Assembly (NCBI GenBank): GCA_029867005.1 | Contig: CP123443.1 | Span: 806,001 to 870,000 of the forward strand | Reading direction: 5' to 3' | Length of the DNA: 64,000 nucleotides | DNA from: Candidatus Haliotispira prima | Lineage (GTDB): Bacteria > Spirochaetota > Spirochaetia > SP-2023 | In this document: in pieces, positions 1 to 64,000 of the stretch | How the letters are laid out: each line of letters opens with the position of its first letter | How positions within the stretch are numbered: position 1 is the stretch's first letter | The notes under the pieces: model-generated | The model's database searches: none | What the model saw: only the letters and a program-made list of their open reading frames with translations | What the model was told of the DNA's origin: nothing | Program-made: the position numbers and the translations under genes

Positions 1-2454
1 AAAAAAGAGGCTGAGTTTTAGACTGCCCTGTAGATTCTCTATCTTGCCAATATCCTGCTGATACATTTGTACCGGCCGGAACAGGTCCCCGTTCGATATC
101 CCGGCCTCTTGGATTTCGATGGCGGCCTTCCAGCCAAAGCGGTGCACGGCTTGTCTTGTCGGGCTTGTTGTGGGGTTAGGAAAACGGTATCCGGGGTTTG
201 GGTCCTTGGCCATTCGGGTTGGCTCTTTGTCGGGGGAGGGTGTTCCGGAAGTGGAAGAGGAGGAGGAAGGAGTGGAAAGCCGGTTTTGGGGTATCCTGGT
301 GGGTGGTCTCTGTTGCCATCCGATCCCCCATTCCAATTTTCTTTGCCACAAGGCTTCCGGGAGTTCCGTCAATCGGATGTTTATATCTTCTGTTTGCGGT
401 TGCTGTTGGGTCAAGTTGGCCCGGATCGTCAGGTACCAACTGCTGTCTGCCCCTCCGACAGAGTTATAGGGCATGGCCGTCTTGCGGTGCAGGAGACTCT
501 GATATTGTAGGCCAAAATTCAGATATTCGGTCTGGCCGTCTTGCAGAAGGCGGATAGTGCGGAGCCCGCTGTCGAAATGCAGAGTTTGTTCTCGCAGTTT
601 GGCGCGAAGCCGTGTCGGAGTTGGCTGACCGTTCTGTGATACTGCCCCGGCTTGCCGGGGCAGGGTCTCCTTTTGTCGGAAGTAGAGGCTCAGCCGATTT
701 TGCAGGTACAGACGTCTGCCGTAGAGCTGACTGAGGACGGAACCGGCCAGTTTGCGCCGGGCATCGACCCAGTTGGCATCATAGTAGCTTGCCAAAAAAT
801 CGTCTTCCAGCGTGACATTCTTTGATAACCGGAGTTTGCCCAAGTCTCGGGCCTGCTTGGCATACAGCGGCAAACGAAAACGAATATGATATTTTTGCAG
901 ATTGCCCCAATAGTCTAAAGGGCTGACGCTGGCAGCTTGCTCCGTGCCTAATTGAAAGTATGGCTTGTGAAAGGGCGATGTATACAGAGGCAATTTGTGC
1001 TTTGCCGGCTCCTCTCCTTTTGCCGTACCGGTGGCGGGCAGCCGCGTTTGAAAATAGTGTTTCCAGCCGGCTTGGAGATAGAATTGTTTGACGGCTTGGT
1101 CGTAGCGCAGCAATTGAGTCAGACGTTCCATTGCCTCGGCCCGGTAGAGTTTCGCGTTCTGGAATTGCCCGGTATGAGTGAAATACCAATCTCCTGTTTC
1201 CTCCTGTTTGGCATCGGTTTTGCTGATATTCTGACTGAAGAGTGTGGCCGCACGCAAACGGTAAAGATTCTGCCCGGTGTTTTGCCCGATACTTTTGGGG
1301 GACGATGTTTGGTCAAGCCGTACAGCAAGGCCGGTGCTCAGGTTCTCTTCCCCGGAGCTGCGTCGGTGTAACAGCAGTGCGTGGAAGTTTCGTCCGTCCC
1401 AGCTCAGTCCAAAGTTTTGGCCCCACCCTTTATCTCTCTCGTACATGGTACTCATTGTGTTTGCCTTTGATCGGCCGGGGAAGCCGGTCATGGCCGTTTT
1501 GGAGCTTGGAAAATACGAGGCGTTGTCCAGCGTATACCAGAGACTGTCACTGCGTATCCGAATGCTGCCTGCTTGCAGGTATGAACTGCGCGGTGCCTTT
1601 CCGGTCGTGGGAATGGCTGTGTTCGGGTCCGCATCGGCCATTTTCACGGCCGGGGGAACCGGCACGAATGGTATGGCCCAGCGCAGGTACAGGCCACTGC
1701 GATACATGGTGTGCAATGCTTGCTGAAGAGCAGGCTGGCAATCCGGAACCAGACCGGAAAGTTCGTCGGGATAGCCGGAAAAATAGTCGGTATCCTGAAC
1801 CTGCCACAAGAGATGAAGTGGCAAATGGCCCCGAATCTGTACACTGCCGGGTCGGTCGGGATTCGGGCTTTCCAGCTCAAAGTGGGCCGATACATCATCT
1901 ATTTCCCGGAAGTAATCTTCCAATGCAGAGTCTCCACCTTGTTGGTTGGAGATTCCGGGAAGAGGGCTCTGTACATTCCACTGCCAGGCAAAGTACCAGG
2001 TGTTTGGCCTAATCGAATTAGGGGTCGGTTTGGTTTGGAGCCGACTTGGGGGCACACCGCCGAAGGTATTATTCTTGGGCGGTGTGCCTTTTTTGGGGAG
2101 GGCCTTTTTTTGCAATGGTCTTGGCTGTGTCCGACCAGCCCGCTTTGATGCTTGGGAAGGTTCTCGGGAAGATTTTTGGTAGGTGACCGGTCCGGTATTC
2201 GGTTTTTCTGCCTTTTTAGTTTTGTCCGCTTTGTCCGCTTTGTCCGTTTTGCGTACCGGGCGTATCGGAATTTTCCGAAGGTCGCCCGAGTCCGTTGACC
2301 CTTTGGATGGCTCTTCGGAAAGACGGGTTTGGGGATTTTGCTTTCGATATGAAAGGTTGGAATGAAATTCTGCCCGATCACCGGAGTAAAGTACCCCCAG
2401 TGCGACAGAAATCAGGACGAATTGTCCGGTGATGGTAAAACGGAGACCGTGCAT
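1..2454 (-). CDS. Large exported/envelope-like protein of unknown function, 3' end outside window
   Basis: A single reading frame stays open on the minus strand from an ATG at 2454 to the window edge, giving about 818 codons without a stop. The N-terminus (MHGLRFTITGQFVLISVALG) has a hydrophobic stretch like a signal peptide or anchor. It is followed by a Lys/Pro/Thr-rich low-complexity linker (about residues 40-135) containing short KADK repeats. The remainder is rich in aromatic and polar residues with alternating patterns, as in outer-membrane or surface beta-rich proteins. No family was recognised. The start is not certain: there is no strong Shine-Dalgarno sequence, and a TTG lies 12 codons upstream. 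Short open frames on the plus strand here have no comparable composition and are shadows of this gene. Confidence 0.72.
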   Translation of the reverse strand, partial: MHGLRFTITGQFVLISVALGVLYSGDRAEFHSNLSYRKQNPQTRLSEEPSKGSTDSGDLRKIPIRPVRKTDKADKADKTKKAEKPNTGPVTYQKSSREPSQASKRAGRTQPRPLQKKALPKKGTPPKNNTFGGVPPSRLQTKPTPNSIRPNTWYFAWQWNVQSPLPGISNQQGGDSALEDYFREIDDVSAHFELESPNPDRPGSVQIRGHLPLHLLWQVQDTDYFSGYPDELSGLVPDCQPALQQALHTMYRSGLYLRWAIPFVPVPPAVKMADADPNTAIPTTGKAPRSSYLQAGSIRIRSDSLWYTLDNASYFPSSKTAMTGFPGRSKANTMSTMYERDKGWGQNFGLSWDGRNFHALLLHRRSSGEENLSTGLAVRLDQTSSPKSIGQNTGQNLYRLRAATLFSQNISKTDAKQEETGDWYFTHTGQFQNAKLYRAEAMERLTQLLRYDQAVKQFYLQAGWKHYFQTRLPATGTAKGEEPAKHKLPLYTSPFHKPYFQLGTEQAASVSPLDYWGNLQKYHIRFRLPLYAKQARDLGKLRLSKNVTLEDDFLASYYDANWVDARRKLAGSVLSQLYGRRLYLQNRLSLYFRQKETLPRQAGAVSQNGQPTPTRLRAKLREQTLHFDSGLRTIRLLQDGQTEYLNFGLQYQSLLHRKTAMPYNSVGGADSSWYLTIRANLTQQQPQTEDINIRLTELPEALWQRKLEWGIGWQQRPPTRIPQNRLSTPSSSSSTSGTPSPDKEPTRMAKDPNPGYRFPNPTTSPTRQAVHRFGWKAAIEIQEAGISNGDLFRPVQMYQQDIGKIENLQGSLKLSLFF

Positions 2455-2860
2455 GAAACCTAAGAGGATAAAAACCAAAATATTTTGATAGAATTACGGT
2501 AAATGGTCCGATCTTTCCGGAAGAAGGGTGGCCAAACCGTGTAAGATTAGGAACAGACGTGAAAAATTCCGGAAATGGCCTGAGCTGCGAGCCGGTTTGC
2601 TTCTGAATCTGTTTTGAATATTTTATTTTCACCGTTTTCGTTTCAGAATGTTTGGTCTGTTTCTGTTGTGATTTTCAAAGCTTTTTCTTTCGGATTGGTT
2701 GGAGAGCGGATCGGGGCCGGGTCCGAGCAGCAGGACATTTTTGTCGGTTGCTGTCCGATCATTTGTTGCTTGGTGTTTAGCAAATCAAAGAATTTTGTAT
2801 AATGCCCGGGATTCACAGATAGTTGGTAAATATACTTTTAGGGTTTGTCGAGGATGACCT
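2455..2860. other. Divergent intergenic region with likely promoters
   Basis: This 406-bp gap separates two divergently transcribed genes. On the plus strand a TATAAT box at about 2797-2802, preceded by a TTTAGC-like element about 16 bp upstream, could serve the gene starting at 2861. No ORF with convincing composition, no RNA gene and no repeat was seen. Confidence 0.4.
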
Positions 2861-4672
2861 ATGAAGACACCTGAAAATCTTTCTCAAGATGAGAAAAAGC
2901 AGTTAGTTACAGACATGGAGAAGGAAAAAGAAAAAATCCTTGCCCAGAAAGTACAAAGCCTGCAAGACAGAAGAAATTTAGAGAGAAAGCAGGAAGTCTC
3001 CCGAGTGATTGATCGGGAAGAAGGGAATCGCAAGGTAAAACTGCATAAAGCCTTCAGGAGTGAGTCCGGCATGATTCGCTTCATCTATGGCCTGAAATCT
3101 TTGTTGACGCGGGTTCCTCCGGCGGAGCTGTACCAAGAGTATTTGCTGTCTGACTTGCGCAACAAAATTCGCAGGGATAGCCGCAATGCGGTTCTCACCG
3201 GTAACAATATGATTTCGGGGAAGTTTACGGCCAAACTGTATGGTGCTTATATTCAGGCCAGCGAGTTTGGTGATATTTTGAATGTAATGTTCAAGCAACA
3301 AAAGTGTATTGAGCTATATACACGCTATGCTTTCAAGTATTTATACAGGCATCTCGAAATGAAGCGGAATTTGGAGGATATGATCGATTTGCCGGTTCTG
3401 TCCGAGAAGGTTCGGAATGGCGGTGAATTTCTTCGTGAGCACCTTCTGGAACAGCGGGCCATAATTCGTCGTTATTCGAGAAACATGAACCCCGGGTTTT
3501 CCTCGGCGGTTCTGAAAAGCCTAAATCACTTGTATCATTTGTTTTTATTTGTTTCTTTTGACTACAAAAGATTTTTTATTTCTCTGGGAGGTACAGCCCG
3601 TTCCCTGAAGTCAGAGCAATTTGATGATTGTAAGATCACGGTGAATCTGAAAGCTCACTTAGAGAGTTTCCAGCAGTTCGTTCTGATGCTCGGCGGTTTG
3701 GGGAATAGTCGGGAAAGCAATGAGGCGATCCGCCATATCTTTGCCTGTGGTGTTTTGATTCACAGAGATGATGAAGACCAAACGCTGGAAAATGTTACAA
3801 GAGTGGCAAATAAAGATGAAGGCAACAATATGAAGAAGTTTCTTGATTTTTGCCGGATTTGGAATACGACAATTTGTACCTACCCGTTTGAAGATTTGAT
3901 CCGATTGAGCAGTTCAAACAGTTTTTATGAGTCAAGAGGTGTAAAGACCGTTTCGCTACAGATAAGAGAGAGGGTAAAAAAGTATGTCGAGCAGCAGCTT
4001 TTGATCGAACTGGATCTACATGTTAATCGGGTCCGGGAAGAATTTAATGCAGATGCCAAAGAGCGTTTATTGGTTGATTATGAAGACTCCATGTTGGAAT
4101 ACTATTCAAAGAATAGTGTAGTCAACGTTGGAAACTTCTATGGTATTGATGGTTTTAGCCATGTTGACGAAGTAAATATTATTTATAATTTTCTGACTAA
4201 GTATTATGCAAAGAATATTAAAAAAATATTCACTGTTTTAATTCGTACGGTATTGCCAAAGACAGCCGTATTTCGGGCAACTCTGATGAATCAAAGTATG
4301 AGTTTTGACAGTTTAGAAGAGCGCATCCGTAATTTCAATGGCGATCTTGGTCCGGAGAAGGCTTGGGGCAAGAGTCTGATGAATATAATCTATCGCTTGG
4401 AAAAGAATGATACGGGCAACTTGGTCAGACAAACCAAGGAACTGATCGATGAAATTGATTTGGAAGCAGAGCATTTATTGGAGCAGGCCCACGCTGTTTT
4501 TGAAAGTGGTGTGAACCATTTGGAAGTGATTGCCGGTACGGGAAATGCGAAACTTCGAGAGACTTTAAGCATGATAGCGTCTGATTCCCAGCGTTCTCTG
4601 TTGGCGGATATTGAAGACGCGATTCAGATTCTTCAAAGTGTTCGGGTTTTGGCGCGTTCTTATTATAGCTGA
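2861..4672 (+). CDS. Conserved-type hypothetical protein, 603 aa, largely helical
   Basis: The gene has a good ribosome-binding site (GAGGAT, 7 bp before the ATG) and encodes a soluble-looking 603-aa protein. The first 60 residues are highly charged and probably coiled coil (MEKEKEKILAQKVQSLQDRR). The rest is predicted alpha-helical with no transmembrane segment, signal peptide or recognisable catalytic motif. It may belong to one of the large spirochaete-restricted cytoplasmic families of unknown function; a DUF5312-type assignment came to mind but cannot be confirmed by eye. It stands alone ahead of a foldase gene, about 228 bp upstream of that gene's start. No function is proposed. Confidence 0.8.
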   Translation: MKTPENLSQDEKKQLVTDMEKEKEKILAQKVQSLQDRRNLERKQEVSRVIDREEGNRKVKLHKAFRSESGMIRFIYGLKSLLTRVPPAELYQEYLLSDLRNKIRRDSRNAVLTGNNMISGKFTAKLYGAYIQASEFGDILNVMFKQQKCIELYTRYAFKYLYRHLEMKRNLEDMIDLPVLSEKVRNGGEFLREHLLEQRAIIRRYSRNMNPGFSSAVLKSLNHLYHLFLFVSFDYKRFFISLGGTARSLKSEQFDDCKITVNLKAHLESFQQFVLMLGGLGNSRESNEAIRHIFACGVLIHRDDEDQTLENVTRVANKDEGNNMKKFLDFCRIWNTTICTYPFEDLIRLSSSNSFYESRGVKTVSLQIRERVKKYVEQQLLIELDLHVNRVREEFNADAKERLLVDYEDSMLEYYSKNSVVNVGNFYGIDGFSHVDEVNIIYNFLTKYYAKNIKKIFTVLIRTVLPKTAVFRATLMNQSMSFDSLEERIRNFNGDLGPEKAWGKSLMNIIYRLEKNDTGNLVRQTKELIDEIDLEAEHLLEQAHAVFESGVNHLEVIAGTGNAKLRETLSMIASDSQRSLLADIEDAIQILQSVRVLARSYYS

Positions 4673-4900
4673 CCAAAATTGATGAAAGCTGAACGAGTAA
4701 ATGTGCCAGAAAGAGTTTGTATAGACATGAATTATTTCTGATAAATAAGGTTCTTATCGGACTGGAAAATTTTGTAATTTACGAGACAATGTTTGCTTCG
4801 CAATTCTGTTGTGTCGGTCAATGCGGTAAGATTGCCTGTCCGGTTCTTTGTCCGGACCGGGCCGAAACAGCTACAGTATATGGTGAGGAATAGAGACAGA

Positions 4901-6670
4901 ATGAAAAGTAAGAAAAATCCGGGCGAAGCCTCTAAAGTAATTGATTTTCGGGAACACCATCAGGTAAAGCAGAAAAAGTTGCAACGGCGGATGAGCTACG
5001 GTGCCTTGATTGTTTTGGCTGTAGTTGTGGTTTCCTTTGTGGCTTGGCCGATTCTGAGCAACGGTGCCGGTGGCAATGAAAGCATCAGCCTGGGTTCCTA
5101 TCGGGGAGAGCCGATCAACTACTCCTCGGAGTATGGGTTGTTTAACAACAATTTGAACAGTGCGCTTAATCAGCCCGGTTCGAGTAATTTTGATGATGAC
5201 TATCAGCGCAGAGGCCTTTTTGAGCAGGCTTTCTTCTCGACGGTTGGGCAGTATGGTCGTTATTTCTTCCTGCGTGATCGGGGTAATGATGTTAGTCGAA
5301 GAGAGGCTAATTCCTTAATTTACAAGCAATTTTCTCAGGATGGTAAATTTGACCGATCGGCTTGGAACAAGCTTCAAAATGACCCCAATCGTTTAAAAGA
5401 CGCACAAAATATTATGAGTTATGCTGCTGCTCAAAACATATGGGCAGATATTTATGGGTCCGTGGACTTGATTGATGGCGCAGGACTGGAATTGCTGGTT
5501 CCGACTCCGGGCGATGTCCGCAAGGTATCCTACCTGTACCACAAAATCTCTGCGTTCCCCGAGGCAGAGGTCGAGAAGTTTTACGATAAAAATTCCAAGT
5601 TGTTCCAAAAGAAATTCCTGAGCCGTATCGTTGTCGATTCTAAGGCGAACCGCAAGAAAGTGGAAGCAGAGCTCACTGACGGTGGTGACTTCGGCGAGCT
5701 GGCCCAACTGTATTCCGGCGATGTATACAGTCAGGATAAGGGAGAGTATGGCAATGAATTTTATTACAAGATGCTCGACTTTTTCCGTGACATGGACGGC
5801 ATTGATGAAGAAAAAGCTTTGGAGTGGACAAAAGAAGTTTTTGGCTTGGAGGGGGATGAATATGCTGGGCCTTACGAGCTGGACAAGCAGTGGTACTTTT
5901 TCCGGGTGAAAAGCCGCACCGAAATTGCAGCGGAGGAGGAAGCTTCAGAGGATGCCAAAGATGCAAATGGTGGCGGGAGTGCAGATGGCGAGAATGAAGA
6001 TGGTGGGAATGAAGACGGAGAGGCAGCGGATAATGCGGAAGAGGAGCCGCTAACCGGTTTTGCCGCAGTGGCTTCCGTTGTACGTGACTATATTGAAGAA
6101 AATGAAGTATCTCTAATCACCGATTACTTCCGAAAAAATCTGGAGACGCTGAAGGCGCGGGCAGAGTCCGGGGAGAGTTTAGCCGCGCTGGACCAGTCAG
6201 ACCGAGATGTAAATGCCGGCTATGGTCGTACGCCGGAGTTCTTTGGCTTCAGCTATAGCGGAGAAGATGGTTCTTCGTTGTATGACCCAATTTCCGGTGC
6301 ATTTACGGAAGAAGGGCTGGCAGCTTTGATAACCAAATCTAAACCGTTTTTTGAAGATATTTTTTCCCTGGAAGAGGGAGAGCTTAGTGATGTGATGTTG
6401 TTTGGCGAGGAAGACGACCAGGAAGGGGCCGGTTATCCCGGACAAAAATACGTCGCATTTTTTCGTTTGGAAGAAGTTCGTCAGTCAAATGTCAATGATT
6501 TTGCCCGCAATGTGGGTGGTGGTCTGGAAAGCAAAGAATCTCTGTTTAATTACTATTTGAGTAGTCTTTTAACCGGGGGCACGGAATTGGAGTTCCTGAA
6601 CAATCGCAACTTGAAGCAGCGTTTTGACAGTGCATACAATACTTGGAGTTCTGGCCTTCCGCAGAATTAG
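4901..6670 (+). CDS. SurA/PpiD-like membrane-anchored peptidyl-prolyl isomerase
   Basis: The product (589 aa from the chosen ATG) has a basic cytoplasmic N-terminus, one transmembrane helix at about residues 32-52 (ALIVLAVVVVSFVAWPI) and a large periplasmic part. This matches the PpiD/SurA-N family of periplasmic folding factors. A parvulin-like segment around residues 235-340 contains FGELAQLYSGD and DKGEYG, typical of the rotamase core. It is followed by an acidic Glu/Asp/Gly/Asn linker (about 350-390), which is unusual. An upstream ATG at 4793 keeps the frame open, but its extra 36 residues look non-coding. The ATG at 4901 has GTGAGG about 12 bp upstream and places the anchor normally. Likely role: chaperone for exported and outer-membrane proteins. 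Whether the parvulin domain is catalytically active is unclear. Confidence 0.78.
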   Translation: MKSKKNPGEASKVIDFREHHQVKQKKLQRRMSYGALIVLAVVVVSFVAWPILSNGAGGNESISLGSYRGEPINYSSEYGLFNNNLNSALNQPGSSNFDDDYQRRGLFEQAFFSTVGQYGRYFFLRDRGNDVSRREANSLIYKQFSQDGKFDRSAWNKLQNDPNRLKDAQNIMSYAAAQNIWADIYGSVDLIDGAGLELLVPTPGDVRKVSYLYHKISAFPEAEVEKFYDKNSKLFQKKFLSRIVVDSKANRKKVEAELTDGGDFGELAQLYSGDVYSQDKGEYGNEFYYKMLDFFRDMDGIDEEKALEWTKEVFGLEGDEYAGPYELDKQWYFFRVKSRTEIAAEEEASEDAKDANGGGSADGENEDGGNEDGEAADNAEEEPLTGFAAVASVVRDYIEENEVSLITDYFRKNLETLKARAESGESLAALDQSDRDVNAGYGRTPEFFGFSYSGEDGSSLYDPISGAFTEEGLAALITKSKPFFEDIFSLEEGELSDVMLFGEEDDQEGAGYPGQKYVAFFRLEEVRQSNVNDFARNVGGGLESKESLFNYYLSSLLTGGTELEFLNNRNLKQRFDSAYNTWSSGLPQN

Positions 6671-6872
6671 TCCAATCAGACCGGGTTGAGTTGGAAAAAT
6701 CGGCAAAACAGAGCCTATTTGAAAATTAAAAGAAAACAGAGGCCGGGTCCCAGACTTTATAGAGTGGTTGCAAGTGGTTGGAAATTCAGACTTGGGTGAC
6801 CTGTCCATTGGATTGTCTATTGCACATCTCCGGTTGGGCAGAGGCCGCTTGTATCGGATGAAAGGTCGTTTC

Positions 6873-6915
6873 AAAGGCTGTCACAGGCTGATTCGGTGAC
6901 AGCCTTTTTGCTTTT
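6873..6915 (+). terminator. Rho-independent terminator
   Basis: Perfect 11-bp arms (AAGGCTGTCAC at 6874-6884 and GTGACAGCCTT at 6896-6906) with an 11-nt loop are followed by T-rich sequence. It lies 200 bp after the foldase stop and before the next plus-strand gene. Confidence 0.85.
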
Positions 6916-6998
6916 TTTGTTTATTTTCCTTTAACATATAACATAATTTATAATGAAATGACAATTTCACGTTGTACCGTAATGAAACTTTGGGTAGA

Positions 6999-8306
6999 AT
7001 GAACGGCATGTTTCTACAGGAGCTGCGAAAATTAGGGGAACAAGGCCGCAGAATCCGCATTGGGCTGGTTGGTGCCGGACAGATGGGTGAAGGTCTTATT
7101 TGTCAGTGTGAGCGCATCGGTGACCGGCGCGGTGGCTTGGAGGTCTCGGCTGTGTTTTCGCGCCGCCGGGGTTCTGCCGAGGCTGCGTATGAATCGGCAG
7201 GAGTTCCCCCTGAGCAGTTGCAGTTTTGCCGCAGTGCCACGGAAGCCACGGAGGTTCTGCACCGTGGTAAGCGTGCCATTGTGGACAGCTTGGAAGCCCT
7301 TTGCGGGGTAGAGCAGTTGGATGTGATAGTGGAAGCTACGGGCGTTCCGGAGATTGGGGCCCGGACAGCACTGCTGGCCATTGAAAACGGCAAGCATATT
7401 GTGCAGATGAATGTCGAGGCTGATGCCACGGTGGGGTATATTCTGCGGCAAAAGGCTAATCAGGCCGGGGTTGTCTATACTCTTTCCGGCGGTGATGAAC
7501 CGGGCTCTATTATGGAGTTGTACGACTTTGCTCAAACGCTGGGTTTTGAAGTGGTTTGCGCAGGTAAGGGCAAAAACAATCGAGTTTTTCGGCACGCCAC
7601 GGCTGCGGACCCGAGGGTGCGGGCAAAGGCGGAGCGGTTTCGCATGAACCCGACTATGCTCGCTTCATTTGTCGATGGCTCGAAGACGATGGCCGAGATG
7701 TGCAGTATCGGGAATGCCATCGGTTACACTCCGGCACAGCGAGGTATGGAAGGGCACGAGGTTACGGCGCAGAACATCGCCGAAGTGTACTGTCCCAAAG
7801 AATGTGGTGGCGTGCTGTCGCGTGATAAAATAGTGGACTATGCCTATGGTATCGCCCCCGGTGTTTTTGTTATTATCAAGGTGGAGCATCCTAAACTGTT
7901 GTTGGACTTTCAGTATTTGGCTTTGGGTGACGGGCCGTACTACGCGTTGTATCGGCCCTATCACTTGGTCAGTCTGGAAACTCCGATCAGTATTTTGCGT
8001 TGTGTCCTCCACGGCCAGACCAGTTTGGCGACGGAGCGGCCACCATTGAACGAAGCTTTGGCTATAGCCAAGCAAGATATAAGATCAGGTCAGGAACTTG
8101 GGAAGGTGGGGGGAGAGAATTATTACGGCTCTATTGATACTTGTGAGAATGCAGCCGGGTTATTGCCTCTTGGTTTAGCGGGTGTTGCCAGGTTAAAAAA
8201 GTCTCTTTCGATAGACAGTGTCATTACTTACGATGATGTTGATTTAGACGAAGAGTCCTGCATTGTACAGTTGAGATTAGAGCAGGATGCTTTGCCGGGT
8301 TTGTAG
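6999..8306 (+). CDS. NAD(P)-dependent oxidoreductase with SAF-like C-terminal region (homoserine-dehydrogenase-like Rossmann fold)
   Basis: Residues about 20-160 form a Rossmann domain starting with IRIGLVGAGQMGEGL (GxGxxG dinucleotide-binding motif), similar to the NAD-binding domain of homoserine dehydrogenase. The middle has conserved-looking segments (YTLSGGDEPGSIMELYDFA, GKGKNN). The C-terminal part (about 345-430) resembles an SAF domain, as in a family of predicted sugar-acid or polyol oxidoreductases. The substrate cannot be deduced. The frame extends to a TTG at 6972; the ATG at 6999 or the one at 7008 is more likely, because family members begin shortly before a basic segment and the glycine motif. 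It is an isolated gene between a terminator and two exported-protein genes. Confidence 0.78.
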   Translation: MNGMFLQELRKLGEQGRRIRIGLVGAGQMGEGLICQCERIGDRRGGLEVSAVFSRRRGSAEAAYESAGVPPEQLQFCRSATEATEVLHRGKRAIVDSLEALCGVEQLDVIVEATGVPEIGARTALLAIENGKHIVQMNVEADATVGYILRQKANQAGVVYTLSGGDEPGSIMELYDFAQTLGFEVVCAGKGKNNRVFRHATAADPRVRAKAERFRMNPTMLASFVDGSKTMAEMCSIGNAIGYTPAQRGMEGHEVTAQNIAEVYCPKECGGVLSRDKIVDYAYGIAPGVFVIIKVEHPKLLLDFQYLALGDGPYYALYRPYHLVSLETPISILRCVLHGQTSLATERPPLNEALAIAKQDIRSGQELGKVGGENYYGSIDTCENAAGLLPLGLAGVARLKKSLSIDSVITYDDVDLDEESCIVQLRLEQDALPGL

Positions 8307-8430
8307 CTGGCTAAAGTGAGTTCTTACGTATTTCAAATATAAAATCAAAAAATTCAGAGTGTAACATTGTTTAATTTCTTTAAATCATTTCATTGTAAGT
8401 TTTACAAGAAAACACTACGAGGGGTACTGA

Positions 8431-9684
8431 ATGTTTTGTAGAATTTTTCCGGAGTTGCGGGCGGTTGGCTGTGCCAAGTTGCAGCGTATGGCGGCGTTGC
8501 TGTTCGTTGTTTTGCTTTGTTGCTCTGTTTTGCCTGTTCTCGGTGCACAGGGTACACCCAGGGCTCCGTCTCCGCCGAGCCGGTCGAGGAATAATCCTGA
8601 AGGGGCACCTGCCGAGCGGGAAGCCGGTCGGCCGGATCCAAGTTTTCCGAAGTTGGAGCTGGAAGATGCTCCGCTTCGATCTCCCGATACCGGGCGTGGC
8701 GGCGGTGTCGGCCGCTCGGATTTGTTGTACCGCCAATTCGTTTTTGAAGCATTTTCAGGGTACTACGGATCTGTTCTGAGTCTGTATAACACCGACGAAT
8801 CTAAAGGAAATTCTAACGGGAATACCAGAGAGTCGGATTGGAATAATTTATATAACATTATCGTTGGGGCCCAAGTCTCGGGAAATGTTCGCAACGTACA
8901 TTACAAAGTCTGGTTTGGTATGCCTTTTAATCTGGGTATGGACTATGTGCAGCTGCGTAATTATGAGTTTGCAGATTCTTCATTGACAGGACGGTTCAAC
9001 GACGATGTCAGTTATCGGGGTACTTTCTCCGGCAAGGCTTCTTACTTGCTCATGGGGGGGCTACAGATTGGTGCCAGTATCGTGGACCGCAAGTCGGCCA
9101 AGTTGATTTTTGGAGCAGGAGCCGAGGGCTTTTTGGGCCAGTGGGAAATATTTGGTGGTAAAGATCACAAAAATCTTTTGGTGAATATTGACCCTAATTC
9201 AAGTGAAGAGTACGCCAGTGGCACTAAGACGTTGTCCCTCTCTTCCGGACAGGTCATGCCTTTCCTCTACTTGCAGGGGGGCGCGTTTCTCTCTCCGATT
9301 GTAGAAGTTTCTATCGGTGTTGGTTACAGTCCGCTCACAATATGGTTTGCGGAAGAGAATCGCATCTATGAAGTGAATCCGACTCAGTATCGTCGCTATG
9401 GTTATTTTGGCCAGACGATTTTGGGCGAGTTCCAGGCTCGGATCTGGTTTGCCCGGCGTTTTACTTTGAACCTGGGGGTCAAGGGTCGTTACACATTTAA
9501 GACTACCGGAAATTTGCGTACTTACGACATTGACAGTACCGGTAAGCCGGTTGACGAGCAGGCCTTTGTGTTACTTACGAACGCGGGAGCGATGGAGCAT
9601 TTTCAAATATCTGCCTTTTTCGGAATCGGATTGGCTTTTGATGGAAAGTTGCCTCCGGGCAAAGATTACAAGATGCCATTTTAG
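8431..9684 (+). CDS. Exported protein, probable outer-membrane beta-barrel (paralogue of the next gene)
   Basis: This 417-aa protein has a long N-terminal signal peptide (hydrophobic LLFVVLLCCSVLPVLGAQ, with likely cleavage after VLGA). A Pro/Arg/Ser-rich segment follows to about residue 90. The C-terminal 300 residues show alternating hydrophobic/polar strands rich in Gly, Tyr, Phe and Trp, suggesting a beta-barrel. A GAGGGG ribosome-binding site lies 8 bp before the ATG. It shares length, layout and short motifs (FxGYYG/FIGYQG, YSPLTIWF/YSPLTLWL, GRYxFxT) with the downstream gene, so the pair arose by duplication. Role unknown; porin-like or surface exposed is an inference. Confidence 0.75.
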   Translation: MFCRIFPELRAVGCAKLQRMAALLFVVLLCCSVLPVLGAQGTPRAPSPPSRSRNNPEGAPAEREAGRPDPSFPKLELEDAPLRSPDTGRGGGVGRSDLLYRQFVFEAFSGYYGSVLSLYNTDESKGNSNGNTRESDWNNLYNIIVGAQVSGNVRNVHYKVWFGMPFNLGMDYVQLRNYEFADSSLTGRFNDDVSYRGTFSGKASYLLMGGLQIGASIVDRKSAKLIFGAGAEGFLGQWEIFGGKDHKNLLVNIDPNSSEEYASGTKTLSLSSGQVMPFLYLQGGAFLSPIVEVSIGVGYSPLTIWFAEENRIYEVNPTQYRRYGYFGQTILGEFQARIWFARRFTLNLGVKGRYTFKTTGNLRTYDIDSTGKPVDEQAFVLLTNAGAMEHFQISAFFGIGLAFDGKLPPGKDYKMPF

Positions 9685-9768
9685 GAATCTATTTAGTCCC
9701 CGATTCTCCGACCGACTTATTTGCGGGCATATAAGATTCGAGGGGCACACCTGATTAGGAATGGTAGG

Positions 9769-10938
9769 GTGCGTTTGTTATTGTCTTATTCTCTCATTCG
9801 GTACTTTTGTCTTTTGGCCGGTGTTTTGTTGTTGGCACCGGTTCTTTTGGCTCAGGAGTCTGTGAATAATCAAGAGCAGGGATATCTTCAATCCGGTCGG
9901 AAGAAACCTCCGGGAGAGGATCGCGGGGCTCCGGACCATTGGTTGAATGACGTGATGAGGGCGGAAGATCCGATCAAAGAGTGGCCGATAAATCGGAAGA
10001 TGAATTCGGCTAAGTATTTCCCGCCCATGGTCGTCCGGTTTTTCATCGGTTACCAAGGGATGCGCAGCCACGAATATGTGGTTGGGAACCCGACGCAGAA
10101 GAACAGCAGAGGCTATAAGAGCGAACTGATTTGGAATAGTTTCAAAAACTTGTTGTTGGGTGTGAATGTCTCCGGCCGTATAAACAAAATTCACTATGTG
10201 GGGCAAATCAACACAACACTCAGTTTGGCTCAGAATTTTATTTACGATTATGACTGGTTGTATCAGGATTTGGTGACGGAAGACGCTGCCAGTAATTATT
10301 CTCGCCATGATACGGTACAGAATATCATGATCGAGTTTCTGTTTCGTTTGGGTTATCCCGTGTTGGAGTGGAATGACAACCGTATCAGTATTGGGCCCGG
10401 CGTGTTTGGCAGCTTCAGTCACTGGGATGCCTTTGACGGTGAGTTGCGCTACCTTGTCGACTCTGTCGGCAACTTTATCAATCTGGCTTCAAAACAGAGT
10501 GGCAGGAGCCTTTCTTACGGGGTGTTTTTGCTGTCTTTTCAAGCTTATATTGAGCTGACACAAAATTTTACAGATAATTTTGAAGTTCGTTTGGCCTTGG
10601 CCTACAGCCCGTTGACGCTTTGGTTGGGCATAGATAACCACTACATGCGCAATTTGTTGTTTTATGATTTTGGTTTTTGGGGTCAACAAGTTTTTGGAGA
10701 GTTGCAATTCAACTTCTGGAACACCAAGCGGACGCTTGGCTTTAGCGTATCAGTGACGGGCCGCTATCTGTTTGAGACCATCGGCAGTACGTTGACTTAT
10801 AATACGGATTCGGAAGGGGTAAGACAAAACCTTTCGGGCTCCAGTTTTCTGAGTTCCGGATTGGAGCAGGGTAGTGTCCAGATTTATCTGGGCGGCTTAT
10901 TTACCTTCCCTAAGAATATTGGCCGGAAGGCCCGGTAA
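9769..10938 (+). CDS. Exported protein, probable outer-membrane beta-barrel (paralogue of the previous gene)
   Basis: About 389 aa from a GTG start, with a signal peptide (LIRYFCLLAGVLLLAPVLLAQ). The beta-rich domain matches the preceding protein in order (FFIGYQG, LLGVNVSGRI, YSPLTLWL, FGELQFNFW, VTGRYLFET). The frame is open from a TTG at 9721. A GAGGGG site at 9739-9744 would place a start near 9751-9753, where only CTG/ATT codons occur, while AGGAATGG precedes the GTG at 9769. The start is therefore uncertain. The two genes are 84 bp apart and probably co-transcribed. Confidence 0.72.
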   Translation: MRLLLSYSLIRYFCLLAGVLLLAPVLLAQESVNNQEQGYLQSGRKKPPGEDRGAPDHWLNDVMRAEDPIKEWPINRKMNSAKYFPPMVVRFFIGYQGMRSHEYVVGNPTQKNSRGYKSELIWNSFKNLLLGVNVSGRINKIHYVGQINTTLSLAQNFIYDYDWLYQDLVTEDAASNYSRHDTVQNIMIEFLFRLGYPVLEWNDNRISIGPGVFGSFSHWDAFDGELRYLVDSVGNFINLASKQSGRSLSYGVFLLSFQAYIELTQNFTDNFEVRLALAYSPLTLWLGIDNHYMRNLLFYDFGFWGQQVFGELQFNFWNTKRTLGFSVSVTGRYLFETIGSTLTYNTDSEGVRQNLSGSSFLSSGLEQGSVQIYLGGLFTFPKNIGRKAR

Positions 10939-11280
10939 GAAGAGTTGGCAAAATAGCTCCGATAAAAGAGCCCCGATAAAAAGGCTCTGATAAAAGCGGC
11001 CTGACAGACCGAACAGGTACTAATAGCTTGTAAGGACTATATTGTATTTGGTATGCCTTTTGTTCGCGCAGCATTCCTTTCGGCCGTTTGGCGAGTTCCT
11101 TTTTCGGCGCAGGCCGTGTGGGTATAGCGCACCGGAAGTTGACATTACGCACATCAGAAAATGCGCTGTCAGACAAATCGGGAAGAGTTTTCGCGCGAGG
11201 GTTGGTTCCCGTTTCTGCGGCATTATATCGTCTGATACGAATCCGGCAATCAATGGCAAAATGGGGTTTGGAACAGCTCC
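10939..11280. other. Intergenic region between convergent genes
   Basis: This 342-bp gap between convergent genes contains a weak inverted repeat (AGAGCC at 10967-10972, GGCTCT at 10983-10988) next to tandem GATAAAA motifs. It may act in termination, but no T-tract follows. No gene or RNA was recognised. Confidence 0.35.
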
Positions 11281-12468
11281 CTAGCGCAGGTTCAAATAGG
11301 CTTGATTCCACTTGTCCAAGGCCTCTTCCAACAGAGCCCGTTCGCAGCCAAAATTGATGCGTACCCAGCCATTGCCGTGGTACAATTCCCCCCAGCCCAG
11401 GGCCAGTCCGGCATCCATAAAGAATTTTCTCAGTGCTGCCGGATTGCCCTGGAGAAAGCTCCGGCAGTTGACCCAGTAGAGGTATGTGGCTTCCGGCTTG
11501 CAGTGCTTCAGCTCCGGGAATCTTTCTTTGAGGTAGTCGTGCAGCAAGTCGCGGTTCTGTTTCAGATATTGTTTCAGTTCTTCCAACCAGACCTTGGATT
11601 GCTCCTGAGAATAGCAAGCCTCCAAAGCCAAGTGCCCCGACAGGGAAATATCGCCAATTTGGAATTGCTCGCAGAACTTTCCCAACTGCTGCAAGATGGT
11701 TTTGTTCTTGCTGATCAGATAGGCACTGCGCAGCCCCGGAATATTAAATGTTTTGCTTGGGGCCGAGATCATGATTATTTTGTCGTACAAATTGGCAAAT
11801 TCCTGGCGCAGAATACTTAAATGTTTGTGCCCCGGGTATACCAAGTCAGAATGGATCTCGTCGCTAATCAAATACAAGTCATACTTTTGGCAGATGCGGA
11901 TCAGTTCGTAAATATCGCGTTCTTTCCAGACCTTGCCGACAGGGTTGTGCGGGCTGCAAAATAACAGGATCCGCGGTTTGATCGGGCTGTCCAGAATCTG
12001 CTGTTCCAACAGCCCTAAGTCTATGCTGTAATTTTCCTTGCCGTCATGGGCCAGGTAATTTTCCAGTATTTTTCTGCCGGAGGCTTCCAGAGCGGTATAA
12101 AAGCAGTTGTAGGCCGGGCTATTCAGGATCACGGCTTCTGTTTTGGGGCAAAGTACTTCTATGCAGACGGCCAGAGCTTCCATTACGCCGGCATACATCC
12201 GGCAATCTTGCAATTGCAGGTCCTGGACTTCGTGTCGGGTTTCCAGCCAGGAGCAGATGGCCGCCTTGCTGTTGTCTGCCAATCTCCGGTCGGAGTAGCC
12301 GTAGATACCATGGTCCACTCGCTGTTGTATAGCTTGCCGGACGGTTTCGGGAGCGCAGCAATCCATGTCAGCAACCCACAGAGGCAGCAGACTTTCCCGC
12401 CCAAATCTTTCTCCCAAGGCATCGTATTTCAGGCTCTTTGTCCCTTGGCGTTTGGCAAATTTTAGCAT
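11281..12468 (-). CDS. MalY/PatB-family PLP aminotransferase (probable C-S beta-lyase)
   Basis: This 395-aa fold-type I aminotransferase has the MalY/PatB signature order. PLWVADMDC sits near the N-terminus, followed by the HNPVGKVW segment, SDEIHSDLV (cofactor-binding Asp) and the SAPSKTFNIPGLRSAYLIS motif, whose Lys should form the Schiff base with PLP. The length matches the family (about 390 aa). Members usually act as cystathionine beta-lyases or cysteine desulfhydrases, and some are regulators. Which role applies here cannot be told. A strong AAGAGGAA ribosome-binding site precedes the ATG. It is a single gene, convergent with the barrel pair. Confidence 0.87.
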   Translation of the reverse strand: MLKFAKRQGTKSLKYDALGERFGRESLLPLWVADMDCCAPETVRQAIQQRVDHGIYGYSDRRLADNSKAAICSWLETRHEVQDLQLQDCRMYAGVMEALAVCIEVLCPKTEAVILNSPAYNCFYTALEASGRKILENYLAHDGKENYSIDLGLLEQQILDSPIKPRILLFCSPHNPVGKVWKERDIYELIRICQKYDLYLISDEIHSDLVYPGHKHLSILRQEFANLYDKIIMISAPSKTFNIPGLRSAYLISKNKTILQQLGKFCEQFQIGDISLSGHLALEACYSQEQSKVWLEELKQYLKQNRDLLHDYLKERFPELKHCKPEATYLYWVNCRSFLQGNPAALRKFFMDAGLALGWGELYHGNGWVRINFGCERALLEEALDKWNQAYLNLR

Positions 12469-12827
12469 ACGCTTCCTCTTTTTGAGAAATTTCTTTCTTT
12501 GGTTCCGGAATCATTATCGGCCGGAAGAAATGTCTTTGTCAGATTCTTTGACCCAGCGCAAAATTATAGCAGAAAAAACGGAGAATTGCCGGTGTCCGGG
12601 TTCCGTGCCTCATTGCTTGGTAGTGTGCTCATCTGTTGCTCTTCCCCGTTCTTTCTGCTTCCCTGCTTCCCTGCTTCCCTGCTTTCATACGGTCATATAA
12701 TGATGGACAGTATTCGTTCCTATGTCCGGTCGAGCCGGAGAGGAGGACACAACAGAGGGATAGTGCCGATGACGGATAATGCTGCTTTTGCCTTGACCTT
12801 TTTCAGATTTATGCCCATATTCATTGC
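12469..12827. other. Intergenic region upstream of the yggT-like gene
   Basis: This 359-bp region between divergent genes holds an octamer tandem repeat (see 12656-12683) and a TATAAT at about 12696-12701 that could be the plus-strand -10 element. No convincing coding frame was seen. Confidence 0.4.
12656..12683. repeat. Octanucleotide tandem repeat, about 3 units
   Basis: CTGCTTCC is repeated three times, plus partial units, just upstream of a TATAAT box. It covers the place where the -35 element of that promoter would sit, so copy-number change could alter expression of yggT-recG. This is suggestive only. Confidence 0.6.
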
Positions 12828-13466
12828 ATGATCAGTGGCTTCAGTCTTCCTTCTCAGATATTTCAGTTGGTTTATCACCTGTTGAATATCTATTATTTTA
12901 TGATTATTGCCCGTATTTTCCTGACCTGGATAATCAAGAGCTACACGTTGGAAAATCATCCGATCGGTTATTGGCTTTGTGCCCTGACGGATCCGTTTCT
13001 GCGTTTGTTCCGTCGCCTGCCCTTTGCCACAATAGGCGGAATGATTGATATTTCGCCCATCTTTGCCTTGTGGGCCCTCACTTTGGCCCAACGCTTTGTC
13101 CGTGCCCTTAGTGTCACACAGAGTGCTCCATTCTTGGTGGTCTTGCTGGGCATGATTTTCCATTTGTTCATAAGTATCATTGCCATTGTTAAAACGGTGG
13201 TCTTAGTCTTCGCTCTGATTTTGCTGTTTCGTTTGCTTCACATCCTTTTCAGTAAGCAATCCGGCTATAACGTGGTGCTGAGCCATATCGACTTTGCCGT
13301 CCGCAAACTGTTGCAAGGCCCGTTGAGTTTCCTGCAAATGGCACAGAGTAAATTCACGACGCAAGTGACTGCGCTGTTCATTCTGACCAGTCTGCTTACC
13401 TACTTGTTGGCCCTAAGCGAATCCTCCTTGGGAGGCTTCTTCCAGAGGGTGCTTTCTCGCTTATAG
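12828..13466 (+). CDS. YggT family integral membrane protein
   Basis: This 212-aa protein has at least four hydrophobic helices in two halves, as in two-domain YggT proteins. The first half carries the family pattern of a helix, then FLTWI...LCALTDPFLRLFRRLPFATIGGMIDISPIFALWAL. YggT proteins are small inner-membrane proteins linked to osmotic shock tolerance and to cell-division or surface functions. No enzymatic role is known. The Shine-Dalgarno sequence is weak. The recG start lies 27 bp downstream, so the two are probably co-transcribed. Confidence 0.8.
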   Translation: MISGFSLPSQIFQLVYHLLNIYYFMIIARIFLTWIIKSYTLENHPIGYWLCALTDPFLRLFRRLPFATIGGMIDISPIFALWALTLAQRFVRALSVTQSAPFLVVLLGMIFHLFISIIAIVKTVVLVFALILLFRLLHILFSKQSGYNVVLSHIDFAVRKLLQGPLSFLQMAQSKFTTQVTALFILTSLLTYLLALSESSLGGFFQRVLSRL

Positions 13467-13493
13467 TCTGTCGGTGTCGAGAGGAGTTCTGCC

Positions 13494-15818
13494 TTGTTAC
13501 TCAAGGATCTGCGCCAAAACGTGGCACAGCTCAAGGGCTTGGGAGCCAAGGCCTGCCAGAACTTGGACCGCCTGCATATCAACCATATTTCGGACCTGCT
13601 CCGGCACTATCCCGGCCGCTATTTAGACCATCAGGAGCCGGTCACTCTGGAGCAAGTCTGTCAGAAGTTGCAGACCGGCTCTGAGGGAGAGAGCTACTGC
13701 CATTGTTTGGTTCGGGTGGTCGAACACAGTTATATTCCTTGGCGCGGTGGGTATTCAGCCGGCATGCGCCGGCAAGACCCGCATGCGGGTCAGGCCCTGA
13801 AAGTACTTATTGAGGACGGCAGTGGGGTCAGGGCCAGCCTGCTGTGTTTTGGCCGCAACTTTCTGGCCTCGCAGTTGGAGCCGGAGAGTGAGATTTTGGT
13901 GGCCGGGAAATTCCGGCTGCGCTACGCTGAATTGCAGTGCAGCAGTTTTGTCCACGAAGTGGTGCCGGACCCGGATCGGCCTTACAAACCGGCGTTAGCC
14001 GCCGAGAGCGGCGGCTATAACGGCAGTGAATTTGGGTGTATCCTGCCTTTTTATCCTTTGACTCAAGGCATCAGCCAGAAGCAGTTGCGGAGTGCTGTAG
14101 CCCAAGCTCTACAGCATTTCAGTTTTTCGCTGGAAGATGAGCTGCCCAAGAATTTACAGGATCGGCATGGATTGCTGAGCAAGAAAGAGGCCCTGCGCCA
14201 TATTCATTTTCCGGGCGGCAAAGAGCTGTTAGGACAGGCACACCGCAGCTTGGTGTACGAAGAATTGCTGATTCTGATGCTGTTGATTCAGCGCAGACGC
14301 TTGCAGCAGCATCGGGAGCTGCAAAACCGGCCGCCGGCCGGTTTTCGGCTGGAGAAGCCGGACGAAGGCCCGGGCAGTTTGTTGCAGCAGGCCAAGGCCT
14401 GTCTGCCGTTTGCCTTGAGTGAAGGGCAGCAGAGTGTCCTGAAGGATGTCTTGGGCAGTTTCACCCTCGATGTGCCGATGAACCGCCTGTTACAGGGAGA
14501 TGTCGGTTCTGGCAAAACTATTGTCGCCTTGCTGAGTGCTCTGCCTTGGCTGGAAACAGGGGCCCAAGTGGTACTGATGGCACCGACCGAAATATTGGCC
14601 CGGCAGTTGCAGCAGAATTTCGAGCAACTGAGGGAGTCTCTGGAACAGTATTGGCAGCAAGGTGACGGGCAAAATTTCATGGAGACCGAGGTTCGGGCCG
14701 GCCAAAGTCTGGGGCGGAGTGCCTTCCTGTCCGGCTCTGTCAGCGGGGCCAAACGCAAAGAAATATTGCATCGGCTGCGCAGCGGTGAGCTTCGGCTTTT
14801 GGTCGGGACCCATGCTCTGTTTTCTCAGGCCGTGGAGTTTGCTAATTTGCGCTACATCATCGTGGATGAGCAGCATCGTTTTGGGGTTGAACAACGTCTG
14901 GCACTGAAACACAAGGCTCCCCATCCGCCGCATGTGTTGTTGATGAGCGCGACTCCGATTCCCCGCACTTTGGCTTTAACTCTGTACGGGGATTTAGATA
15001 TTTCTTCGATCCTCAGTATGCCGGAGCAGCGCAAACCGATTACAACTCATTTGGTGCGCTTGGGTAACGATGAGAAGATGTACCATTTCATCCGGCAGGA
15101 GCTGGAGGCCGGCCGCCAGGCCTATTTTATCTGTCCGTTGATTGGCGATAGCGAAGATGGCGAGTCACAACTGCGCAATATAGAGCAAATGGCCCTGGAA
15201 TTGGGGCAGGTTTTTAGTCGATACCGCTTGGGCAAGGTTCATGGCCAGATGGCGCAGAAAGAGAAGGATGGGGTGATGGATGCCTTTCGCGCCAAGGAAA
15301 CCCAAATCCTGTTGGCGACCACGGTGGTCGAGGTTGGTGTGGATGTGCCCAACGCCAGTGTAATCGTAGTGGAGCACGCCGAGCGGTTTGGTTTGGCGCA
15401 ACTGCATCAGTTGCGCGGTCGGGTGGGGCGTGGCGGTGACCGAGGCTATTGTTTTCTGGTCTATCAGGATGAGGTATCGGACGCTTCCGGTTCGGATGGC
15501 ACGGGTGGCACGGGTGCCAAGAAGGGACTGACGGCCTTGGCTAAGGAACGCTTGCTGACGCTCAAGAGTTTGAGCGATGGCTTTGCCATCGCGGAAAAAG
15601 ACTTAGAGCTGCGAGGCCCCGGCGATTTGCTGGGTGCTGAGCAGTCGGGCAGCGCAGAATTGCACATTGCCAAAATTCCCGAGGACTTGGAATTGCTGGA
15701 ACGGGCCCGGCTGGATGCCGTAGAGCTGCTGGATGCAGATTACGCTCTGTTGCAGCCCGCCAACCAAGGGCTGCGCCGGGTGTTGATCGGTATGGGGCAG
15801 GAAATTCTGGACGCTTGA
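13494..15818 (+). CDS. recG: ATP-dependent DNA helicase RecG
   Basis: This 774-aa superfamily 2 helicase unwinds branched DNA such as stalled forks and Holliday junctions. An N-terminal wedge/OB region (about 1-280) precedes the helicase core. Walker A GDVGSGKT is at about residue 335, the DEQH box IVDEQHRFGVEQR follows, then SATPIPRTL (motif III) and QLRGRVGRG (motif VI). The typical RecG C-terminal DLELRGPGDLLG segment is present. Translation starts at a TTG, supported by a strong GAGAGGAG site 7 bp upstream; no nearer ATG fits. Slightly longer than usual because of a Gly/Thr-rich insert (SDASGSDGTGGTG) between motif VI and the C-terminus. Confidence 0.97.
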   Translation: MLLKDLRQNVAQLKGLGAKACQNLDRLHINHISDLLRHYPGRYLDHQEPVTLEQVCQKLQTGSEGESYCHCLVRVVEHSYIPWRGGYSAGMRRQDPHAGQALKVLIEDGSGVRASLLCFGRNFLASQLEPESEILVAGKFRLRYAELQCSSFVHEVVPDPDRPYKPALAAESGGYNGSEFGCILPFYPLTQGISQKQLRSAVAQALQHFSFSLEDELPKNLQDRHGLLSKKEALRHIHFPGGKELLGQAHRSLVYEELLILMLLIQRRRLQQHRELQNRPPAGFRLEKPDEGPGSLLQQAKACLPFALSEGQQSVLKDVLGSFTLDVPMNRLLQGDVGSGKTIVALLSALPWLETGAQVVLMAPTEILARQLQQNFEQLRESLEQYWQQGDGQNFMETEVRAGQSLGRSAFLSGSVSGAKRKEILHRLRSGELRLLVGTHALFSQAVEFANLRYIIVDEQHRFGVEQRLALKHKAPHPPHVLLMSATPIPRTLALTLYGDLDISSILSMPEQRKPITTHLVRLGNDEKMYHFIRQELEAGRQAYFICPLIGDSEDGESQLRNIEQMALELGQVFSRYRLGKVHGQMAQKEKDGVMDAFRAKETQILLATTVVEVGVDVPNASVIVVEHAERFGLAQLHQLRGRVGRGGDRGYCFLVYQDEVSDASGSDGTGGTGAKKGLTALAKERLLTLKSLSDGFAIAEKDLELRGPGDLLGAEQSGSAELHIAKIPEDLELLERARLDAVELLDADYALLQPANQGLRRVLIGMGQEILDA

Positions 15819-15954
15819 GATAGAGACGGAATACGGACAGACATTGTTTTTTTGTGGTTTGGGCGTAGTTTGGCTTACGTTCTCCATCCTTTGTACAGGG
15901 CCGGCAAGCCGGCACGCAACCCAAAGGCCAATCAAAAAGGCCGATCAAAGATGC

Positions 15955-16973
15955 CTAATAGCGAGTCACGGGAATAGCAAAAGAGGTAATCCCCCCTGTC
16001 CCATCGGTATCAGTAACTTGGATTGTTGTGTGCATATTGGCCTGTTTACTTGCCGCAATCCAGTAACTATAGTTAGCCGGATAGCCTGTAATTGCACCAT
16101 AATTAAAATAAAATTTGGCACCCGGAATTGTATTGGAAGGTACACGAGTTCCAACAGTTATCAGGGGAGTACCGATATCATCTTTTCCGGAGACTTCCGT
16201 GAAAGAACTTGTATATGGAGTTTGAAAATAGGTGACAAACAGACCTTTCTGGTTTTCCATAAAATGGTATTCATTCAGACTGGCTGTATATACTCTGGCT
16301 GTCCAGGTCTCGCTCCATACCGCATCCCCCGCAGCGGGTAAGTTCGCCGTAGTAAAGGAAATTTCAACTCTATCCCCCTGAATTTCTCCGCCTTGAATTT
16401 CTGTTTGCCCAAGGTCAATAGCCGAAGGCATATACAGATATAGTTTGTACTTTGTATTCGGGGTAAGGACATCGGCAAGAGTAAGGCCATCCTCAAAATT
16501 ACTGCCGTAGTGTTGGCTGAGACTGAATTTGCGTGTACTGCCCGCATCTATGCTCAGGCTGACATATCCTTTGCTCGCTCGGGCTTCTGTCTTGGTCGGA
16601 ACGGCTTCCACAGCTAAGCGGATAACGGCCCCAACATCTGTAATGGCCGGAATACCGGTCACCTCGAATTGTACAGAGGAAGCCACGGCGGTGACGGAAA
16701 AGGAAATATCGGCGGGTTTGGCCGGCGGGTCCTTACTGTCGGACAGCGGGGCACAGGCAAGCAGAGACAGGCCGAGAACGGACAGAAAAAGGCCGGCAAA
16801 AAGGCGGGAACGGAAACGGGAAAAAAATAGGTAAAAAGGCTTATAGCTAGTTGATATACAAAGAAATAACGGCTTTCTTTCTAAAGTAGTGTGATATTGG
16901 ATATTGGATATTGGATATTGGATATTATACTGTTTTTACCAATATCCGTCAATATGCTGTGTTGAGTTTTCAT
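15955..16973 (-). CDS. Phase-variable surface lipoprotein, Fn3/Ig-like type (locus L1), currently out of frame
   Basis: From the ATG at 16973 (AAAGGAG site upstream) the frame reads MKTQHSILTDIG, enters the heptamer tract (4 units) and stops at TAG just after it. The main frame, one base out of register, encodes a signal peptide ending LGLSLLAC (lipobox, Cys then APLSDS) and a mature domain of about 275 aa. That frame has no ATG, GTG or TTG between an upstream TAA and the lipobox, so it is OFF. One more unit (5 in total) would join start and body. The mature part contains a TPNTKYKLYLY...ISFTTANLP pattern shared with loci L3, L6 and L7, suggesting a fibronectin- or Ig-like fold. Likely site: outer face of the outer membrane. 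A frame starting at a GTG (16686) lacks any signal peptide. Confidence 0.75.
16899..16926 (-). repeat. Heptanucleotide tract, 4 units (locus L1)
   Basis: GGATATT x4 on the plus strand (AATATCC x4 in the coding sense), preceded by one imperfect unit. It lies 47 bp inside the gene from the ATG at 16973. With 4 units the reading frame ends at a TAG a few codons after the tract. Confidence 0.95.
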
Positions 16974-17010
16974 GGGGGTGCTCCTTTAGGTTTATCCAGA
17001 TTCAGGATTG

Positions 17011-17040
17011 ATTGTATGTTTATTTAGAGAGTTTGGTCAA
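17011..17040 (-). promoter_or_regulatory. Promoter of locus L1
   Basis: TTGACC (17035-17040) and TACAAT (17011-17016) on the minus strand, 18 bp apart. A run of C (coding strand) sits directly upstream of the -35. The same arrangement recurs before loci L3, L6 and L7. Confidence 0.7.
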
Positions 17041-17247
17041 GGGGGGGAGACACCCTCTCGCTGAATACCATTGTGAGCTTGGGCCATTGAGCGGAGTCGA
17101 AATGCCCCAAGCAAAAATATCACTACGGACTGCTATAACGCATGAGGGGTTGGAAGATAAGAATCAGGAAGAATATTCAGGTTACCGGATGTTAGGAGGC
17201 TCATAAAGCAGATTCATACCAATAACGTTCCCCGCCATTTTATGGCT

Positions 17248-17320
17248 TTACGGCCCAACCTGAAATATCCTGATCAAAGGCTTTAGCATTAGCAAACACC
17301 CGGGTCATATCAGTAACACC
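17248..17320 (-). pseudogene. Orphaned last DUF285 repeat beyond the stop codon of the 1299-aa BspA-like gene
   Basis: Directly after the TAA of the upstream gene the same frame continues as GVTDMTRVFANAKAFDQDIS followed by GWAVKP and a stop. This is the typical terminal DUF285 repeat seen in the paralogues (AFDRDISGW). A stop has therefore cut off the last repeat unit. Confidence 0.75.
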
Positions 17321-20300
17321 TTAGTCTCCCAACAACCCCATGCTGTAATCAGTAAACATCCGGCTCATATCAGTAACACCGGAGATATCCCAATCTGCTG
17401 TTATCCATTGCTTGTGTCTTCCGGCATTCTCAAACATGCTGCTCATATCAGTAACCTTGGAGATATCCCATGCTCCTATCTCTTGATTGAAGTCGTAAGC
17501 AAAATTAAACATCTTGCTCATATTAGTAACATTGGAAACATCCCAGGCTCCTATGGGTTGGTTAAAGTCTATGGCGAAACGAAACATACCCTTCATATCA
17601 ACAACGTTGGAGACATCCCAGTCTCCTATCGGTTGATTGAAGGCTCCGGCACCATTAAACATACTGCTCATATCAACAACGTTGGAGACATCCCAGGCTC
17701 CTATTGGTTGGTTGAAGGTCAGCATACCGACAAACATCATGCCCAGATCATAAAAATGGAGGAACATAGCACTCATATCAGTAACACCGGAGACATCCCA
17801 GGCTCCTATCGGTTGATTGAAGGCTAAGGCACCATTAAACATCGCGCGCATATTTGTAACGTTAGATACATTCCAATCTCCTATGGGTTGATTAAATTTT
17901 TCAGCATCCTTAAACATCCGGCTCATATCAGTAACGTTGGAGACATCCCAAGCTCCTATGGGCTGATTGAAGGCCATAGTCTTTCTAAACTCAAGCGTTA
18001 TGTTTGCAACACCGTAGAACATCTCGCGCATATTCGTAACGTTAGATACATTCCAATTTCCTATTGCCTGATTGAATTTTTTAGCCCCACGAAACATACT
18101 CGCCATATTCGTAACATTGGAGACATCCCAATCTCCTATAGGCTGATTGAACTCTTGAGAAGTATCATGAAACGTAGTACTTTCAACACCGGAGAACATC
18201 TCGCGCATATTCGTAACGTTAGATACATTCCAATCTCCTATCGCCTGATTGAAGACTGAAGCTTCATAAAACATAGAGCTCATATCAGTAACACCGGAAA
18301 CATCCCAATCTCCTATCGCCTGATTAAATTTTTCGGCATCCCTAAACATCTCGCTCATATTAGTAACATTGGAGACATCCCAAGTTTCTATGGGTTGATT
18401 GAATGTTGCAGCATTACCAAAGATACTCCGCATATTAGTAACACTGAAGACATCCCAATCTCCTATCGGTTGATTAAAACTTTTAGCACAACGAAACATC
18501 CCACTCATATCAGTAACATTAGAGACATCCCAACCTCCTATCGCTTGATTAAAGCTTGAAACACACGTAATCCAGTCTTTCCCATTAACAAAACCGGAGA
18601 ACATCCGGCTCATATCTGTAACGCCGGAGACATCCCAAGTTCCTATCGCTTGATTAAACTCTCCGGCATTATCAAACATTCGGCTCATATCAGTAACATT
18701 GGAGACATTCCAAGCTCCTATGGGCTGATTGAATTTTTCAGCACCGCGAAACAGACTCTCCATATTCGTAACGTTGGAGACATCCCAACCTGAAATGTCT
18801 CCATTAAAGGTTTTTTTATCTTTAAAGAGTTGGCTCATATCTGTCACTTTACTTACATCTATGTGGTTGAGGTCGGCATCATTACCTAATTCGGCAATCA
18901 GTGCCTCCAATTCGGCTTTGTTGGCAGGTTGCTCGGTATACCAGCGGGCGTAGAGTGTGATATCGCCCGTCACCGGCCAGGTATAATCGTACTTGGTCTT
19001 GCCCGTATGCCCCGTGGCTGCATCCACGGTGTACCAGCCTCCAAAGTAGTAGGTCGTGCCACCGCTTGGTGCTTTGGTCGGGTCTGCTATGGTTTCGCTT
19101 AGTGTGGTACCGCCGGTTACTTCCACGGGAGATACGGCACTGCCCCCGTCCGTTTGAAAACGTATGGTATATAAAGTACCACCAAACATGGATTCTGTAT
19201 CGATAACTCCGGAAACATTCCAATCTTCTATGACTTGATTAAAGATAAAAATATTACTAAACATACCTTCCATATTCGTAACGTTGGAAACATCCCAATC
19301 CCTTAAGGGCTGATTGAATTTTTCAGCATAAGAAAACATGGAATCCATATTAATAACATTGGAGACATCCCAATCCGCTATGGGTTGATTGAATTTTTTG
19401 GCACGTTGAAACATACCTTCCATATTCGTAACGTTGGAGACATCCCAACCCCCTATGGGTTGATTGAAGTTTTCGGCACCGTAAAACATAGCCTTCATGT
19501 TCGTAACGTTGGAGACATTCCAATCACCTATAGGTTGGTTGAATTCTAAAGCACTGCGAAACATACCCTCCATATTAGTAATATCGGAGACATCCCAATT
19601 TGAGATATCTCCATTGAAGGTATCCTTATCTGCGAAGAGTTCGCTCATATCTGTCACCTTACTTACATCTATGTGGTTGAGGTCGGCATCATGGCCCAAC
19701 TCGGCAATCAGTGCCTTCAATTCGGCTTTGTTGGCAGGTTGCTCAGTGTACCAGCGGGCGTAGAGTGTGATATCGCCGGTTACCAGCCAGGTATAATCGT
19801 ATTTGGTTCTGTTCGTATGCCCCATGGTTGCGTTCACGATGTGCCAGCCTCCAAAGTAGTAGGTTGTACCCCCGCTTGGTTCTTTAGTCGGGTCTGTTAT
19901 GGCTTGGCTTAGCGCGGTGCCACCGGTCACTTCCAGGGGAGATACGGCACTGCCTCCATAGGTCTGAAAGTTTATGGCGTATAAAGCACCATCAAACATG
20001 GCCTCTATATTGAGAGCACCGGAGACATTCCAATCTTTTATGACTTGATTAAAGGTGACAATATGACTAAAGATACTCTGAATATTTGTAACATTGGAGA
20101 TATTCCAATCTCCTATGGGTTGATTAAATTTTTCGGCACCACCAAACATACCTGCCATATTAGTAACATTGGAGACATCCCAACCCCCTATGGGCTGATT
20201 AAATTCTAAAGTATTATCAAACATAAATCTCATATCAGTAACACCGGAAACATCCCAGGCTCCGATGGGTTGATTGAATTTCAAAGCTCTGGCAAACATA

Positions 20301-21220
20301 CCTTCCACAGTAGTAAGGTTGGAGACATCCCAACCCCCTATGGGTTGATTGAATCTTTCAGCATTATAAAACATCCAACTCATATTAGTGACACCGGAGA
20401 CATCCCAACCTCCTATGGGTTGATTAAATTTTTCAGTACCACTAAACATACCCTCCATATTCGTAACTTTAGAGACATCCCAATCTTCTATGAGTTGATT
20501 AAATTTTTTAGTACCACTAAACATACCCTCCATATTCGTAACTTTAGAAACATCCCAATCTCCTATCGGTTGATTGAAGGTGTAGGTACCACGAAACATC
20601 TCGCTCATATTAGTAACATTGGAAACATCCCAACCCGAAATATCTCCATTAAAGATTTTCTTATCTTTAAAGAGTTGGCTCACATCCGTGACTTTACGTA
20701 CATCTATGTGGTTGAAGTCAGCATCATCTGCCAAAGCGACAATCAGTGCCTCCAAAGCAGCCATGTCGGCAGGTTGCTCAGTGTACCAGCGGGCGTAGAG
20801 CGTGATATCGTACATCACCGGCCGGGTGTATTTAGTCTTGCCCGTATGCCCTTCGGTTGCGGGTACGGTGTGCCAGCCTCCAAAGTAGTAGGAAGTGCCA
20901 CCGTTTGGTGCTTTGGTCGGGGCCGTGACCATTCTACTTAGAGTAGTACCCGTAGTACCCTTGGCTACCTGCACGGGGGACAATGTGTTGCCTCCTTCGG
21001 TTTCAAAGCTTACGGTGTATTTAGGCCCGGGAGGCGGAGGGCTTGCAGCCGATTTGACACAGGCGGACAGAAACAGAGGTATGAAACAGAGATGAAAAAG
21101 GCAGAAAGAGAGAAAGAATGAGGATTTGTTTGGCAATAAAAAGAAAGACTTAGCTGATTGGATATTGGGTATTAAGCCCTTTATTTCAGTGTCTGTCAAT
21201 ATTTTGTTTCGGTTTTGCAT
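17321..21220 (-). CDS. Large BspA/DUF285-repeat surface lipoprotein with Listeria-Bacteroides (Flg_new) modules (locus L2)
   Basis: This 1299-aa lipoprotein has a signal peptide with lipobox LSAC (Cys at about residue 54) and a Pro-rich linker. It then has three modules. Each begins with a Flg_new-type repeat (YTVSFETEGG...YYFGGWHTV...DITLYARW) and a conserved LNHIDVSKVTDMS block. Each then runs into DUF285 leucine-rich-like repeats of about 25 residues (FNQPIGxWDVSNVTNMxxMF), more than 30 in all. Such proteins are surface-exposed and often bind host matrix or other cells; a role here is inference. The leader resembles those of L4, L5 and L8, but the heptamer tract has decayed to one perfect and one imperfect unit, and the gene is open without switching. 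Its TAA truncates the array by one repeat. Confidence 0.93.
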   Translation of the reverse strand: MQNRNKILTDTEIKGLIPNIQSAKSFFLLPNKSSFFLSFCLFHLCFIPLFLSACVKSAASPPPPGPKYTVSFETEGGNTLSPVQVAKGTTGTTLSRMVTAPTKAPNGGTSYYFGGWHTVPATEGHTGKTKYTRPVMYDITLYARWYTEQPADMAALEALIVALADDADFNHIDVRKVTDVSQLFKDKKIFNGDISGWDVSNVTNMSEMFRGTYTFNQPIGDWDVSKVTNMEGMFSGTKKFNQLIEDWDVSKVTNMEGMFSGTEKFNQPIGGWDVSGVTNMSWMFYNAERFNQPIGGWDVSNLTTVEGMFARALKFNQPIGAWDVSGVTDMRFMFDNTLEFNQPIGGWDVSNVTNMAGMFGGAEKFNQPIGDWNISNVTNIQSIFSHIVTFNQVIKDWNVSGALNIEAMFDGALYAINFQTYGGSAVSPLEVTGGTALSQAITDPTKEPSGGTTYYFGGWHIVNATMGHTNRTKYDYTWLVTGDITLYARWYTEQPANKAELKALIAELGHDADLNHIDVSKVTDMSELFADKDTFNGDISNWDVSDITNMEGMFRSALEFNQPIGDWNVSNVTNMKAMFYGAENFNQPIGGWDVSNVTNMEGMFQRAKKFNQPIADWDVSNVINMDSMFSYAEKFNQPLRDWDVSNVTNMEGMFSNIFIFNQVIEDWNVSGVIDTESMFGGTLYTIRFQTDGGSAVSPVEVTGGTTLSETIADPTKAPSGGTTYYFGGWYTVDAATGHTGKTKYDYTWPVTGDITLYARWYTEQPANKAELEALIAELGNDADLNHIDVSKVTDMSQLFKDKKTFNGDISGWDVSNVTNMESLFRGAEKFNQPIGAWNVSNVTDMSRMFDNAGEFNQAIGTWDVSGVTDMSRMFSGFVNGKDWITCVSSFNQAIGGWDVSNVTDMSGMFRCAKSFNQPIGDWDVFSVTNMRSIFGNAATFNQPIETWDVSNVTNMSEMFRDAEKFNQAIGDWDVSGVTDMSSMFYEASVFNQAIGDWNVSNVTNMREMFSGVESTTFHDTSQEFNQPIGDWDVSNVTNMASMFRGAKKFNQAIGNWNVSNVTNMREMFYGVANITLEFRKTMAFNQPIGAWDVSNVTDMSRMFKDAEKFNQPIGDWNVSNVTNMRAMFNGALAFNQPIGAWDVSGVTDMSAMFLHFYDLGMMFVGMLTFNQPIGAWDVSNVVDMSSMFNGAGAFNQPIGDWDVSNVVDMKGMFRFAIDFNQPIGAWDVSNVTNMSKMFNFAYDFNQEIGAWDISKVTDMSSMFENAGRHKQWITADWDISGVTDMSRMFTDYSMGLLGD
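21168..21181 (-). repeat. Degenerate heptamer tract (about 1-2 units) of locus L2
   Basis: At the position where the paralogues have 3-7 units of GGATATT, this gene has a single perfect unit and one altered unit (GGGTATT). The leader stays in frame, so this copy appears locked ON. Confidence 0.75.
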
Positions 21221-21257
21221 GGGAATACGCCTTCAAACAGAGTGAATTTGAGGCCCG

Positions 21258-21286
21258 ATTATATATTGATTTAGAGAATTTAGTAA
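21258..21286 (-). promoter_or_regulatory. Promoter of locus L2
   Basis: TATAAT (21258-21263) on the minus strand with a weak -35 TTACTA (21281-21286), 17 bp apart. A run of nine G on the plus strand lies immediately upstream of the -35. The -35 is poorer than those of the switchable loci. Confidence 0.55.
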
Positions 21287-21335
21287 GGGGGGGGGCTTTG
21301 AACGGGGTTCGGGTGCCTCACCCCTCGCAACGGTT

Positions 21336-21363
21336 GCGTGCCGGTCTAAAATCGCCGGCACGG
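21336..21363 (-). other. Hairpin downstream of locus L3
   Basis: Inverted repeat with 8-bp arms (CGTGCCGG at 21337-21344, CCGGCACG at 21355-21362), about 30 bp beyond the stop of L3. The same hairpin follows L6. No T-tract follows, so mRNA end formation is only a possibility. Confidence 0.5.
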
Positions 21364-21390
21364 AATAAAGGCTTATTACCCGGTGATTAA

Positions 21391-22515
21391 TTACACGTTT
21401 TGTATCGTCTGTGTATCAATATATTTTCCGCCATTATAGTGAATATTATACTCCATGTTTAATCTATCTTCAAGAAAATAATCTTTACTTGCCGATTCAG
21501 AGGTTGATATAGATATGATAGCACTAACATATACATCAAAATTAGTAGATCTTGTTTTTCTTTCTAAAAAAACAGTTTTAGTATTACCCGGTCCGTCTGT
21601 CTCAGTTCCCTGAAAAAAAGTAAATATTATCTCGGAGGTTCCCTTCTTATCTGCTTTAGCTTGAATTAATTGTAATTCTACTTCCTCTGATGAGGTGACG
21701 GGTGAGGGCTCCGGAAATATAGGAAAAGCGACCCTCATTGGAAGTATCAAATACTCGGCCTCTTTTACTTCTATCTTTCTTGGGGAGCTAATTTCTGTGC
21801 TTGTTTTGGGTATGCCAAGAGTATTTCCCTTGGGATCTGTGATTTCCGCATTGTAGTGAAAATATTGATCCCGGGAATGGATGCTAACATTGTTAGTCCC
21901 TTGTCTTCTTTCTAAAACGGGCAAAGTGGCAAACTTGGCGGTTGTAAAAGATTTTTGTGAAGCCAATTCTCTGCCCCGGTAAATATGAAGATAATACGTT
22001 GTGTTCTCTTTCAGTAAGTGGTCGGCTGTGAGAGTGCTTATGTCATCCGGTATGGTATTCAAATGGGCCATAAATATTTCTCTGCTTACGTCTTTTGTCA
22101 GGGTACGCTTGATATAGCCTTTACCTAATTGGGTCGGAAGCCTGCTGGTGTCAGAAGCTGAAATTCCAAACGTAAACTCAAGCTCTCCCTCTAATTCGCT
22201 GGTTATGGAAAAAGTAAGTTCATTGGCACCTATGTAAGGGAAGGTGACCGCAGTGTATTTGGGTGCCGGCGGGTCCTTACTGTCGGATAGCGGGGCACAG
22301 GCAAGCAGAGACAGGCCGAGAACGGACAGAAAAAGAAAGGCAAAAAGGCGGGAACGGAAACGGGAAAAAAATAGGTAAAAAGGCTTATAGCTAGTTGGTA
22401 TACAAAGAAATAACGGCTTGCTTTCTAAAGTAGTGTGATATTGGATATTGGATATTGGATATTATATTATACTGTTTTTACCAATATCCGTCAATATGCT
22501 GTGTTGAGTTTTCAT
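21391..22515 (-). pseudogene. Phase-variable-type surface lipoprotein, disrupted by a stop before the tract (locus L3)
   Basis: The mature protein is a close paralogue of L6 (for example LTADHLLKENTTYYLHIYRG), with a lipobox LSLLAC. The ATG at 22515 has the usual promoter and AAAGGAG site. After MKTQHSILTDIGKNSII a 5-bp addition next to the tract creates a TAA. The tract has 3 units. Changing unit number cannot repair this, so the copy looks silent, perhaps a donor for recombination. A late nonsense change also removes the last few residues found in L6 (QNV followed by a stop instead of QNVQLITR). The open part from 22071 lacks any signal peptide. Confidence 0.72.
22443..22463 (-). repeat. 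Heptanucleotide tract, 3 units (locus L3)
   Basis: GGATATT x3 on the plus strand followed by an extra ATATT-type pentamer absent from L1. In the coding sense the pentamer produces the in-frame TAA just before the tract. Confidence 0.93.
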
Positions 22516-22552
22516 GGGGATGCTCCTTTAGGTTTATCCAGATTCAGGATTG

Positions 22553-22582
22553 ATTGTATGTTTATTTAGAGAGTTTGGTCAA
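22553..22582 (-). promoter_or_regulatory. Promoter of locus L3
   Basis: TTGACC (22577-22582) and TACAAT (22553-22558) on the minus strand, 18 bp apart, identical to L1. Confidence 0.65.
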
Positions 22583-22669
22583 GAGGCAGGTAGGTGAGCC
22601 TGTCGAACCCGGCAAGGGGGCCAAGTTGTCAAGGGGGCCATAGTCGGGGGCCTCTGAGTGCTGTTCAGA

Positions 22670-22697
22670 CAACAGAGTGCGGCACCGCACGCTGTTG
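22670..22697 (-). other. 28-nt inverted repeat downstream of locus L4
   Basis: Arms of 13 bp around CA with one mismatch, starting about 20 bp after the stop at 22717. Near-identical copies lie after L5 and L8. No U-run follows on the coding strand, so it may be an mRNA-stabilising hairpin or a rho-assisted end. Confidence 0.7.
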
Positions 22698-22716
22698 TAA
22701 GTTTCCGTACTGTATG

Positions 22717-24026
22717 CTACCGAAATTTGGGGGGTTTATGGGCCGTGCTAATAGGGCAGCTGTCGAAAATCTTTTCAGAATCTGTTACCTGGGTTACAGT
22801 CCAACCTGAAATATCCCGGTCAAAGGCTGTGGCAAAAGCGAACGTATTATACATCTCGGTAACTTTGGAGACATCCCAAGCTCCGATGGGTTGATTAAAA
22901 GCTTCGGCACCATTAAACATGAAATTCATATTTTTAACCTTGGAGACCTTCCAGTCTCCTATAGGTTGATTAAATTTTTCCGTATGACCAAACATACCAT
23001 CCATCCCGGTAACCTCAGAGACATCCCAACTTCGGATGGGTTGATTAAAAATTTTGGCAGTATTAAACATAGATGCCATATCAGTAACACTGGAGACATC
23101 CCAAGCTCCTATCGGTTGATTGAAGGCTTCGGCACTATTAAACATGAAACTCATATTTTCAACCTTGGAGACCTTCCAATCTTCTATAGGTTGATTAAAT
23201 TTTTTAGCCTGACCAAGCATAGATGCCATAGTAGTAACCTCAGAGACATCCCAAGCTCCGATAGGTTGGTTGAAGACAAAAGCACGATAAAACATCAAAT
23301 TCATATTAGTAACACCGGAGACATCCCAAGCTCCGATGGGTTGATTAAAAGCTTCGGCACCATTAAACATCCGGCTCATATCTGTAACTTTGGAGACATC
23401 CCAACCCGTGATATCTCCGTTAAAGGTCGTCTTAGATTCGAAGATTCTATTCATATCAGTTATCTTTCGCACATCAATGTGGTTGAGGTCGGCAGTATCT
23501 CCCAAGCCGGCAATTAGTGTATCCAAAGCAGTCCTGTCAGCGGGTTGTTCGGTGTACCAGCGGGCGTAGAGCGTGATATTGCCGGTTACCGGTTTGGTGT
23601 AATCATACTTGGTCTTGCCCGTATGTCCTTTGGCCTTGTCCACGGTGTACCAATCCCCGAAGTAGTAGCTGGTGCTGCCGCTTGCGGCCTTGGTGGGGGC
23701 CGTTATAGTTTGGCTTAGCATAGTGCCACCGCTTACCGGCACCGAAGGCACTGCGCTGCCTCCGTCGGTTTGGAAGCTGACGGTATATTTAGTCTCGGAG
23801 TCTGTACCCAGGTCGACACAGGCCGCCAGAAACAGATGAATGATAAAAATGGAAAGAAAGCAGAAAAAGGGGGGGGATTTGAGTTTATTTGTAAATGGAA
23901 AGAGAGATACAGATTTAAAAAAAATTAATAGGTGAATGGATATTGGATATTGGATATTGGATATTGGATATTGGATATTTTACTGTTTATACCAATATTT
24001 GTCAATACTTTATCTTGATTTTTCAT
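22717..24026 (-). CDS. Phase-variable BspA/DUF285 surface lipoprotein (locus L4), currently out of frame
   Basis: The ATG at 24026 has a CAGGAG site and a consensus promoter. With 6 heptamer units the frame ends at TAA just after the tract (CCA TTC ACC TAT TAA). The body frame, otherwise open, gives the lipobox LFLAAC, one Flg_new module and about ten DUF285 repeats, ending STAHKPPKFR. It is nearly identical to L5, which has 7 units and is open, and the leaders have the same length elsewhere, so no indel compensates. The body frame has no ATG, GTG or TTG between the tract and the lipobox. A translation from an internal start (23751, MPSVPVSGGTMLS) would lack a signal peptide. OFF state inferred from frame reading. 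Confidence 0.82.
23938..23979 (-). repeat. Heptanucleotide tract, 6 units (locus L4)
   Basis: GGATATT x6 on the plus strand. One unit fewer than in the open paralogue L5, giving a frameshift and a stop directly after the tract. Confidence 0.96.
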
Positions 24027-24074
24027 TAGAGTACTCCTGAAAATGAAGGGAATTGAAAGCCAGTTTCAGAGTAG

Positions 24075-24103
24075 ATCATATATTTATTTCGAAAAATTGT
24101 CAA
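24075..24103 (-). promoter_or_regulatory. Promoter of locus L4
   Basis: TTGACA (24098-24103) and TATGAT (24075-24080) on the minus strand with a 17-bp spacer, a near-perfect sigma-70 promoter. Confidence 0.82.
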
Positions 24104-24159
24104 GAGGGGGAATTTCTGCCCCGAAGGGCGGAACACAAGGAGCAAGTGAAATATCCGGA

Positions 24160-24187
24160 CAACAGCGTGCGGTGCCGCACGCTGTTG
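24160..24187 (-). other. 28-nt perfect inverted repeat downstream of locus L5
   Basis: Perfect 13-bp arms (CAACAGCGTGCGG / CCGCACGCTGTTG) around TG, about 20 bp after the stop at 24207. Same element as after L4 and L8. Confidence 0.8.
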
Positions 24188-24206
24188 TAAGTTTCCGTAC
24201 TGTATG

Positions 24207-25523
24207 CTACCGAAATCTTAGAGGTTTATGGGCCGTGCTAATAGGGCAGCTATCGAAAATCTTTTCAGAATCTGTTACCTGGGTTACAGTCCAACCTGAA
24301 ATATCCCGGTCAAAGGCTGTGGCAAAAGCGAACGTATTATACATCTCGGTAACTTTGGAGACATCCCAAGCTCCGATGGGTTGATTAAAAGCTTCGGCAC
24401 TATTAAACATGAAATTCATATTTTCAACCTTGGAGACCTTCCAGTCCCCTATAGGTTGATTAAATTTTTCCGTATGACCAAACATACCATCCATCCCGGT
24501 AACCTCAGAGACATCCCAATTTCCGATGGGTTGATTAAAAACTTTGGCAGTATTCAACATAGATGCCATATCAGTAACACCGGAGACATCCCAAGCTCCG
24601 ATGGGTTGATTAAAAGCTTCGGCACTATTAAACATGAAACTCATATTTTTAACCTTGGAAACCTTCCAATCTTCTATAGGTTGATTAAATTTTTTAGCCT
24701 GACCAAGCATAGATGCCATAGTAGTAACCTCAGAGACATCCCAAGCTCCGATAGGTTGGTTGAAGACAAAAGCACGATAAAACATCAAATTCATATTAGT
24801 AACACCGGAGACATCCCAAGCTCCGATGGGTTGATTAAAAGCTTTGGCACCATTAAACATCTGGTTCATATCAGTAACACTGGAGACATCCCAACCCGTG
24901 ATATCTCCGTTAAAGGTAGCCTTAGATTCGAAGATTCTATTCATATCAGTTATCTTTCGTACATCAATGTGGTTGAGGTCGGCGGTATCTCCCAAGTCGG
25001 CAATTAGTGTATCCAAAGCAGTCCTGTCAGCGGGTTGTTCGGTGTACCAGCGGGCGTAGAGCGTGATATTGCCGGTTACCGGTTTGGTGTAATCATACTT
25101 GGTCTTGCCCGTATGTCCGATCTCTTTGTCTACGGTGTACCAATCCCCGAAGTAGTAGGTAGTGCTGCCGCTTGCGGCCTTGGTGGGCACCGTTATAGTT
25201 TGGCTTAGCATAGTCCCGCCGCTTACCGGCATCGAAGGGACTACACTGCCTCCGTCCGTTTGGAAGCTGACGGTATATTTAGTCTCGGAGTCTGTACCCA
25301 GGTCGACACAGGCCGCCAGAAACAGATGAATGATAAAAATGGAAAGAAAGCAGAAAAATGGGGGGGATTTGAGTTTATTTGTAAATGAAAAGAGAGATAC
25401 AGCTTTAAAAAAAATTAATAGGTGAATGGATATTGGATATTGGATATTGGATATTGGATATTGGATATTGGATATTTTACTAATTATACCAATACTTGTC
25501 AATACTTTATCTTGATTTTTCAT
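24207..25523 (-). CDS. Phase-variable BspA/DUF285 surface lipoprotein (locus L5), in frame (ON)
   Basis: A 438-aa protein. The leader MKNQDKVLTSIGIISK is followed by the tract-encoded NIQYPIS repeats (7 heptamer units). Then come a hydrophobic signal segment and the lipobox IHLFLAAC (Cys at about residue 73). The mature part has one Flg_new module (YTVSFQTDGG...ITLYARW) and about ten DUF285 repeats (FNQPIGAWDVSxVTxM). This is the only switchable locus whose tract length keeps the start in frame with the body: 7 units is ON, and 6 or 8 units would hit stops at TAA shortly after the tract. The unusually long signal peptide (about 72 residues) results from the tract lying inside it. Promoter TTGACA-17-TATGAT and an AGGAG site 7 bp upstream support the start. 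Confidence 0.93.
   Translation of the reverse strand: MKNQDKVLTSIGIISKISNIQYPISNIQYPISIHLLIFFKAVSLFSFTNKLKSPPFFCFLSIFIIHLFLAACVDLGTDSETKYTVSFQTDGGSVVPSMPVSGGTMLSQTITVPTKAASGSTTYYFGDWYTVDKEIGHTGKTKYDYTKPVTGNITLYARWYTEQPADRTALDTLIADLGDTADLNHIDVRKITDMNRIFESKATFNGDITGWDVSSVTDMNQMFNGAKAFNQPIGAWDVSGVTNMNLMFYRAFVFNQPIGAWDVSEVTTMASMLGQAKKFNQPIEDWKVSKVKNMSFMFNSAEAFNQPIGAWDVSGVTDMASMLNTAKVFNQPIGNWDVSEVTGMDGMFGHTEKFNQPIGDWKVSKVENMNFMFNSAEAFNQPIGAWDVSKVTEMYNTFAFATAFDRDISGWTVTQVTDSEKIFDSCPISTAHKPLRFR
25428..25476 (-). repeat. Heptanucleotide tract, 7 units (locus L5, ON)
   Basis: GGATATT x7 on the plus strand; in frame it encodes NIQYPIS with a 7-residue period. All three reading frames of this repeat lack stops, as expected of a coding contingency repeat. 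Confidence 0.97.
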
Positions 25524-25571
25524 TAGGACACTCCTGAAAACGAAGGAAATTGAAAGCTAGTTCCAGGGCAG

Positions 25572-25600
25572 ATCATATATTCATTTCGAATAGTTGTCAA
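25572..25600 (-). promoter_or_regulatory. Promoter of locus L5
   Basis: TTGACA (25595-25600) and TATGAT (25572-25577) on the minus strand, 17-bp spacer; start codon about 50 bp downstream. Confidence 0.82.
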
Positions 25601-25656
25601 GGGGGAGAATTCCTGCCCCGAAGGGTGGAACACAAGGAGCAAGTGAAATATCCGGA

Positions 25657-25684
25657 CAACAGCGTGCGGTGCCGCACGCTGTTG
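25657..25684 (-). other. 28-nt perfect inverted repeat downstream of locus L8
   Basis: Third copy of the CAACAGCGTGCGG/CCGCACGCTGTTG hairpin, about 20 bp after the stop at 25704. Confidence 0.8.
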
Positions 25685-25703
25685 TAGATTTCTGTACCGT
25701 ATG

Positions 25704-26644
25704 CTACCGAAATTTGGGGGGTTTATGGGCCGTGCTAATAGGGCCACTGTCGAAAATCATTTCATAATCTGTTACCTGACTTACAGTCCAATCTGAAATA
25801 TCTCGATCAAAGGCTCCGACAGTAGAGAACATCTCGTTCATATTAGTGACACCGGAGACATCCCAATCTCCGATGGGTTGATTGAAGATACTGGCACTAT
25901 AGAACATCGAAGCCATATTAGTAACACCGGAGACATTCCAATCTCCGATGGGTTGATTGAAGGCAAAAGCAGCACGAAACATAGCAAACATATTAGTAAC
26001 TTTGGAGACATCCCAACCCGTGATATCGCCATTAAAGGTCGTCTTACTTTGAAAGAGGTTATTCATATCGGTGACCTTTCGCACATCAATGTGGTTGAGG
26101 TCGGCGGTATCTCCCAAGCCGGCAATTAGTGTCTCCAAAGCAGCCCTGTCAGCGGGTTGCTTGGTGTACCAGCGGGCGTAGAGCGTGATATTGACGGTTA
26201 CCGGTTTGGTGTAATCATACTTGGTCTTGCCCGTATGCCCTTTGGCCTTGTCCACCGTGTACCAATCCCCGAAGTAGTAGATAGTGCTGCCGCTTGCGGC
26301 TTTGGCGGGGGCCGTTATGGTTTGGCTTAGCATAGTCCCGCCGGTTACCTTTACCGAAGGGACTACACTGCCTCCGTCGGTTTCAAAGCTGACGGTGTAT
26401 TTGGAAGTGGGTGTAGAGCTTGTGCCCGGGTCGACACAGGCCGTCAGAAACAGATGAATGATAAAAATGGAAAGAAAGCAGAAAAAGGGGGGGGATTTGA
26501 GTTTATTTGTAAATGGAAAGAGAGATACAGCTTTAAAAAAAATTAATAGGTGAATGGATATTGGATATTGGATATTGGATATTGGATATTGGATATTTTA
26601 CTGTTCATACCAATACTTGTCAATACTTTATCTTTATTTTTCAT
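25704..26644 (-). CDS. Phase-variable BspA/DUF285 surface lipoprotein, short form (locus L8), currently out of frame
   Basis: A shorter paralogue of L4/L5 with the same promoter, leader (MKNKDKVLTSIGMNSK), signal segment and lipobox (LTAC). It has one Flg_new module but only about five DUF285 repeats, ending STAHKPPKFR. Six heptamer units put the ATG at 26644 out of frame with the body and lead to a TAA just after the tract, as in L4. The frame that starts at 26333 inside the body has no signal peptide. The lower repeat number suggests in-frame loss of whole 75-bp DUF285 units by recombination. Confidence 0.8.
26556..26597 (-). repeat. Heptanucleotide tract, 6 units (locus L8)
   Basis: GGATATT x6 on the plus strand, one unit short of the in-frame number for this leader type. 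Confidence 0.96.
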
Positions 26645-26692
26645 TAGGGTACTCCTGAAAACGAAGGGAATGGAAAGCCAGTTTCAGGGCAG

Positions 26693-26721
26693 ATCATATA
26701 TTCATTTCGAATAGTTGTCAA
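26693..26721 (-). promoter_or_regulatory. Promoter of locus L8
   Basis: TTGACA (26716-26721) and TATGAT (26693-26698) on the minus strand, 17-bp spacer. Confidence 0.82.
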
Positions 26722-26839
26722 GGGGCAGGCAGGGCGAAACCTGTCGGTGTTGGTAGGTGAGCCTGTCGAACCTGGCAAGGGGGGCTTAAACGGGGTACGG
26801 CGGGTGCCTCACCCATCTGTAAAACCCCCCTCAACTGTT

Positions 26840-26867
26840 CCGTGCCGGTCTAAAACCGCCGGCACGG
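26840..26867 (-). other. Hairpin downstream of locus L6
   Basis: Perfect 9-bp arms (CCGTGCCGG / CCGGCACGG) just past the stop of L6; the counterpart of the hairpin after L3. Confidence 0.5.
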
Positions 26868-26879
26868 AACAAAGGCATA

Positions 26880-28024
26880 TTACCTGGTAATTAATTGCAC
26901 GTTTTGTATCGTCTGTGTACCGGTATATTCTCCGGCATTATATTGAAGATGATACTCCATTTTCAATCTATCTCCAAGAAAATACTTTTTACTTACCGGG
27001 TCAGAGGGCAATATAGCCGTGATAGCACTAAAATACACATCAAAATTAGTCGAGCTTGTTTTCCTTTCTAAAAAAACAGTCTTAGTATTACCCGGTCCGT
27101 CTGCCTCAGTTCCCTGAAAAAAAGTAAATACTATCTCGAAGGTTCCCTTATGATCTGCCTTAGTTTGAATGAAATGAAAATTCACTTCCTCTGATGAGGG
27201 GACAGGTGAGGGCTCCGGAAATATAGGAAAAGCGACCCTCATTGGGAGTATCAAATACTCGGTCTCTTTTACTTCTATCTTTTTGGGAGAGCTAATTTCT
27301 GTGCTTGTTTTGGGTATGAAAACAGTATTGCTGTCGGGACCTATGACCCTCCCATTGGATTGATAATATTGATCCCAAGAATGGATGCCAACATTGTTAG
27401 CCCCTTGTCTTCTTTCTAAAACGGGCAGAGTGGCAAACTTGGCGGTTGTAAAAGATTCTTGTGAGGCCAATTCTCTGCCCCGGTAAATATGGAGGTAATA
27501 CGTCGTATTCTCTTTCAGCAAATGGTCCGCAGTCAGAGTGCTTATGTCATCGGGTATGGTATTCAAATGGGCCATAAATATCTCCCTGCTTACATCTTTT
27601 GTCAGGGTACGCTTGATATAGCCTTTACCTAATTGGGCCGGAAGGGTTGTGGTGTTAGAAGCCGAAATTCCAAACGTAAACTCCACCTCTCCCTCCAATT
27701 CGCTGGTTATGGAAAAAGTAAGTTCATTGGCACCTATGTAAGGGAAGGTTACCACAGTGTATTTGGGTGTAGGCGGGTCGTCCTTACTGTCGGACAGCGG
27801 GGTACAGGCAAGCATAGACAGACCGAGAACGGACAGAAAAAGGAAGGATAAAAGGCGGGAACGGAGACGGGAAAAAAATAGGTAAAGAAGTTTATAACTA
27901 GTTGGTATACAAAGAAATAACGGCTTGTTTTCTAAAGTAGTGTGATATTGGATATTGGATATTGGATATTGGATATTTTACTGTTTATATCAATATCCGT
28001 CAATATGTTGTTTTGCCTTTTCAT
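26880..28024 (-). CDS. Phase-variable surface lipoprotein, Fn3/Ig-like type (locus L6), currently out of frame
   Basis: The ATG at 28024 starts MKRQNNILTDIDINSK. With 4 heptamer units the frame ends at TAG right after the tract; 5 units (or 2) would be ON. The body frame encodes a signal peptide with lipobox LSMLAC and a mature protein of about 305 aa closely related to L3 (KENTTYYLHIYRGRELASQE, LILPMRVAFPIFPEPS). The internal Met of the lipobox (27815) can be mistaken for a start, but a lipoprotein needs the upstream hydrophobic segment. The KENTTYYLHIY...SFTTAKF pattern is shared with L1 and L7. Function unknown; surface exposure inferred from the lipobox and the company it keeps. Confidence 0.8.
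27950..27977 (-). repeat. Heptanucleotide tract, 4 units (locus L6)
   Basis: GGATATT x4 on the plus strand, preceded by one imperfect unit, as in L1 and L7. Confidence 0.95.
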
Positions 28025-28062
28025 GGGGGATGCTCCTTTAGGTTGGCTTGGATTCAGGGTTG

Positions 28063-28091
28063 ATTGTATATTCGTTTAGGGGTTTTGGCAA
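28063..28091 (-). promoter_or_regulatory. Promoter of locus L6
   Basis: TTGCCA (28086-28091) and TACAAT (28063-28068) on the minus strand, 17-bp spacer. Weaker -35 than L1. Confidence 0.6.
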
Positions 28092-28348
28092 GGGGGGGCC
28101 TTAGATGGGGTTCGGGTGCCTCACCCACCTGACAATAGTAGAAATTATTTGGGTCCATTAAACCAAGGGGCCGAGTGAGCCTGTCGAATCTGGCAAGGGC
28201 ATAATTTTTAAGGCATCCGCTCCCGGGTTTGGGGGGATAAAGCCTTTGTGGTTTCCTCCGGAAATTAGGTTTTGGCAGGCGGTCCAAAACTATGTAAGGG
28301 AGGAGAAGGCTGATCCGCCTTCTGGACTGGTCCTAAAATATTGTGCCT

Positions 28349-29337
28349 CTAATGTATATTCATCGTCACAAGTCGTTTGCGACCAACTGCCCCATCTCTG
28401 AATGTCCATGACCCTTTATTCATAGTAGTCAACTGTTGGATGCCGAAGCTGAACCTCAGATATGTATCTGCTGCCACAGTTGTATGTTCAAAACTCTGCT
28501 CCGCAGTATATCCACCATCAGGTAAACAAACACTACCCAAAGAGGGTAGCACACAGGCAGAAACGAAGACCTTATCCGGGCTAAAGGTGTGTACCCCTTG
28601 CTGAGAAATCAATTCTTTCCAGTAGACAGGCATCAATACCAACGTCCCCTCTTGGGCATTAATTTGATAGATACCCTCTCGGTACGGAAATGTCCCGTCA
28701 ATAAAATCTTTGCTTTCGTCCCAGTCCGCTGCCGGAGGCAAAGCCAAAGTGCTAAAGTTAAGGGTACTCGTCAGGTTCTTGTCTTGGAACAGGTAGGCTT
28801 TGTACGCTGTACCCGCTGTGAGATAATCTCCCGCCACTGCGGCGGCGATATTTCCGGAAAGGGCTTGATTGCTGCCATGGTGCATGGCAGTGTAAAAGTA
28901 ATGCGTGCCTGAGGTTACCGAGCGACTTTGCAGAGCGATATTGGTTTCTACATCCGCATAAGTCGGGGCCGTTTCGTCTGCGGCATGCACGATAAAAGCC
29001 ACTGCCACACTTTGGTTGGTGCTGACTTGCAGTTCTACAGCGCGAATTCCCCGCCACGAAATGCTTGGGGTAAAGTATTCGGTTTCTTCCGGGGGACTGC
29101 TGCTTTCGTCTGAGATCGGGGCACAGCCGAGTAAAGTTAGACCAATAAGAAACAGGAAAAGAAAGGGGAGAAGACAGAAATGGGAAAAAAATGCTTGAAA
29201 ATATTTGTAATTAGTCGATATGCAAAGAAATAACGGCTTGTTTTCTAAAGTAGTGTGATATTGGATATTGGATATTGGATATTGGATATTTTACTGTTTA
29301 TATCAATATCCGTCAATATGTTGTTTTGCCTTTTCAT
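28349..29337 (-). CDS. Phase-variable surface lipoprotein, Fn3/Ig-like type (locus L7), currently out of frame
   Basis: The leader is nearly identical to L6 (MKRQNNILTDIDINSK, 4 heptamer units, then TAG), but the mature protein is different. The body frame gives a signal peptide, lipobox LTLLGC and about 265 residues including TAGTAYKAYLFQDKNL and a Cys-containing segment near the C-terminus. It shares only the TxYxxYLF...FSTLALP-type pattern with L1 and L6. A frame beginning at a GTG (29008) omits the signal peptide. OFF by frame reading; 5 units would restore it. This shows that one leader cassette serves unrelated mature domains. Confidence 0.78.
29263..29290 (-). repeat. Heptanucleotide tract, 4 units (locus L7)
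   Basis: GGATATT x4 on the plus strand with one imperfect leading unit; same arrangement as in L6. Confidence 0.95.
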
Positions 29338-29400
29338 GGGGGGTGCTCCTTTAGATTGGCTTGGATTCAGGATTGATTGTATATTCGTTTAGGGGTTTTG

Positions 29401-29830
29401 GCAAGGGGGGGCCTTAGATGGGGTTCGGGTGCCTCACCCACCTATACCTCACCTACCTGACAATAGTAGAAATTATTTGGGTCCATTAAACCAAGGGGCC
29501 GAGTGAGCCTGTCGAATGGTAGGTGAGCCTGTCGAACCTTGGCAAGGGGGGCCTTAGATGGGGTTCGGGTGCCTCACCCACCTATACCTCACCTACCTGA
29601 CAATAGTAGAAATTATTTGGGTCCATTAAACCAAGGGGCCGAGTGAGCCTGTCGAATGGTAGGTGAGCTTGTCGAACCTTGGCAAGGGGGGCCTTAGATG
29701 GGGTTCGGGTGCCTCACCCACCTATACCTCACCTACCTGACAATAGTAGAAATTATTTGGGTCCATTAAGCCAAGGGACCGAGTGAGCCTGTCGAATGGT
29801 AGGTGAGCCTATCGAACCTTGGCAAGGGGG
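29401..29830. repeat. Three tandem copies of a 140-bp non-coding repeat
   Basis: Units begin at about 29402, 29542 and 29682 (each GGCAAGGGGGGCCTTAGA...), with the start of a fourth at 29821. A shorter single copy lies at about 28085-28200. Each unit contains the promoter-proximal GGCAAGG sequence of the lipoprotein loci, a GGTGCCTCACCCACC stretch and the dispersed element GTGAGCCTGTCGAA. They follow the L7 promoter, so they are probably recombination products of the lipoprotein upstream region. Confidence 0.88.
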
Positions 29831-29885
29831 GCAAGTATCCGGCCGGTCCCCAAGTCCACAATCAAGCCGGCGATGGGAGGCAGAA

Positions 29886-29924
29886 ACAGGCAGGGCCGAG
29901 AGACAATGTCCCGGCCCTGCCTGT
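29886..29924 (-). terminator. Hairpin at the end of the cbb operon
   Basis: Perfect 13-bp GC-rich arms (ACAGGCAGGGCCG / CGGCCCTGCCTGT) about 47 bp beyond the stop of prk. T-rich sequence follows on the plus strand more clearly than on the minus strand, so it may insulate the operon from the lipoprotein island in both directions. Confidence 0.6.
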
Positions 29925-29970
29925 TTTGTTATAATTGCTTCTCAGAATGATTTCTGCAAAGGGATTCCGG

Positions 29971-30852
29971 CTATTTCCCGGTGGCCTTTTTACGCCGATC
30001 TACCATACGCAGGACGAACGGAGTAAAAATCAACTGCATAGCGATCTCCATTTTTCCGCCCGGCACCACAATGGTATTGGCCCGCGACATCCATGAATCG
30101 TGAATCATCGATAACAGATATTGAAAGTCTATATCCTTGGGCTTGGCAAAACGGATAACGCAGATACTCTCGTCCGCCGTTGGAATATCACGGGAGATAA
30201 ACGGATTTGAGGTGTCCACCACAGGAACCCGCTGGAAGTTGACATGGGTTTGGGTAAATTGCGGGCAAATGTAATTCATATAGTCCGGCATACGCCGTAA
30301 AATAGTGTCTGTTACCGCTTCCGCACTATAGCCACGCTGAGTCTTATCCCGAATCAGTTTTTGAATCCATTCCAGATTGATCACCGGCACGACACCAATC
30401 AATAAGTCCGGATACTGTGCCGTATTGACTTCGTCCGTGATGACCGCACCATGCAGACCTTCGTAGAACAGTATATCCGTGTTTTTTTCTAAATCGGTCC
30501 AAGGTGTAAACGTTCCCGGTTTCTGTTTGTAGGGAGCTGCTTCCTCTTTGTTGTGTAAATACTTGCGTATCTTGCCCCCGCCGGTCTCGCTGTAGGAGCG
30601 GAACAGCTCCTCCAAGTCAGATAGTTGGTTGGTGGACAGGCCAAAGTGACTGAAGTGGTTATTGCCTTCACTTTCCGCCTTGCTCGCCATTTGCTTCATT
30701 TCTTCGCGGTCATAGCGATGAAAGCTGTCACCTTCCACGAAGACGGGCTTTATGCCCTCACGACGGAAGATATTGGCGAAAGTCTGCGTCACGGTTGAAG
30801 TCCCGGCACCGGACGAACCGGTTATGGCTATGACAGGATGTTTTATGGACAT
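29971..30852 (-). CDS. prk: Phosphoribulokinase (class I, bacterial type)
   Basis: This 293-aa enzyme phosphorylates ribulose 5-phosphate to ribulose 1,5-bisphosphate, the substrate of RuBisCO. The P-loop ITGSSGAGTSTV is at residues 10-21. The N-terminal GDSFHRYDREEM, the YEGLHG segment and the basic RDKTQRGYSAEAVTDTILRRM region are typical of the roughly 290-aa octameric proteobacterial form (cbbP). A GGAG site lies about 8 bp before the ATG. It is the last gene of the operon, 12 bp after fbp. Its presence means the pathway is a Calvin cycle in design and not only a nucleotide-salvage RuBisCO. Confidence 0.95.
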   Translation of the reverse strand: MSIKHPVIAITGSSGAGTSTVTQTFANIFRREGIKPVFVEGDSFHRYDREEMKQMASKAESEGNNHFSHFGLSTNQLSDLEELFRSYSETGGGKIRKYLHNKEEAAPYKQKPGTFTPWTDLEKNTDILFYEGLHGAVITDEVNTAQYPDLLIGVVPVINLEWIQKLIRDKTQRGYSAEAVTDTILRRMPDYMNYICPQFTQTHVNFQRVPVVDTSNPFISRDIPTADESICVIRFAKPKDIDFQYLLSMIHDSWMSRANTIVVPGGKMEIAMQLIFTPFVLRMVDRRKKATGK

Positions 30853-30864
30853 TTGTGTATCTCC

Positions 30865-31971
30865 TTACTTGCGGAATAAACCGCGAACAGCGAACAGCGG
30901 GGATTCTTCGTAGCTGCTCTGGTCTTCTGTATTGTGGTGGTAAGACTCAATGAGGCTCACCTCTTCGGCCGAGCCGAAAATCACACCAATTCGTTGGTGT
31001 ACTTGCTCCGGTTCCACATCGTGGATGGGACCGTACCCGGTGGAGCACATGCCTCCGGCATTTTCCATGAGCATGGCTATGGGACTGGCCTCATAGAGCA
31101 AACGAAGACGGCCTTGTTTTTCCGGGTTCTTGGAGTCTCGGGGGTACATGAAAACCCCGCCGCGAATCAAAATGCGGTGTGCTTCGGCCACCATGGATGC
31201 CACCCAGCGCATGTTAAAATCTTTGCCGCGCGGCCCAAGACTGCCGGACAAGCACTCATCTATATAGCGTTTGACAGGAGCTTCCCAAAATCGGCTGTTC
31301 GAAGCATTGATGGCAAACTCATTAGTGGCCTTGTGCACCTGCATATTCGGGTGGGTCAGGCGAAACTCACCGGTGTACGGTTCCAACGTAAAGCCGTGTA
31401 CCCCTCTGCCCACAGTTAAAACAAGCATGGTCGAAGGGCCATATATGGCATAGCCGGCAGCAATCTGCTGCTTGCCGGGTTGTAAAAAATCCTCTTTCGA
31501 GACCGGCCGCCGACCTTCAATGACATCTTCGGGGGCCCGAAACACGGAAAAGATACTGCCTACACCTGCGTTGACATCAATATTGCTCGAACCGTCGAGA
31601 GGGTCGTGCACCAGCAGGTATTTTCCCTGAGCAAGATTTTTCGGAATGACATAGGGCTCTTCCATCTCCTCAGAAACGATGGCAACCAGATTCCCCGAAC
31701 GCTGAGTGGCCTCAATAAAAGTCTCATTGCTCAGGACATCGAGAGCCTTCTGGCTCTCTCCCTGGACATTGATTTCGGTGGAGACATCGGAAAGTTCGGT
31801 ACACAAAGACATATAACCAAGCATCTTGGAGATGACTTTACAGGCACAGCCGATGTCCAAAAGGAGACTGTTCAGCTCGCCAATTGATTCCGGATAGCGG
31901 CGGCGTTCCTCAATTAGATATTGTGCCAAAGTGGGTAATTCCCAGTTTGACATAGTGAAATTATTTTTCAT
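30865..31971 (-). CDS. fbp: Class I fructose-1,6-bisphosphatase
   Basis: This 368-aa protein removes the C1 phosphate of fructose 1,6-bisphosphate and in Calvin-cycle operons may also act on sedoheptulose 1,7-bisphosphate. Metal-binding motifs are visible: the acidic VSEEMEEP loop, DPLDGSSNIDVN and the GGVFMYPRD plus YEASPIAMLMENAGG segments. The length is in the family range. A GGGGTAGG site lies upstream of the ATG. Preceded by an mRNA hairpin (32026-32069) separating it from cbbY. Its operon position fits cbbF. Confidence 0.95.
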   Translation of the reverse strand: MKNNFTMSNWELPTLAQYLIEERRRYPESIGELNSLLLDIGCACKVISKMLGYMSLCTELSDVSTEINVQGESQKALDVLSNETFIEATQRSGNLVAIVSEEMEEPYVIPKNLAQGKYLLVHDPLDGSSNIDVNAGVGSIFSVFRAPEDVIEGRRPVSKEDFLQPGKQQIAAGYAIYGPSTMLVLTVGRGVHGFTLEPYTGEFRLTHPNMQVHKATNEFAINASNSRFWEAPVKRYIDECLSGSLGPRGKDFNMRWVASMVAEAHRILIRGGVFMYPRDSKNPEKQGRLRLLYEASPIAMLMENAGGMCSTGYGPIHDVEPEQVHQRIGVIFGSAEEVSLIESYHHNTEDQSSYEESPLFAVRGLFRK

Positions 31972-32025
31972 ATGGATGTTTACCTACCCCTTTACCTCTT
32001 ATTTTGTTTGGTTTGGTTGACTTGC

Positions 32026-32069
32026 CTGCGTCATCCGGAAAATTCTGTTCTGAATTTCGGATGACGCAG
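32026..32069 (-). other. Intercistronic hairpin between cbbY and fbp
   Basis: Perfect 12-bp arms (CTGCGTCATCCG / CGGATGACGCAG) around a 20-nt loop, immediately after the cbbY stop. No U-tract follows, so it more likely protects or processes the upstream mRNA (cbbL-cbbS-cbbX-cbbY) than terminates it. It could lower expression of fbp-prk relative to RuBisCO. Confidence 0.65.
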
Positions 32070-32075
32070 TTGCAC

Positions 32076-32783
32076 TCACGCTTGTGCTATCCAGTCGGCC
32101 AGCTTGGTCAGGGTGACTCCATCCAAGTTGGGCAAAACCTTCATGGCACCGCTAAATGAATGGTGTTCGGTGTATGTGCCGGGAGTCACGACAACATGCC
32201 GCAATCCGGCGCGGAGCGCAGCTTCTAAGCCTGCGGCAGAATCCTCAAAAACCAAGCAGTCAGAAGGGCGAAGACCCAAACGCGAGACGGCCTGAAGATA
32301 CACTGTGGGATCCGGCTTTTTCTGAGCTGCCGTCGAAGCATCCTCAACAACTGTAAAGTATTTTCGCCATTCACTGCCCATATTGTTTTGCAGTAAAACA
32401 TCCACATTCTCCGGTGAAGTTGTGGTGGCAATAGCCAGTTTTTGCCCCTGAGAAAAAGCTTCCTCAATCAGGGCCATTACTCCCGGACGCAGCGATGTGT
32501 CCTGGATTAACCCGCCGTATATCGCTGTCTTGACCTTGTGAATTTCCCGGGCACGATCCGGCGCATCGGAAGGGATTTCCGGAGACACCTCTGCCCAATA
32601 AGACAGGATACGCTCTTTCCCCCCGGTCACACCCAGCAGGCGGGCATACAACGCCGCATCCCAGTTCCAGGCACCCACACCCAGTTTTGTACCCAACTGA
32701 GCGAAGGCTTGGTTAAATGCCCGGCGATGCAGCTCCTCCGTTTCGGCCAAGGTGCCGTCGACATCAAAAATTAAAGCTTTCAA
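32076..32783 (-). CDS. cbbY: CbbY, xylulose-1,5-bisphosphate phosphatase (HAD family)
   Basis: This 235-aa HAD hydrolase has the nucleophile motif FDVDGTLAETEELHRRAFN, characteristic of CbbY rather than of CbbZ or Gph. It also has GVTGGKERI in the cap, IATTTSPENV (motif II), a KKPDPTVY Lys (motif III) and VFEDSAAGLEAA (motif IV). CbbY removes xylulose 1,5-bisphosphate, an inhibitory misfire product of red-type RuBisCO. It sits directly behind cbbX, as in red-type operons. Confidence 0.92.
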   Translation of the reverse strand: MKALIFDVDGTLAETEELHRRAFNQAFAQLGTKLGVGAWNWDAALYARLLGVTGGKERILSYWAEVSPEIPSDAPDRAREIHKVKTAIYGGLIQDTSLRPGVMALIEEAFSQGQKLAIATTTSPENVDVLLQNNMGSEWRKYFTVVEDASTAAQKKPDPTVYLQAVSRLGLRPSDCLVFEDSAAGLEAALRAGLRHVVVTPGTYTEHHSFSGAMKVLPNLDGVTLTKLADWIAQA

Positions 32784-32815
32784 AATAGTTTCCTGTGAGG
32801 TGAGAGTAGCTGTGG

Positions 32816-33763
32816 CTATTTGTCCTCTGCTGCCACACTAAAGAGCCGACTCGCCAGTATGTCCGCCTTGTCCAGGGTGCAAAGTTCGTCCACACCAAGT
32901 TCTGCGTCACGGTTGGCAAAGAGCCGGCTGGCCTGCCTCAAACGTATGCGCTCCAAAGCGTTTCGCACACTGCGGGCATTGGCGAAATGAGGTTGAACCA
33001 TACGCCGTACCAGATATTCCTCAAAAGACTGTTTCGCATCCGTTCCAAAGTGGTAGTTCTGCTCTTTGAGCATACAGTCGGCGATATCCAGAAGTTCTCC
33101 CTTCTCGTAGTCAGGGAAATCCAGATGGTGCGCAATGCGCGAATTCATACCCGGATTGCTGTGAAAGAACGTTTCCATACGGTCTTTATAACCCGCCAGG
33201 ATGACCACCAAGTCGTCACGCTGGTTTTCCATGAACTGAAGCAGTATTTCGATGGCCTCCTGGCCATAGTCCCGCTCGTTGTCCGGTTTGTAGAGGTAAT
33301 AGGCTTCATCGATGAAAAGGACTCCGCCCATAGCTTTCTTCAAAATTTCGCGAGTCTTTGGTGCTGTGTGGCCAATGTATTGCCCAACCAAATCATCGCG
33401 TGTAACACTAACCAAGTGACCCTTGCGCACATAACCCAAGCGGTGCAGAATTTCTGCCATGCGCATGGCCACTGTGGTCTTCCCGGTACCCGGGTTGCCG
33501 GTAAAGCACATATGCAGACTCGGGGCCTGCGATCGCAAACCGTGTTTGGCACGCAGCTTGTCAATCACCAGCAATGCAGCAATGTCGTGGACCCGGGACT
33601 TGATCGGCTTTAGCCCGATCAAGTCCCGATTTAGCTCGCCCAGTACATCTTCGACTTGCGACTGTGCGAGCATTTCACCGACTGTTCGCGCACTGAACTC
33701 TTCGACCGAATCCTGTTCTTCAGGCTTCGGTTCCGCAGAATTTACCCCTGGAATCTGATACAT
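32816..33763 (-). CDS. cbbX: CbbX, red-type RuBisCO activase (AAA+)
   Basis: This 315-aa AAA+ ATPase remodels inhibited red-type RuBisCO. Walker A is [16 protein letters not shown], the pore-loop segment [13 protein letters not shown] follows, Walker B is [11 protein letters not shown], and an arginine-finger/sensor region [18 protein letters not shown] is present. Residues 1-40 are variable and acidic. Its position between cbbS and cbbY matches red-type operons. It acts by pulling the C-terminal tail of the large subunit. Confidence 0.95.
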
Positions 33764-33787
33764 TGATACTCCGAACCTAGCAACGCG

Positions 33788-34222
33788 CTAGCAACGTTCA
33801 CCTTCAGGCTTATCAGTACTGTAAGAATGTACTGTGTAACGGATTGTACGGTTTTGCACTTCTTGGCGTACAAGACCAAAACCCGGTTCTTTGGTCGGAC
33901 GATTGACAATGAAACTCATAGTAATAGACTCAACCCCGCGAGTGGAATCAAACGCAACCAAGCGGATGTAGTGTTCCGGGAAAGTTGAACGGCAGGATTT
34001 GAGATCTGTCATCACACCAGCGGCATCCTTCAGATCAAACATCGGCATACCGTACATTTCCCAATAAGTGTTGCGCGGGTGCGGATCATCGGTGTATTCG
34101 ATACTCCAAGCATAGCCCTTGTCCAGACCAAACTGGACCTGAGCACTGATTTCGTTATCATTGAGGTCAGGCAGGAAGCTGAACTGCCCTTGTGTCAGCC
34201 GACCCATAGGGTTTGTCATCAT
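33788..34222 (-). CDS. cbbS: RuBisCO small subunit, red type
   Basis: This 144-aa small subunit begins MGRLTQGQFSFLPDLND and includes the family core WSIEYTDDPHPRNTYWEMYGMPMFDL. The C-terminal extension after about residue 110 (PGFGLVRQEVQNRTIRYTVH) is the extra beta-hairpin of red-type (form IC/ID) small subunits. A GAGGAGT ribosome-binding site lies upstream of two adjacent ATGs. It is 21 bp after cbbL. Confidence 0.96.
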   Translation of the reverse strand: MMTNPMGRLTQGQFSFLPDLNDNEISAQVQFGLDKGYAWSIEYTDDPHPRNTYWEMYGMPMFDLKDAAGVMTDLKSCRSTFPEHYIRLVAFDSTRGVESITMSFIVNRPTKEPGFGLVRQEVQNRTIRYTVHSYSTDKPEGERC

Positions 34223-34243
34223 AATAGTTACTCCTCTCTCTGA

Positions 34244-36033
<1,790 letters not shown>

Positions 36034-36062
36034 ATTATCACACGGTTATTTTCATCTTGCAA
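36034..36062 (-). promoter_or_regulatory. Probable promoter of the cbb operon
   Basis: TTGCAA (36057-36062) and GATAAT (36034-36039) on the minus strand with a 17-bp spacer. A short inverted repeat (GTGTGATAATGCACAC) overlaps the -10 and might be an operator. No LysR-type regulator gene is adjacent. The flank to about 36130 is very AT-rich. Confidence 0.6.
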
Positions 36063-36268
36063 GCATTTTTTATACTGATTCACAAATTTTTATTTAACTT
36101 GTTTATATACATATTTTTATATTATTATAACACATCGAAAATAGGGGGGATTTGGAGGCCGGTATGTTGGCGGGACGGCCTTTCAGGTACTCCGGGGTAT
36201 GCAGAACCGGGGATGAGAGGGAATGAGAGGGGGTGACAGGGAATATTCCGGACAGAAAGTCTTTGCAA
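36063..36268. other. AT-rich intergenic spacer
   Basis: AT-rich sequence upstream of the cbb promoter and beyond the stop of the FliG-like gene. No gene, repeat or clear terminator was identified. Confidence 0.4.
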
Positions 36269-37789
36269 TTAACATTCCTGCAATATCGGAAAGTTGGCAA
36301 ACAGCTCTCCCGCGAGTTCCCTACGCTTGTCTTGGGGCAGTCGGGCCAAGTCAATACTGGCATTTAAAACATCCAGCTTTTTTTGTGTATCCAGCAGGTG
36401 ACGCAGCCGCCGCCCGTAGCGCGGAATCCCAAACAGCAAAGCCAATTCCCGGTCGCTGATCTCGCCGGATATCCGGCGCAATATACGGCGTTGCCGGACA
36501 GAACCCCGGTCGCGCTCCAACCAACCTGCCAATTCGTTATCATCCTGCATTACGGTTTGCAAAATTTGTTCTTCCTGTTCCGGCCGCAGGCCATCCAGAA
36601 TCATGCTCAAGACTTTTGTACCGCTGACATTGGGGTACTCTTCATCTTCCTGCTCAATTGGGAGGCCGGCCTTTGGGCCGGGCGGGTTGGTTTCGGCATT
36701 CGCACTAAAGTGGGACAACTGCTTTTGCTCGACCTTGCGATGTAGCCAGTGGAAGGCTTTCAGGAAACTGTCTCCGTCCAGTTTTCGGCAGTCCTCGGCC
36801 AAAGAACGCAGCAGTTCAGCCCGTTTTTTGCGCGGCATCTGTCCCAGAATTCGGCTGCGTTCGCGCCGCGATGTATTTTTCAACAATAAAACCTGTAAAG
36901 TAGCATTCGATTCTTTCAGTAAATATTCCAGATCGTTGTCGCTCAGCTCGGCCACAAACTTTCGGTAGGGGCTGAGTTTCGTGTCAGAATCCTTGTTTGG
37001 AGGGGTGTCGACAGGCCGGAAGTCAGACTGGCCCGGGCCGTCTGAATGAATCGTGTCTTGCGGGTATTTCGAAGCCTCAGAACTTGGAGTCCCGGCGAAT
37101 TTGGCCGTTTGCTCGGTTGGAGCAGGGATGGAGGGCAGGGTGGAGGGAGGGATGGAAGGATGGATGGAGGGGGAGACGGAAGAATATCCCGGGCCGCTGT
37201 CCGTCTTCGGCAGATTTTGTTCAAAACTCCGGGCCAAATTGCGATCGGACCGCTGACCCACGGGGGAGGGCCGTGCTTCGTTCCGGCTAACCGGGCTACT
37301 GTGCTGTGTCTGTTTGGGTGGAGATAAAGGTTTCGGAGTCTTGGTCGGAAGAGTTTCCCTTTTTCCTTCACAGGCCTCTTCGGAATGCAATTCCAAATCC
37401 GGCTGCAAACCTAATTCCCGGGCGAAGTATTGGTCGAGAGCGTGGAGCCCGGCCTCTTCCTCCTCCAGGCTAATCCGGACTTGGACTTTGGGGCGACTTT
37501 TCGGGTCTTCTTTTCCGGTTAATCCGGGCTGACCCGGCGGCAAGGCAAACCGGTCGTCTTCTTGCAGTCCATCGTTCTGCCACTCTCGTTCGAGAGGCTC
37601 AACACTGTGATGTTCCTGCTGGCGTTTATACTGTTGCAGTCCTCGGAGAATCCGGAAGGAGCCCGGTGCAGATTGTTGGGGGGAACCTTTCTCGGTGCCT
37701 TGCTCATCGGTATCTTGATAGTTCCCACTATTTTGATAGGGAGATTGGGGTTGTTTTTCTTCCCGGGGCCGGGATGAACGATTTTGCAT
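36269..37789 (-). CDS. FliG-like domain protein with long disordered N-terminus
   Basis: About 506 aa. The first 285 residues are Pro/Ser/Gln/Glu-rich and probably disordered, with a run of SIHPSIPPSTLPSIP-type repeats. From about residue 290 the sequence resembles FliG middle/C-terminal helical repeats (LSDNDLEYLLKESNATLQVLLLK...RSRILGQMPRKKRAELLRSL). A second such unit follows (PEQEEQILQTVMQDDNEL, RRISGEISDRELALLF). FliG is the rotor protein that meets the stator. Here it is more likely an extra FliG-like paralogue than the main motor protein, because the N-terminal FliG domain is absent. Start placed at the ATG at 37789; a GTG six bases upstream is possible. Confidence 0.65.
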   Translation of the reverse strand: MQNRSSRPREEKQPQSPYQNSGNYQDTDEQGTEKGSPQQSAPGSFRILRGLQQYKRQQEHHSVEPLEREWQNDGLQEDDRFALPPGQPGLTGKEDPKSRPKVQVRISLEEEEAGLHALDQYFARELGLQPDLELHSEEACEGKRETLPTKTPKPLSPPKQTQHSSPVSRNEARPSPVGQRSDRNLARSFEQNLPKTDSGPGYSSVSPSIHPSIPPSTLPSIPAPTEQTAKFAGTPSSEASKYPQDTIHSDGPGQSDFRPVDTPPNKDSDTKLSPYRKFVAELSDNDLEYLLKESNATLQVLLLKNTSRRERSRILGQMPRKKRAELLRSLAEDCRKLDGDSFLKAFHWLHRKVEQKQLSHFSANAETNPPGPKAGLPIEQEDEEYPNVSGTKVLSMILDGLRPEQEEQILQTVMQDDNELAGWLERDRGSVRQRRILRRISGEISDRELALLFGIPRYGRRLRHLLDTQKKLDVLNASIDLARLPQDKRRELAGELFANFPILQEC

Positions 37790-37957
37790 AGTCACAGAAA
37801 GCGACCGTGCCCAAAGCGGCAGGCAGCGTCTCCTTAGAATCTGTTTAGAACCTCAGAGCCTTTCAGGTCGTCACCATTATCGGAACTTGCCAATTGGTTT
37901 TGTACTGTCAATTTCTCCGTGAGGGACAGGTGACAGTCGAAAGGCAGAACCGCAATC

Positions 37958-39016
37958 TCAGATTTCTGCATTGGCAATGCGCAACGGCTGAATCAGCTCA
38001 TCCATTTCCCCCTGCAATACAAGCTCTAACTTGTACAAAGTCAGGGAAATACGGTGGTCGGTAACACGGTTTTGCGGGAAATTATAGGTGCGGATGCGAC
38101 CGGATCGGTCGCCCGTGCCTACTTGGCTTTTGCGTTCTGCGGCACGTTTGGCTTCGGCCTGTTCGGTCAGATAGGCCAGCAAGCGACTGCTCAACATCTT
38201 CATGGCCTTCGCCCGGTTCTTGATCTGCGAACGCTCGTCTTGGCATTGGACAACCAGACCGGACGGAATATGGGTGATGCGGACGGCGGAGTCCGTCGTA
38301 TTGACGTGCTGGCCACCCGCGCCTGCGGCGCGGTAGGTGTCGATGCGCAAATCCTTTTCCTGAATATCGACATCCATCTCTTCTGCTTCCGGGAGCACCG
38401 CAACTGTGGCCGCCGAGGTGTGGATGCGTCCCTGAGACTCGGTGACAGGGATGCGCTGGACACGGTGCGTACCGCTCTCATAGCGCAGTGTGCCGTAGAC
38501 CTCTTTGCCCTTAATACTGAACACAATCTCCTTGTAGCCGCCCTGCTCTTGCTCGTTAACGCTGAGCAGTTCGGCTCCCCAGCCCCGCTTCTCTGCGTAG
38601 CGCAGGTACATCCGGTACAAATCCCCGGCAAATAAAGCCGCCTCATCACCTCCCGTTCCGGCGCGGATTTCCACAATAATATTGCGTGTATCCAATGGGT
38701 CGACCGGTACCAGCATCAATTTTAGCTGCTCTGCAACCTTATCAAATTGCTCTTCCAGGCCGGGCAATTCCTCTTCATAGAGGCCCAGCATCTCTTTGTC
38801 CTTCTCGCTTTGCAAAGCCAGGCGAACATCGGCAATTTGCTGTTTCAGCTCCTGGTAGTTCCGGTACACCCCTTTTGTTTCGAGGCCCTGCTGATATTGC
38901 CGCATAACCTCGGCATAACGTCTCTGGTCCTTGACCAGGTCGGCATCCATTACCAGCTGATCCACATCTTTCAGCTCTTCCAGTACTTCGAGTACTTTTG
39001 CCTCTATTCTAGTCAT
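37958..39016 (-). CDS. prfA: Peptide chain release factor 1
   Basis: About 352 aa. RF1 releases finished proteins at UAA and UAG codons. The catalytic GGQ is in [20 protein letters not shown], preceded by the class-typical [18 protein letters not shown] (RF1-type recognition region) and [16 protein letters not shown]. The frame extends to a GTG at 39028; the ATG at 39016 ([15 protein letters not shown]) is the usual start. Followed on the same strand by an intergenic gap with no prmC. Confidence 0.96.
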
Positions 39017-39059
39017 TACACCAACCACACAATTCCGGAAAGTTATTCAACCCCGAGTC

Positions 39060-41165
39060 TTAATTGTCAGACAGCTTGCGGCTATCCTGTTGCTTTACCG
39101 GGACGGCAAAGAAGCCGTCTTCTTCACCAAAAGCCCAAACCTGATTGCGGCCGTTCCGCTTGGCCAAATACAAACTTTTATCCGCATAATTCAATGTATC
39201 GACAAAGGATACCGCATGAGAACTGCTGGTCACTCCCATGGAGGCAGTGAGCTGTAACGAAGCCTCGCGAGTCTGGACAATCATCTTTTCCACCGAAGAC
39301 CGCGCCCCTTCCGCTACCTGAATTGCGGCTTGGAACGAAGTGTCCGGAAGGACAATCAAAAATTCTTCACCGCCCCAACGACCCAAATAGTCACTCATCC
39401 GAAAGATAGAAATTAAAGATTTTGCCAGCGATTTTAGAGCCAAGTCTCCAACTTCATGACCATGCTTGTCATTGATTTCTTTGAATCGGTCAATATCCAG
39501 CAATATTAAAGAAAAACCGGAACCGGAACGTTTCATACGGTTGAACTCATAGTTACAAATCTGGTTCAAACCTTTGCGGTTTAACAGTCTTGTCAGTTCA
39601 TCTGTGGCCGACTGTTCGCGCCAATAATCTATCGTTTCCGTCAGTCCGGCAAAACGCTGCTGTACTTCCCGGATGATCTGTTCCCCCATAGAGTTTTCCC
39701 GGTCCGGTTCCTGCATTTGGGCAGGCGGATCAGAGGTTCTTTTTTTGCTCCCCTCGGCTCCATCTTTTTCCGGCGGCTCTTCCGGCGGCGGTAATTCCTT
39801 CATATATTGACTGATGCGGAAGAAATCCTTGGCGTAATGCGTCATGAAATACGCATAGAGCAGCAGGGGCACCAGTGTCACCATTAGCAGGATTGCGAAC
39901 AGGAAAATGAGGTTATTCAATCTGAGCCGGTAGCTCTTGTTGATAAACTCATCCTCATCCCACCAGACCTGACTAACGACACTGTCCATCATTACCAAAT
40001 TGCGCGATGCGGGCAACATTTGTATTTTGCCGATGGAAATGACTTGGGGCATGTAGTTACCACGACTGTTGCGGTCCAAACTGTTGTAAATATTGCTGAA
40101 AATTAACGGCTGCATGTAACCGCGCATCTGCAAATCCAAGTCCAGGCGTTTGCCTCTTTCTGCTGCTTTTGGAGTGCTGAGCAGGAAGTTTAAACTCGGG
40201 TCGACAAGGACCGGGTCAGAGAGTGGGTGAATCACCTCTAAAATTGCTTCTACCATTTCCACATACATGGCATCGTGCTTCTTGCTAAGCTTTCCGCTGC
40301 TTAGGTCATACCGGTCCAAGTGTGTCCGGCTGCCATAGGTTTTGAAATAATAGGAATCAGCTTCCGCCTTATCGAGGGTGACCAGCGTGGTCTGTAGCTG
40401 ATTTAGGTTGCCTCCCAACTGTCCCAACTGTCGTTCAAAAAGATAGAAAAAGTCCTTGGTTCTTGTGAAGACATCCCCCATCTCAACGGAAATCGCAAAA
40501 CGCAAGCCGTTGTCTTCCATGGCGAAATCGTAGAACAGAAGAGTCAGAACAGCCTGATTCGTTTCCGGCGCAATGCCCAGTTGAACATTATATTGTAAGG
40601 GAGTCAGGGCATTGCGGTCTTTCAGTATTTTAGACACGTCGTAGCCGAAGTGATATAGAGCATCAAGTGATTTCAGCTCACTGAGATTGGTCCAGTTCGG
40701 CTTTAGGCTGGTGGCGGTTTGGTGGACCTTTCCGCCGGTGTCAACCAAGTAGTAGTAGACCCGCTCATTCGGCTTTAGATTTTTCCAATCAGGGTAGCTA
40801 TCTAAAAAATCGCTGTAAAAATTGAGGTATGTGCTGGCGTCTCGGCTCTGTTGTCCGGCATTCGTTTCTCTCAGCCTGCGGCCTAATTCATCGGAAAGTG
40901 GGTGAAATTTGATCACCCGGGCATTAATTTTATTTGTCCAGAATCGTGTCCAATTCAGACGGAAGTTCTCCCAGATTACTGTATGTTTAGATTTGAGCTC
41001 TCCATCGGTGCGGCGCAACGCTTCGATATTGAATTGCTCATCCGTGAGGTACACGGCGACAAAGGGACGAATTAAAGTTGCAAAACCAATAATTATCAGT
41101 ACTAAAGCCGACAAAATATACATGTGCATTTTTGCCGGCAGTTGTGCATAATACTTCGGTCCCAT
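39060..41165 (-). CDS. Membrane-bound diguanylate cyclase (GGDEF)
   Basis: About 701 aa. Two transmembrane helices (about residues 15-37 and 410-432) flank a large periplasmic sensor region of unknown type. A short linker, partly Pro/Glu-rich, leads to a GGDEF domain. The active-site motif is GGEEF (RWGGEEFLIVLPD). An inhibitory RxxD site (RMSD) lies five residues before it, so the enzyme should make c-di-GMP with product feedback. NRKGLNQICNYEFNRMKR and DIDRFKEINDKHGHEVGD are standard metal- and GTP-binding segments. Start at the ATG at 41165 with GGAG 8 bp upstream; a TTG at 41195 also keeps the frame open. Confidence 0.92.
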   Translation of the reverse strand: MGPKYYAQLPAKMHMYILSALVLIIIGFATLIRPFVAVYLTDEQFNIEALRRTDGELKSKHTVIWENFRLNWTRFWTNKINARVIKFHPLSDELGRRLRETNAGQQSRDASTYLNFYSDFLDSYPDWKNLKPNERVYYYLVDTGGKVHQTATSLKPNWTNLSELKSLDALYHFGYDVSKILKDRNALTPLQYNVQLGIAPETNQAVLTLLFYDFAMEDNGLRFAISVEMGDVFTRTKDFFYLFERQLGQLGGNLNQLQTTLVTLDKAEADSYYFKTYGSRTHLDRYDLSSGKLSKKHDAMYVEMVEAILEVIHPLSDPVLVDPSLNFLLSTPKAAERGKRLDLDLQMRGYMQPLIFSNIYNSLDRNSRGNYMPQVISIGKIQMLPASRNLVMMDSVVSQVWWDEDEFINKSYRLRLNNLIFLFAILLMVTLVPLLLYAYFMTHYAKDFFRISQYMKELPPPEEPPEKDGAEGSKKRTSDPPAQMQEPDRENSMGEQIIREVQQRFAGLTETIDYWREQSATDELTRLLNRKGLNQICNYEFNRMKRSGSGFSLILLDIDRFKEINDKHGHEVGDLALKSLAKSLISIFRMSDYLGRWGGEEFLIVLPDTSFQAAIQVAEGARSSVEKMIVQTREASLQLTASMGVTSSSHAVSFVDTLNYADKSLYLAKRNGRNQVWAFGEEDGFFAVPVKQQDSRKLSDN

Positions 41166-41330
41166 TATCCAGGCTCCCGCGAAGTTAATAATCAAATGTA
41201 AAATGACAGAAAGTATGCATATTCTCGGCAGATAGTTTAAATTATTAAGCCTAATCGGAACCTCAAGGCATTACTTCTGCGTTGCATCCTCTACCAAACA
41301 CCGCCGGTGTATCCGGCCGTGATCTTCTTC

Positions 41331-42242
41331 TTAGGATTCCATTCCAAGGAGCCGTCTGACATAAGTCTCCGGCTCAAACGTGGCAATCTGGCCGTATTTC
41401 TCACCCTGTCCCTCGTACAGAACCGGAAGTCCCAACTTTTCGGTTAAAGAAAACACGATTCCGCCACCGCACTTTGCATCCATTTTGGTTACGATGGCAC
41501 CGTGCAAAGGCAGTACTTGGGAGAAAGCCTCGGCCTGACTCAGAGCATTTTTGCCGGTGGTGGCATCGATGACAAGCAAGTTGTACCTCTGCTCCGGTTC
41601 GATTAGACGGTCCAGTACCCGGTTGATTTTGCCCAGTTCTTCCAACAGCAACTTCTTCGTGTGCATCCTGCCGGCGGTATCGAGCAATACCAGTTTGTGC
41701 TTTCGCACGAGCGCGCTGGAGACTGCGTTGTAAATTACCGCCGCGCTGTCACTGCCTCGTTCCTCCGCCACAACCCGGACACCCAGCCGCTCTCCGTGCA
41801 CCTTGAGTTGCTCAATAGCCGCTGCACGGAAGGTATCCCCCGCACCAATCGTCATTTCACTTGGTGCAATCCCGCATTGCTCTGCAAGGTGGGGCACCAG
41901 TTTTGCCAGACTTGTGGTTTTACCAACCCCGTTTACACCCAGCAGCATGACCACCTGTAAGTTTTCACCGGCTTTCAGACACCGTTCAAATTCCCCATTA
42001 TTGCCCCGGAGTGCGCCCTCCAGTTGCCTTGAAAGTTGCAGCAGCAGGTCTCTTTCGCTTTGCAGTTTCAGCTTTACGGCCTGTCTGCGAAGCTCCGTGC
42101 CGAAACTCATGGCCAAAGTCGGAGCGATGTCGGCTTCCAGCAACAGATCTTCTAATTCGTCCAGGTTTTCCTCAAGGAAACGTGGTCTTTGGAAAAATTC
42201 GCGCAGTCGAAATTGCCAGGATCGTTTGTTCAACAGCCCCAT
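41331..42242 (-). CDS. ftsY: Signal recognition particle receptor FtsY
   Basis: This 303-aa SRP-type GTPase receives SRP-ribosome complexes at the inner membrane. NG-domain motifs are present: GVNGVGKTTSLAKL (G1), GAGDTFRAAAIEQL, DTAGRMHTKKLL (G3) and TKMDAKCGGGIVFSL (G4/G5, with Met where Leu is usual). The acidic A-domain found in E. coli FtsY is missing, as in many short bacterial FtsY proteins. Monocistronic, with a 360-bp gap upstream. Confidence 0.95.
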   Translation of the reverse strand: MGLLNKRSWQFRLREFFQRPRFLEENLDELEDLLLEADIAPTLAMSFGTELRRQAVKLKLQSERDLLLQLSRQLEGALRGNNGEFERCLKAGENLQVVMLLGVNGVGKTTSLAKLVPHLAEQCGIAPSEMTIGAGDTFRAAAIEQLKVHGERLGVRVVAEERGSDSAAVIYNAVSSALVRKHKLVLLDTAGRMHTKKLLLEELGKINRVLDRLIEPEQRYNLLVIDATTGKNALSQAEAFSQVLPLHGAIVTKMDAKCGGGIVFSLTEKLGLPVLYEGQGEKYGQIATFEPETYVRRLLGMES

Positions 42243-42605
42243 ATACTCACCTTACAAGGAGATATTTGCAAAGAGATATTTACAATTCTCTTTTTTTTTA
42301 CTTCAGGAGTAGCACCCCGATACCCGGAATGCTTTGACAATGCCTCGAATTATGCCACAGATTATGTCGGGAAAATCAAAGACAGAAATTTGAAGACAAA
42401 GACGTACAGAGCTTTATATAAAAATCAGGAAACACTACATATTTTTATATACGGTAATTCCCTATCGTAAGGCCTGTCTTAATGTCTTTTCAAATATGAT
42501 GGGGAGTGGATAGCCCAAACACCTCTGATAAAGTGCCCGACACTTTGCGATTGTTCCGCATCTGTTTGGTATCGGAGCGCGGTCCGCAGATTTGAGAGCT
42601 CCCGG
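42243..42605. other. Intergenic region between parB and ftsY
   Basis: 363 bp, AT-rich near ftsY. It presumably carries the ftsY promoter, but no clear -35/-10 pair or terminator could be fixed. No coding frame was supported. Confidence 0.35.
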
Positions 42606-44222
42606 TTATTTTGAAAATAATGTTTTACCCTCAAAATTATCCGATTCGGAGTCTGTTGCGTTTGGATTTTCCCGTCCGGTATCTTCGGCCAGAATCCGGT
42701 CTAAGCCTAACTTATTGAGCCAGGATTCCCATTGTTCTGAAGTCTCAAACTCTATTTGCAACAAGGCTTTGCGAGGCCGTGCCGCCGCCCCGTGCCCCGT
42801 TCCGCCCCGGGCTGTGTCCGCCGTTGTGTCTTTCGTCTGCGAGTCGTTCAGGTTTCCTTCCAAACGCAGGCGCAAACCGAGGTGCAAGGCCTTGGCCAAA
42901 TGATCTTCCAGCTCTTCTTCCCGGAATAGCATTCCGCGAACGCCCCAATATTCCGGCACTTTGTTGGTTTCAGTATTAGTTTCAGCATCAGTTTTAAGAG
43001 ACTGCCTGTCGGACCGGACAGTCTCGGGAGCAGGTTTGGGAAGGATGGCAGATGCCGTTGCCACGGCAACCGGCTCTTGTTCGTCCAATTCCGGCCCGTT
43101 TAGTTCCTCTAATTCCTCTAGTAGTTCCTCTAGGTCTCCTAGTTCTCCTAACTCCTCTAATTCCTCTTCTTCCGGCTCTTCCGGCTCTTCCCGTGTTTCC
43201 TTTCGGGGCCTTTGATCTGATTTCTCCCAATATTTTGTCGGCAGGGGCTGTAAGGAAGGCTCCGGTTTCTCCGACTCCGGGTTGTTCTGTGGAGAATCTT
43301 GCGGCAGTTTTGCCACAGGATCGGAAAACTCCGTTTCCGGCTCAGACGGCGCAGAATTACCCGGATCGGTGTCCGGACTATCCGGAGTTTCTTGAATGGT
43401 ATTTTGCACCTCCGGGTTGTTTACCTCTTGGCAGTAGCGTTCCGTTTGGCGCACAGACCAAGATTCTTCGATGCAAAGCCGATAGGCCTCCAGCAAGATA
43501 TTCACGTCTTTCAACATCAACAGAGCCTTGGCGTGGCCGGAGCGTATGATGGATTGAGACAGGCCCTGTTGTACCATCGGTGGCAACTGTAACAGACGCA
43601 GGCTGTTTGCCAGAGCCGAACGCCCCTTGCCCAAGCGTTTTGCAACCTCCTGTTGCGAAACGCCGGAAACGGAGAGTAAGTGACGGTAGGCCAAGGCCTC
43701 GTCAATCGGAGTCAGATCTTCACGCTGGATATTCTCAATCAGGGCCAGCTCGAATTGTTCCACTTCGGAAACGGACTTGACTATGGCCGGGATGCGCTGC
43801 CATTTTAGGACCTGACAGGCGCGGAACCGTCTTTCTCCGGCGATAATGCGGTACTTTGTACCGCTATTTGCCGACTCTTCTTTTTTGAGCGGCATCACCA
43901 GGATGGGCTGTAACAAGCCATGCTCAAAAATCGACTGAGCCAACTCACTGATTGTCAGCTCGTCAAAGTGCTTGCGGGGCTGGTCTCCTGAGACCAAAAT
44001 GGCAGCCAGTGGCAGCTCCTGAATCTGCGTGCCGGCCACTTTCTGTGCTGTCTGAAAGGCAGGAGACCGCTCCCCTTCGGCACCATTTTCGTTGTTTCCA
44101 ATATCAGCAGTCCCCTGATTGGCCAAGCTGTCTTTCTTCATTTGCTGCAAGTGACTGCTCAGACCATCGGCAGGCAGCAGTGCTTCCAGGCCTCTGCCCA
44201 AGCCTGTTACCCGTTTAGCCAC
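42606..44222 (-). CDS. parB: Chromosome-partitioning protein ParB with large acidic insert
   Basis: About 538 aa from a GTG (VAKRVTGLGRGLEALLPADG, the classic ParB start) that overlaps the parA stop by 8 bp. An AAAGAGG site lies inside parA. The CTP-binding/ParB box core (YRIIAGERRFRACQVLKWQ, ALIENIQREDLTPIDEA) is at about 105-180. A helix-turn-helix (SQQEVAKRLGKGRSALANSLRLL) follows, and the C-terminal dimerisation segment (LLQIEFETSEQWESWLNKLG) ends the protein. Between about residues 300 and 430 is an unusual insert with runs of Glu-Glu-Leu. It makes the protein about 240 residues longer than typical ParB. Longer ORF starts upstream (44375) lie inside parA and are unlikely. It loads at parS and drives segregation with ParA. 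Confidence 0.93.
   Translation of the reverse strand: MAKRVTGLGRGLEALLPADGLSSHLQQMKKDSLANQGTADIGNNENGAEGERSPAFQTAQKVAGTQIQELPLAAILVSGDQPRKHFDELTISELAQSIFEHGLLQPILVMPLKKEESANSGTKYRIIAGERRFRACQVLKWQRIPAIVKSVSEVEQFELALIENIQREDLTPIDEALAYRHLLSVSGVSQQEVAKRLGKGRSALANSLRLLQLPPMVQQGLSQSIIRSGHAKALLMLKDVNILLEAYRLCIEESWSVRQTERYCQEVNNPEVQNTIQETPDSPDTDPGNSAPSEPETEFSDPVAKLPQDSPQNNPESEKPEPSLQPLPTKYWEKSDQRPRKETREEPEEPEEEELEELGELGDLEELLEELEELNGPELDEQEPVAVATASAILPKPAPETVRSDRQSLKTDAETNTETNKVPEYWGVRGMLFREEELEDHLAKALHLGLRLRLEGNLNDSQTKDTTADTARGGTGHGAAARPRKALLQIEFETSEQWESWLNKLGLDRILAEDTGRENPNATDSESDNFEGKTLFSK
43080..43200 (-). repeat. Short-unit repeat region inside parB encoding Glu/Leu runs
   Basis: Imperfect repeats of units related to TCCTCTAGT/TCCTCTAA on the plus strand (6-15 bp, in frame) encode EELEELGELGDLEELLEELEEL. 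All spacings visible keep the frame, so expansion would change only insert length. Confidence 0.7.
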
Positions 44223-44994
44223 GTGCGATAACCTCTTTTGCCAATGCTTTATAACTTTTGGCCCCCACACAGTCGGGAAAATACAAAGGAATCGGCAAGG
44301 CGTGTGAGGGTGCTTCGGAGAGTCGCACATTGCGCGGGATAATAGTGTTAAATATGTAGTCGGGGTGGTCGGCAAACGTGTTGCGCACGGAGTTAATCAC
44401 GGCATTGGCAAACTTTGTCCGGCTGTCATACATGGTAAAGATGATACCGCCAATTTCCAATTCCGGGTTCACACCCTGCTGAATTTTATGAATCGTACTA
44501 AAAATCATACCCAGCAACCCCTCCAGTGCCAGAAATTCGCATTGTAGCGGGATCAGAACGCGGTGGGCCGCAGCAAAACCATTGAGAGTCAAAACGCCCA
44601 GAGACGGTGGGCAATCAATCAAAATATAATCGTAGTCGCCTGCTACGGGCCGCAAGGCATTTTTCAAATAGCCGGCCCGATCATCCACTTTTGCCAATTC
44701 CACCGTTGCCCCAGACAAATGGAGGTTCGCCGGAGCCAGCGAGAGCTTGGGTATGCCTTCTCCCGATAAACTAACGATGATGTCCTGAATGCCGCATTCA
44801 TTCATCAGGACTTCATACATGCTAACATTTTCGATGTTGTGATGGCCAAAATGGCTGGAAAGATTACCCTGTGGATCAAAATCTACCATCAGGACACGGT
44901 GCCCTTCCAGTGCCAGGTAGGCAGCCAGATTTGCCGCAGTGGTTGTTTTTCCCACGCCGCCTTTTTGGTTTGCGACCACATATGTTCGAGCCAT
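44215..44994 (-). CDS. parA: Chromosome-partitioning ATPase ParA (Soj)
   Basis: 259 aa. The deviant Walker A KGGVGKTTTAANLA (with the signature first Lys) is at about residues 11-24, then VDFDPQGNLSSHFG and DCPPSLGVLTLNG (Walker B). ParA dimerises on ATP and binds DNA non-specifically to move ParB-parS. The ATG at 44994 (MARTYVVANQKGG) is preferred over an ATG three codons upstream. It is the first gene of the parA-parB operon, translationally coupled to parB by the overlap. Confidence 0.95.
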   Translation of the reverse strand: MARTYVVANQKGGVGKTTTAANLAAYLALEGHRVLMVDFDPQGNLSSHFGHHNIENVSMYEVLMNECGIQDIIVSLSGEGIPKLSLAPANLHLSGATVELAKVDDRAGYLKNALRPVAGDYDYILIDCPPSLGVLTLNGFAAAHRVLIPLQCEFLALEGLLGMIFSTIHKIQQGVNPELEIGGIIFTMYDSRTKFANAVINSVRNTFADHPDYIFNTIIPRNVRLSEAPSHALPIPLYFPDCVGAKSYKALAKEVIARG

Positions 44995-45003
44995 GGCCGG
45001 CAT

Positions 45004-45653
45004 TGTAGTTAGTTTTGTGGATAATGCCTAGCATCCGGGGAACTTCAGTACCATGTATTACGGGAGGAGTGCTATGCTTTCTGAAAAGCCTTTGTAAGGA
45101 TCCGTTTAAAATTCTGTGAAATTCTGTAAAATCCTGCATTTTGCAACCGGACGTGCGACACGGCAACCGAGAAAGAGGGGGACTGGCCAAAGTAGACCCC
45201 GCGCTATAAATTGTAAAAAGTCCTGCGGTAACGGCATTTCGATTTGTGTATAATACACAAGGCTTGTGTGTAGTACGCACAAATCAAACGTGTACAAATG
45301 CTTACAAGTTAATTGGGTCGTTCGGTCGTTAGGTAACCGGATAATTGGCCGTCAGGACTTCTTTTTGGCCAGAGGTTTTCCCATCGGGATTTCGAGTTGC
45401 GGCCGGCTGAAAGCAGCAACCACCACACGTAGAAACGGCCAAGCGCAGCAGTTCAAAGCACAGCAGTTCAAAGTGAAAACCGGTCAGCAGGAACTGCTCT
45501 TTAGTTTTGGTTTTGGATAGCCCTGCCAAAAGCATCTTGCAGTTGTTTGCAGAATAGCCGTAGTAGTGTCTTGGTCCCTGTTAATGGACGGCGCGCGATC
45601 ATGGCAGAACACGGAGTCGGGTGTAACAAATAAAGGGAAATAGAGGGGCGATT
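45004..45653. other. Intergenic region between tRNA-Phe and parA
   Basis: 650 bp without a supported gene. It contains two neighbouring palindromes (45244-45260 and 45264-45282) and a 12-bp direct repeat (AGCAGTTCAAAG, around 45449-45472). No parS-like sequence was seen here. Confidence 0.5.
45241..45285. promoter_or_regulatory. Pair of palindromic operator-like sites upstream of parA
   Basis: TTGTGTAT-A-ATACACAA (45244-45260) is a perfect 8-bp-arm palindrome. The next 19 bp (45264-45282, TTGTG...CACAA) repeat its outer half-sites, and GATTTGTG/CACAAATC (45241-45248 and 45278-45285) bracket both. Centres are about 21 bp apart, two helical turns, as expected for cooperative repressor binding. 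A TATAAT overlaps the first palindrome on the plus strand. The binding protein is unknown. Confidence 0.55.
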
Positions 45654-45701
45654 GATTAAAAAAAGGGTGCGGAGCTCTCTTGGAAAGCTTCCGCACCCTT
45701 T
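45654..45701 (-). terminator. Rho-independent terminator of the tRNA-Phe gene
   Basis: On the minus strand AAAGGGTGCGG ... CCGCACCCTTTTTTT forms a long stem with a T7 tail immediately after the tRNA. Confidence 0.9.
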
Positions 45702-45704
45702 CTA

Positions 45705-45778
45705 ATGCCACCGGTGAGAATTGAACTCACGACACAGGGATTTTCAGTCCCTTGCTCTACCAACTGAGCTACAGCGGC
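45705..45778 (-). tRNA. tRNA-Phe (anticodon GAA)
   Basis: On the minus strand, 74 nt starting GCCGCTGTAGCTC fold as a cloverleaf. The acceptor stem GCCGCTG/CGGTGGC pairs with two G-U wobbles. The anticodon stem-loop AGGGA-CTGAAAA-TCCCT has GAA at positions 34-36, and the T arm is GTGAG-TTCAATT-CTCAC. The 3' CCA is not encoded. A terminator follows at once. Confidence 0.96.
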
Positions 45779-45956
45779 CTAAAACTGGGCAAGAATGTAT
45801 TGCAGTCTATATTTTTTGTCAAGCAGCCGGAGATAGAAAGAAACACTCTTTCCCAATGAATTGGTCGGAATGAACCGGCCGGCTAAAAAGGAAACTAGGA
45901 ATACAGATTTGCCGGCGGTGGACTCCAACGGCAGAGAAAAGTGGAGTCTACAAGGA

Positions 45957-48900
45957 TTAGAGATCCTGTTGCAGGGTTTCAAGCAGTTGTCGGTAGTAGG
46001 CCATATCGATGACCGGGCGTTGTCGTTGGGCACGCAGTTTGCGGTCATCGTAGATACTGCTGTCGTTCAGCCATAATTCGACATCATCCAGGCCTTCGCT
46101 GAGCATCAGCAGGCCTTTTTCACCAGTTTGTTGCGCTTTGTGGCGCAGTAGCTCCAGCCATTGTTCGTAGGGCAGAAACCGATCTGTCAGGCCCTGATGT
46201 TGCATGTACTCAAACAAAGACAGAGCAGCCAAGGGTCGGTTTTCTACTATATTGAAGACTTCGCCGTATTGCTTGGCTTCTTCGGCAAATGTAGCGATGC
46301 ATTCGGTGAGGAAGTCCACCGGAGTGAACTCAAAAGACCAAGGTGAATTTTCGGGCCGAAGCGGGGCACAGCGCAGGCGCAGCACTGTTTGTATAATCAG
46401 GGTCTGGAAATCGTTGGGGTTGTAGCGTCCCGAATGGCGACTATGGCCCAGGTTGCCGGGGCGGTAGATGCATACCGGCAACCCTGCCTGTATGGCCTGC
46501 CACACGATCTTCTCCGCCACCCATTTTCCCTGACCATAGCCGTTGTCCAGGAAATCGGCATAGCCGTCGATGTTGTGGTCTTCAAGGAAGCGAGGCTGAG
46601 CCTCTCCGGAGGCAAAGATGCCATTGGTGGAAATATAATGCACGGCAGCGGCACTTTGTGCCGCCAAGGCCAGCACAGCTTGGGTACCACCAACTGTTGG
46701 GTTTTTGATCACTTGGTATGGATAGAGGTAGTTGACCAGTGAACCGCAGTGAAACACCAAGTCAACCTGCCCGGCCAGGGTCTCGTACTCGGCCGGGCTG
46801 AGACCCATCCGGGCCTCGCTCAAGTCGCCCGGGTGGGCGATGAGTAAGGTCCGGCGATGCACTTTGTCCGACAGGCGATAGGAGGCCAGATTATCGAGGA
46901 TGCGCTTTTTGCCGGTTTGGCTGTCCGGGCTGCGCACCAGACAGTGGAATTGGCAGTCTGCCTTGGTTTGGGCCATTAGTTCGGCCAGCACAAAGGCACC
47001 CAGGAAACCGGTAGTTCCGGTGATAAAAATATGCCGGGCTTGGGAAAGGGGTACGGGCGTTATCTTCCTGCTGCGGAGCTGCTCTTCTGTCTGCGGGTTG
47101 AGCCAGGCATCCTTGCGCATGTGCCGGCCCACGTGTAAGTGTGGTTCCAGCACTTCCTGTCGGCCTGCCGTGTCCTGAGATTGCAGCCAGCGGACTTGTT
47201 CGGTTATGGTTGGGCACAGATAGATTTCACGCACACTGATGTGGCGGTTGAAGACCTGGGCAAAGGCACTGGCCAGCTCCGCAGCCAGTAGGGAATGTCC
47301 CCCCAAGTCAAAAAAAGTAGCGTGCTGAAGGTTTTGTTCAGGATTTTGTTCGGAATTTTGTTCTATGGGCAAGTGCAGGATACGGGCCCATAACTGTTGC
47401 AGGATGCCGCGCAAAGACTGTTCATCCGAAGATGTATTTCCAAGCTCGCCGTTGCGATAAGCACGGCAAAAGTCGTCCGACACGATGGTTGCGTCTTGTT
47501 TCGGCCTCGGAGGGCGGGGCGGTAGCGGGAGTTTCTTGTACTCTGCCTTACCCGAAATCGGATCCATGGGGATGCTGTCCACCTCTACAAAGGCGTTTGG
47601 CAGCATGTAGTGGGGCAGATAAGCTTTCAGCAGCTCGCGCAGCTTATGACAGAAACCGTTCGCTTTATCGATTTGCCACTCCTGTGCGGTCTGAGTCTGG
47701 GCCGTGCTACGCACTATATAGGCAACCAGACGTTTCTCACTGTCTTCATCGCCGCAGATTGTGGCCGCCGCGCGCGAAATGCCGGGGCAGGCACGCAACG
47801 CAGCTTCCACCATGCCCAGATAGACACTGTAGCCGCGCAGCTTAACCATGGAGTCGCAGCGTCCGTCGATGGCAATCTCGGCATGCCGCTGCCAGTTGTC
47901 CTGCTGTCGGTCGGTGGGCCTGTTTTGGCTTTGTGGAACCAGAAAACGGCCCAAGTCACCAGTGCGGTAGAGGCGGATAGCTTCTGCCCGGTCTTGCTGT
48001 TTTCCGGGGGACACTTCGGTTTGCGTGTCTGACGGAGGCTGCCAGTAGATGAAACGTTCGGCAGTCAGCTGCTCTTCTTTCAAATAACCTAAGGCCAAGG
48101 TCGGCCCACTCACATAGACTTCGCCCTGTTCAAAGGGCATGCAGGGTATCAGTCGCTTCGGATCCGGCCGGCGGGGAGCTATGGTGTGGGAGTTTTCCCG
48201 GCTGCCGTCATCGGCGGCATAGCGGAAAATATGAACTGTCACCCCGTTCATCATTTTGCCTACGTTGCAAACCGGATCCCGGTTCTCTTCTCTCATTTTG
48301 TTTAGCTCAACCAGGGCGACATCGTGGCATTCACTGATACTGTACAGATTGAAAATTTGTAGCCGGTCTTGAAAGGGGGCAAAGACTTGTAGAATTTTTT
48401 CGCGCAGGTTGCGAGTGACCACCTCGCCGTTTAGCCAGATCGCCTTGAGGCAGGCAAAGGCCTGTTCAAATGTTTCCTGCCCCACTAAAGAGTAACTTTG
48501 GAGTACTTTTTCCAGTAGCGAAGGTGTGAAGAGGATTTCCGTGATTTGGTGACGATACAGGTAGTCCAGCAATAACTGTGGGTCATAAATCAAATCGTCG
48601 GGAATAATGTAGACGGTACCGCCGACCATCAGAGGGCGCAGAACTTCCCAGACAAAAAATACGTTGCAGGCTACGTGATCCCCCGGCCGGACCTGAAAGT
48701 AACGGAAGCGTTCCCCGTAGGAGTGCACCGCCCCGCGATGCGGTGCGACGATGCCTTTCGGTTCGCCGGTGGTACCGGAGGAAAACACTACGTAGGCGTA
48801 GCTGTCCAGGTTCATGTCAGCTACCAACTCTTTCCGGTAGAGGCCGTTTTCCCAAATGTTCCGGCCCCCTTCTGCCGGCATAGCGGCATCCAAGGCCAGT

Positions 48901-49292
48901 ATCTGTTGATCCGGGAAAGATGCCAAGCGAGGGAGCCACCTCTGCCGGGTGACGATGACGCAGATTTCGGTTTGCCTGATGATTTTGCCGAGCAGCAGCT
49001 CCGGGTAGGCCAGGTCAAGCGGTAAATAGGCCGCTCCGGCCTTCATGGCACCGAGCATGGCCACCACGCAGTCGATGTTCGTTTCCATAAAAATACCGAT
49101 TATAGAGTTGGGACGGCAGCCGCACTGCTGCAAGTAGCCGGCCAAGGCATCGGACCGGCGATCCAGTTCTGCATAGCTGAGCGTGCGTGGCTTGGCTTCC
49201 GGATTTGTTTTGGCATCTGCCGGAGGTGCCACCAGAGCCGGAGCATTGGGATTGCGCCTGACTTGGTCCGAGATCAGTTCGTGGAGCAACAT
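45957..49292 (-). CDS. NRPS-like carboxylate reductase, adenylation-carrier-thioester reductase (A-T-R)
   Basis: 1111 aa in three domains. An AMP-binding domain (about 10-600) has VFSSGTTGEPKGIV (A3), NGEVV, YRTGDLGRFL (A7) and GRCDSMVKLRGYSV (A8). A carrier domain follows with FFDLGGHSLLAAELA at about 662 (the Ser takes phosphopantetheine). The C-terminal thioester-reductase domain starts at about 750 with FITGTTGFLGAFVLAELM (NADPH GxxGxxG), with a YGQGKWVAE catalytic Tyr-Lys. The enzyme should activate an amino or carboxylic acid, tether it and release it reductively as an aldehyde or alcohol, like Lys2 or CAR enzymes. The substrate is unknown. No condensation domain and no phosphopantetheinyl transferase occur in the window. 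Its neighbour argJ may be coincidental. The start has AAGGA very close to the ATG; a TTG one codon later is possible. Confidence 0.9.
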   Translation of the reverse strand: MLLHELISDQVRRNPNAPALVAPPADAKTNPEAKPRTLSYAELDRRSDALAGYLQQCGCRPNSIIGIFMETNIDCVVAMLGAMKAGAAYLPLDLAYPELLLGKIIRQTEICVIVTRQRWLPRLASFPDQQILALDAAMPAEGGRNIWENGLYRKELVADMNLDSYAYVVFSSGTTGEPKGIVAPHRGAVHSYGERFRYFQVRPGDHVACNVFFVWEVLRPLMVGGTVYIIPDDLIYDPQLLLDYLYRHQITEILFTPSLLEKVLQSYSLVGQETFEQAFACLKAIWLNGEVVTRNLREKILQVFAPFQDRLQIFNLYSISECHDVALVELNKMREENRDPVCNVGKMMNGVTVHIFRYAADDGSRENSHTIAPRRPDPKRLIPCMPFEQGEVYVSGPTLALGYLKEEQLTAERFIYWQPPSDTQTEVSPGKQQDRAEAIRLYRTGDLGRFLVPQSQNRPTDRQQDNWQRHAEIAIDGRCDSMVKLRGYSVYLGMVEAALRACPGISRAAATICGDEDSEKRLVAYIVRSTAQTQTAQEWQIDKANGFCHKLRELLKAYLPHYMLPNAFVEVDSIPMDPISGKAEYKKLPLPPRPPRPKQDATIVSDDFCRAYRNGELGNTSSDEQSLRGILQQLWARILHLPIEQNSEQNPEQNLQHATFFDLGGHSLLAAELASAFAQVFNRHISVREIYLCPTITEQVRWLQSQDTAGRQEVLEPHLHVGRHMRKDAWLNPQTEEQLRSRKITPVPLSQARHIFITGTTGFLGAFVLAELMAQTKADCQFHCLVRSPDSQTGKKRILDNLASYRLSDKVHRRTLLIAHPGDLSEARMGLSPAEYETLAGQVDLVFHCGSLVNYLYPYQVIKNPTVGGTQAVLALAAQSAAAVHYISTNGIFASGEAQPRFLEDHNIDGYADFLDNGYGQGKWVAEKIVWQAIQAGLPVCIYRPGNLGHSRHSGRYNPNDFQTLIIQTVLRLRCAPLRPENSPWSFEFTPVDFLTECIATFAEEAKQYGEVFNIVENRPLAALSLFEYMQHQGLTDRFLPYEQWLELLRHKAQQTGEKGLLMLSEGLDDVELWLNDSSIYDDRKLRAQRQRPVIDMAYYRQLLETLQQDL

Positions 49293-49421
49293 TTCCTTGG
49301 AGTCCTTATTTTTCGGGAGATTTGGGGATGATTCCTCTGTGATTATCCGCTTCGATGCATTTGCGGGAACAGAGTTGTCAGCAGAGCCGGGAACAACTTT
49401 TTATTTCAAATTCTTCCTATT

Positions 49422-50711
49422 TCAGGAACGCTTGTGGGCATTGATTTTGACATAGTCAAGGGACAGGTCATTGCCCCAAGCGTTGGCGTGACTCAGACCT
49501 TGGTGCAGGTTGATACGAATGTATATTTCCGGACGGGAGAGCAGGCGGGCGGCCGTTTCTTCGCTGAAGGACCGGGGGTTGTTGGAATCCAATACGCAGA
49601 TAGCGTCCGGGTCATCTTCTCTGCCCAAGGTGATGCTGAGCCGTTCGGTAGAGATTTTGGCCCCACTGTTCCCCACGGCACAGGCGATGCGTCCCCAGTT
49701 GATGTCTTCGCCGTACATTGCGGTCTTGAAGAGGTTGGAAGAGACGACATGCCGCGCGCAGAGCGCGGCGTCTTGCTCGGTTGGCGCGCTGATTACTTCG
49801 ACCTCGATAAACTTGGTGGCCCCTTCTCCGTCGCGTATGATAGCTTTGGCCAAGTCTTGGCACAGCATTTCTAAGGCTTGCCGAAAGTCTTTCCAGTCCG
49901 GGTGGTTTCGGTTGATTTCTCGATTTCCGGCCAAACCATTGGCCAGAATCAGCACCGTGTCATTGGTCGAGGTGTCTCCGTCTACGCTGATACGGTTAAA
50001 CGATCGTTCTACGCTGCTGCGTAGCAGCTCCTGCAAGAACAGGGGTTCTACTGAGGCATCGGTGGTAATAAAGGCCAGCATGGTGGCCATATTGGGGTGG
50101 ATCATGCCCGAGCCCTTGGCACTGCCGGCCAGTGTCACCGGTTTGCCGTCAATTTCTAACCGGTAGGCACTGGTTTTGGTGCAGGTGTCGGTGGTTAGAA
50201 TGGCTTGGCTGAAACGTCGGGCAGAATGGGCATCGCTGCCCAACTTAATTTTTTCCAAGCCGGCCGCAATTTTGTCTTTGTCGGGGAGGACGCCGATGAC
50301 TCCGGTGGACATCACTGCCGCATAGTGTGGTTGGCCCAATCGAAGCTTTTGCTGTAGGATCTGTTGTTTCCACAAAGAGATTTTTAAACCTTCTTCACCG
50401 GTGCCGGCATTGGCTTGTCCGCTATTGCATAACAGGGCCTGCAACTTACTTTCTTTGTGCAGCGAATCGCGGGTGACGGTCACCGGTGCAGCACAGAACA
50501 GGTTTCGGGTGAAAACACCTGCGGCGTGGGCCGTCTGCTGTGAATACAATACAGCTAAATCAAGACATTCCGGCTTTGCCGGGCGAAATCCTGCGGCTGC
50601 GCCATCAGCAGAGAAACCTTGGGGGCTACAGATATGGCCGTCTTTTAGATGCCGGATTGCCGGTGAATGATGAATGGGTTGTCGGGTAGGTTGACAGGCG
50701 GATTGCGACAT
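49422..50711 (-). CDS. argJ: ArgJ, ornithine acetyltransferase / glutamate N-acetyltransferase
   Basis: About 429 aa. ArgJ transfers the acetyl group from N-acetylornithine to glutamate in cyclic arginine biosynthesis. The self-cleavage site is in KGSGMIHPNMATMLAFITTDA; the Thr after MATML-type sequence context becomes the nucleophile. Other signatures: NSGQANAGTGEEGL and FNRISVDGDTSTNDTVL. The ATG at 50711 has AAGGGGAG 11 bp upstream; the ATG at 50735 lies before that site and is unlikely. No other arg genes occur in the window. Confidence 0.93.
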   Translation of the reverse strand: MSQSACQPTRQPIHHSPAIRHLKDGHICSPQGFSADGAAAGFRPAKPECLDLAVLYSQQTAHAAGVFTRNLFCAAPVTVTRDSLHKESKLQALLCNSGQANAGTGEEGLKISLWKQQILQQKLRLGQPHYAAVMSTGVIGVLPDKDKIAAGLEKIKLGSDAHSARRFSQAILTTDTCTKTSAYRLEIDGKPVTLAGSAKGSGMIHPNMATMLAFITTDASVEPLFLQELLRSSVERSFNRISVDGDTSTNDTVLILANGLAGNREINRNHPDWKDFRQALEMLCQDLAKAIIRDGEGATKFIEVEVISAPTEQDAALCARHVVSSNLFKTAMYGEDINWGRIACAVGNSGAKISTERLSITLGREDDPDAICVLDSNNPRSFSEETAARLLSRPEIYIRINLHQGLSHANAWGNDLSLDYVKINAHKRS

Positions 50712-51442
50712 TTTGCGTTGTTCTCCCCTTAACATGATTTAATTATAATGATGCAAAGATTAAAGATTAACGGTTATATAACGTTAACAGCATTTTGATT
50801 CACTCCATAAACTTCGGGGAATATATTGGGTGTCAGGGTCGTTCGAAAAAAGTGTTTGGGCTTTGCGTGAGCCTGACCGGAAGTTCGGACCATGTGGTGT
50901 GCATTCCGATGTCGGGTAGTGGGACTTTCGGGATTTTGAACGATCATCAAATTGCGGGGGGCTTTTCAGGGTCGGTTATTAAAGGGTCGATCATTATATG
51001 GTCTCCATGTGATTTTGTAAGGAAAATAGATAAATCTGTCAAATCACAGATAAATAAATAGAATGTCTCCGTGCAAGTCAAACTTAAAATAGGATTCTCC
51101 AAAGGTGTCTTACGCCGGTTGCATACATTTTACCTGAGTTTGATTATAAGTTTTACTCTGTTTTGTCTGTTTGAGTAGAGGTTAAAGTCCCTCAATTGTA
51201 CAGTACAGAATATTTGATCGGCAGAAAAGAGTTATTTACTAAAGTTTTTACAAGAAAAAAAAATATTAATATAATTTCTATTATATAGTTAAATTAGTAA
51301 TTATAAAGAAAAAAATGATATATTATTTAATAATAACAGAGGATGGTATGGGGGCCGGTTTGACAGATCTTCAGGCAAGCAGTAAGGTAGGCCAAAATCA
51401 CACAGTGGATGTGCAAAATATATCATATGGAGGAATCCTAAA
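50712..51442. other. Intergenic region upstream of mglB
   Basis: About 730 bp, very AT-rich from 51230 to 51340. It contains a probable mglB promoter (51360-51388). A short frame at 50795-51061 has neither a good ribosome-binding site nor protein-like composition and was not accepted. No RNA gene was seen. Confidence 0.45.
51360..51388 (+). promoter_or_regulatory. Probable mglB promoter
   Basis: TTGACA (51360-51365) and TAAGGT (51383-51388), 17-bp spacer, about 55 bp before the mglB ATG. Confidence 0.5.
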
Positions 51443-52441
51443 ATGAAAAAATCTTATTTCAGCCTGTTTGTGGCTGTTATCCTGGCCGTTGGTGCTGTCT
51501 CTCTCAGTGCCAGGGGCAGTAGCTCCGGTGGTGTGTCCATTGGTGCGACAATTTATAACTTTGGTGACAATTTCATGAATGGTGTTGTCGCGCCTGCTTT
51601 GAAGAAGCATGCAAAAGAGAATAAAGCTTCTCTGACTATTGTGGACTCGGAAAACCAGCAGGCGAAACAGAATGACCAAGTTGACATCTTTATCAACAAA
51701 GGTGTTCAGGTTCTGGCCGTCAACTTGGTGGATCCGGCTTCGGCTCGCACTGTTATCGAAAAAGCTAAGGCTGCCGATACTCCTCTGATTCTCTATAACA
51801 AAGAGCCCACAGAAGCCGGTGTTATGGATATCTATGACAAGGTTTGGTACGTAGGTACGAACTCTGCGGAATCCGGTATTTTGCAGGGTGAGATGATTGC
51901 TGCGGATTGGAAAGCCAATGCCGGCTGGGATAAGAACGGCGATGGCGTTATGCAGTACGTGATGCTGAAGGGCGAACCCGGACATCCGGACGCTGAAGCC
52001 CGCACCAAGGAAGCTATTCTCTCGATTAAAGGCAAAGGGATTAAGGTCCAAGAGCTGGCTTTGCAGGCTGACCCCACATGGTCAACACAGTTTGGTAATG
52101 ACACTATGGCCGCTTGGCTGACTTCCGGTTTCGGTGAAGAGATTGAAGTAGTCATTGCTAACAACGATGGTATGGCCTTCGGTGCAATTACAGCTATGGA
52201 ATCTGCCGGTGTCAGTCTTCCGATCTACGGTGTGGATGCGTTGGAACAGGCTTTGCAGCTGATTAAAGAGGGCAAGATGAACGGTACTGTTCTGAATGAT
52301 GGCAAGGGCCAAGCCCATGCAGTCATTGATCTGGCTATGAACGTTGCAGCGGGCAAGGCTCCGACTGCGGGTACAGACTGGAAATTGGAAACAGATGGTT
52401 CTAAGGCTATTCGCGTGCCTTATGTCGCTGTAACAGAGTAA
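51443..52441 (+). CDS. mglB: MglB, galactose/glucose-binding periplasmic protein
   Basis: 332 aa with a signal peptide (cleavage near SLSA-RG). It is a periplasmic-binding-protein-like sugar binder of the ABC transporter MglBAC. The first strand VSIGATIYNFGDNFM, the QAKQNDQVDIFINKGVQVLAVNLVDP segment, the calcium-binding EF-hand-like loop DKNGDGVMQYV and IYGVDALEQALQLI are characteristic. A GGAGGA site lies upstream. The terminator behind it probably makes mglB mRNA more abundant than mglA-mglC. Confidence 0.95.
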   Translation: MKKSYFSLFVAVILAVGAVSLSARGSSSGGVSIGATIYNFGDNFMNGVVAPALKKHAKENKASLTIVDSENQQAKQNDQVDIFINKGVQVLAVNLVDPASARTVIEKAKAADTPLILYNKEPTEAGVMDIYDKVWYVGTNSAESGILQGEMIAADWKANAGWDKNGDGVMQYVMLKGEPGHPDAEARTKEAILSIKGKGIKVQELALQADPTWSTQFGNDTMAAWLTSGFGEEIEVVIANNDGMAFGAITAMESAGVSLPIYGVDALEQALQLIKEGKMNGTVLNDGKGQAHAVIDLAMNVAAGKAPTAGTDWKLETDGSKAIRVPYVAVTE

Positions 52442-52461
52442 TTTTCTATCGTGTTGTAGGA

Positions 52462-52500
52462 AAAGAGGGCCCCTTTGAAAAAATGGGGCCCTCTTTGTCG
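52462..52500 (+). terminator. Intra-operon terminator after mglB
   Basis: Perfect 12-bp arms (AAAGAGGGCCCC / GGGGCCCTCTTT) with an 11-nt loop and short T run, 20 bp after mglB. Partial read-through would set the mglB:mglA ratio. Confidence 0.85.
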
Positions 52501-52603
52501 TTTGGGAAACCGGTTTGGAGTTTTCCACTCGGAACTGTGAGGGGTATCCTCCGGCTGTTTCCGGGCTGGGCTCTGTGTTTTATCCCGTTTTACCTTTTAC
52601 CTT

Positions 52604-52664
52604 GAACAGGTACTCCGGGAGCTTGCCCTGAGCTTGCCCCCTGAGCTTGTTTGGGTACCTGTTC
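52604..52664 (+). repeat. Hairpin with internal direct repeats before mglA
   Basis: Perfect 10-bp arms (GAACAGGTAC at 52604-52613, GTACCTGTTC at 52655-52664) enclose three direct copies of GAGCTTG. It ends about 30 bp before the mglA start. It may be a dispersed intergenic repeat or a translational control hairpin. Confidence 0.6.
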
Positions 52665-52694
52665 GGATTTGTAATCCATTTGGAAAGGCCAGCT

Positions 52695-54194
52695 ATGGAA
52701 GATAGATACCTGCTAAGTATTAAGAACGTCAATAAGTCTTTTGCCGGGGTTCAAGTTCTCAAAGATGTTTCCATGGATGTGAGGCCGGGTACAGTACACT
52801 CCCTCATGGGAGAAAACGGGGCCGGAAAATCCACTTTAATGAAGTGTCTTTTCGGGATATACAAACAGGATTCCGGCCAATTCTTCCTTGATGGAACAGA
52901 GTTTGATTTTACTGATGCCAATGATGCTTTACAGCATGGGGTGTCTATGGTCCATCAAGAGTTAAATCAAGTCTTGCAGCGCAATGTGGTGGACAATATT
53001 TGGCTGGGACGCTACCCGGGTAAGCTGGGGCTGGTTGACGACAAAAAGATGCGCCGTGACACGGAGGCCCTGTTTGAGCGTTTGGGGGTCGATGTCGATT
53101 TGAACCGGAAGCTGGTGGATCTTTCTGTATCACAGCGGCAAATGATCGAAATAGCCAAGGCAGTCTCCTATAACGCCCAAATTATTGTGTTGGATGAACC
53201 GACCTCTTCTCTCACAGAAAATGAAGTCGACAAACTGTTTGAGATAATTACAACACTGAAAAACAGTGGTTGTGGTATTATTTATATTTCGCATAAAATG
53301 GATGAAATATTCCGTATTTCCGACGATGTGACCATCATGCGTGACGGTGAGTATGAAGGTACGTATCCGGTCTCCGAACTGGATATGGACAAGATTATCA
53401 AGTTAATGGTTGGCAGGGATCTTGTAGACCGTTTTCCGCCGAAAACCAATGTTCCCGGTGCGGTTGTGGCAAAATTCTGCAATATGGTCAGCGAACACGC
53501 GCCCCGCGTGAATGATATCAGTTTTTCTTTGCGCAAGGGAGAAATTCTGGGGATATATGGCTTGATTGGTGCCCGTCGTACCGAACTCTTGGAGTTGATT
53601 TTTGGGCTTCGGGAAAAACGTAGTGGGACGATTTATTATAAAGATAAAGAAATAGATAACCAGACTCCACAACAATCAATTAGAAATGGTTTTATACTGG
53701 TGACGGAAGAGCGCCGGGCAAATGGCATTTTTGCCATGGCCAATCTGAATTCAAACATAACTGTAGCCAACCTGCCATCCTATGTTCGGAAGGTTGGTAT
53801 TTTGGATTTGCCCAAGATGAAGGCTGATACGGATCGACAGATGGCAAGCCTAAAGGTTAAAGGTGGGAATCAGAAGAGTCTGATTTACGAGCTCAGCGGG
53901 GGCAACCAACAAAAAGTGATTTTGGCTCGCTGGCTGCTGTTGGAGCCGGACATTTTGTTGCTGGATGAGCCAACACGCGGTATCGATGTCGGTGCGAAGT
54001 ACGAGATTTATCAATTGATTATTAAATTGGCAGAGGCCGGTAAATCCGTGATTATGGTGTCCTCGGAGATGCCGGAGTTGTTGGGTGTCACCGATCGCAT
54101 GATGGTTATGAGTAATGGCTACCTATCAGATATCTTAGAGACAAACGCCACAAATCAGCATGAAGTTTTGACATTAGCGACAAAATATCTTTGA
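52695..54194 (+). CDS. mglA: MglA, sugar ABC transporter ATP-binding protein
   Basis: 499 aa, a duplicated ABC ATPase powering MglC. First half: Walker A GENGAGKSTLMKCLFG, Q-loop MVHQELNQV, signature region LSVSQRQMIEIAKAVS, Walker B IIVLDEPTSSL. Second half: degenerate Walker A (GLIGARRTELLELIFG), signature SGGNQQKVILARWLL, Walker B ILLLDEPTRGIDVG. This asymmetry is usual in the family. The ATG at 52695 has GGAAAGG 6 bp upstream; the frame opens earlier at 52647 inside the hairpin region. Confidence 0.95.
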   Translation: MEDRYLLSIKNVNKSFAGVQVLKDVSMDVRPGTVHSLMGENGAGKSTLMKCLFGIYKQDSGQFFLDGTEFDFTDANDALQHGVSMVHQELNQVLQRNVVDNIWLGRYPGKLGLVDDKKMRRDTEALFERLGVDVDLNRKLVDLSVSQRQMIEIAKAVSYNAQIIVLDEPTSSLTENEVDKLFEIITTLKNSGCGIIYISHKMDEIFRISDDVTIMRDGEYEGTYPVSELDMDKIIKLMVGRDLVDRFPPKTNVPGAVVAKFCNMVSEHAPRVNDISFSLRKGEILGIYGLIGARRTELLELIFGLREKRSGTIYYKDKEIDNQTPQQSIRNGFILVTEERRANGIFAMANLNSNITVANLPSYVRKVGILDLPKMKADTDRQMASLKVKGGNQKSLIYELSGGNQQKVILARWLLLEPDILLLDEPTRGIDVGAKYEIYQLIIKLAEAGKSVIMVSSEMPELLGVTDRMMVMSNGYLSDILETNATNQHEVLTLATKYL

Positions 54195-54244
54195 TCTACA
54201 ATGTCTTTGATCCGGAATATCTTTGGTCCATTTAGGGAGTTAAA

Positions 54245-55258
54245 ATGAAAAGTTCTTTGGAAAGACAGCCGAACCGTTGGAAATTGGTGTTGATCAATAA
54301 TGCAATTTACATAGTGATGGCACTATTGATCCTATTGATTGTAATTTTTGAACCTCGTTTCGTGTCAGTGAACGTATTTCGGAATATTCTTGTGCAGTCT
54401 TCGGTCCGCTTGATTCTGGCCTTTGGTGTTGCGGGTATTATTGTCTTACAGGGAACAGATTTGTCCTTGGGTCGCACGGTTGGTATGGCAGCCGTAATTT
54501 CCGCTTCTTTATTGCAGCAGCCTGATTACCTGGCGCGTTTTTTCCCGAATTTACCTATCCTGCCACTGATTGTTCCCATGCTGGTCGCGATGATTGTTTG
54601 TGCGATTTTTAGTGCAATTAACGGTTTGGTACATGCTATTTACAAAGTCCATCCCTTCATTGTGACCATGGGCTCTCAAGTTGTTATCTACGGGGTACTT
54701 TCCATTTATTTTGCTTCGCAGCCTCATGGTGCTCAACCCATTGGCAGCTTGGATGCTCGCTATTCCAAATTCGTCAATGGCTCCACGTTCTATGTGCCGC
54801 ACTTGGTATTTTACGCGGTTGTCGTGACTATTCTGATGTGGTTCTTGTGGAACAAGACAAAATTTGGTCGTAATATGTATGCTGTGGGCGGGAATTCGGA
54901 AGCAGCCCATGTTTCCGGTGTAAATGTGATTAGCACAATTTTTTGGGTCTATGTCCTCGGTGGACTGCTCTACGGTTTTGGTGGTTTTTTGGAGGCGGCC
55001 CGCATCGGCAGTGCCACAAACTCCACTGGTTTTGGCTACGAGCTGGATGCCATTGCCGCCTGTGTTGTCGGCGGTATTTCCTTCAGCGGCGGGGTAGGTA
55101 AAATTTCCGGTGCCGTGGTCGGTGTGTTGCTTTTTACCGTTATTACTTATGGTATGATCTTTCTCGGTTTGGATGTGTTTTATCAGTACATTATCAAGGG
55201 TGTTATCATCGTTGCTGCGGTGGCATTTGACACTCAAAAGTACCTCAAAAAGATCTGA
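54245..55258 (+). CDS. mglC: MglC, sugar ABC transporter permease
   Basis: 337 aa with about eight to ten transmembrane helices, of the ribose/galactose permease (BPD_transp_2) family. Family motifs include GIIVLQGTDLSLGRTVGMAAV near the N-terminus and ARIGSATNSTGFGYELDAIAACVVGGISFSGG, the coupling-region signature. It lies 50 bp after mglA. The set imports galactose, glucose or a related sugar. Confidence 0.94.
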   Translation: MKSSLERQPNRWKLVLINNAIYIVMALLILLIVIFEPRFVSVNVFRNILVQSSVRLILAFGVAGIIVLQGTDLSLGRTVGMAAVISASLLQQPDYLARFFPNLPILPLIVPMLVAMIVCAIFSAINGLVHAIYKVHPFIVTMGSQVVIYGVLSIYFASQPHGAQPIGSLDARYSKFVNGSTFYVPHLVFYAVVVTILMWFLWNKTKFGRNMYAVGGNSEAAHVSGVNVISTIFWVYVLGGLLYGFGGFLEAARIGSATNSTGFGYELDAIAACVVGGISFSGGVGKISGAVVGVLLFTVITYGMIFLGLDVFYQYIIKGVIIVAAVAFDTQKYLKKI

Positions 55259-55534
55259 TACTGCCCGGGTGGAATCTCCTGTCGGAAGAACCAATCTTTT
55301 AGCTGCGCCACTCTAAAAGCAATGGAAACCCAAAGCAACGGAGATCAACGGAAGTCAGCGGGCACTTGGTGGTGTCTGGAGGCATGCCCTGTCGATTTGC
55401 CGATTGTGGTTGAGTGTGCCGGGTGTGTGGTGCCGTTTTGACAGGGACGGCTTGAATCCAATATCGTGAATTTGGAATCCGTGAACCGTGAACCGAATCA
55501 TGGTGAACCAGTGCCGTGTCGTATTGTCTAACCC

Positions 55535-56884
55535 CTAGCTTCGGTTCTGTCGCAGAATAGAGAGTGGTACCATGTTGGCGGCTTTTAGTGCCGGGATAAT
55601 GGAACAGAGAAAGGTTAGCAACAAGACAAATCCGCTCATAATGACCAAGGGCAGGGCCTGTATCCGGATGGGGATATGCTCCAGGTAGTAGGATTTGTCG
55701 AGCAGGTCCAATCCCTGTCCGTCTTTGTTTAAGGCACTGCTAAAGGGCCGGGAGGCCCATTGGAGCAGGCTGTTAATGGCGGTAATGATCTCATTGATGA
55801 AGTACGATAGCAGGATACCAGAGGTCACGCCATAGAAGATAGCGATGCAACTGACCAAGATTGCCACCCAGATGTATGTGTTGCGGATCAAAGCTTTCCC
55901 CGCCCCGAAGGTTTTCATGATGGCAATCTCGGAGTTGTTTTCCAGTACCAGCAAAACCATTGACGATGCAATATTGATGGTTCCCACTGCAACGATTAAG
56001 TACATAATGTAGATCAGGATGGACTTGGTAAACTGGTAGGATTGCTGTAGTTCCGAGGCTTGGCTGTACCAACTGCGAGCCCGTCCCGAGGCCGGACTGA
56101 CCAATTTTTGTACTTGATTGATCGTTTGTCCGAGCAGGTCAAAGTTAAAGGCATCATCCACTTTGATGTGCAGCAGTAGCTGACTGTTTGTGTGATGGAA
56201 AAATTTTTGGGCATCCTGATAAGAAATAAAAGCCCACAAGCGATCCAGTTCCTGATAACCGGTGCTGACAATACCCCGTACCAGAAATTTCTCGGTTTTC
56301 GGGCGCAATTGCCGGCTGCGGCCAAATTTTGCCCCTGTCAGCAGGGCCACCTCATCTCCAACCTGTACCCTTAGCTTAAAGGCCACATCGCCGGCCAGCA
56401 GAATCGAACCGGGTGCCAAGTTCAGCTCGCCGGAAACCACATTTAGATATTTCTTTAAGCCTTGATCCTTTGCGAAGGCTTTCGTTTCGAGTGCCCGCAC
56501 CTGGACTGCGGATCTGGAAGTCCCCGCAATTAGCAAAGCCGCCCCGTTTTGCTCCCGATAGCTGGTTCTGACATCCGGAAGTTGGCCGATTTTTTGTGCC
56601 AGATCTTCGAGCTCTTTCTGTTCCGGTGGGTTATAGAAGCGCAGCATGACATGCGAATAAAAAGTTTCGATATAACGATTCATAATGCCAAAAATCATGC
56701 CATCGGAAACTTCCAGTACCAGCACCAGAGGCATAATGCTCAAGGTGATACCGATAAACGAGGCAAACAGGGGTGAGTCTTTCAGCTTGCGGCGTTTCTT
56801 TCGCAACAGAATAGTACCGGCCAGTTCCAGGCTCAAGGGCTGTTTGAAGGGCAATTTGAAGGGCAATTTGAAGGGCAAACGCAT
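55535..56884 (-). CDS. lolE: LolC/LolE-family lipoprotein-releasing permease (third gene of lol set)
   Basis: 449 aa with one N-terminal transmembrane helix, a large periplasmic domain (about 75-300) and three C-terminal helices with the FtsX-like core (GTINIASSMVLLVLENNSEIAIMKTFGA). With LolD it extracts lipoproteins from the inner membrane for transfer toward the outer membrane. The N-terminus has a tandem LPFK repeat (MRLPFKLPFKLPFKQPL) encoded by a 12-bp unit. C/E naming is by position, not certain. The demand for lipoprotein sorting fits the island upstream. Confidence 0.88.
   Translation of the reverse strand: MRLPFKLPFKLPFKQPLSLELAGTILLRKKRRKLKDSPLFASFIGITLSIMPLVLVLEVSDGMIFGIMNRYIETFYSHVMLRFYNPPEQKELEDLAQKIGQLPDVRTSYREQNGAALLIAGTSRSAVQVRALETKAFAKDQGLKKYLNVVSGELNLAPGSILLAGDVAFKLRVQVGDEVALLTGAKFGRSRQLRPKTEKFLVRGIVSTGYQELDRLWAFISYQDAQKFFHHTNSQLLLHIKVDDAFNFDLLGQTINQVQKLVSPASGRARSWYSQASELQQSYQFTKSILIYIMYLIVAVGTINIASSMVLLVLENNSEIAIMKTFGAGKALIRNTYIWVAILVSCIAIFYGVTSGILLSYFINEIITAINSLLQWASRPFSSALNKDGQGLDLLDKSYYLEHIPIRIQALPLVIMSGFVLLLTFLCSIIPALKAANMVPLSILRQNRS
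56837..56882 (-). repeat. 12-bp tandem repeat at the lolE start
   Basis: About 3 units of GGGCAATTTGAA (plus strand) encode LPFK repeats directly after the start. The unit is a multiple of three, so copy changes only lengthen the N-terminus. Confidence 0.75.
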
Positions 56885-56887
56885 AAG

Positions 56888-57697
56888 TCAGGGCTCCCTG
56901 GTCGGACTTTCCGAACTTTCTGTTTCGCTTTTTGTTGTGGAGGGTTCCCGGCAACGGTCTTGTTTAAACAGCAACCTCATGTTTTCCAAGCTGTATTGCA
57001 AATCTGCCATTGCACTCAAGCTTGGGTCGTGGGTCACGAGAATCATGGTGGTGCCAAAGTCGCGACACAGAGAGAACAGCAGCATCGCAACGATGAGGGC
57101 ATTCTCTTTGTCCAGACTCCCGGTAGGTTCGTCGGCAAGCACAAATTGAGGTTCGTTCATCAGGGCCCGTACCACGGCTATACGCTGACGCTCCCCGCCG
57201 GAAAGCATGTGGGGTAAGTGTTTTTTGCGGTCCCCCAGCCCCACGGCGTGCAATAATTCTGTGGCCCGCTTTTCGCTTTTGCCACGCGATTTCCCGGCGA
57301 TGCGGGCGGGCAGCATTACATTTTCTAAGGCGGTCAGATCTTTGAGCATGTAGTGGTGTTGGAAAATAAAGCCGACAAATTTTTGTCGGTAGACGGTCAG
57401 TCGAGCCTCCGAATGTTGGTTCAGATTCTCCCCGGCACAGAAGATGTCTCCCGAGTCCGGGCGGTCCAAACCACCCAGCAGGTTTAAAAATGTACTTTTG
57501 CCGCTGCCACTCTGGCCTAAAAGAGCCAACGAAACCGCACGGGGAATAGTTAGGTCAACATCCTTCAGGATTTCGATCCTTTCCGTGCCGGAAAGGTAGG
57601 ACTTGCACAGACCATGAACCTCAATTAACGCGTTTGTGGGTGCCTTCGGCCCTTCAGGCCGGTCCGGGTTACAGGTTTTTTCGTCCTCATTACTCAT
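56888..57697 (-). CDS. lolD: LolD, lipoprotein-releasing ABC ATPase
   Basis: 269 aa. Walker A GQSGSGKSTFLNLLGG, Q-loop FIFQHHYMLKDLTALENVMLPA, signature LSGGERQRIAVVRAL, Walker B FVLADEPTGSLD, H-loop VTHDPSLS. The GGLDRPDSG segment is typical of LolD/MacB-like exporters. It overlaps lolC by 8 bp and precedes lolE by 3 bp, a tightly coupled operon. Confidence 0.93.
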   Translation of the reverse strand: MSNEDEKTCNPDRPEGPKAPTNALIEVHGLCKSYLSGTERIEILKDVDLTIPRAVSLALLGQSGSGKSTFLNLLGGLDRPDSGDIFCAGENLNQHSEARLTVYRQKFVGFIFQHHYMLKDLTALENVMLPARIAGKSRGKSEKRATELLHAVGLGDRKKHLPHMLSGGERQRIAVVRALMNEPQFVLADEPTGSLDKENALIVAMLLFSLCRDFGTTMILVTHDPSLSAMADLQYSLENMRLLFKQDRCREPSTTKSETESSESPTREP

Positions 57698-59009
57698 TGC
57701 GCAATACCTCTATTAGATTGATATGCAGAAATTTGCGAGTTGCCAGCCAGCCGGCGGCACTGCTGAATACCAGGGCAGAACCCGCAACGATGAACAAATC
57801 CTGGGACGATACGTCAGTCGCGATATGAGGAATCAGACCCGGGCCTTCGAATAGCAGGCCGCTGATCCAAAGCAGGATTTCGTTCATGTACCGGCTGACT
57901 AAAATGCCGCAGACGGTACCCAATCCCACACCCAACAGACCGACCAGAAGGCTCTCCAGCAGGAAGATGCTGCGCACCTCGGCGGTGCCTGCCCCCAGTG
58001 CCCGCAACAGCATCAGTTCCGGGATACGGGCATAGACAGTACGCCGGGTAGATTGGAAAATTTGAAAGGCCACGACGATAAAGATCAGGCTAACCAACAG
58101 TTGCAAAAAGGATTTCTCGGTGCGCAGGGCATTAAAGAAGGCACGGTTGGCCTCGCGTCCGGTACGTATCCGGTACCGTGAAATTTTTCCGGCCTGTCTC
58201 ATGGACTCCATCTGTTGTGTCACTTGGTGTTTGACACTGTTTGCCAAGCTTTTGTGACGCAGCTTCAGTCCCAAGTAATATTCACTACCGTGAAATAGTT
58301 GGTCGGTCAGCGAGCTAAGACCAATAAAAACATAGTTTTTTTCAACATTGGGGTTGCCCAGTCGATACGTGGCACTGACGAGGAACTCGTTCTGTTTTGC
58401 CTCGATATTTCTGCTGCCGGCAACGTGTTCTGCGCTGATCACTTGGATCAATTCACCCGGACCAAAGCCGTGCTCATAGGAAAATGTGTGGCCGATCCAC
58501 ATGTGGTTGGGCTCCTCCAAGTCTTTCTCCAAGACAGGGCCCATCGTGTGCATCACGGCCTTGCGCCCGCGGTCCCGCACAAAATCCTGCGTTTCCACCG
58601 CCCGTATCACGGCGACTACCGGTTCGCCATATTCCGTATTTAGGAGCATGGGGGCCTCGCGAAAACGGGTCACATTTTGAATAACCGGATTCTCCCTCAG
58701 GTGTTCGCGCAGCAGGACGCTTTCGGTTTCATTTTCCACGATGATTTGTAAATGATAGGCCGTCACTTCATCAATGGAATCTGTCAGGAGACTTTGCAGT
58801 CCACTCATACCTGTTAGTACGGAAATCAGAGTGAGTACCCCGATCATAATGCCGAGAACGGCCAGCCACAGGGAGGAGCCTGCGTGGACAGTGCTGCGGC
58901 CGCGCAAATATTTGGAGACCAGCCAGAGTAACCAGCCTATATTGCGTTTGGGAGCATGGAAAGGGAGGCGGAAACCCGGCCGGCCACCAATATTCTGCTT
59001 TCGCATCAT
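57690..59009 (-). CDS. lolC: LolC/LolE-family lipoprotein-releasing permease (first gene of lol set)
   Basis: About 439 aa from the ATG at 59009 (GGAA 8 bp upstream; a TTG at 59024 also possible). Same layout as the downstream permease: basic N-terminus, first helix LWLAVLGIMIGVLTLISVLTGM, long periplasmic domain, then three helices with RIPELMLLRALGAGTAEVRSIFLLE (FtsX family). A heterodimer LolC-LolE with LolD is expected. Confidence 0.88.
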   Translation of the reverse strand: MMRKQNIGGRPGFRLPFHAPKRNIGWLLWLVSKYLRGRSTVHAGSSLWLAVLGIMIGVLTLISVLTGMSGLQSLLTDSIDEVTAYHLQIIVENETESVLLREHLRENPVIQNVTRFREAPMLLNTEYGEPVVAVIRAVETQDFVRDRGRKAVMHTMGPVLEKDLEEPNHMWIGHTFSYEHGFGPGELIQVISAEHVAGSRNIEAKQNEFLVSATYRLGNPNVEKNYVFIGLSSLTDQLFHGSEYYLGLKLRHKSLANSVKHQVTQQMESMRQAGKISRYRIRTGREANRAFFNALRTEKSFLQLLVSLIFIVVAFQIFQSTRRTVYARIPELMLLRALGAGTAEVRSIFLLESLLVGLLGVGLGTVCGILVSRYMNEILLWISGLLFEGPGLIPHIATDVSSQDLFIVAGSALVFSSAAGWLATRKFLHINLIEVLRNE

Positions 59010-59078
59010 AGATATATTTCCCAATATATTGCCTGGTCTTTGCTTGTCTTTATTTGTTTCATGCCGGGCAGAAAAAAT

Positions 59079-60500
59079 CTAGTTAAAATCTTCCGGTACG
59101 GGTACACCTGCACTTGGGGATATTACCTCCGTATACAGTTGGTCACCATAGCTGTAGTAGATCTTGGCTACTGCTACACCGTCAAAGTAGAGTTCCTCTG
59201 TATAAGAATACAAATCACTGTAAGTACGGATTCTGTCAATATTACTATTTAAGTAAAATTCCACTACCTGCGGAGACAGATTCTGACCCGTGTAGCTGTA
59301 GCGTTCCTCAACATAGCGGTCCTGGTTCCATTCTATTTGTTTTCTGTTGGCCAAGCGGCCCAATTTGTCATAGTTGTAGATTTCAGTCTCCAAAAGTTTA
59401 TTACTTTGCCAGATCTGTTTTTGCAGCAGGAGTCCCTGTGCATCGTAGTCATATTCGGTGACCCGCTGTGGCTCGGTAAGGGTTGTCTTATCCAGCGTGC
59501 CATTGGCAGAATATTGGAAGTTTGTGCGTTTTGTTACAACGTTCTCCTGATAGAGGATTTGGCTGACGTTCTGCCGTTTGCCGTTATAGAGGCTGACCAG
59601 GTATTTTTCTCGCCCTGCGTAGTTCTGGACAAAGGTGTCTACGCCCGGCAGCTGGTATTGGACCAAGCTTTGGTTCCTTGTATGCATCTGAATTTTCAGT
59701 TTCACCAGTTGGCCGGTGCCGTCCAGTCGATAGTTGTTCTCCCGAGTCAGTTGGCCATCACCATCGTACAGTAAACTACGTTCCAAGGCTCCATTTTCGT
59801 CATAGAAGAGCAAGTGCCGGTCGCGGATTTTTTTGGTTTCTTCCGAATATGTACTAATTTCGGAAAGGAAGCCGGTCTGTTCGTCAAAGAAACGGTTTTC
59901 CAGCAGTATGCCGCCGCGTTTGCGCTGCTCCTGAAAAGCCTTGCCATTGCGATAAGTCTTCAGCCAGGTATCTCGTGGTCGGCCCCGAAAATAGAGTGTC
60001 TTCAGGCGTTGTTGGGGCCCGGATTCAATTTCCAAACCCCATTGCTGCCGGTTGAAGGCTTCGGGTTTCTCCAGCCGTTCCAGAGCCATCCCCAGTTGAT
60101 TGGAACGGTACCGGCGAGTCTCTTTTTTTACCGTTTCCTGTGTCGGCTCCGCTTTTGGCTCCTCAATTGTGCCCTCTTTTGCTTCCGCATTTTCACTGCC
60201 GTTCGGCAATGTTTCTGCGGGTGCCGCACCGTCCGGCGGGTTTCCCGATGCGGGTGATTCGGGCACATCGTTTCCTGTGCCGTCTTGCTCTTGGGGCGGG
60301 GGTGCAGGAAGGGGCGGGTTTTGATTCAGGCCGGGAGCAAGTGGTTGTTCTTCCGGGTCTGGTGGAGGCGGTGGGGCATCCTGAGCAATGACAAAAAAGA
60401 GGGGTATTGCGAGTAACGCCACAATTCCCAGAGTCGAGAGGAACCTCGATTGGGTCTTGCGTTTCTGTTTTTGTCGTGGAATGGGCTTGGTTCGGTTCAT
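59079..60500 (-). CDS. Membrane-anchored or secreted protein with YD-like repeats, unknown function
   Basis: About 473 aa from an ATG at 60500. A basic N-terminus and one hydrophobic helix (FLSTLGIVALLAIPLFFVIA) precede a Pro/Glu/Gly-rich low-complexity segment (about residues 35-115). The remainder has short repeats with YDENGALERSLLYDGDGQLTREN, YDYDAQGLLLQKQIW and YNYDKLGRLANRKQI. These resemble RHS/YD or YwqK-type beta repeats, which often form surface structures. An ATG at 60545, inside a 10-bp tandem repeat, is in the same frame; neither start has a clear ribosome-binding site. No function proposed. Confidence 0.75.
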   Translation of the reverse strand: MNRTKPIPRQKQKRKTQSRFLSTLGIVALLAIPLFFVIAQDAPPPPPDPEEQPLAPGLNQNPPLPAPPPQEQDGTGNDVPESPASGNPPDGAAPAETLPNGSENAEAKEGTIEEPKAEPTQETVKKETRRYRSNQLGMALERLEKPEAFNRQQWGLEIESGPQQRLKTLYFRGRPRDTWLKTYRNGKAFQEQRKRGGILLENRFFDEQTGFLSEISTYSEETKKIRDRHLLFYDENGALERSLLYDGDGQLTRENNYRLDGTGQLVKLKIQMHTRNQSLVQYQLPGVDTFVQNYAGREKYLVSLYNGKRQNVSQILYQENVVTKRTNFQYSANGTLDKTTLTEPQRVTEYDYDAQGLLLQKQIWQSNKLLETEIYNYDKLGRLANRKQIEWNQDRYVEERYSYTGQNLSPQVVEFYLNSNIDRIRTYSDLYSYTEELYFDGVAVAKIYYSYGDQLYTEVISPSAGVPVPEDFN

Positions 60501-60530
60501 TATAATTGTACTGCGTATTGTATCCTTTGT

Positions 60531-60580
60531 TTCATTGGGTTTCATTGGGTTTCATTGGGTTTCATCGGGTTCAATCGGGT
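60531..60580 (-). repeat. 10-bp tandem repeat, about 5 units, upstream of the YD-repeat gene
   Basis: TTCATTGGGT x3, then TTCATCGGGT and TCAATCGGGT (plus strand). On the minus strand the standard units carry ATG (ACCCAATGAA), so successive ATGs fall in different frames, and only the last (60545) is in frame with the gene. Confidence 0.85.
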
Positions 60581-60604
60581 GTCAAACGGAGAGTCCTGTC
60601 GAGC

Positions 60605-61738
60605 TCATTTCGGGTTTGGGACCCTTCCGTCCGGCAGATCCTGTTCCGCATCGGAGGCTTGAGAAGCAGAATGGGCAGGACGGAGAGGACGGGCAGAATG
60701 GCCGGAACGAGGTACGGAGCGAAATGAGTCAACGCGGGAATAGGCCGAGCAATCAAAGCCGGCAAAGCGGCCCTCTCGGGCGTATTCGTAAGCTATTGCA
60801 GCAATCATCACGGCGTTGTCTGTACAATAATCCGGGCTTGGCATTGAGACTTGCCAGTTGTCGTCTTGTGACAACCGCTCCAGCTCTGAGCGGAGGTAAC
60901 TGTTAGCGGCCACACCTCCGCCGATGGCCACTTGACGGAGGCCTGTGCATTCCACAGCCCGAGTCACCCGGTCGAGGAGCATGTCTACGATGGCCTTTTG
61001 GTAAGAGGCCAGTAGGTTTTCCAGGCTGTCCGACTTGCCCGGTCGTAAAAACTGCCGGTGTTGCCAAATTGCGGCCGTCTTCAGTCCTGAAAATGACACA
61101 TCCAGATCGCGGGGGCTGTTCTTCAATTTGGGTTGGGGGAAAATATAGGCACCGGCATCTCCGTTTTGGGCCATGCGGTCAATCACGGCTCCGCCGGGAT
61201 AGCCCAAGCCATAGTGCTTGGCTATTTTGTCAAAGGCTTCGCCACAGGCATCGTCGATGCTGGCACCCAGAGTTTCGACATTGTTATAGGCATGTACTAC
61301 GCAGATCATCGTGTGCCCGCCCGACACCAGCAGGCCGATGTAGGGATAGTCCGGAGCCTGTTCAGTCTCAACCTCAATTTTCGGGACGTACAGATGGGCC
61401 AGGATGTGATCTGCTGCGATCAGCGGTTTACCGCCGGCCCAAGCCAAACCTTTGGCAAAGGACAGGCCAACCAGCAGGGCCCCGATCATACCCGGCTGGT
61501 TGGTCACAGCAATGGCATCCATATCTTCTAAACGACAGTTGGCCTGTTCCAAGGCTTCGGTGCAGATATTGGATATCCATTCGCAGTGCAGCCGCGCCGC
61601 AATTTCAGGGACCACACCGTCATACAGTTTGTGCTGCTCAATCTGTGAGGCGATAATATTGGAATGTACCCACCGGCCATCTTCAACCACGGCAGCGGCA
61701 CATTCGTCGCAAGAACTTTCTATTCCCAGGATGCGCAT
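60605..61738 (-). CDS. tsaD: TsaD, tRNA N6-threonylcarbamoyladenosine transferase
   Basis: About 377 aa. TsaD transfers threonylcarbamoyl to A37 of ANN-decoding tRNAs, with TsaB/TsaE (not in the window). MRILGIESSCDECAAAVV start, metal-binding His pair in DHILAHLYVP, VSGGHTMICVV and the LDVSFSGLKTA segment are diagnostic. The frame is open to 61873, but only the ATG at 61738 gives the normal N-terminus, 9 bp after the cimA stop. The C-terminal tail after FAGFDCSAYSRVDSF is about 35 residues longer than usual and low in complexity. Confidence 0.95.
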   Translation of the reverse strand: MRILGIESSCDECAAAVVEDGRWVHSNIIASQIEQHKLYDGVVPEIAARLHCEWISNICTEALEQANCRLEDMDAIAVTNQPGMIGALLVGLSFAKGLAWAGGKPLIAADHILAHLYVPKIEVETEQAPDYPYIGLLVSGGHTMICVVHAYNNVETLGASIDDACGEAFDKIAKHYGLGYPGGAVIDRMAQNGDAGAYIFPQPKLKNSPRDLDVSFSGLKTAAIWQHRQFLRPGKSDSLENLLASYQKAIVDMLLDRVTRAVECTGLRQVAIGGGVAANSYLRSELERLSQDDNWQVSMPSPDYCTDNAVMIAAIAYEYAREGRFAGFDCSAYSRVDSFRSVPRSGHSARPLRPAHSASQASDAEQDLPDGRVPNPK

Positions 61739-61749
61739 AGGAGGGACTC

Positions 61750-63441
61750 TTACTGATTGAGAATGAACCGGTTGTAGTAGTAGTCGTAAGAATCTTTCAA
61801 AGCCTGAATCGAGGCATCCACAATATTTTTGGAAACACCGACCGTGTCCCAGGTTTTCGGCAGGCTGCCACATGCGGAAGAAATCACCACGCGGACACAG
61901 GCATTCGTCGCATCTTCAGGGTTGATGACACGCACCCGGTAGTCCACCAGCGACAGTTCTTTGAGGAATGCAAAATGGTTGTTCGGTTTGTTGTCTTTCT
62001 CCGTGTCATCTATGTGATTGAGAAACAGAGCGTTGCGGATAGCAGCATCCAGCGTGGCCACCGGGCCATCGCCAACTCCGGCTCCCATGAGGTCCAGTAC
62101 CTCTCCCTCGTCATCGAGTTTGGCTTTGAGAAACAGACGACCCACCGTTTGGCTCTCAAATTCGCGGGTGCGGAAAATCTCTATGTGGTAGTTCGTCATC
62201 TCAAATAGTGGCCGGAAAATGCCCAGCACCCGGCGGGCCTCCAGTTCCAGGGAAGCCTCGGCAGCTTCGTAGAGGTAGCCCCCGGCCTCTCGGGTTTTGA
62301 TACGCCGGATCAGGTTGCGCACTTCCGGTGAATTTTTTTCCAGACTTTTGCTTTGGCTCGGGTTGGAATTTTGGCTGCCCATTTTGCTCTTGTGGGTATT
62401 GTGCAGCTCTTGCAGCAGGGGCAGAACGGAGGCCCGCCCGGCCAACTCGGAAACGACCAAGTGCCGTTGATTGCCAACTTTGGCACTGTCGATATGCTCC
62501 ATCAAAGCCGAATCTTTGAGAATTACGTCTGCGTGCTGGCCGGCTTTGTGCCCGAAGGCGGCGTCGCCGACGTAGGGCTGCTTGCGGTCCGGCACTGCGT
62601 TGGTCTTCTCACTGATGTAGCGGGATAGCTCGGTCAGGCCTGACAGTTGCGGGCTACACTGTACCTCTATGCCCATCTTGAGGGAGACGTTGGGGATGAT
62701 GGAAATCAGGTTGGCGTTGCCACAACGTTCGCCAATACCGTTGATGGTGCCGTGGACATGGAGGGCCCCGGCGGCCACAGCCGCCAGCGAACAGGCCACA
62801 GCGCATTCGGCATCGTTGTGACAGTGGATCCCCAGCCGTTCCGGCGGAATATTTTCCTGTTTCAGCCGGTCAAAGACCTCGCTGACTTGGTGCGGTAGTG
62901 TGCCGCCGTTGGTATCGCACAATACAATTCGGTCGGCTCCGGAGTCCAGAGCGGTGCGGAGAACCTGTAGCGAGTAGTCTTGGTTGCTAAAGTATCCGTC
63001 AAAGAAATGCTCGATGTCGATGATGACCTCACGGTTCCTCTGTTTAAAGCCGGAAATGGAATCGTCGATCATACGCAGATTCTCTTCCAGGCTGGTACCG
63101 ATCACTTTGTGGACGTGCGCGTCCCAACCCTTGCCCACTACTACCACTGTTGGTGTTTCGGCTTCCAGCAGGGCCTTGATGTTGGCATCCTGATCAACAG
63201 AGGCATCGGGGCGGCGCGTAGAACCGAAGGCCACGAGTTTGGCATGTTTTAGATTCAGCATCTTGGCGTGGCGAAAATATTCACTTTCGCGCTCGGATGC
63301 CAAGGGGAAACCGCCCTCAATATAGTCGATGCCAAAGGCATCCAGCCGCTCGGTAATATCCAGTTTGTCCTGTAACGAAAAGCTGATTCCAATTCCCTGA
63401 GCTCCGTCGCGCAGTGTGGTATCCAAAAATGTTACGGCCAT
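61750..63441 (-). CDS. cimA: (R)-citramalate synthase
   Basis: 563 aa DRE-TIM enzyme that condenses pyruvate and acetyl-CoA to citramalate, the first step of threonine-independent isoleucine synthesis. FLDTTLRDGAQGIGISFS holds the catalytic Arg-Asp pair. Metal ligands are visible in GIHCHNDAECAVA and HVHGTINGIGERCGN. A C-terminal LeuA dimerisation/regulatory domain is present (about 410-560). CimA is favoured over isopropylmalate synthase by the DGAQG motif and length. GAGG lies 7 bp before the ATG at 63441; an upstream ATG at 63495 is less likely. tsaD follows directly. Confidence 0.9.
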   Translation of the reverse strand: MAVTFLDTTLRDGAQGIGISFSLQDKLDITERLDAFGIDYIEGGFPLASERESEYFRHAKMLNLKHAKLVAFGSTRRPDASVDQDANIKALLEAETPTVVVVGKGWDAHVHKVIGTSLEENLRMIDDSISGFKQRNREVIIDIEHFFDGYFSNQDYSLQVLRTALDSGADRIVLCDTNGGTLPHQVSEVFDRLKQENIPPERLGIHCHNDAECAVACSLAAVAAGALHVHGTINGIGERCGNANLISIIPNVSLKMGIEVQCSPQLSGLTELSRYISEKTNAVPDRKQPYVGDAAFGHKAGQHADVILKDSALMEHIDSAKVGNQRHLVVSELAGRASVLPLLQELHNTHKSKMGSQNSNPSQSKSLEKNSPEVRNLIRRIKTREAGGYLYEAAEASLELEARRVLGIFRPLFEMTNYHIEIFRTREFESQTVGRLFLKAKLDDEGEVLDLMGAGVGDGPVATLDAAIRNALFLNHIDDTEKDNKPNNHFAFLKELSLVDYRVRVINPEDATNACVRVVISSACGSLPKTWDTVGVSKNIVDASIQALKDSYDYYYNRFILNQ

Positions 63442-63708
63442 AATATCCTCTACTTTTTTATGTGGGGATTTACGTGGGAAAATATATTTGCTCAAAAGTA
63501 TTCTGCGGCGTGATTCTCTCGGAAGATGCTGCTGAAGTTGTTATTTACGGGTTACAGGCAGAGATGAATCCAGACGCTTGGAATTTGGGATCGGATTGCT
63601 GTGGAAGAAAGATATTCTCCACAATCTTCACATAGTAGCGAGTTCTGTTCTGCTTCTCAATGACTGTCACCCCCGGCGCGCATAAACAAGGAAAAAAAGA
63701 TACACCGG

Positions 63709-63772
63709 GAAGCCACAGGAACAAAAAAACAGCACCGAGAATCCGGTGCTGTTTTTTTGTTCCTGTGGCTTC
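63709..63772 (-). terminator. Bidirectional terminator with perfect 29-bp arms
   Basis: Arms 63709-63737 and 63744-63772 are exact reverse complements around a 6-nt loop, with internal A7/T7 runs that give a U-tract in either direction. It lies about 20 bp after the stop of the gene at the right edge. Confidence 0.92.
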
Positions 63773-63792
63773 TGATTCGGATCAGAGAAAAC

Positions 63793-64000
63793 TTACTTGA
63801 TCAGGCTACGAGACTTGAGGAACTTGATGGCAACTTCTTTGGGTTTAATTTTCTTTTCCTCAACATCATAGTTCATGGCTGTCATCGTCTCATCATCAAT
63901 TGTACCTACCAGCTTAGCCAGAATGCCCGGAAGTTCGGGGAAACGCTCCAGAGCGTCTTGGCGGGCCACAGTGACGGCATAGTAGGGAGGGAAGAACGAC
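63793..64000 (-). CDS. Osmoprotectant (glycine betaine/choline-type) ABC transporter substrate-binding protein, C-terminal end
   Basis: The last 68 codons before a TAA at 63793-63795; the 5' part is beyond the window. The tail YYAVTVARQDALERFPELPG, then the DDETMTAMNYDVEEKKIKPK segment and EVAIKFLKSRSLIK, matches the C-terminus of OpuAC/ProX-like binding proteins (NYxV...PxEVAxxFL). The exact ligand cannot be judged from the fragment. Confidence 0.75.
   Translation of the reverse strand, partial: SFFPPYYAVTVARQDALERFPELPGILAKLVGTIDDETMTAMNYDVEEKKIKPKEVAIKFLKSRSLIK

Follow-up and report, generated by a model that had tools for sequence, protein, structure and literature searches.

Does a heptanucleotide repeat in the 5' coding part of predicted surface-lipoprotein genes decide whether these genes are read in frame, and how far does it extend along the chromosome? 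The question was raised by GGATATT tracts in the window, the whole 64-kb stretch of DNA analyzed here.

Heptamer tracts in the window and along the chromosome

The two-unit pattern matched 27 times in the window, overlaps included, at seven sites on the minus strand, against 0 matches in 100 shuffles, which bears out the seven minus-strand loci of a preliminary description. Unit counts in gene order were 4, 4, 6, 7, 6, 3 and 4. One of the seven loci (24207-25523) was ON, that is, with its lipoprotein in frame with the start codon. The features are as follows, all on the minus strand, with the type of evidence given in brackets for the ON gene.

25572..25600, minus strand: P1, candidate promoter of the ON gene; TTGACA, 17 bp, TATGAT, a consensus match (sequence)
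25521..25535, minus strand: AGGAG and ATG of the ON-gene leader, ATG at 25523-25521 (sequence)
25474..25502, minus strand: P2, promoter-like, in the ON-gene leader; TTGACA, 17 bp, TAAAAT (sequence)
25428..25476, minus strand: heptamer tract, 7 units, ON register (pattern match)
24207..25523, minus strand: BspA-type predicted lipoprotein, in frame, 438 aa (ORF, Pfam)
16899..16926, minus strand: tract, 4 units, OFF; leader ATG 16973
15955..16896, minus strand: predicted lipoprotein frame, open from the tract (313 codons), separate from ATG 16973
22443..22463, minus strand: tract, OFF, 3 intact units preceded by a damaged one; leader ATG 22515
21391..22440, minus strand: predicted lipoprotein frame, 349 codons, for tract 22443..22463
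23938..23979, minus strand: tract, 6 units, OFF; leader ATG 24026
22717..23937, minus strand: BspA-type lipoprotein frame, 406 codons, for tract 23938..23979
26556..26597, minus strand: tract, 6 units, OFF; leader ATG 26644
25704..26555, minus strand: BspA-type lipoprotein frame, 283 codons, for tract 26556..26597
27950..27977, minus strand: tract, 4 units, OFF; leader ATG 28024
26880..27947, minus strand: orphan-family lipoprotein frame for tract 27950..27977; no Pfam match, no relative found outside this genome
29263..29290, minus strand: tract, 4 units, OFF; leader ATG 29337
28349..29260, minus strand: lipoprotein frame for tract 29263..29290; no Pfam match
17321..21220, minus strand: repeat-less paralog, 1299 aa, sharing the leader and in frame without a tandem tract; a built-in comparison

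The ON gene encodes, in order, the leader, the tract-coded repeats, a linker, a signal peptide with LAAC, a List_Bact repeat and DUF285 repeats, and the final bases of its P2 are the opening bases of the tract. Within the window, Pfam PF03382 scored above the cut-off at 24207-25523 (E 3e-101) and 17321-21220. At 22443-22463 the first unit is two bases short, the distance from the ATG to the three intact units is 52 nt, and the ATG frame terminates within the tract.

The seven loci had been taken for a local array; instead, they belong to a genome-wide family of about 400. Pattern counts on the genome gave 474 + 1032 two-unit and 345 + 762 three-unit matches, from which we derived 399 AATATCC (GGATATT) tracts with at least two units on the whole chromosome. 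Detailed statistics were obtained for 276 full tract loci of the 399; the tracts consisted of AATATCC only in 271 of these and of CATATCC units throughout in five. Nothing beyond there being one assembly speaks for chance or an assembly artefact, and this explanation is negligible in view of the shuffles, the reversed pattern (0 matches genome-wide, versus 1506 for the real two-unit pattern) and a start codon lying exactly 47 nt upstream of the tract in 273 of the 276 loci.

The lineage has no near relative among the genomes compared, and three consecutive units were found in 0 of 40 same-class genomes. Searching for the leader elsewhere returned 6 matches, 5 of them taken as this genome itself and 1 spurious, and a search of viral contigs returned no leader with tract. 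A literature search, thin on subscription journals, found no paper on an array of heptamer-gated lipoprotein genes.

Leader and promoter-like elements

Six of the seven window loci had the ATG 47 bp before the tract, as described earlier, and the seventh departed from this with its 52 nt. The ribosome-binding site and sigma-70 promoter of that description were also recovered: a Shine-Dalgarno-like match was present in 271 of 273 loci, and P1, an upstream sigma-70-like match of at least 10/12, in 198 of 273, compared with 12 of 1365 shuffles. The tract follows P1, the Shine-Dalgarno site and the ATG, so this is not the vlhA-type placement of a repeat upstream of the promoter. No Rfam family was found at the leader or tract, the RNA-element search giving a chance-level match only.

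An unexpected observation was P2, a candidate sigma-70-like promoter within the leader that adjoins the tract and co-occurs with it. TTG at codon 8 was present in all 273 tract loci versus 19 of 30 repeat-less paralogs, and TANAAT in 270 of 273 versus 0 of 30; the TANAAT contrast is in part definitional, since AAT is tract sequence. Tract loci preserve the P2 hexamers at synonymous sites, a constraint that is relaxed in the repeat-less paralogs. Speculatively, the heptamer, P2 and the exchangeable 47-nt leader could form one module in which transcription entering from P2 would render the tract mutable, and only when P2 fires, such that the cell would time lipoprotein reshuffling in a default-OFF set of about 400 genes; we regard this as quite doubtful.

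Unit number and reading frame

Among the 276 loci, 15 were ON and 261 were OFF. Fourteen of the ON loci were in frame from the start at -47, and in locus 270863, whose leader is shortened, the in-frame ATG was at -36. The arrangement was the same throughout: a fixed 47-nt leader, a stop-free unit, and a lipoprotein frame open back to the tract (275 of 276 loci; the chance of 40 open codons is 0.23). In the OFF register a stop follows shortly after the tract, no more than 8 codons on in 250 of the 259 OFF loci with a start at -47; in type-A four-unit loci it was TAG in 112 and TAA in 7 (n = 122). In the window, the BspA leader is open at 7 units and runs into TAA at 6, and the other leader meets TAG at 4 units and would be open at 5 (or 2), both as the preliminary description had read them.

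The repeat-less paralogs with a recognizable leader were in frame in 31 of 32 cases, versus 15 of 276 tract loci (Fisher 4e-30, for paralogs that are not independent). Because these paralogs share the leader and are nearly all in frame, it is probably the true N-terminus, with the frame broken by the tract. This agrees with the earlier claim that the tract lies within the leader-ATG frame and that its register sets the lipoprotein reading. In 273 of the 276 loci the repeat is a 5' coding one, placed after the start codon, with a unit not divisible by 3.

The claim that register depends on unit number was upheld by near-identical paralogs one unit apart, whose states followed the prediction for their leader type (+1 or -1 unit); these comparisons are between paralogs of a single assembly, not between alleles. 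Locus 831476 (7 units, ON) differs in this way from 829979 and 832597 (6 units, OFF; leader identity 96%), as do 1675648 and 1677320 (5 unit-lengths, ON) from 1622800 (6, OFF; 96%) and 2754488 (7, ON) from 2755778 (6, OFF; 94%). Although linkers ranged between 33 and 48 codons, phase with respect to the ATG was constant in 122 of 122 type-A four-unit and 35 of 35 type-B loci. Linker dN/dS in the three frames was 0.56, 0.60 and 0.74; for the lipoprotein frame, these values show no clear constraint of the codon type.

Two other routes to translation were rejected. Programmed frameshifting does not fit: type B has a leader-to-lipoprotein offset of +1 where most leader types have -1, and the loci share no visible slippery site. 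A downstream start was rejected for most loci: upstream of the signal peptide, the lipoprotein frame of 184 of 197 OFF loci had no start codon (ATG, GTG or TTG), and the remaining loci had one without (11) or with (2) a Shine-Dalgarno match.

We put at roughly 60% the reading that the tracts form a translational heptamer switch in ~400 predicted surface-lipoprotein genes, default OFF, with gain or loss of units toggling each gene. Unit number modulo 3 would set the frame, and the right number would join the leader ATG to the lipoprotein, as in 15 of the 276 sampled loci. Units would be gained or lost by slippage or unequal recombination within the tract, OFF genes would yield no lipoprotein, and the encoded proteins would reach the surface.

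Tract length and OFF bias

Unit length was modal by leader type in 123 of 130 type-A and 35 of 35 type-B loci, and a tree of 41.9 substitutions per site accommodated 37 length changes. The OFF share was 95%, whereas free slippage would leave about two thirds (67%) of loci OFF. For contingency loci, 4 to 6 units make a short tract. Fast reversible switching, implied by the contingency-locus reading of the preliminary description, is unsupported as stated, given the near-constant lengths, the few changes on the tree and the OFF share. Selection against ON alone is insufficient, because lengths off the mode were as rare toward the other OFF register as toward ON. Under the translational switch, most loci may be held at the modal OFF length through selection or low mutability. 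The orphan family had 5 of 249 loci ON; the BspA subset had 8 of 24 ON, as for a free switch, with 2 to 8 unit-lengths, and only this subset looks free to switch.

Constant length could also reflect a fixed regulatory element made up of leader, P2 and tract, with OFF-register genes expressed via a route not yet seen. P2 might act together with the heptads, which would serve as operator or as initially transcribed sequence; alternatively, control of the gene might lie with a leader peptide of 30-33 residues that ends just past the tract. The purity of the tracts, the P2 hexamers kept at synonymous sites, the conserved post-tract stop and purifying selection in OFF genes (median dN/dS 0.28 in 802 OFF-OFF pairs) all agree with such an element. 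However, most OFF loci lack a lipoprotein start codon, the -1 and +1 offsets fit no single programmed frameshift or start, the lipoprotein frame is open and of constant phase all the way to the tract, CATATCC makes up the whole tract in five loci, and no Rfam family was matched. We consider a fixed element unlikely, though worth weighing. The dN/dS of OFF-OFF pairs implies that the proteins of OFF genes matter at some time, and the puzzle for the switch is that it appears fixed at one length, OFF, for most genes, yet purifying selection persists there.

Encoded proteins

By motif, 24 of 276 tract loci were BspA-type, and a pattern-based prediction gave a hydrophobic signal segment with a lipobox cysteine in 199 of 207 loci. 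In an ON protein, roughly 50 to 60 residues would precede the signal core as its n-region. A search of genome contigs returned seven distant DUF285 relatives, and all 31 matches of the orphan family were on a contig taken as this genome. Its predicted structure (pLDDT 64) was mostly strands, and the best Foldseek matches were beta-sandwich proteins at TM 0.15-0.28, too weak for a fold name. Deposited gene models begin near the lipobox or in another frame; gene callers may thus overlook such repeat-gated genes.

Module exchange

Unexpectedly, the tract and the neighborhood of the signal-peptide border appear to be sites of recombination of gene modules. Leader and body similarity were nearly uncorrelated (0.15). 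Breaks in similarity were most frequent at the tract (178 discordant pairs, correlation 0.29) and at the signal peptide/body boundary (0.35); inside bodies there were 0 discordant pairs and the correlation was 0.85. Loci 1840574 and 1841861 have 99% identical leaders and undetectable body similarity; 1039549 and 1040885 have 93% identical bodies and different leaders.

Such exchange would be expected if the OFF genes were a silent archive, expressed mainly by recombining bodies behind in-frame leaders, with tract and leader as shared homology, and the uncorrelated leaders and bodies, the positions of the breaks and both locus pairs agree with it. In vls and pilS archives the silent copies lack a promoter or start, and there is a single expression site. 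Here, almost all OFF loci come with an ATG, a Shine-Dalgarno site and a promoter-like site of their own (273/276 starts, 271/273 Shine-Dalgarno and 198/273 P1 matches over all loci), the 15 in-frame loci are scattered rather than at one expression site, and the exchanges are old or undated. We regard an archive as rather improbable. Under the translational switch, exchange at the tract or near the signal-peptide border would put new bodies behind interchangeable leaders.

Comparison with known repeat systems

The repeat of Neisseria opa lies in the signal-peptide coding part. As in the array, opa is a multi-gene surface family in which each copy has its own 5' coding repeat with a unit not a multiple of 3. 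It is described as genic CTTCT repeats of 7-21 units in 4 to 12 copies that are independently ON or OFF (PMC5953494). Unlike opa, the array has about 400 loci with a heptamer, encodes lipoproteins, is nearly fixed at 4-8 units, is 95% OFF, and has a promoter-like element adjoining the tract.

Two genes share the 5' coding heptamer with a frame set by units modulo 3: E. coli K1 neuO (AAGACTC), where full-length translation needs the right unit number modulo 3 (PMC13001214), and Neisseria pglE (CAAACAC; PMC5953494). As described there, and unlike the array, these are single genes with isolate-variable numbers of 3-53 or 5-34 units; neuO was OFF in 65.6% of 64 genomes, matching chance (PMC13001214).

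Mycoplasma gallisepticum vlhA is likewise presented as a large lipoprotein family with a common repeat at each copy and most copies silent at once (PMC6258824). There, GAA lies upstream of the promoter and acts transcriptionally, 12 units being active, whereas our tract is within the reading frame. Marine Beggiatoaceae carry one tandem heptamer at many places in a single genome, as here: TAACTGA, in 2-6 copies at 169 places (PMC4679880). In that account the repeats precede start codons by no more than several nucleotides, the genes share no common function and the repeats are proposed binding sites, whereas our tract lies 47 nt past the start codon in one kind of gene.

From its sequence features, we filed the array under coding-repeat phase variation of the Opa/NeuO type, where its scale and OFF bias are unusual. 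If it works as inferred, it would exceed several-fold the described repeat-driven repertoires compared here, which average 39 to 54 phase-variable genes in total per Neisseria genome (PMC5953494) and have a median of 20 in C. jejuni, and it would fill a large part of the chromosome.

As a separate observation, membership of Spirochaetota is likely from FlaA, a spirochaete-specific family that was found in 0 of 14 controls and is present in this genome.

Organization of the tract loci

The AATATCC unit (gene strand) is free of stop codons in all three frames, and the reading frame moves by one with every unit. The preliminary description had placed seven minus-strand tracts in the window (G000:C1:806001-870000), and their positions were confirmed. 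One detail was corrected: the tract at 22443-22463 has a damaged first unit, and its ATG lies 52 nt away. Pattern counts for two and three units put the number of tracts with two or more units in the source genome, a single contig of 3.25 Mb, at 399 and their mean length at ~4.8 units; three consecutive units were found in none of 40 genomes of the same class. The window and 56 further stretches, many picked for already known tracts, were read (1.149 Mb, 35% of the genome) and yielded 279 tracts, 274 with pure AATATCC units and five with CATATCC units; the 276 tracts with enough distance to a stretch end were judged. Tract loci fell into 55 runs, each on a single strand and the longest with 13 genes; the median spacing was 1298 bp (first 207 tracts). 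All units after the first are CATATCC in the tracts at 260356, 273469, 326199, 1993248 and 2413084, four of which have six units; here the variant unit has spread through the tract, pointing to turnover of units.

A start codon lies exactly 47 nt 5' of the tract in 273 of the 276 loci (270 ATG, 3 GTG), with a Shine-Dalgarno-like match in 271 of these. A predicted sigma-70-like promoter (spacer, 17 bp) lay mostly 63-84 nt upstream, scoring at least 10/12 in 198/273 loci versus 12/1365 mononucleotide shuffles. A long frame was open 3' of the tract in 275/276 loci (shortest, 191 codons; chance of 40 open codons, 0.23 in a Markov model of this region), and by pattern matching this frame continued past a linker into a lipobox-bearing signal segment in 199/207 loci. 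The leaders formed 25 clusters, which share descent. Deposited models of tract loci (P0004 and P0005) either have their start placed at the lipobox or use a different frame, which leaves these genes unrecognised as lipoproteins. Directly upstream of the last tract gene in the window is a tandem repeat (29398-29832; 140 bp, 3.1 copies, 97% identical).

Most tract loci are out of frame

The lipoprotein frame was joined to the start at -47 (ON) in 14 of 273 loci, and locus 270863, whose leader is shortened, was also in frame, with its ATG at -36. The ON total was thus 15/276, whereas random frames would give one third (binomial 2e-29, for loci that are not independent). In 250 of 259 OFF loci with the start at -47 the ATG frame ended within eight codons after the tract, and in type-A leaders the stop codon there was kept (TAG, 112/122; TAA, 7/122). 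Before the signal segment, the lipoprotein frame lacked ATG, GTG and TTG in 184/197 OFF loci; of the rest, 11 had a candidate start without a Shine-Dalgarno match and two had one with it.

Paralogs differing by one unit differed in state. Locus 831476 (window 24207-25523) has seven units and is ON, and its neighbours, with 96% identical leaders, have six and are OFF; likewise, 2754488 (seven units, ON) and 2755778 (six, OFF) are 94% alike. Loci 1675648 and 1677320 (five unit-lengths) are ON and 1622800 (six) is OFF, so that in this leader type the loss of one unit would give ON, matching the prediction from the frame offset. Genome-wide, 5/179 type-A loci have at least five units; four of these are ON, and the fifth, with six units, is not.

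Paralogs that have no tandem tract served as a built-in control. When lipoprotein bodies were compared by BLAST with 1345 frames, 320 proved homologous and 41 of these had no tract; 30 of the 41 start in frame at a recognisable leader start. Since these 30 were chosen for a leader inside the frame, the control leans on the remaining 11, which were screened: one was in frame, one was out of frame (3228140, single unit) and nine, some of them fragments, lacked a recognisable leader. In all, 31/32 repeat-less paralogs with a recognisable leader were in frame. At 1061651-1077000, 1633284-1646000 and 1880289-1902000 lie series of repeat-less BspA genes, of up to 1180 codons, that are in frame behind the same leader.

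The best reading is a coding-heptamer translational switch that is OFF by default, to which we assign a probability of about 60%. It would work like Opa and NeuO, which are coding-repeat switches; the tracts are candidate contingency loci, full membership of which would also call for hypermutability.

Tract length varies little within leader types

The BspA subset was ON in 8/24 loci, with 2 to 8 unit-lengths, and the orphan family in 5/249 (Fisher 1e-6), suggesting that the former acts like a free switch whereas the latter does not. Tracts had the modal unit length of 5 in 123/130 type-A loci and of 6 in 35/35 type-B loci. A tree built from 273 loci accommodated 37 length changes over 41.9 substitutions per site (mean after label shuffling, 75.5), which is close to the rate of a single nucleotide site, and deviants toward the other OFF register were not commoner than ON deviants. 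Compared between paralogs, tract lengths appear to count against a freely slipping tract. Median dN/dS was 0.28 for OFF-OFF pairs (802 pairs) and 0.29 for pairs including an ON member (43 pairs), and 5/245 comparable loci were truncated. Three readings would fit: frequent slippage with selection restoring a specific length, a modal register that is not in fact silent, or exchange that keeps the bodies alive.

Leader and body identity correlated at 0.15. In 55-nt segments, similarity was interrupted across the tract (correlation 0.29, 178 discordant pairs) and at the signal-peptide/body border (0.35, 31 discordant pairs), and it held within bodies (0.85, no discordant pairs). A constant 47-nt leader would make any leader fit any body with the register unchanged. 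An archive of OFF genes is a less probable alternative to the switch.

A promoter-like element within the leader

The leader contains a second element, P2 (TTGACN, 17 bp, TANAAT), whose 3' end falls in the first tract unit:

25474-25502 (example), minus strand, sigma-70-like promoter element P2 within the leader coding sequence, linked to the tract, 273 loci

TTGAC was complete in 258 and TANAAT in 270 of 273 tract loci. All 273 tract loci use TTG as codon 8, as do 19/30 repeat-less paralogs, although TTG makes up 14% of leucine codons in tract genes. Position 3 of codon 15 and position 1 of codon 16 are fixed and position 2 of codon 16 is free, the opposite of codon logic. P2 is a DNA-level constraint that accompanies the tract, promoter-like by sequence. 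A regulatory element in the leader and tract is the other, less probable alternative to a translational switch.

Proteins and neighbouring genes

The BspA proteins of the window match DUF285 (225 matches in the genome). The orphan family accounts for 249/276 tract loci; the window members tested had no Pfam match, a homolog search found no relative beyond the source genome, and a low-confidence structure model predicted a beta-rich fold. Other features of the window were:

29971-35713, minus strand, Calvin-cycle cluster (phosphoribulokinase-family, FBPase, HAD hydrolase, AAA, RuBisCO small and large subunits)
45957-49292, minus strand, 1111-aa protein with adenylation and thioester-reductase domains

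We read the AAA gene as CbbX-like by its position, and the 1111-aa protein appears to resemble a stand-alone NRPS/aminoadipate-reductase type enzyme. The genome with this Calvin-cycle cluster also has FlaA.
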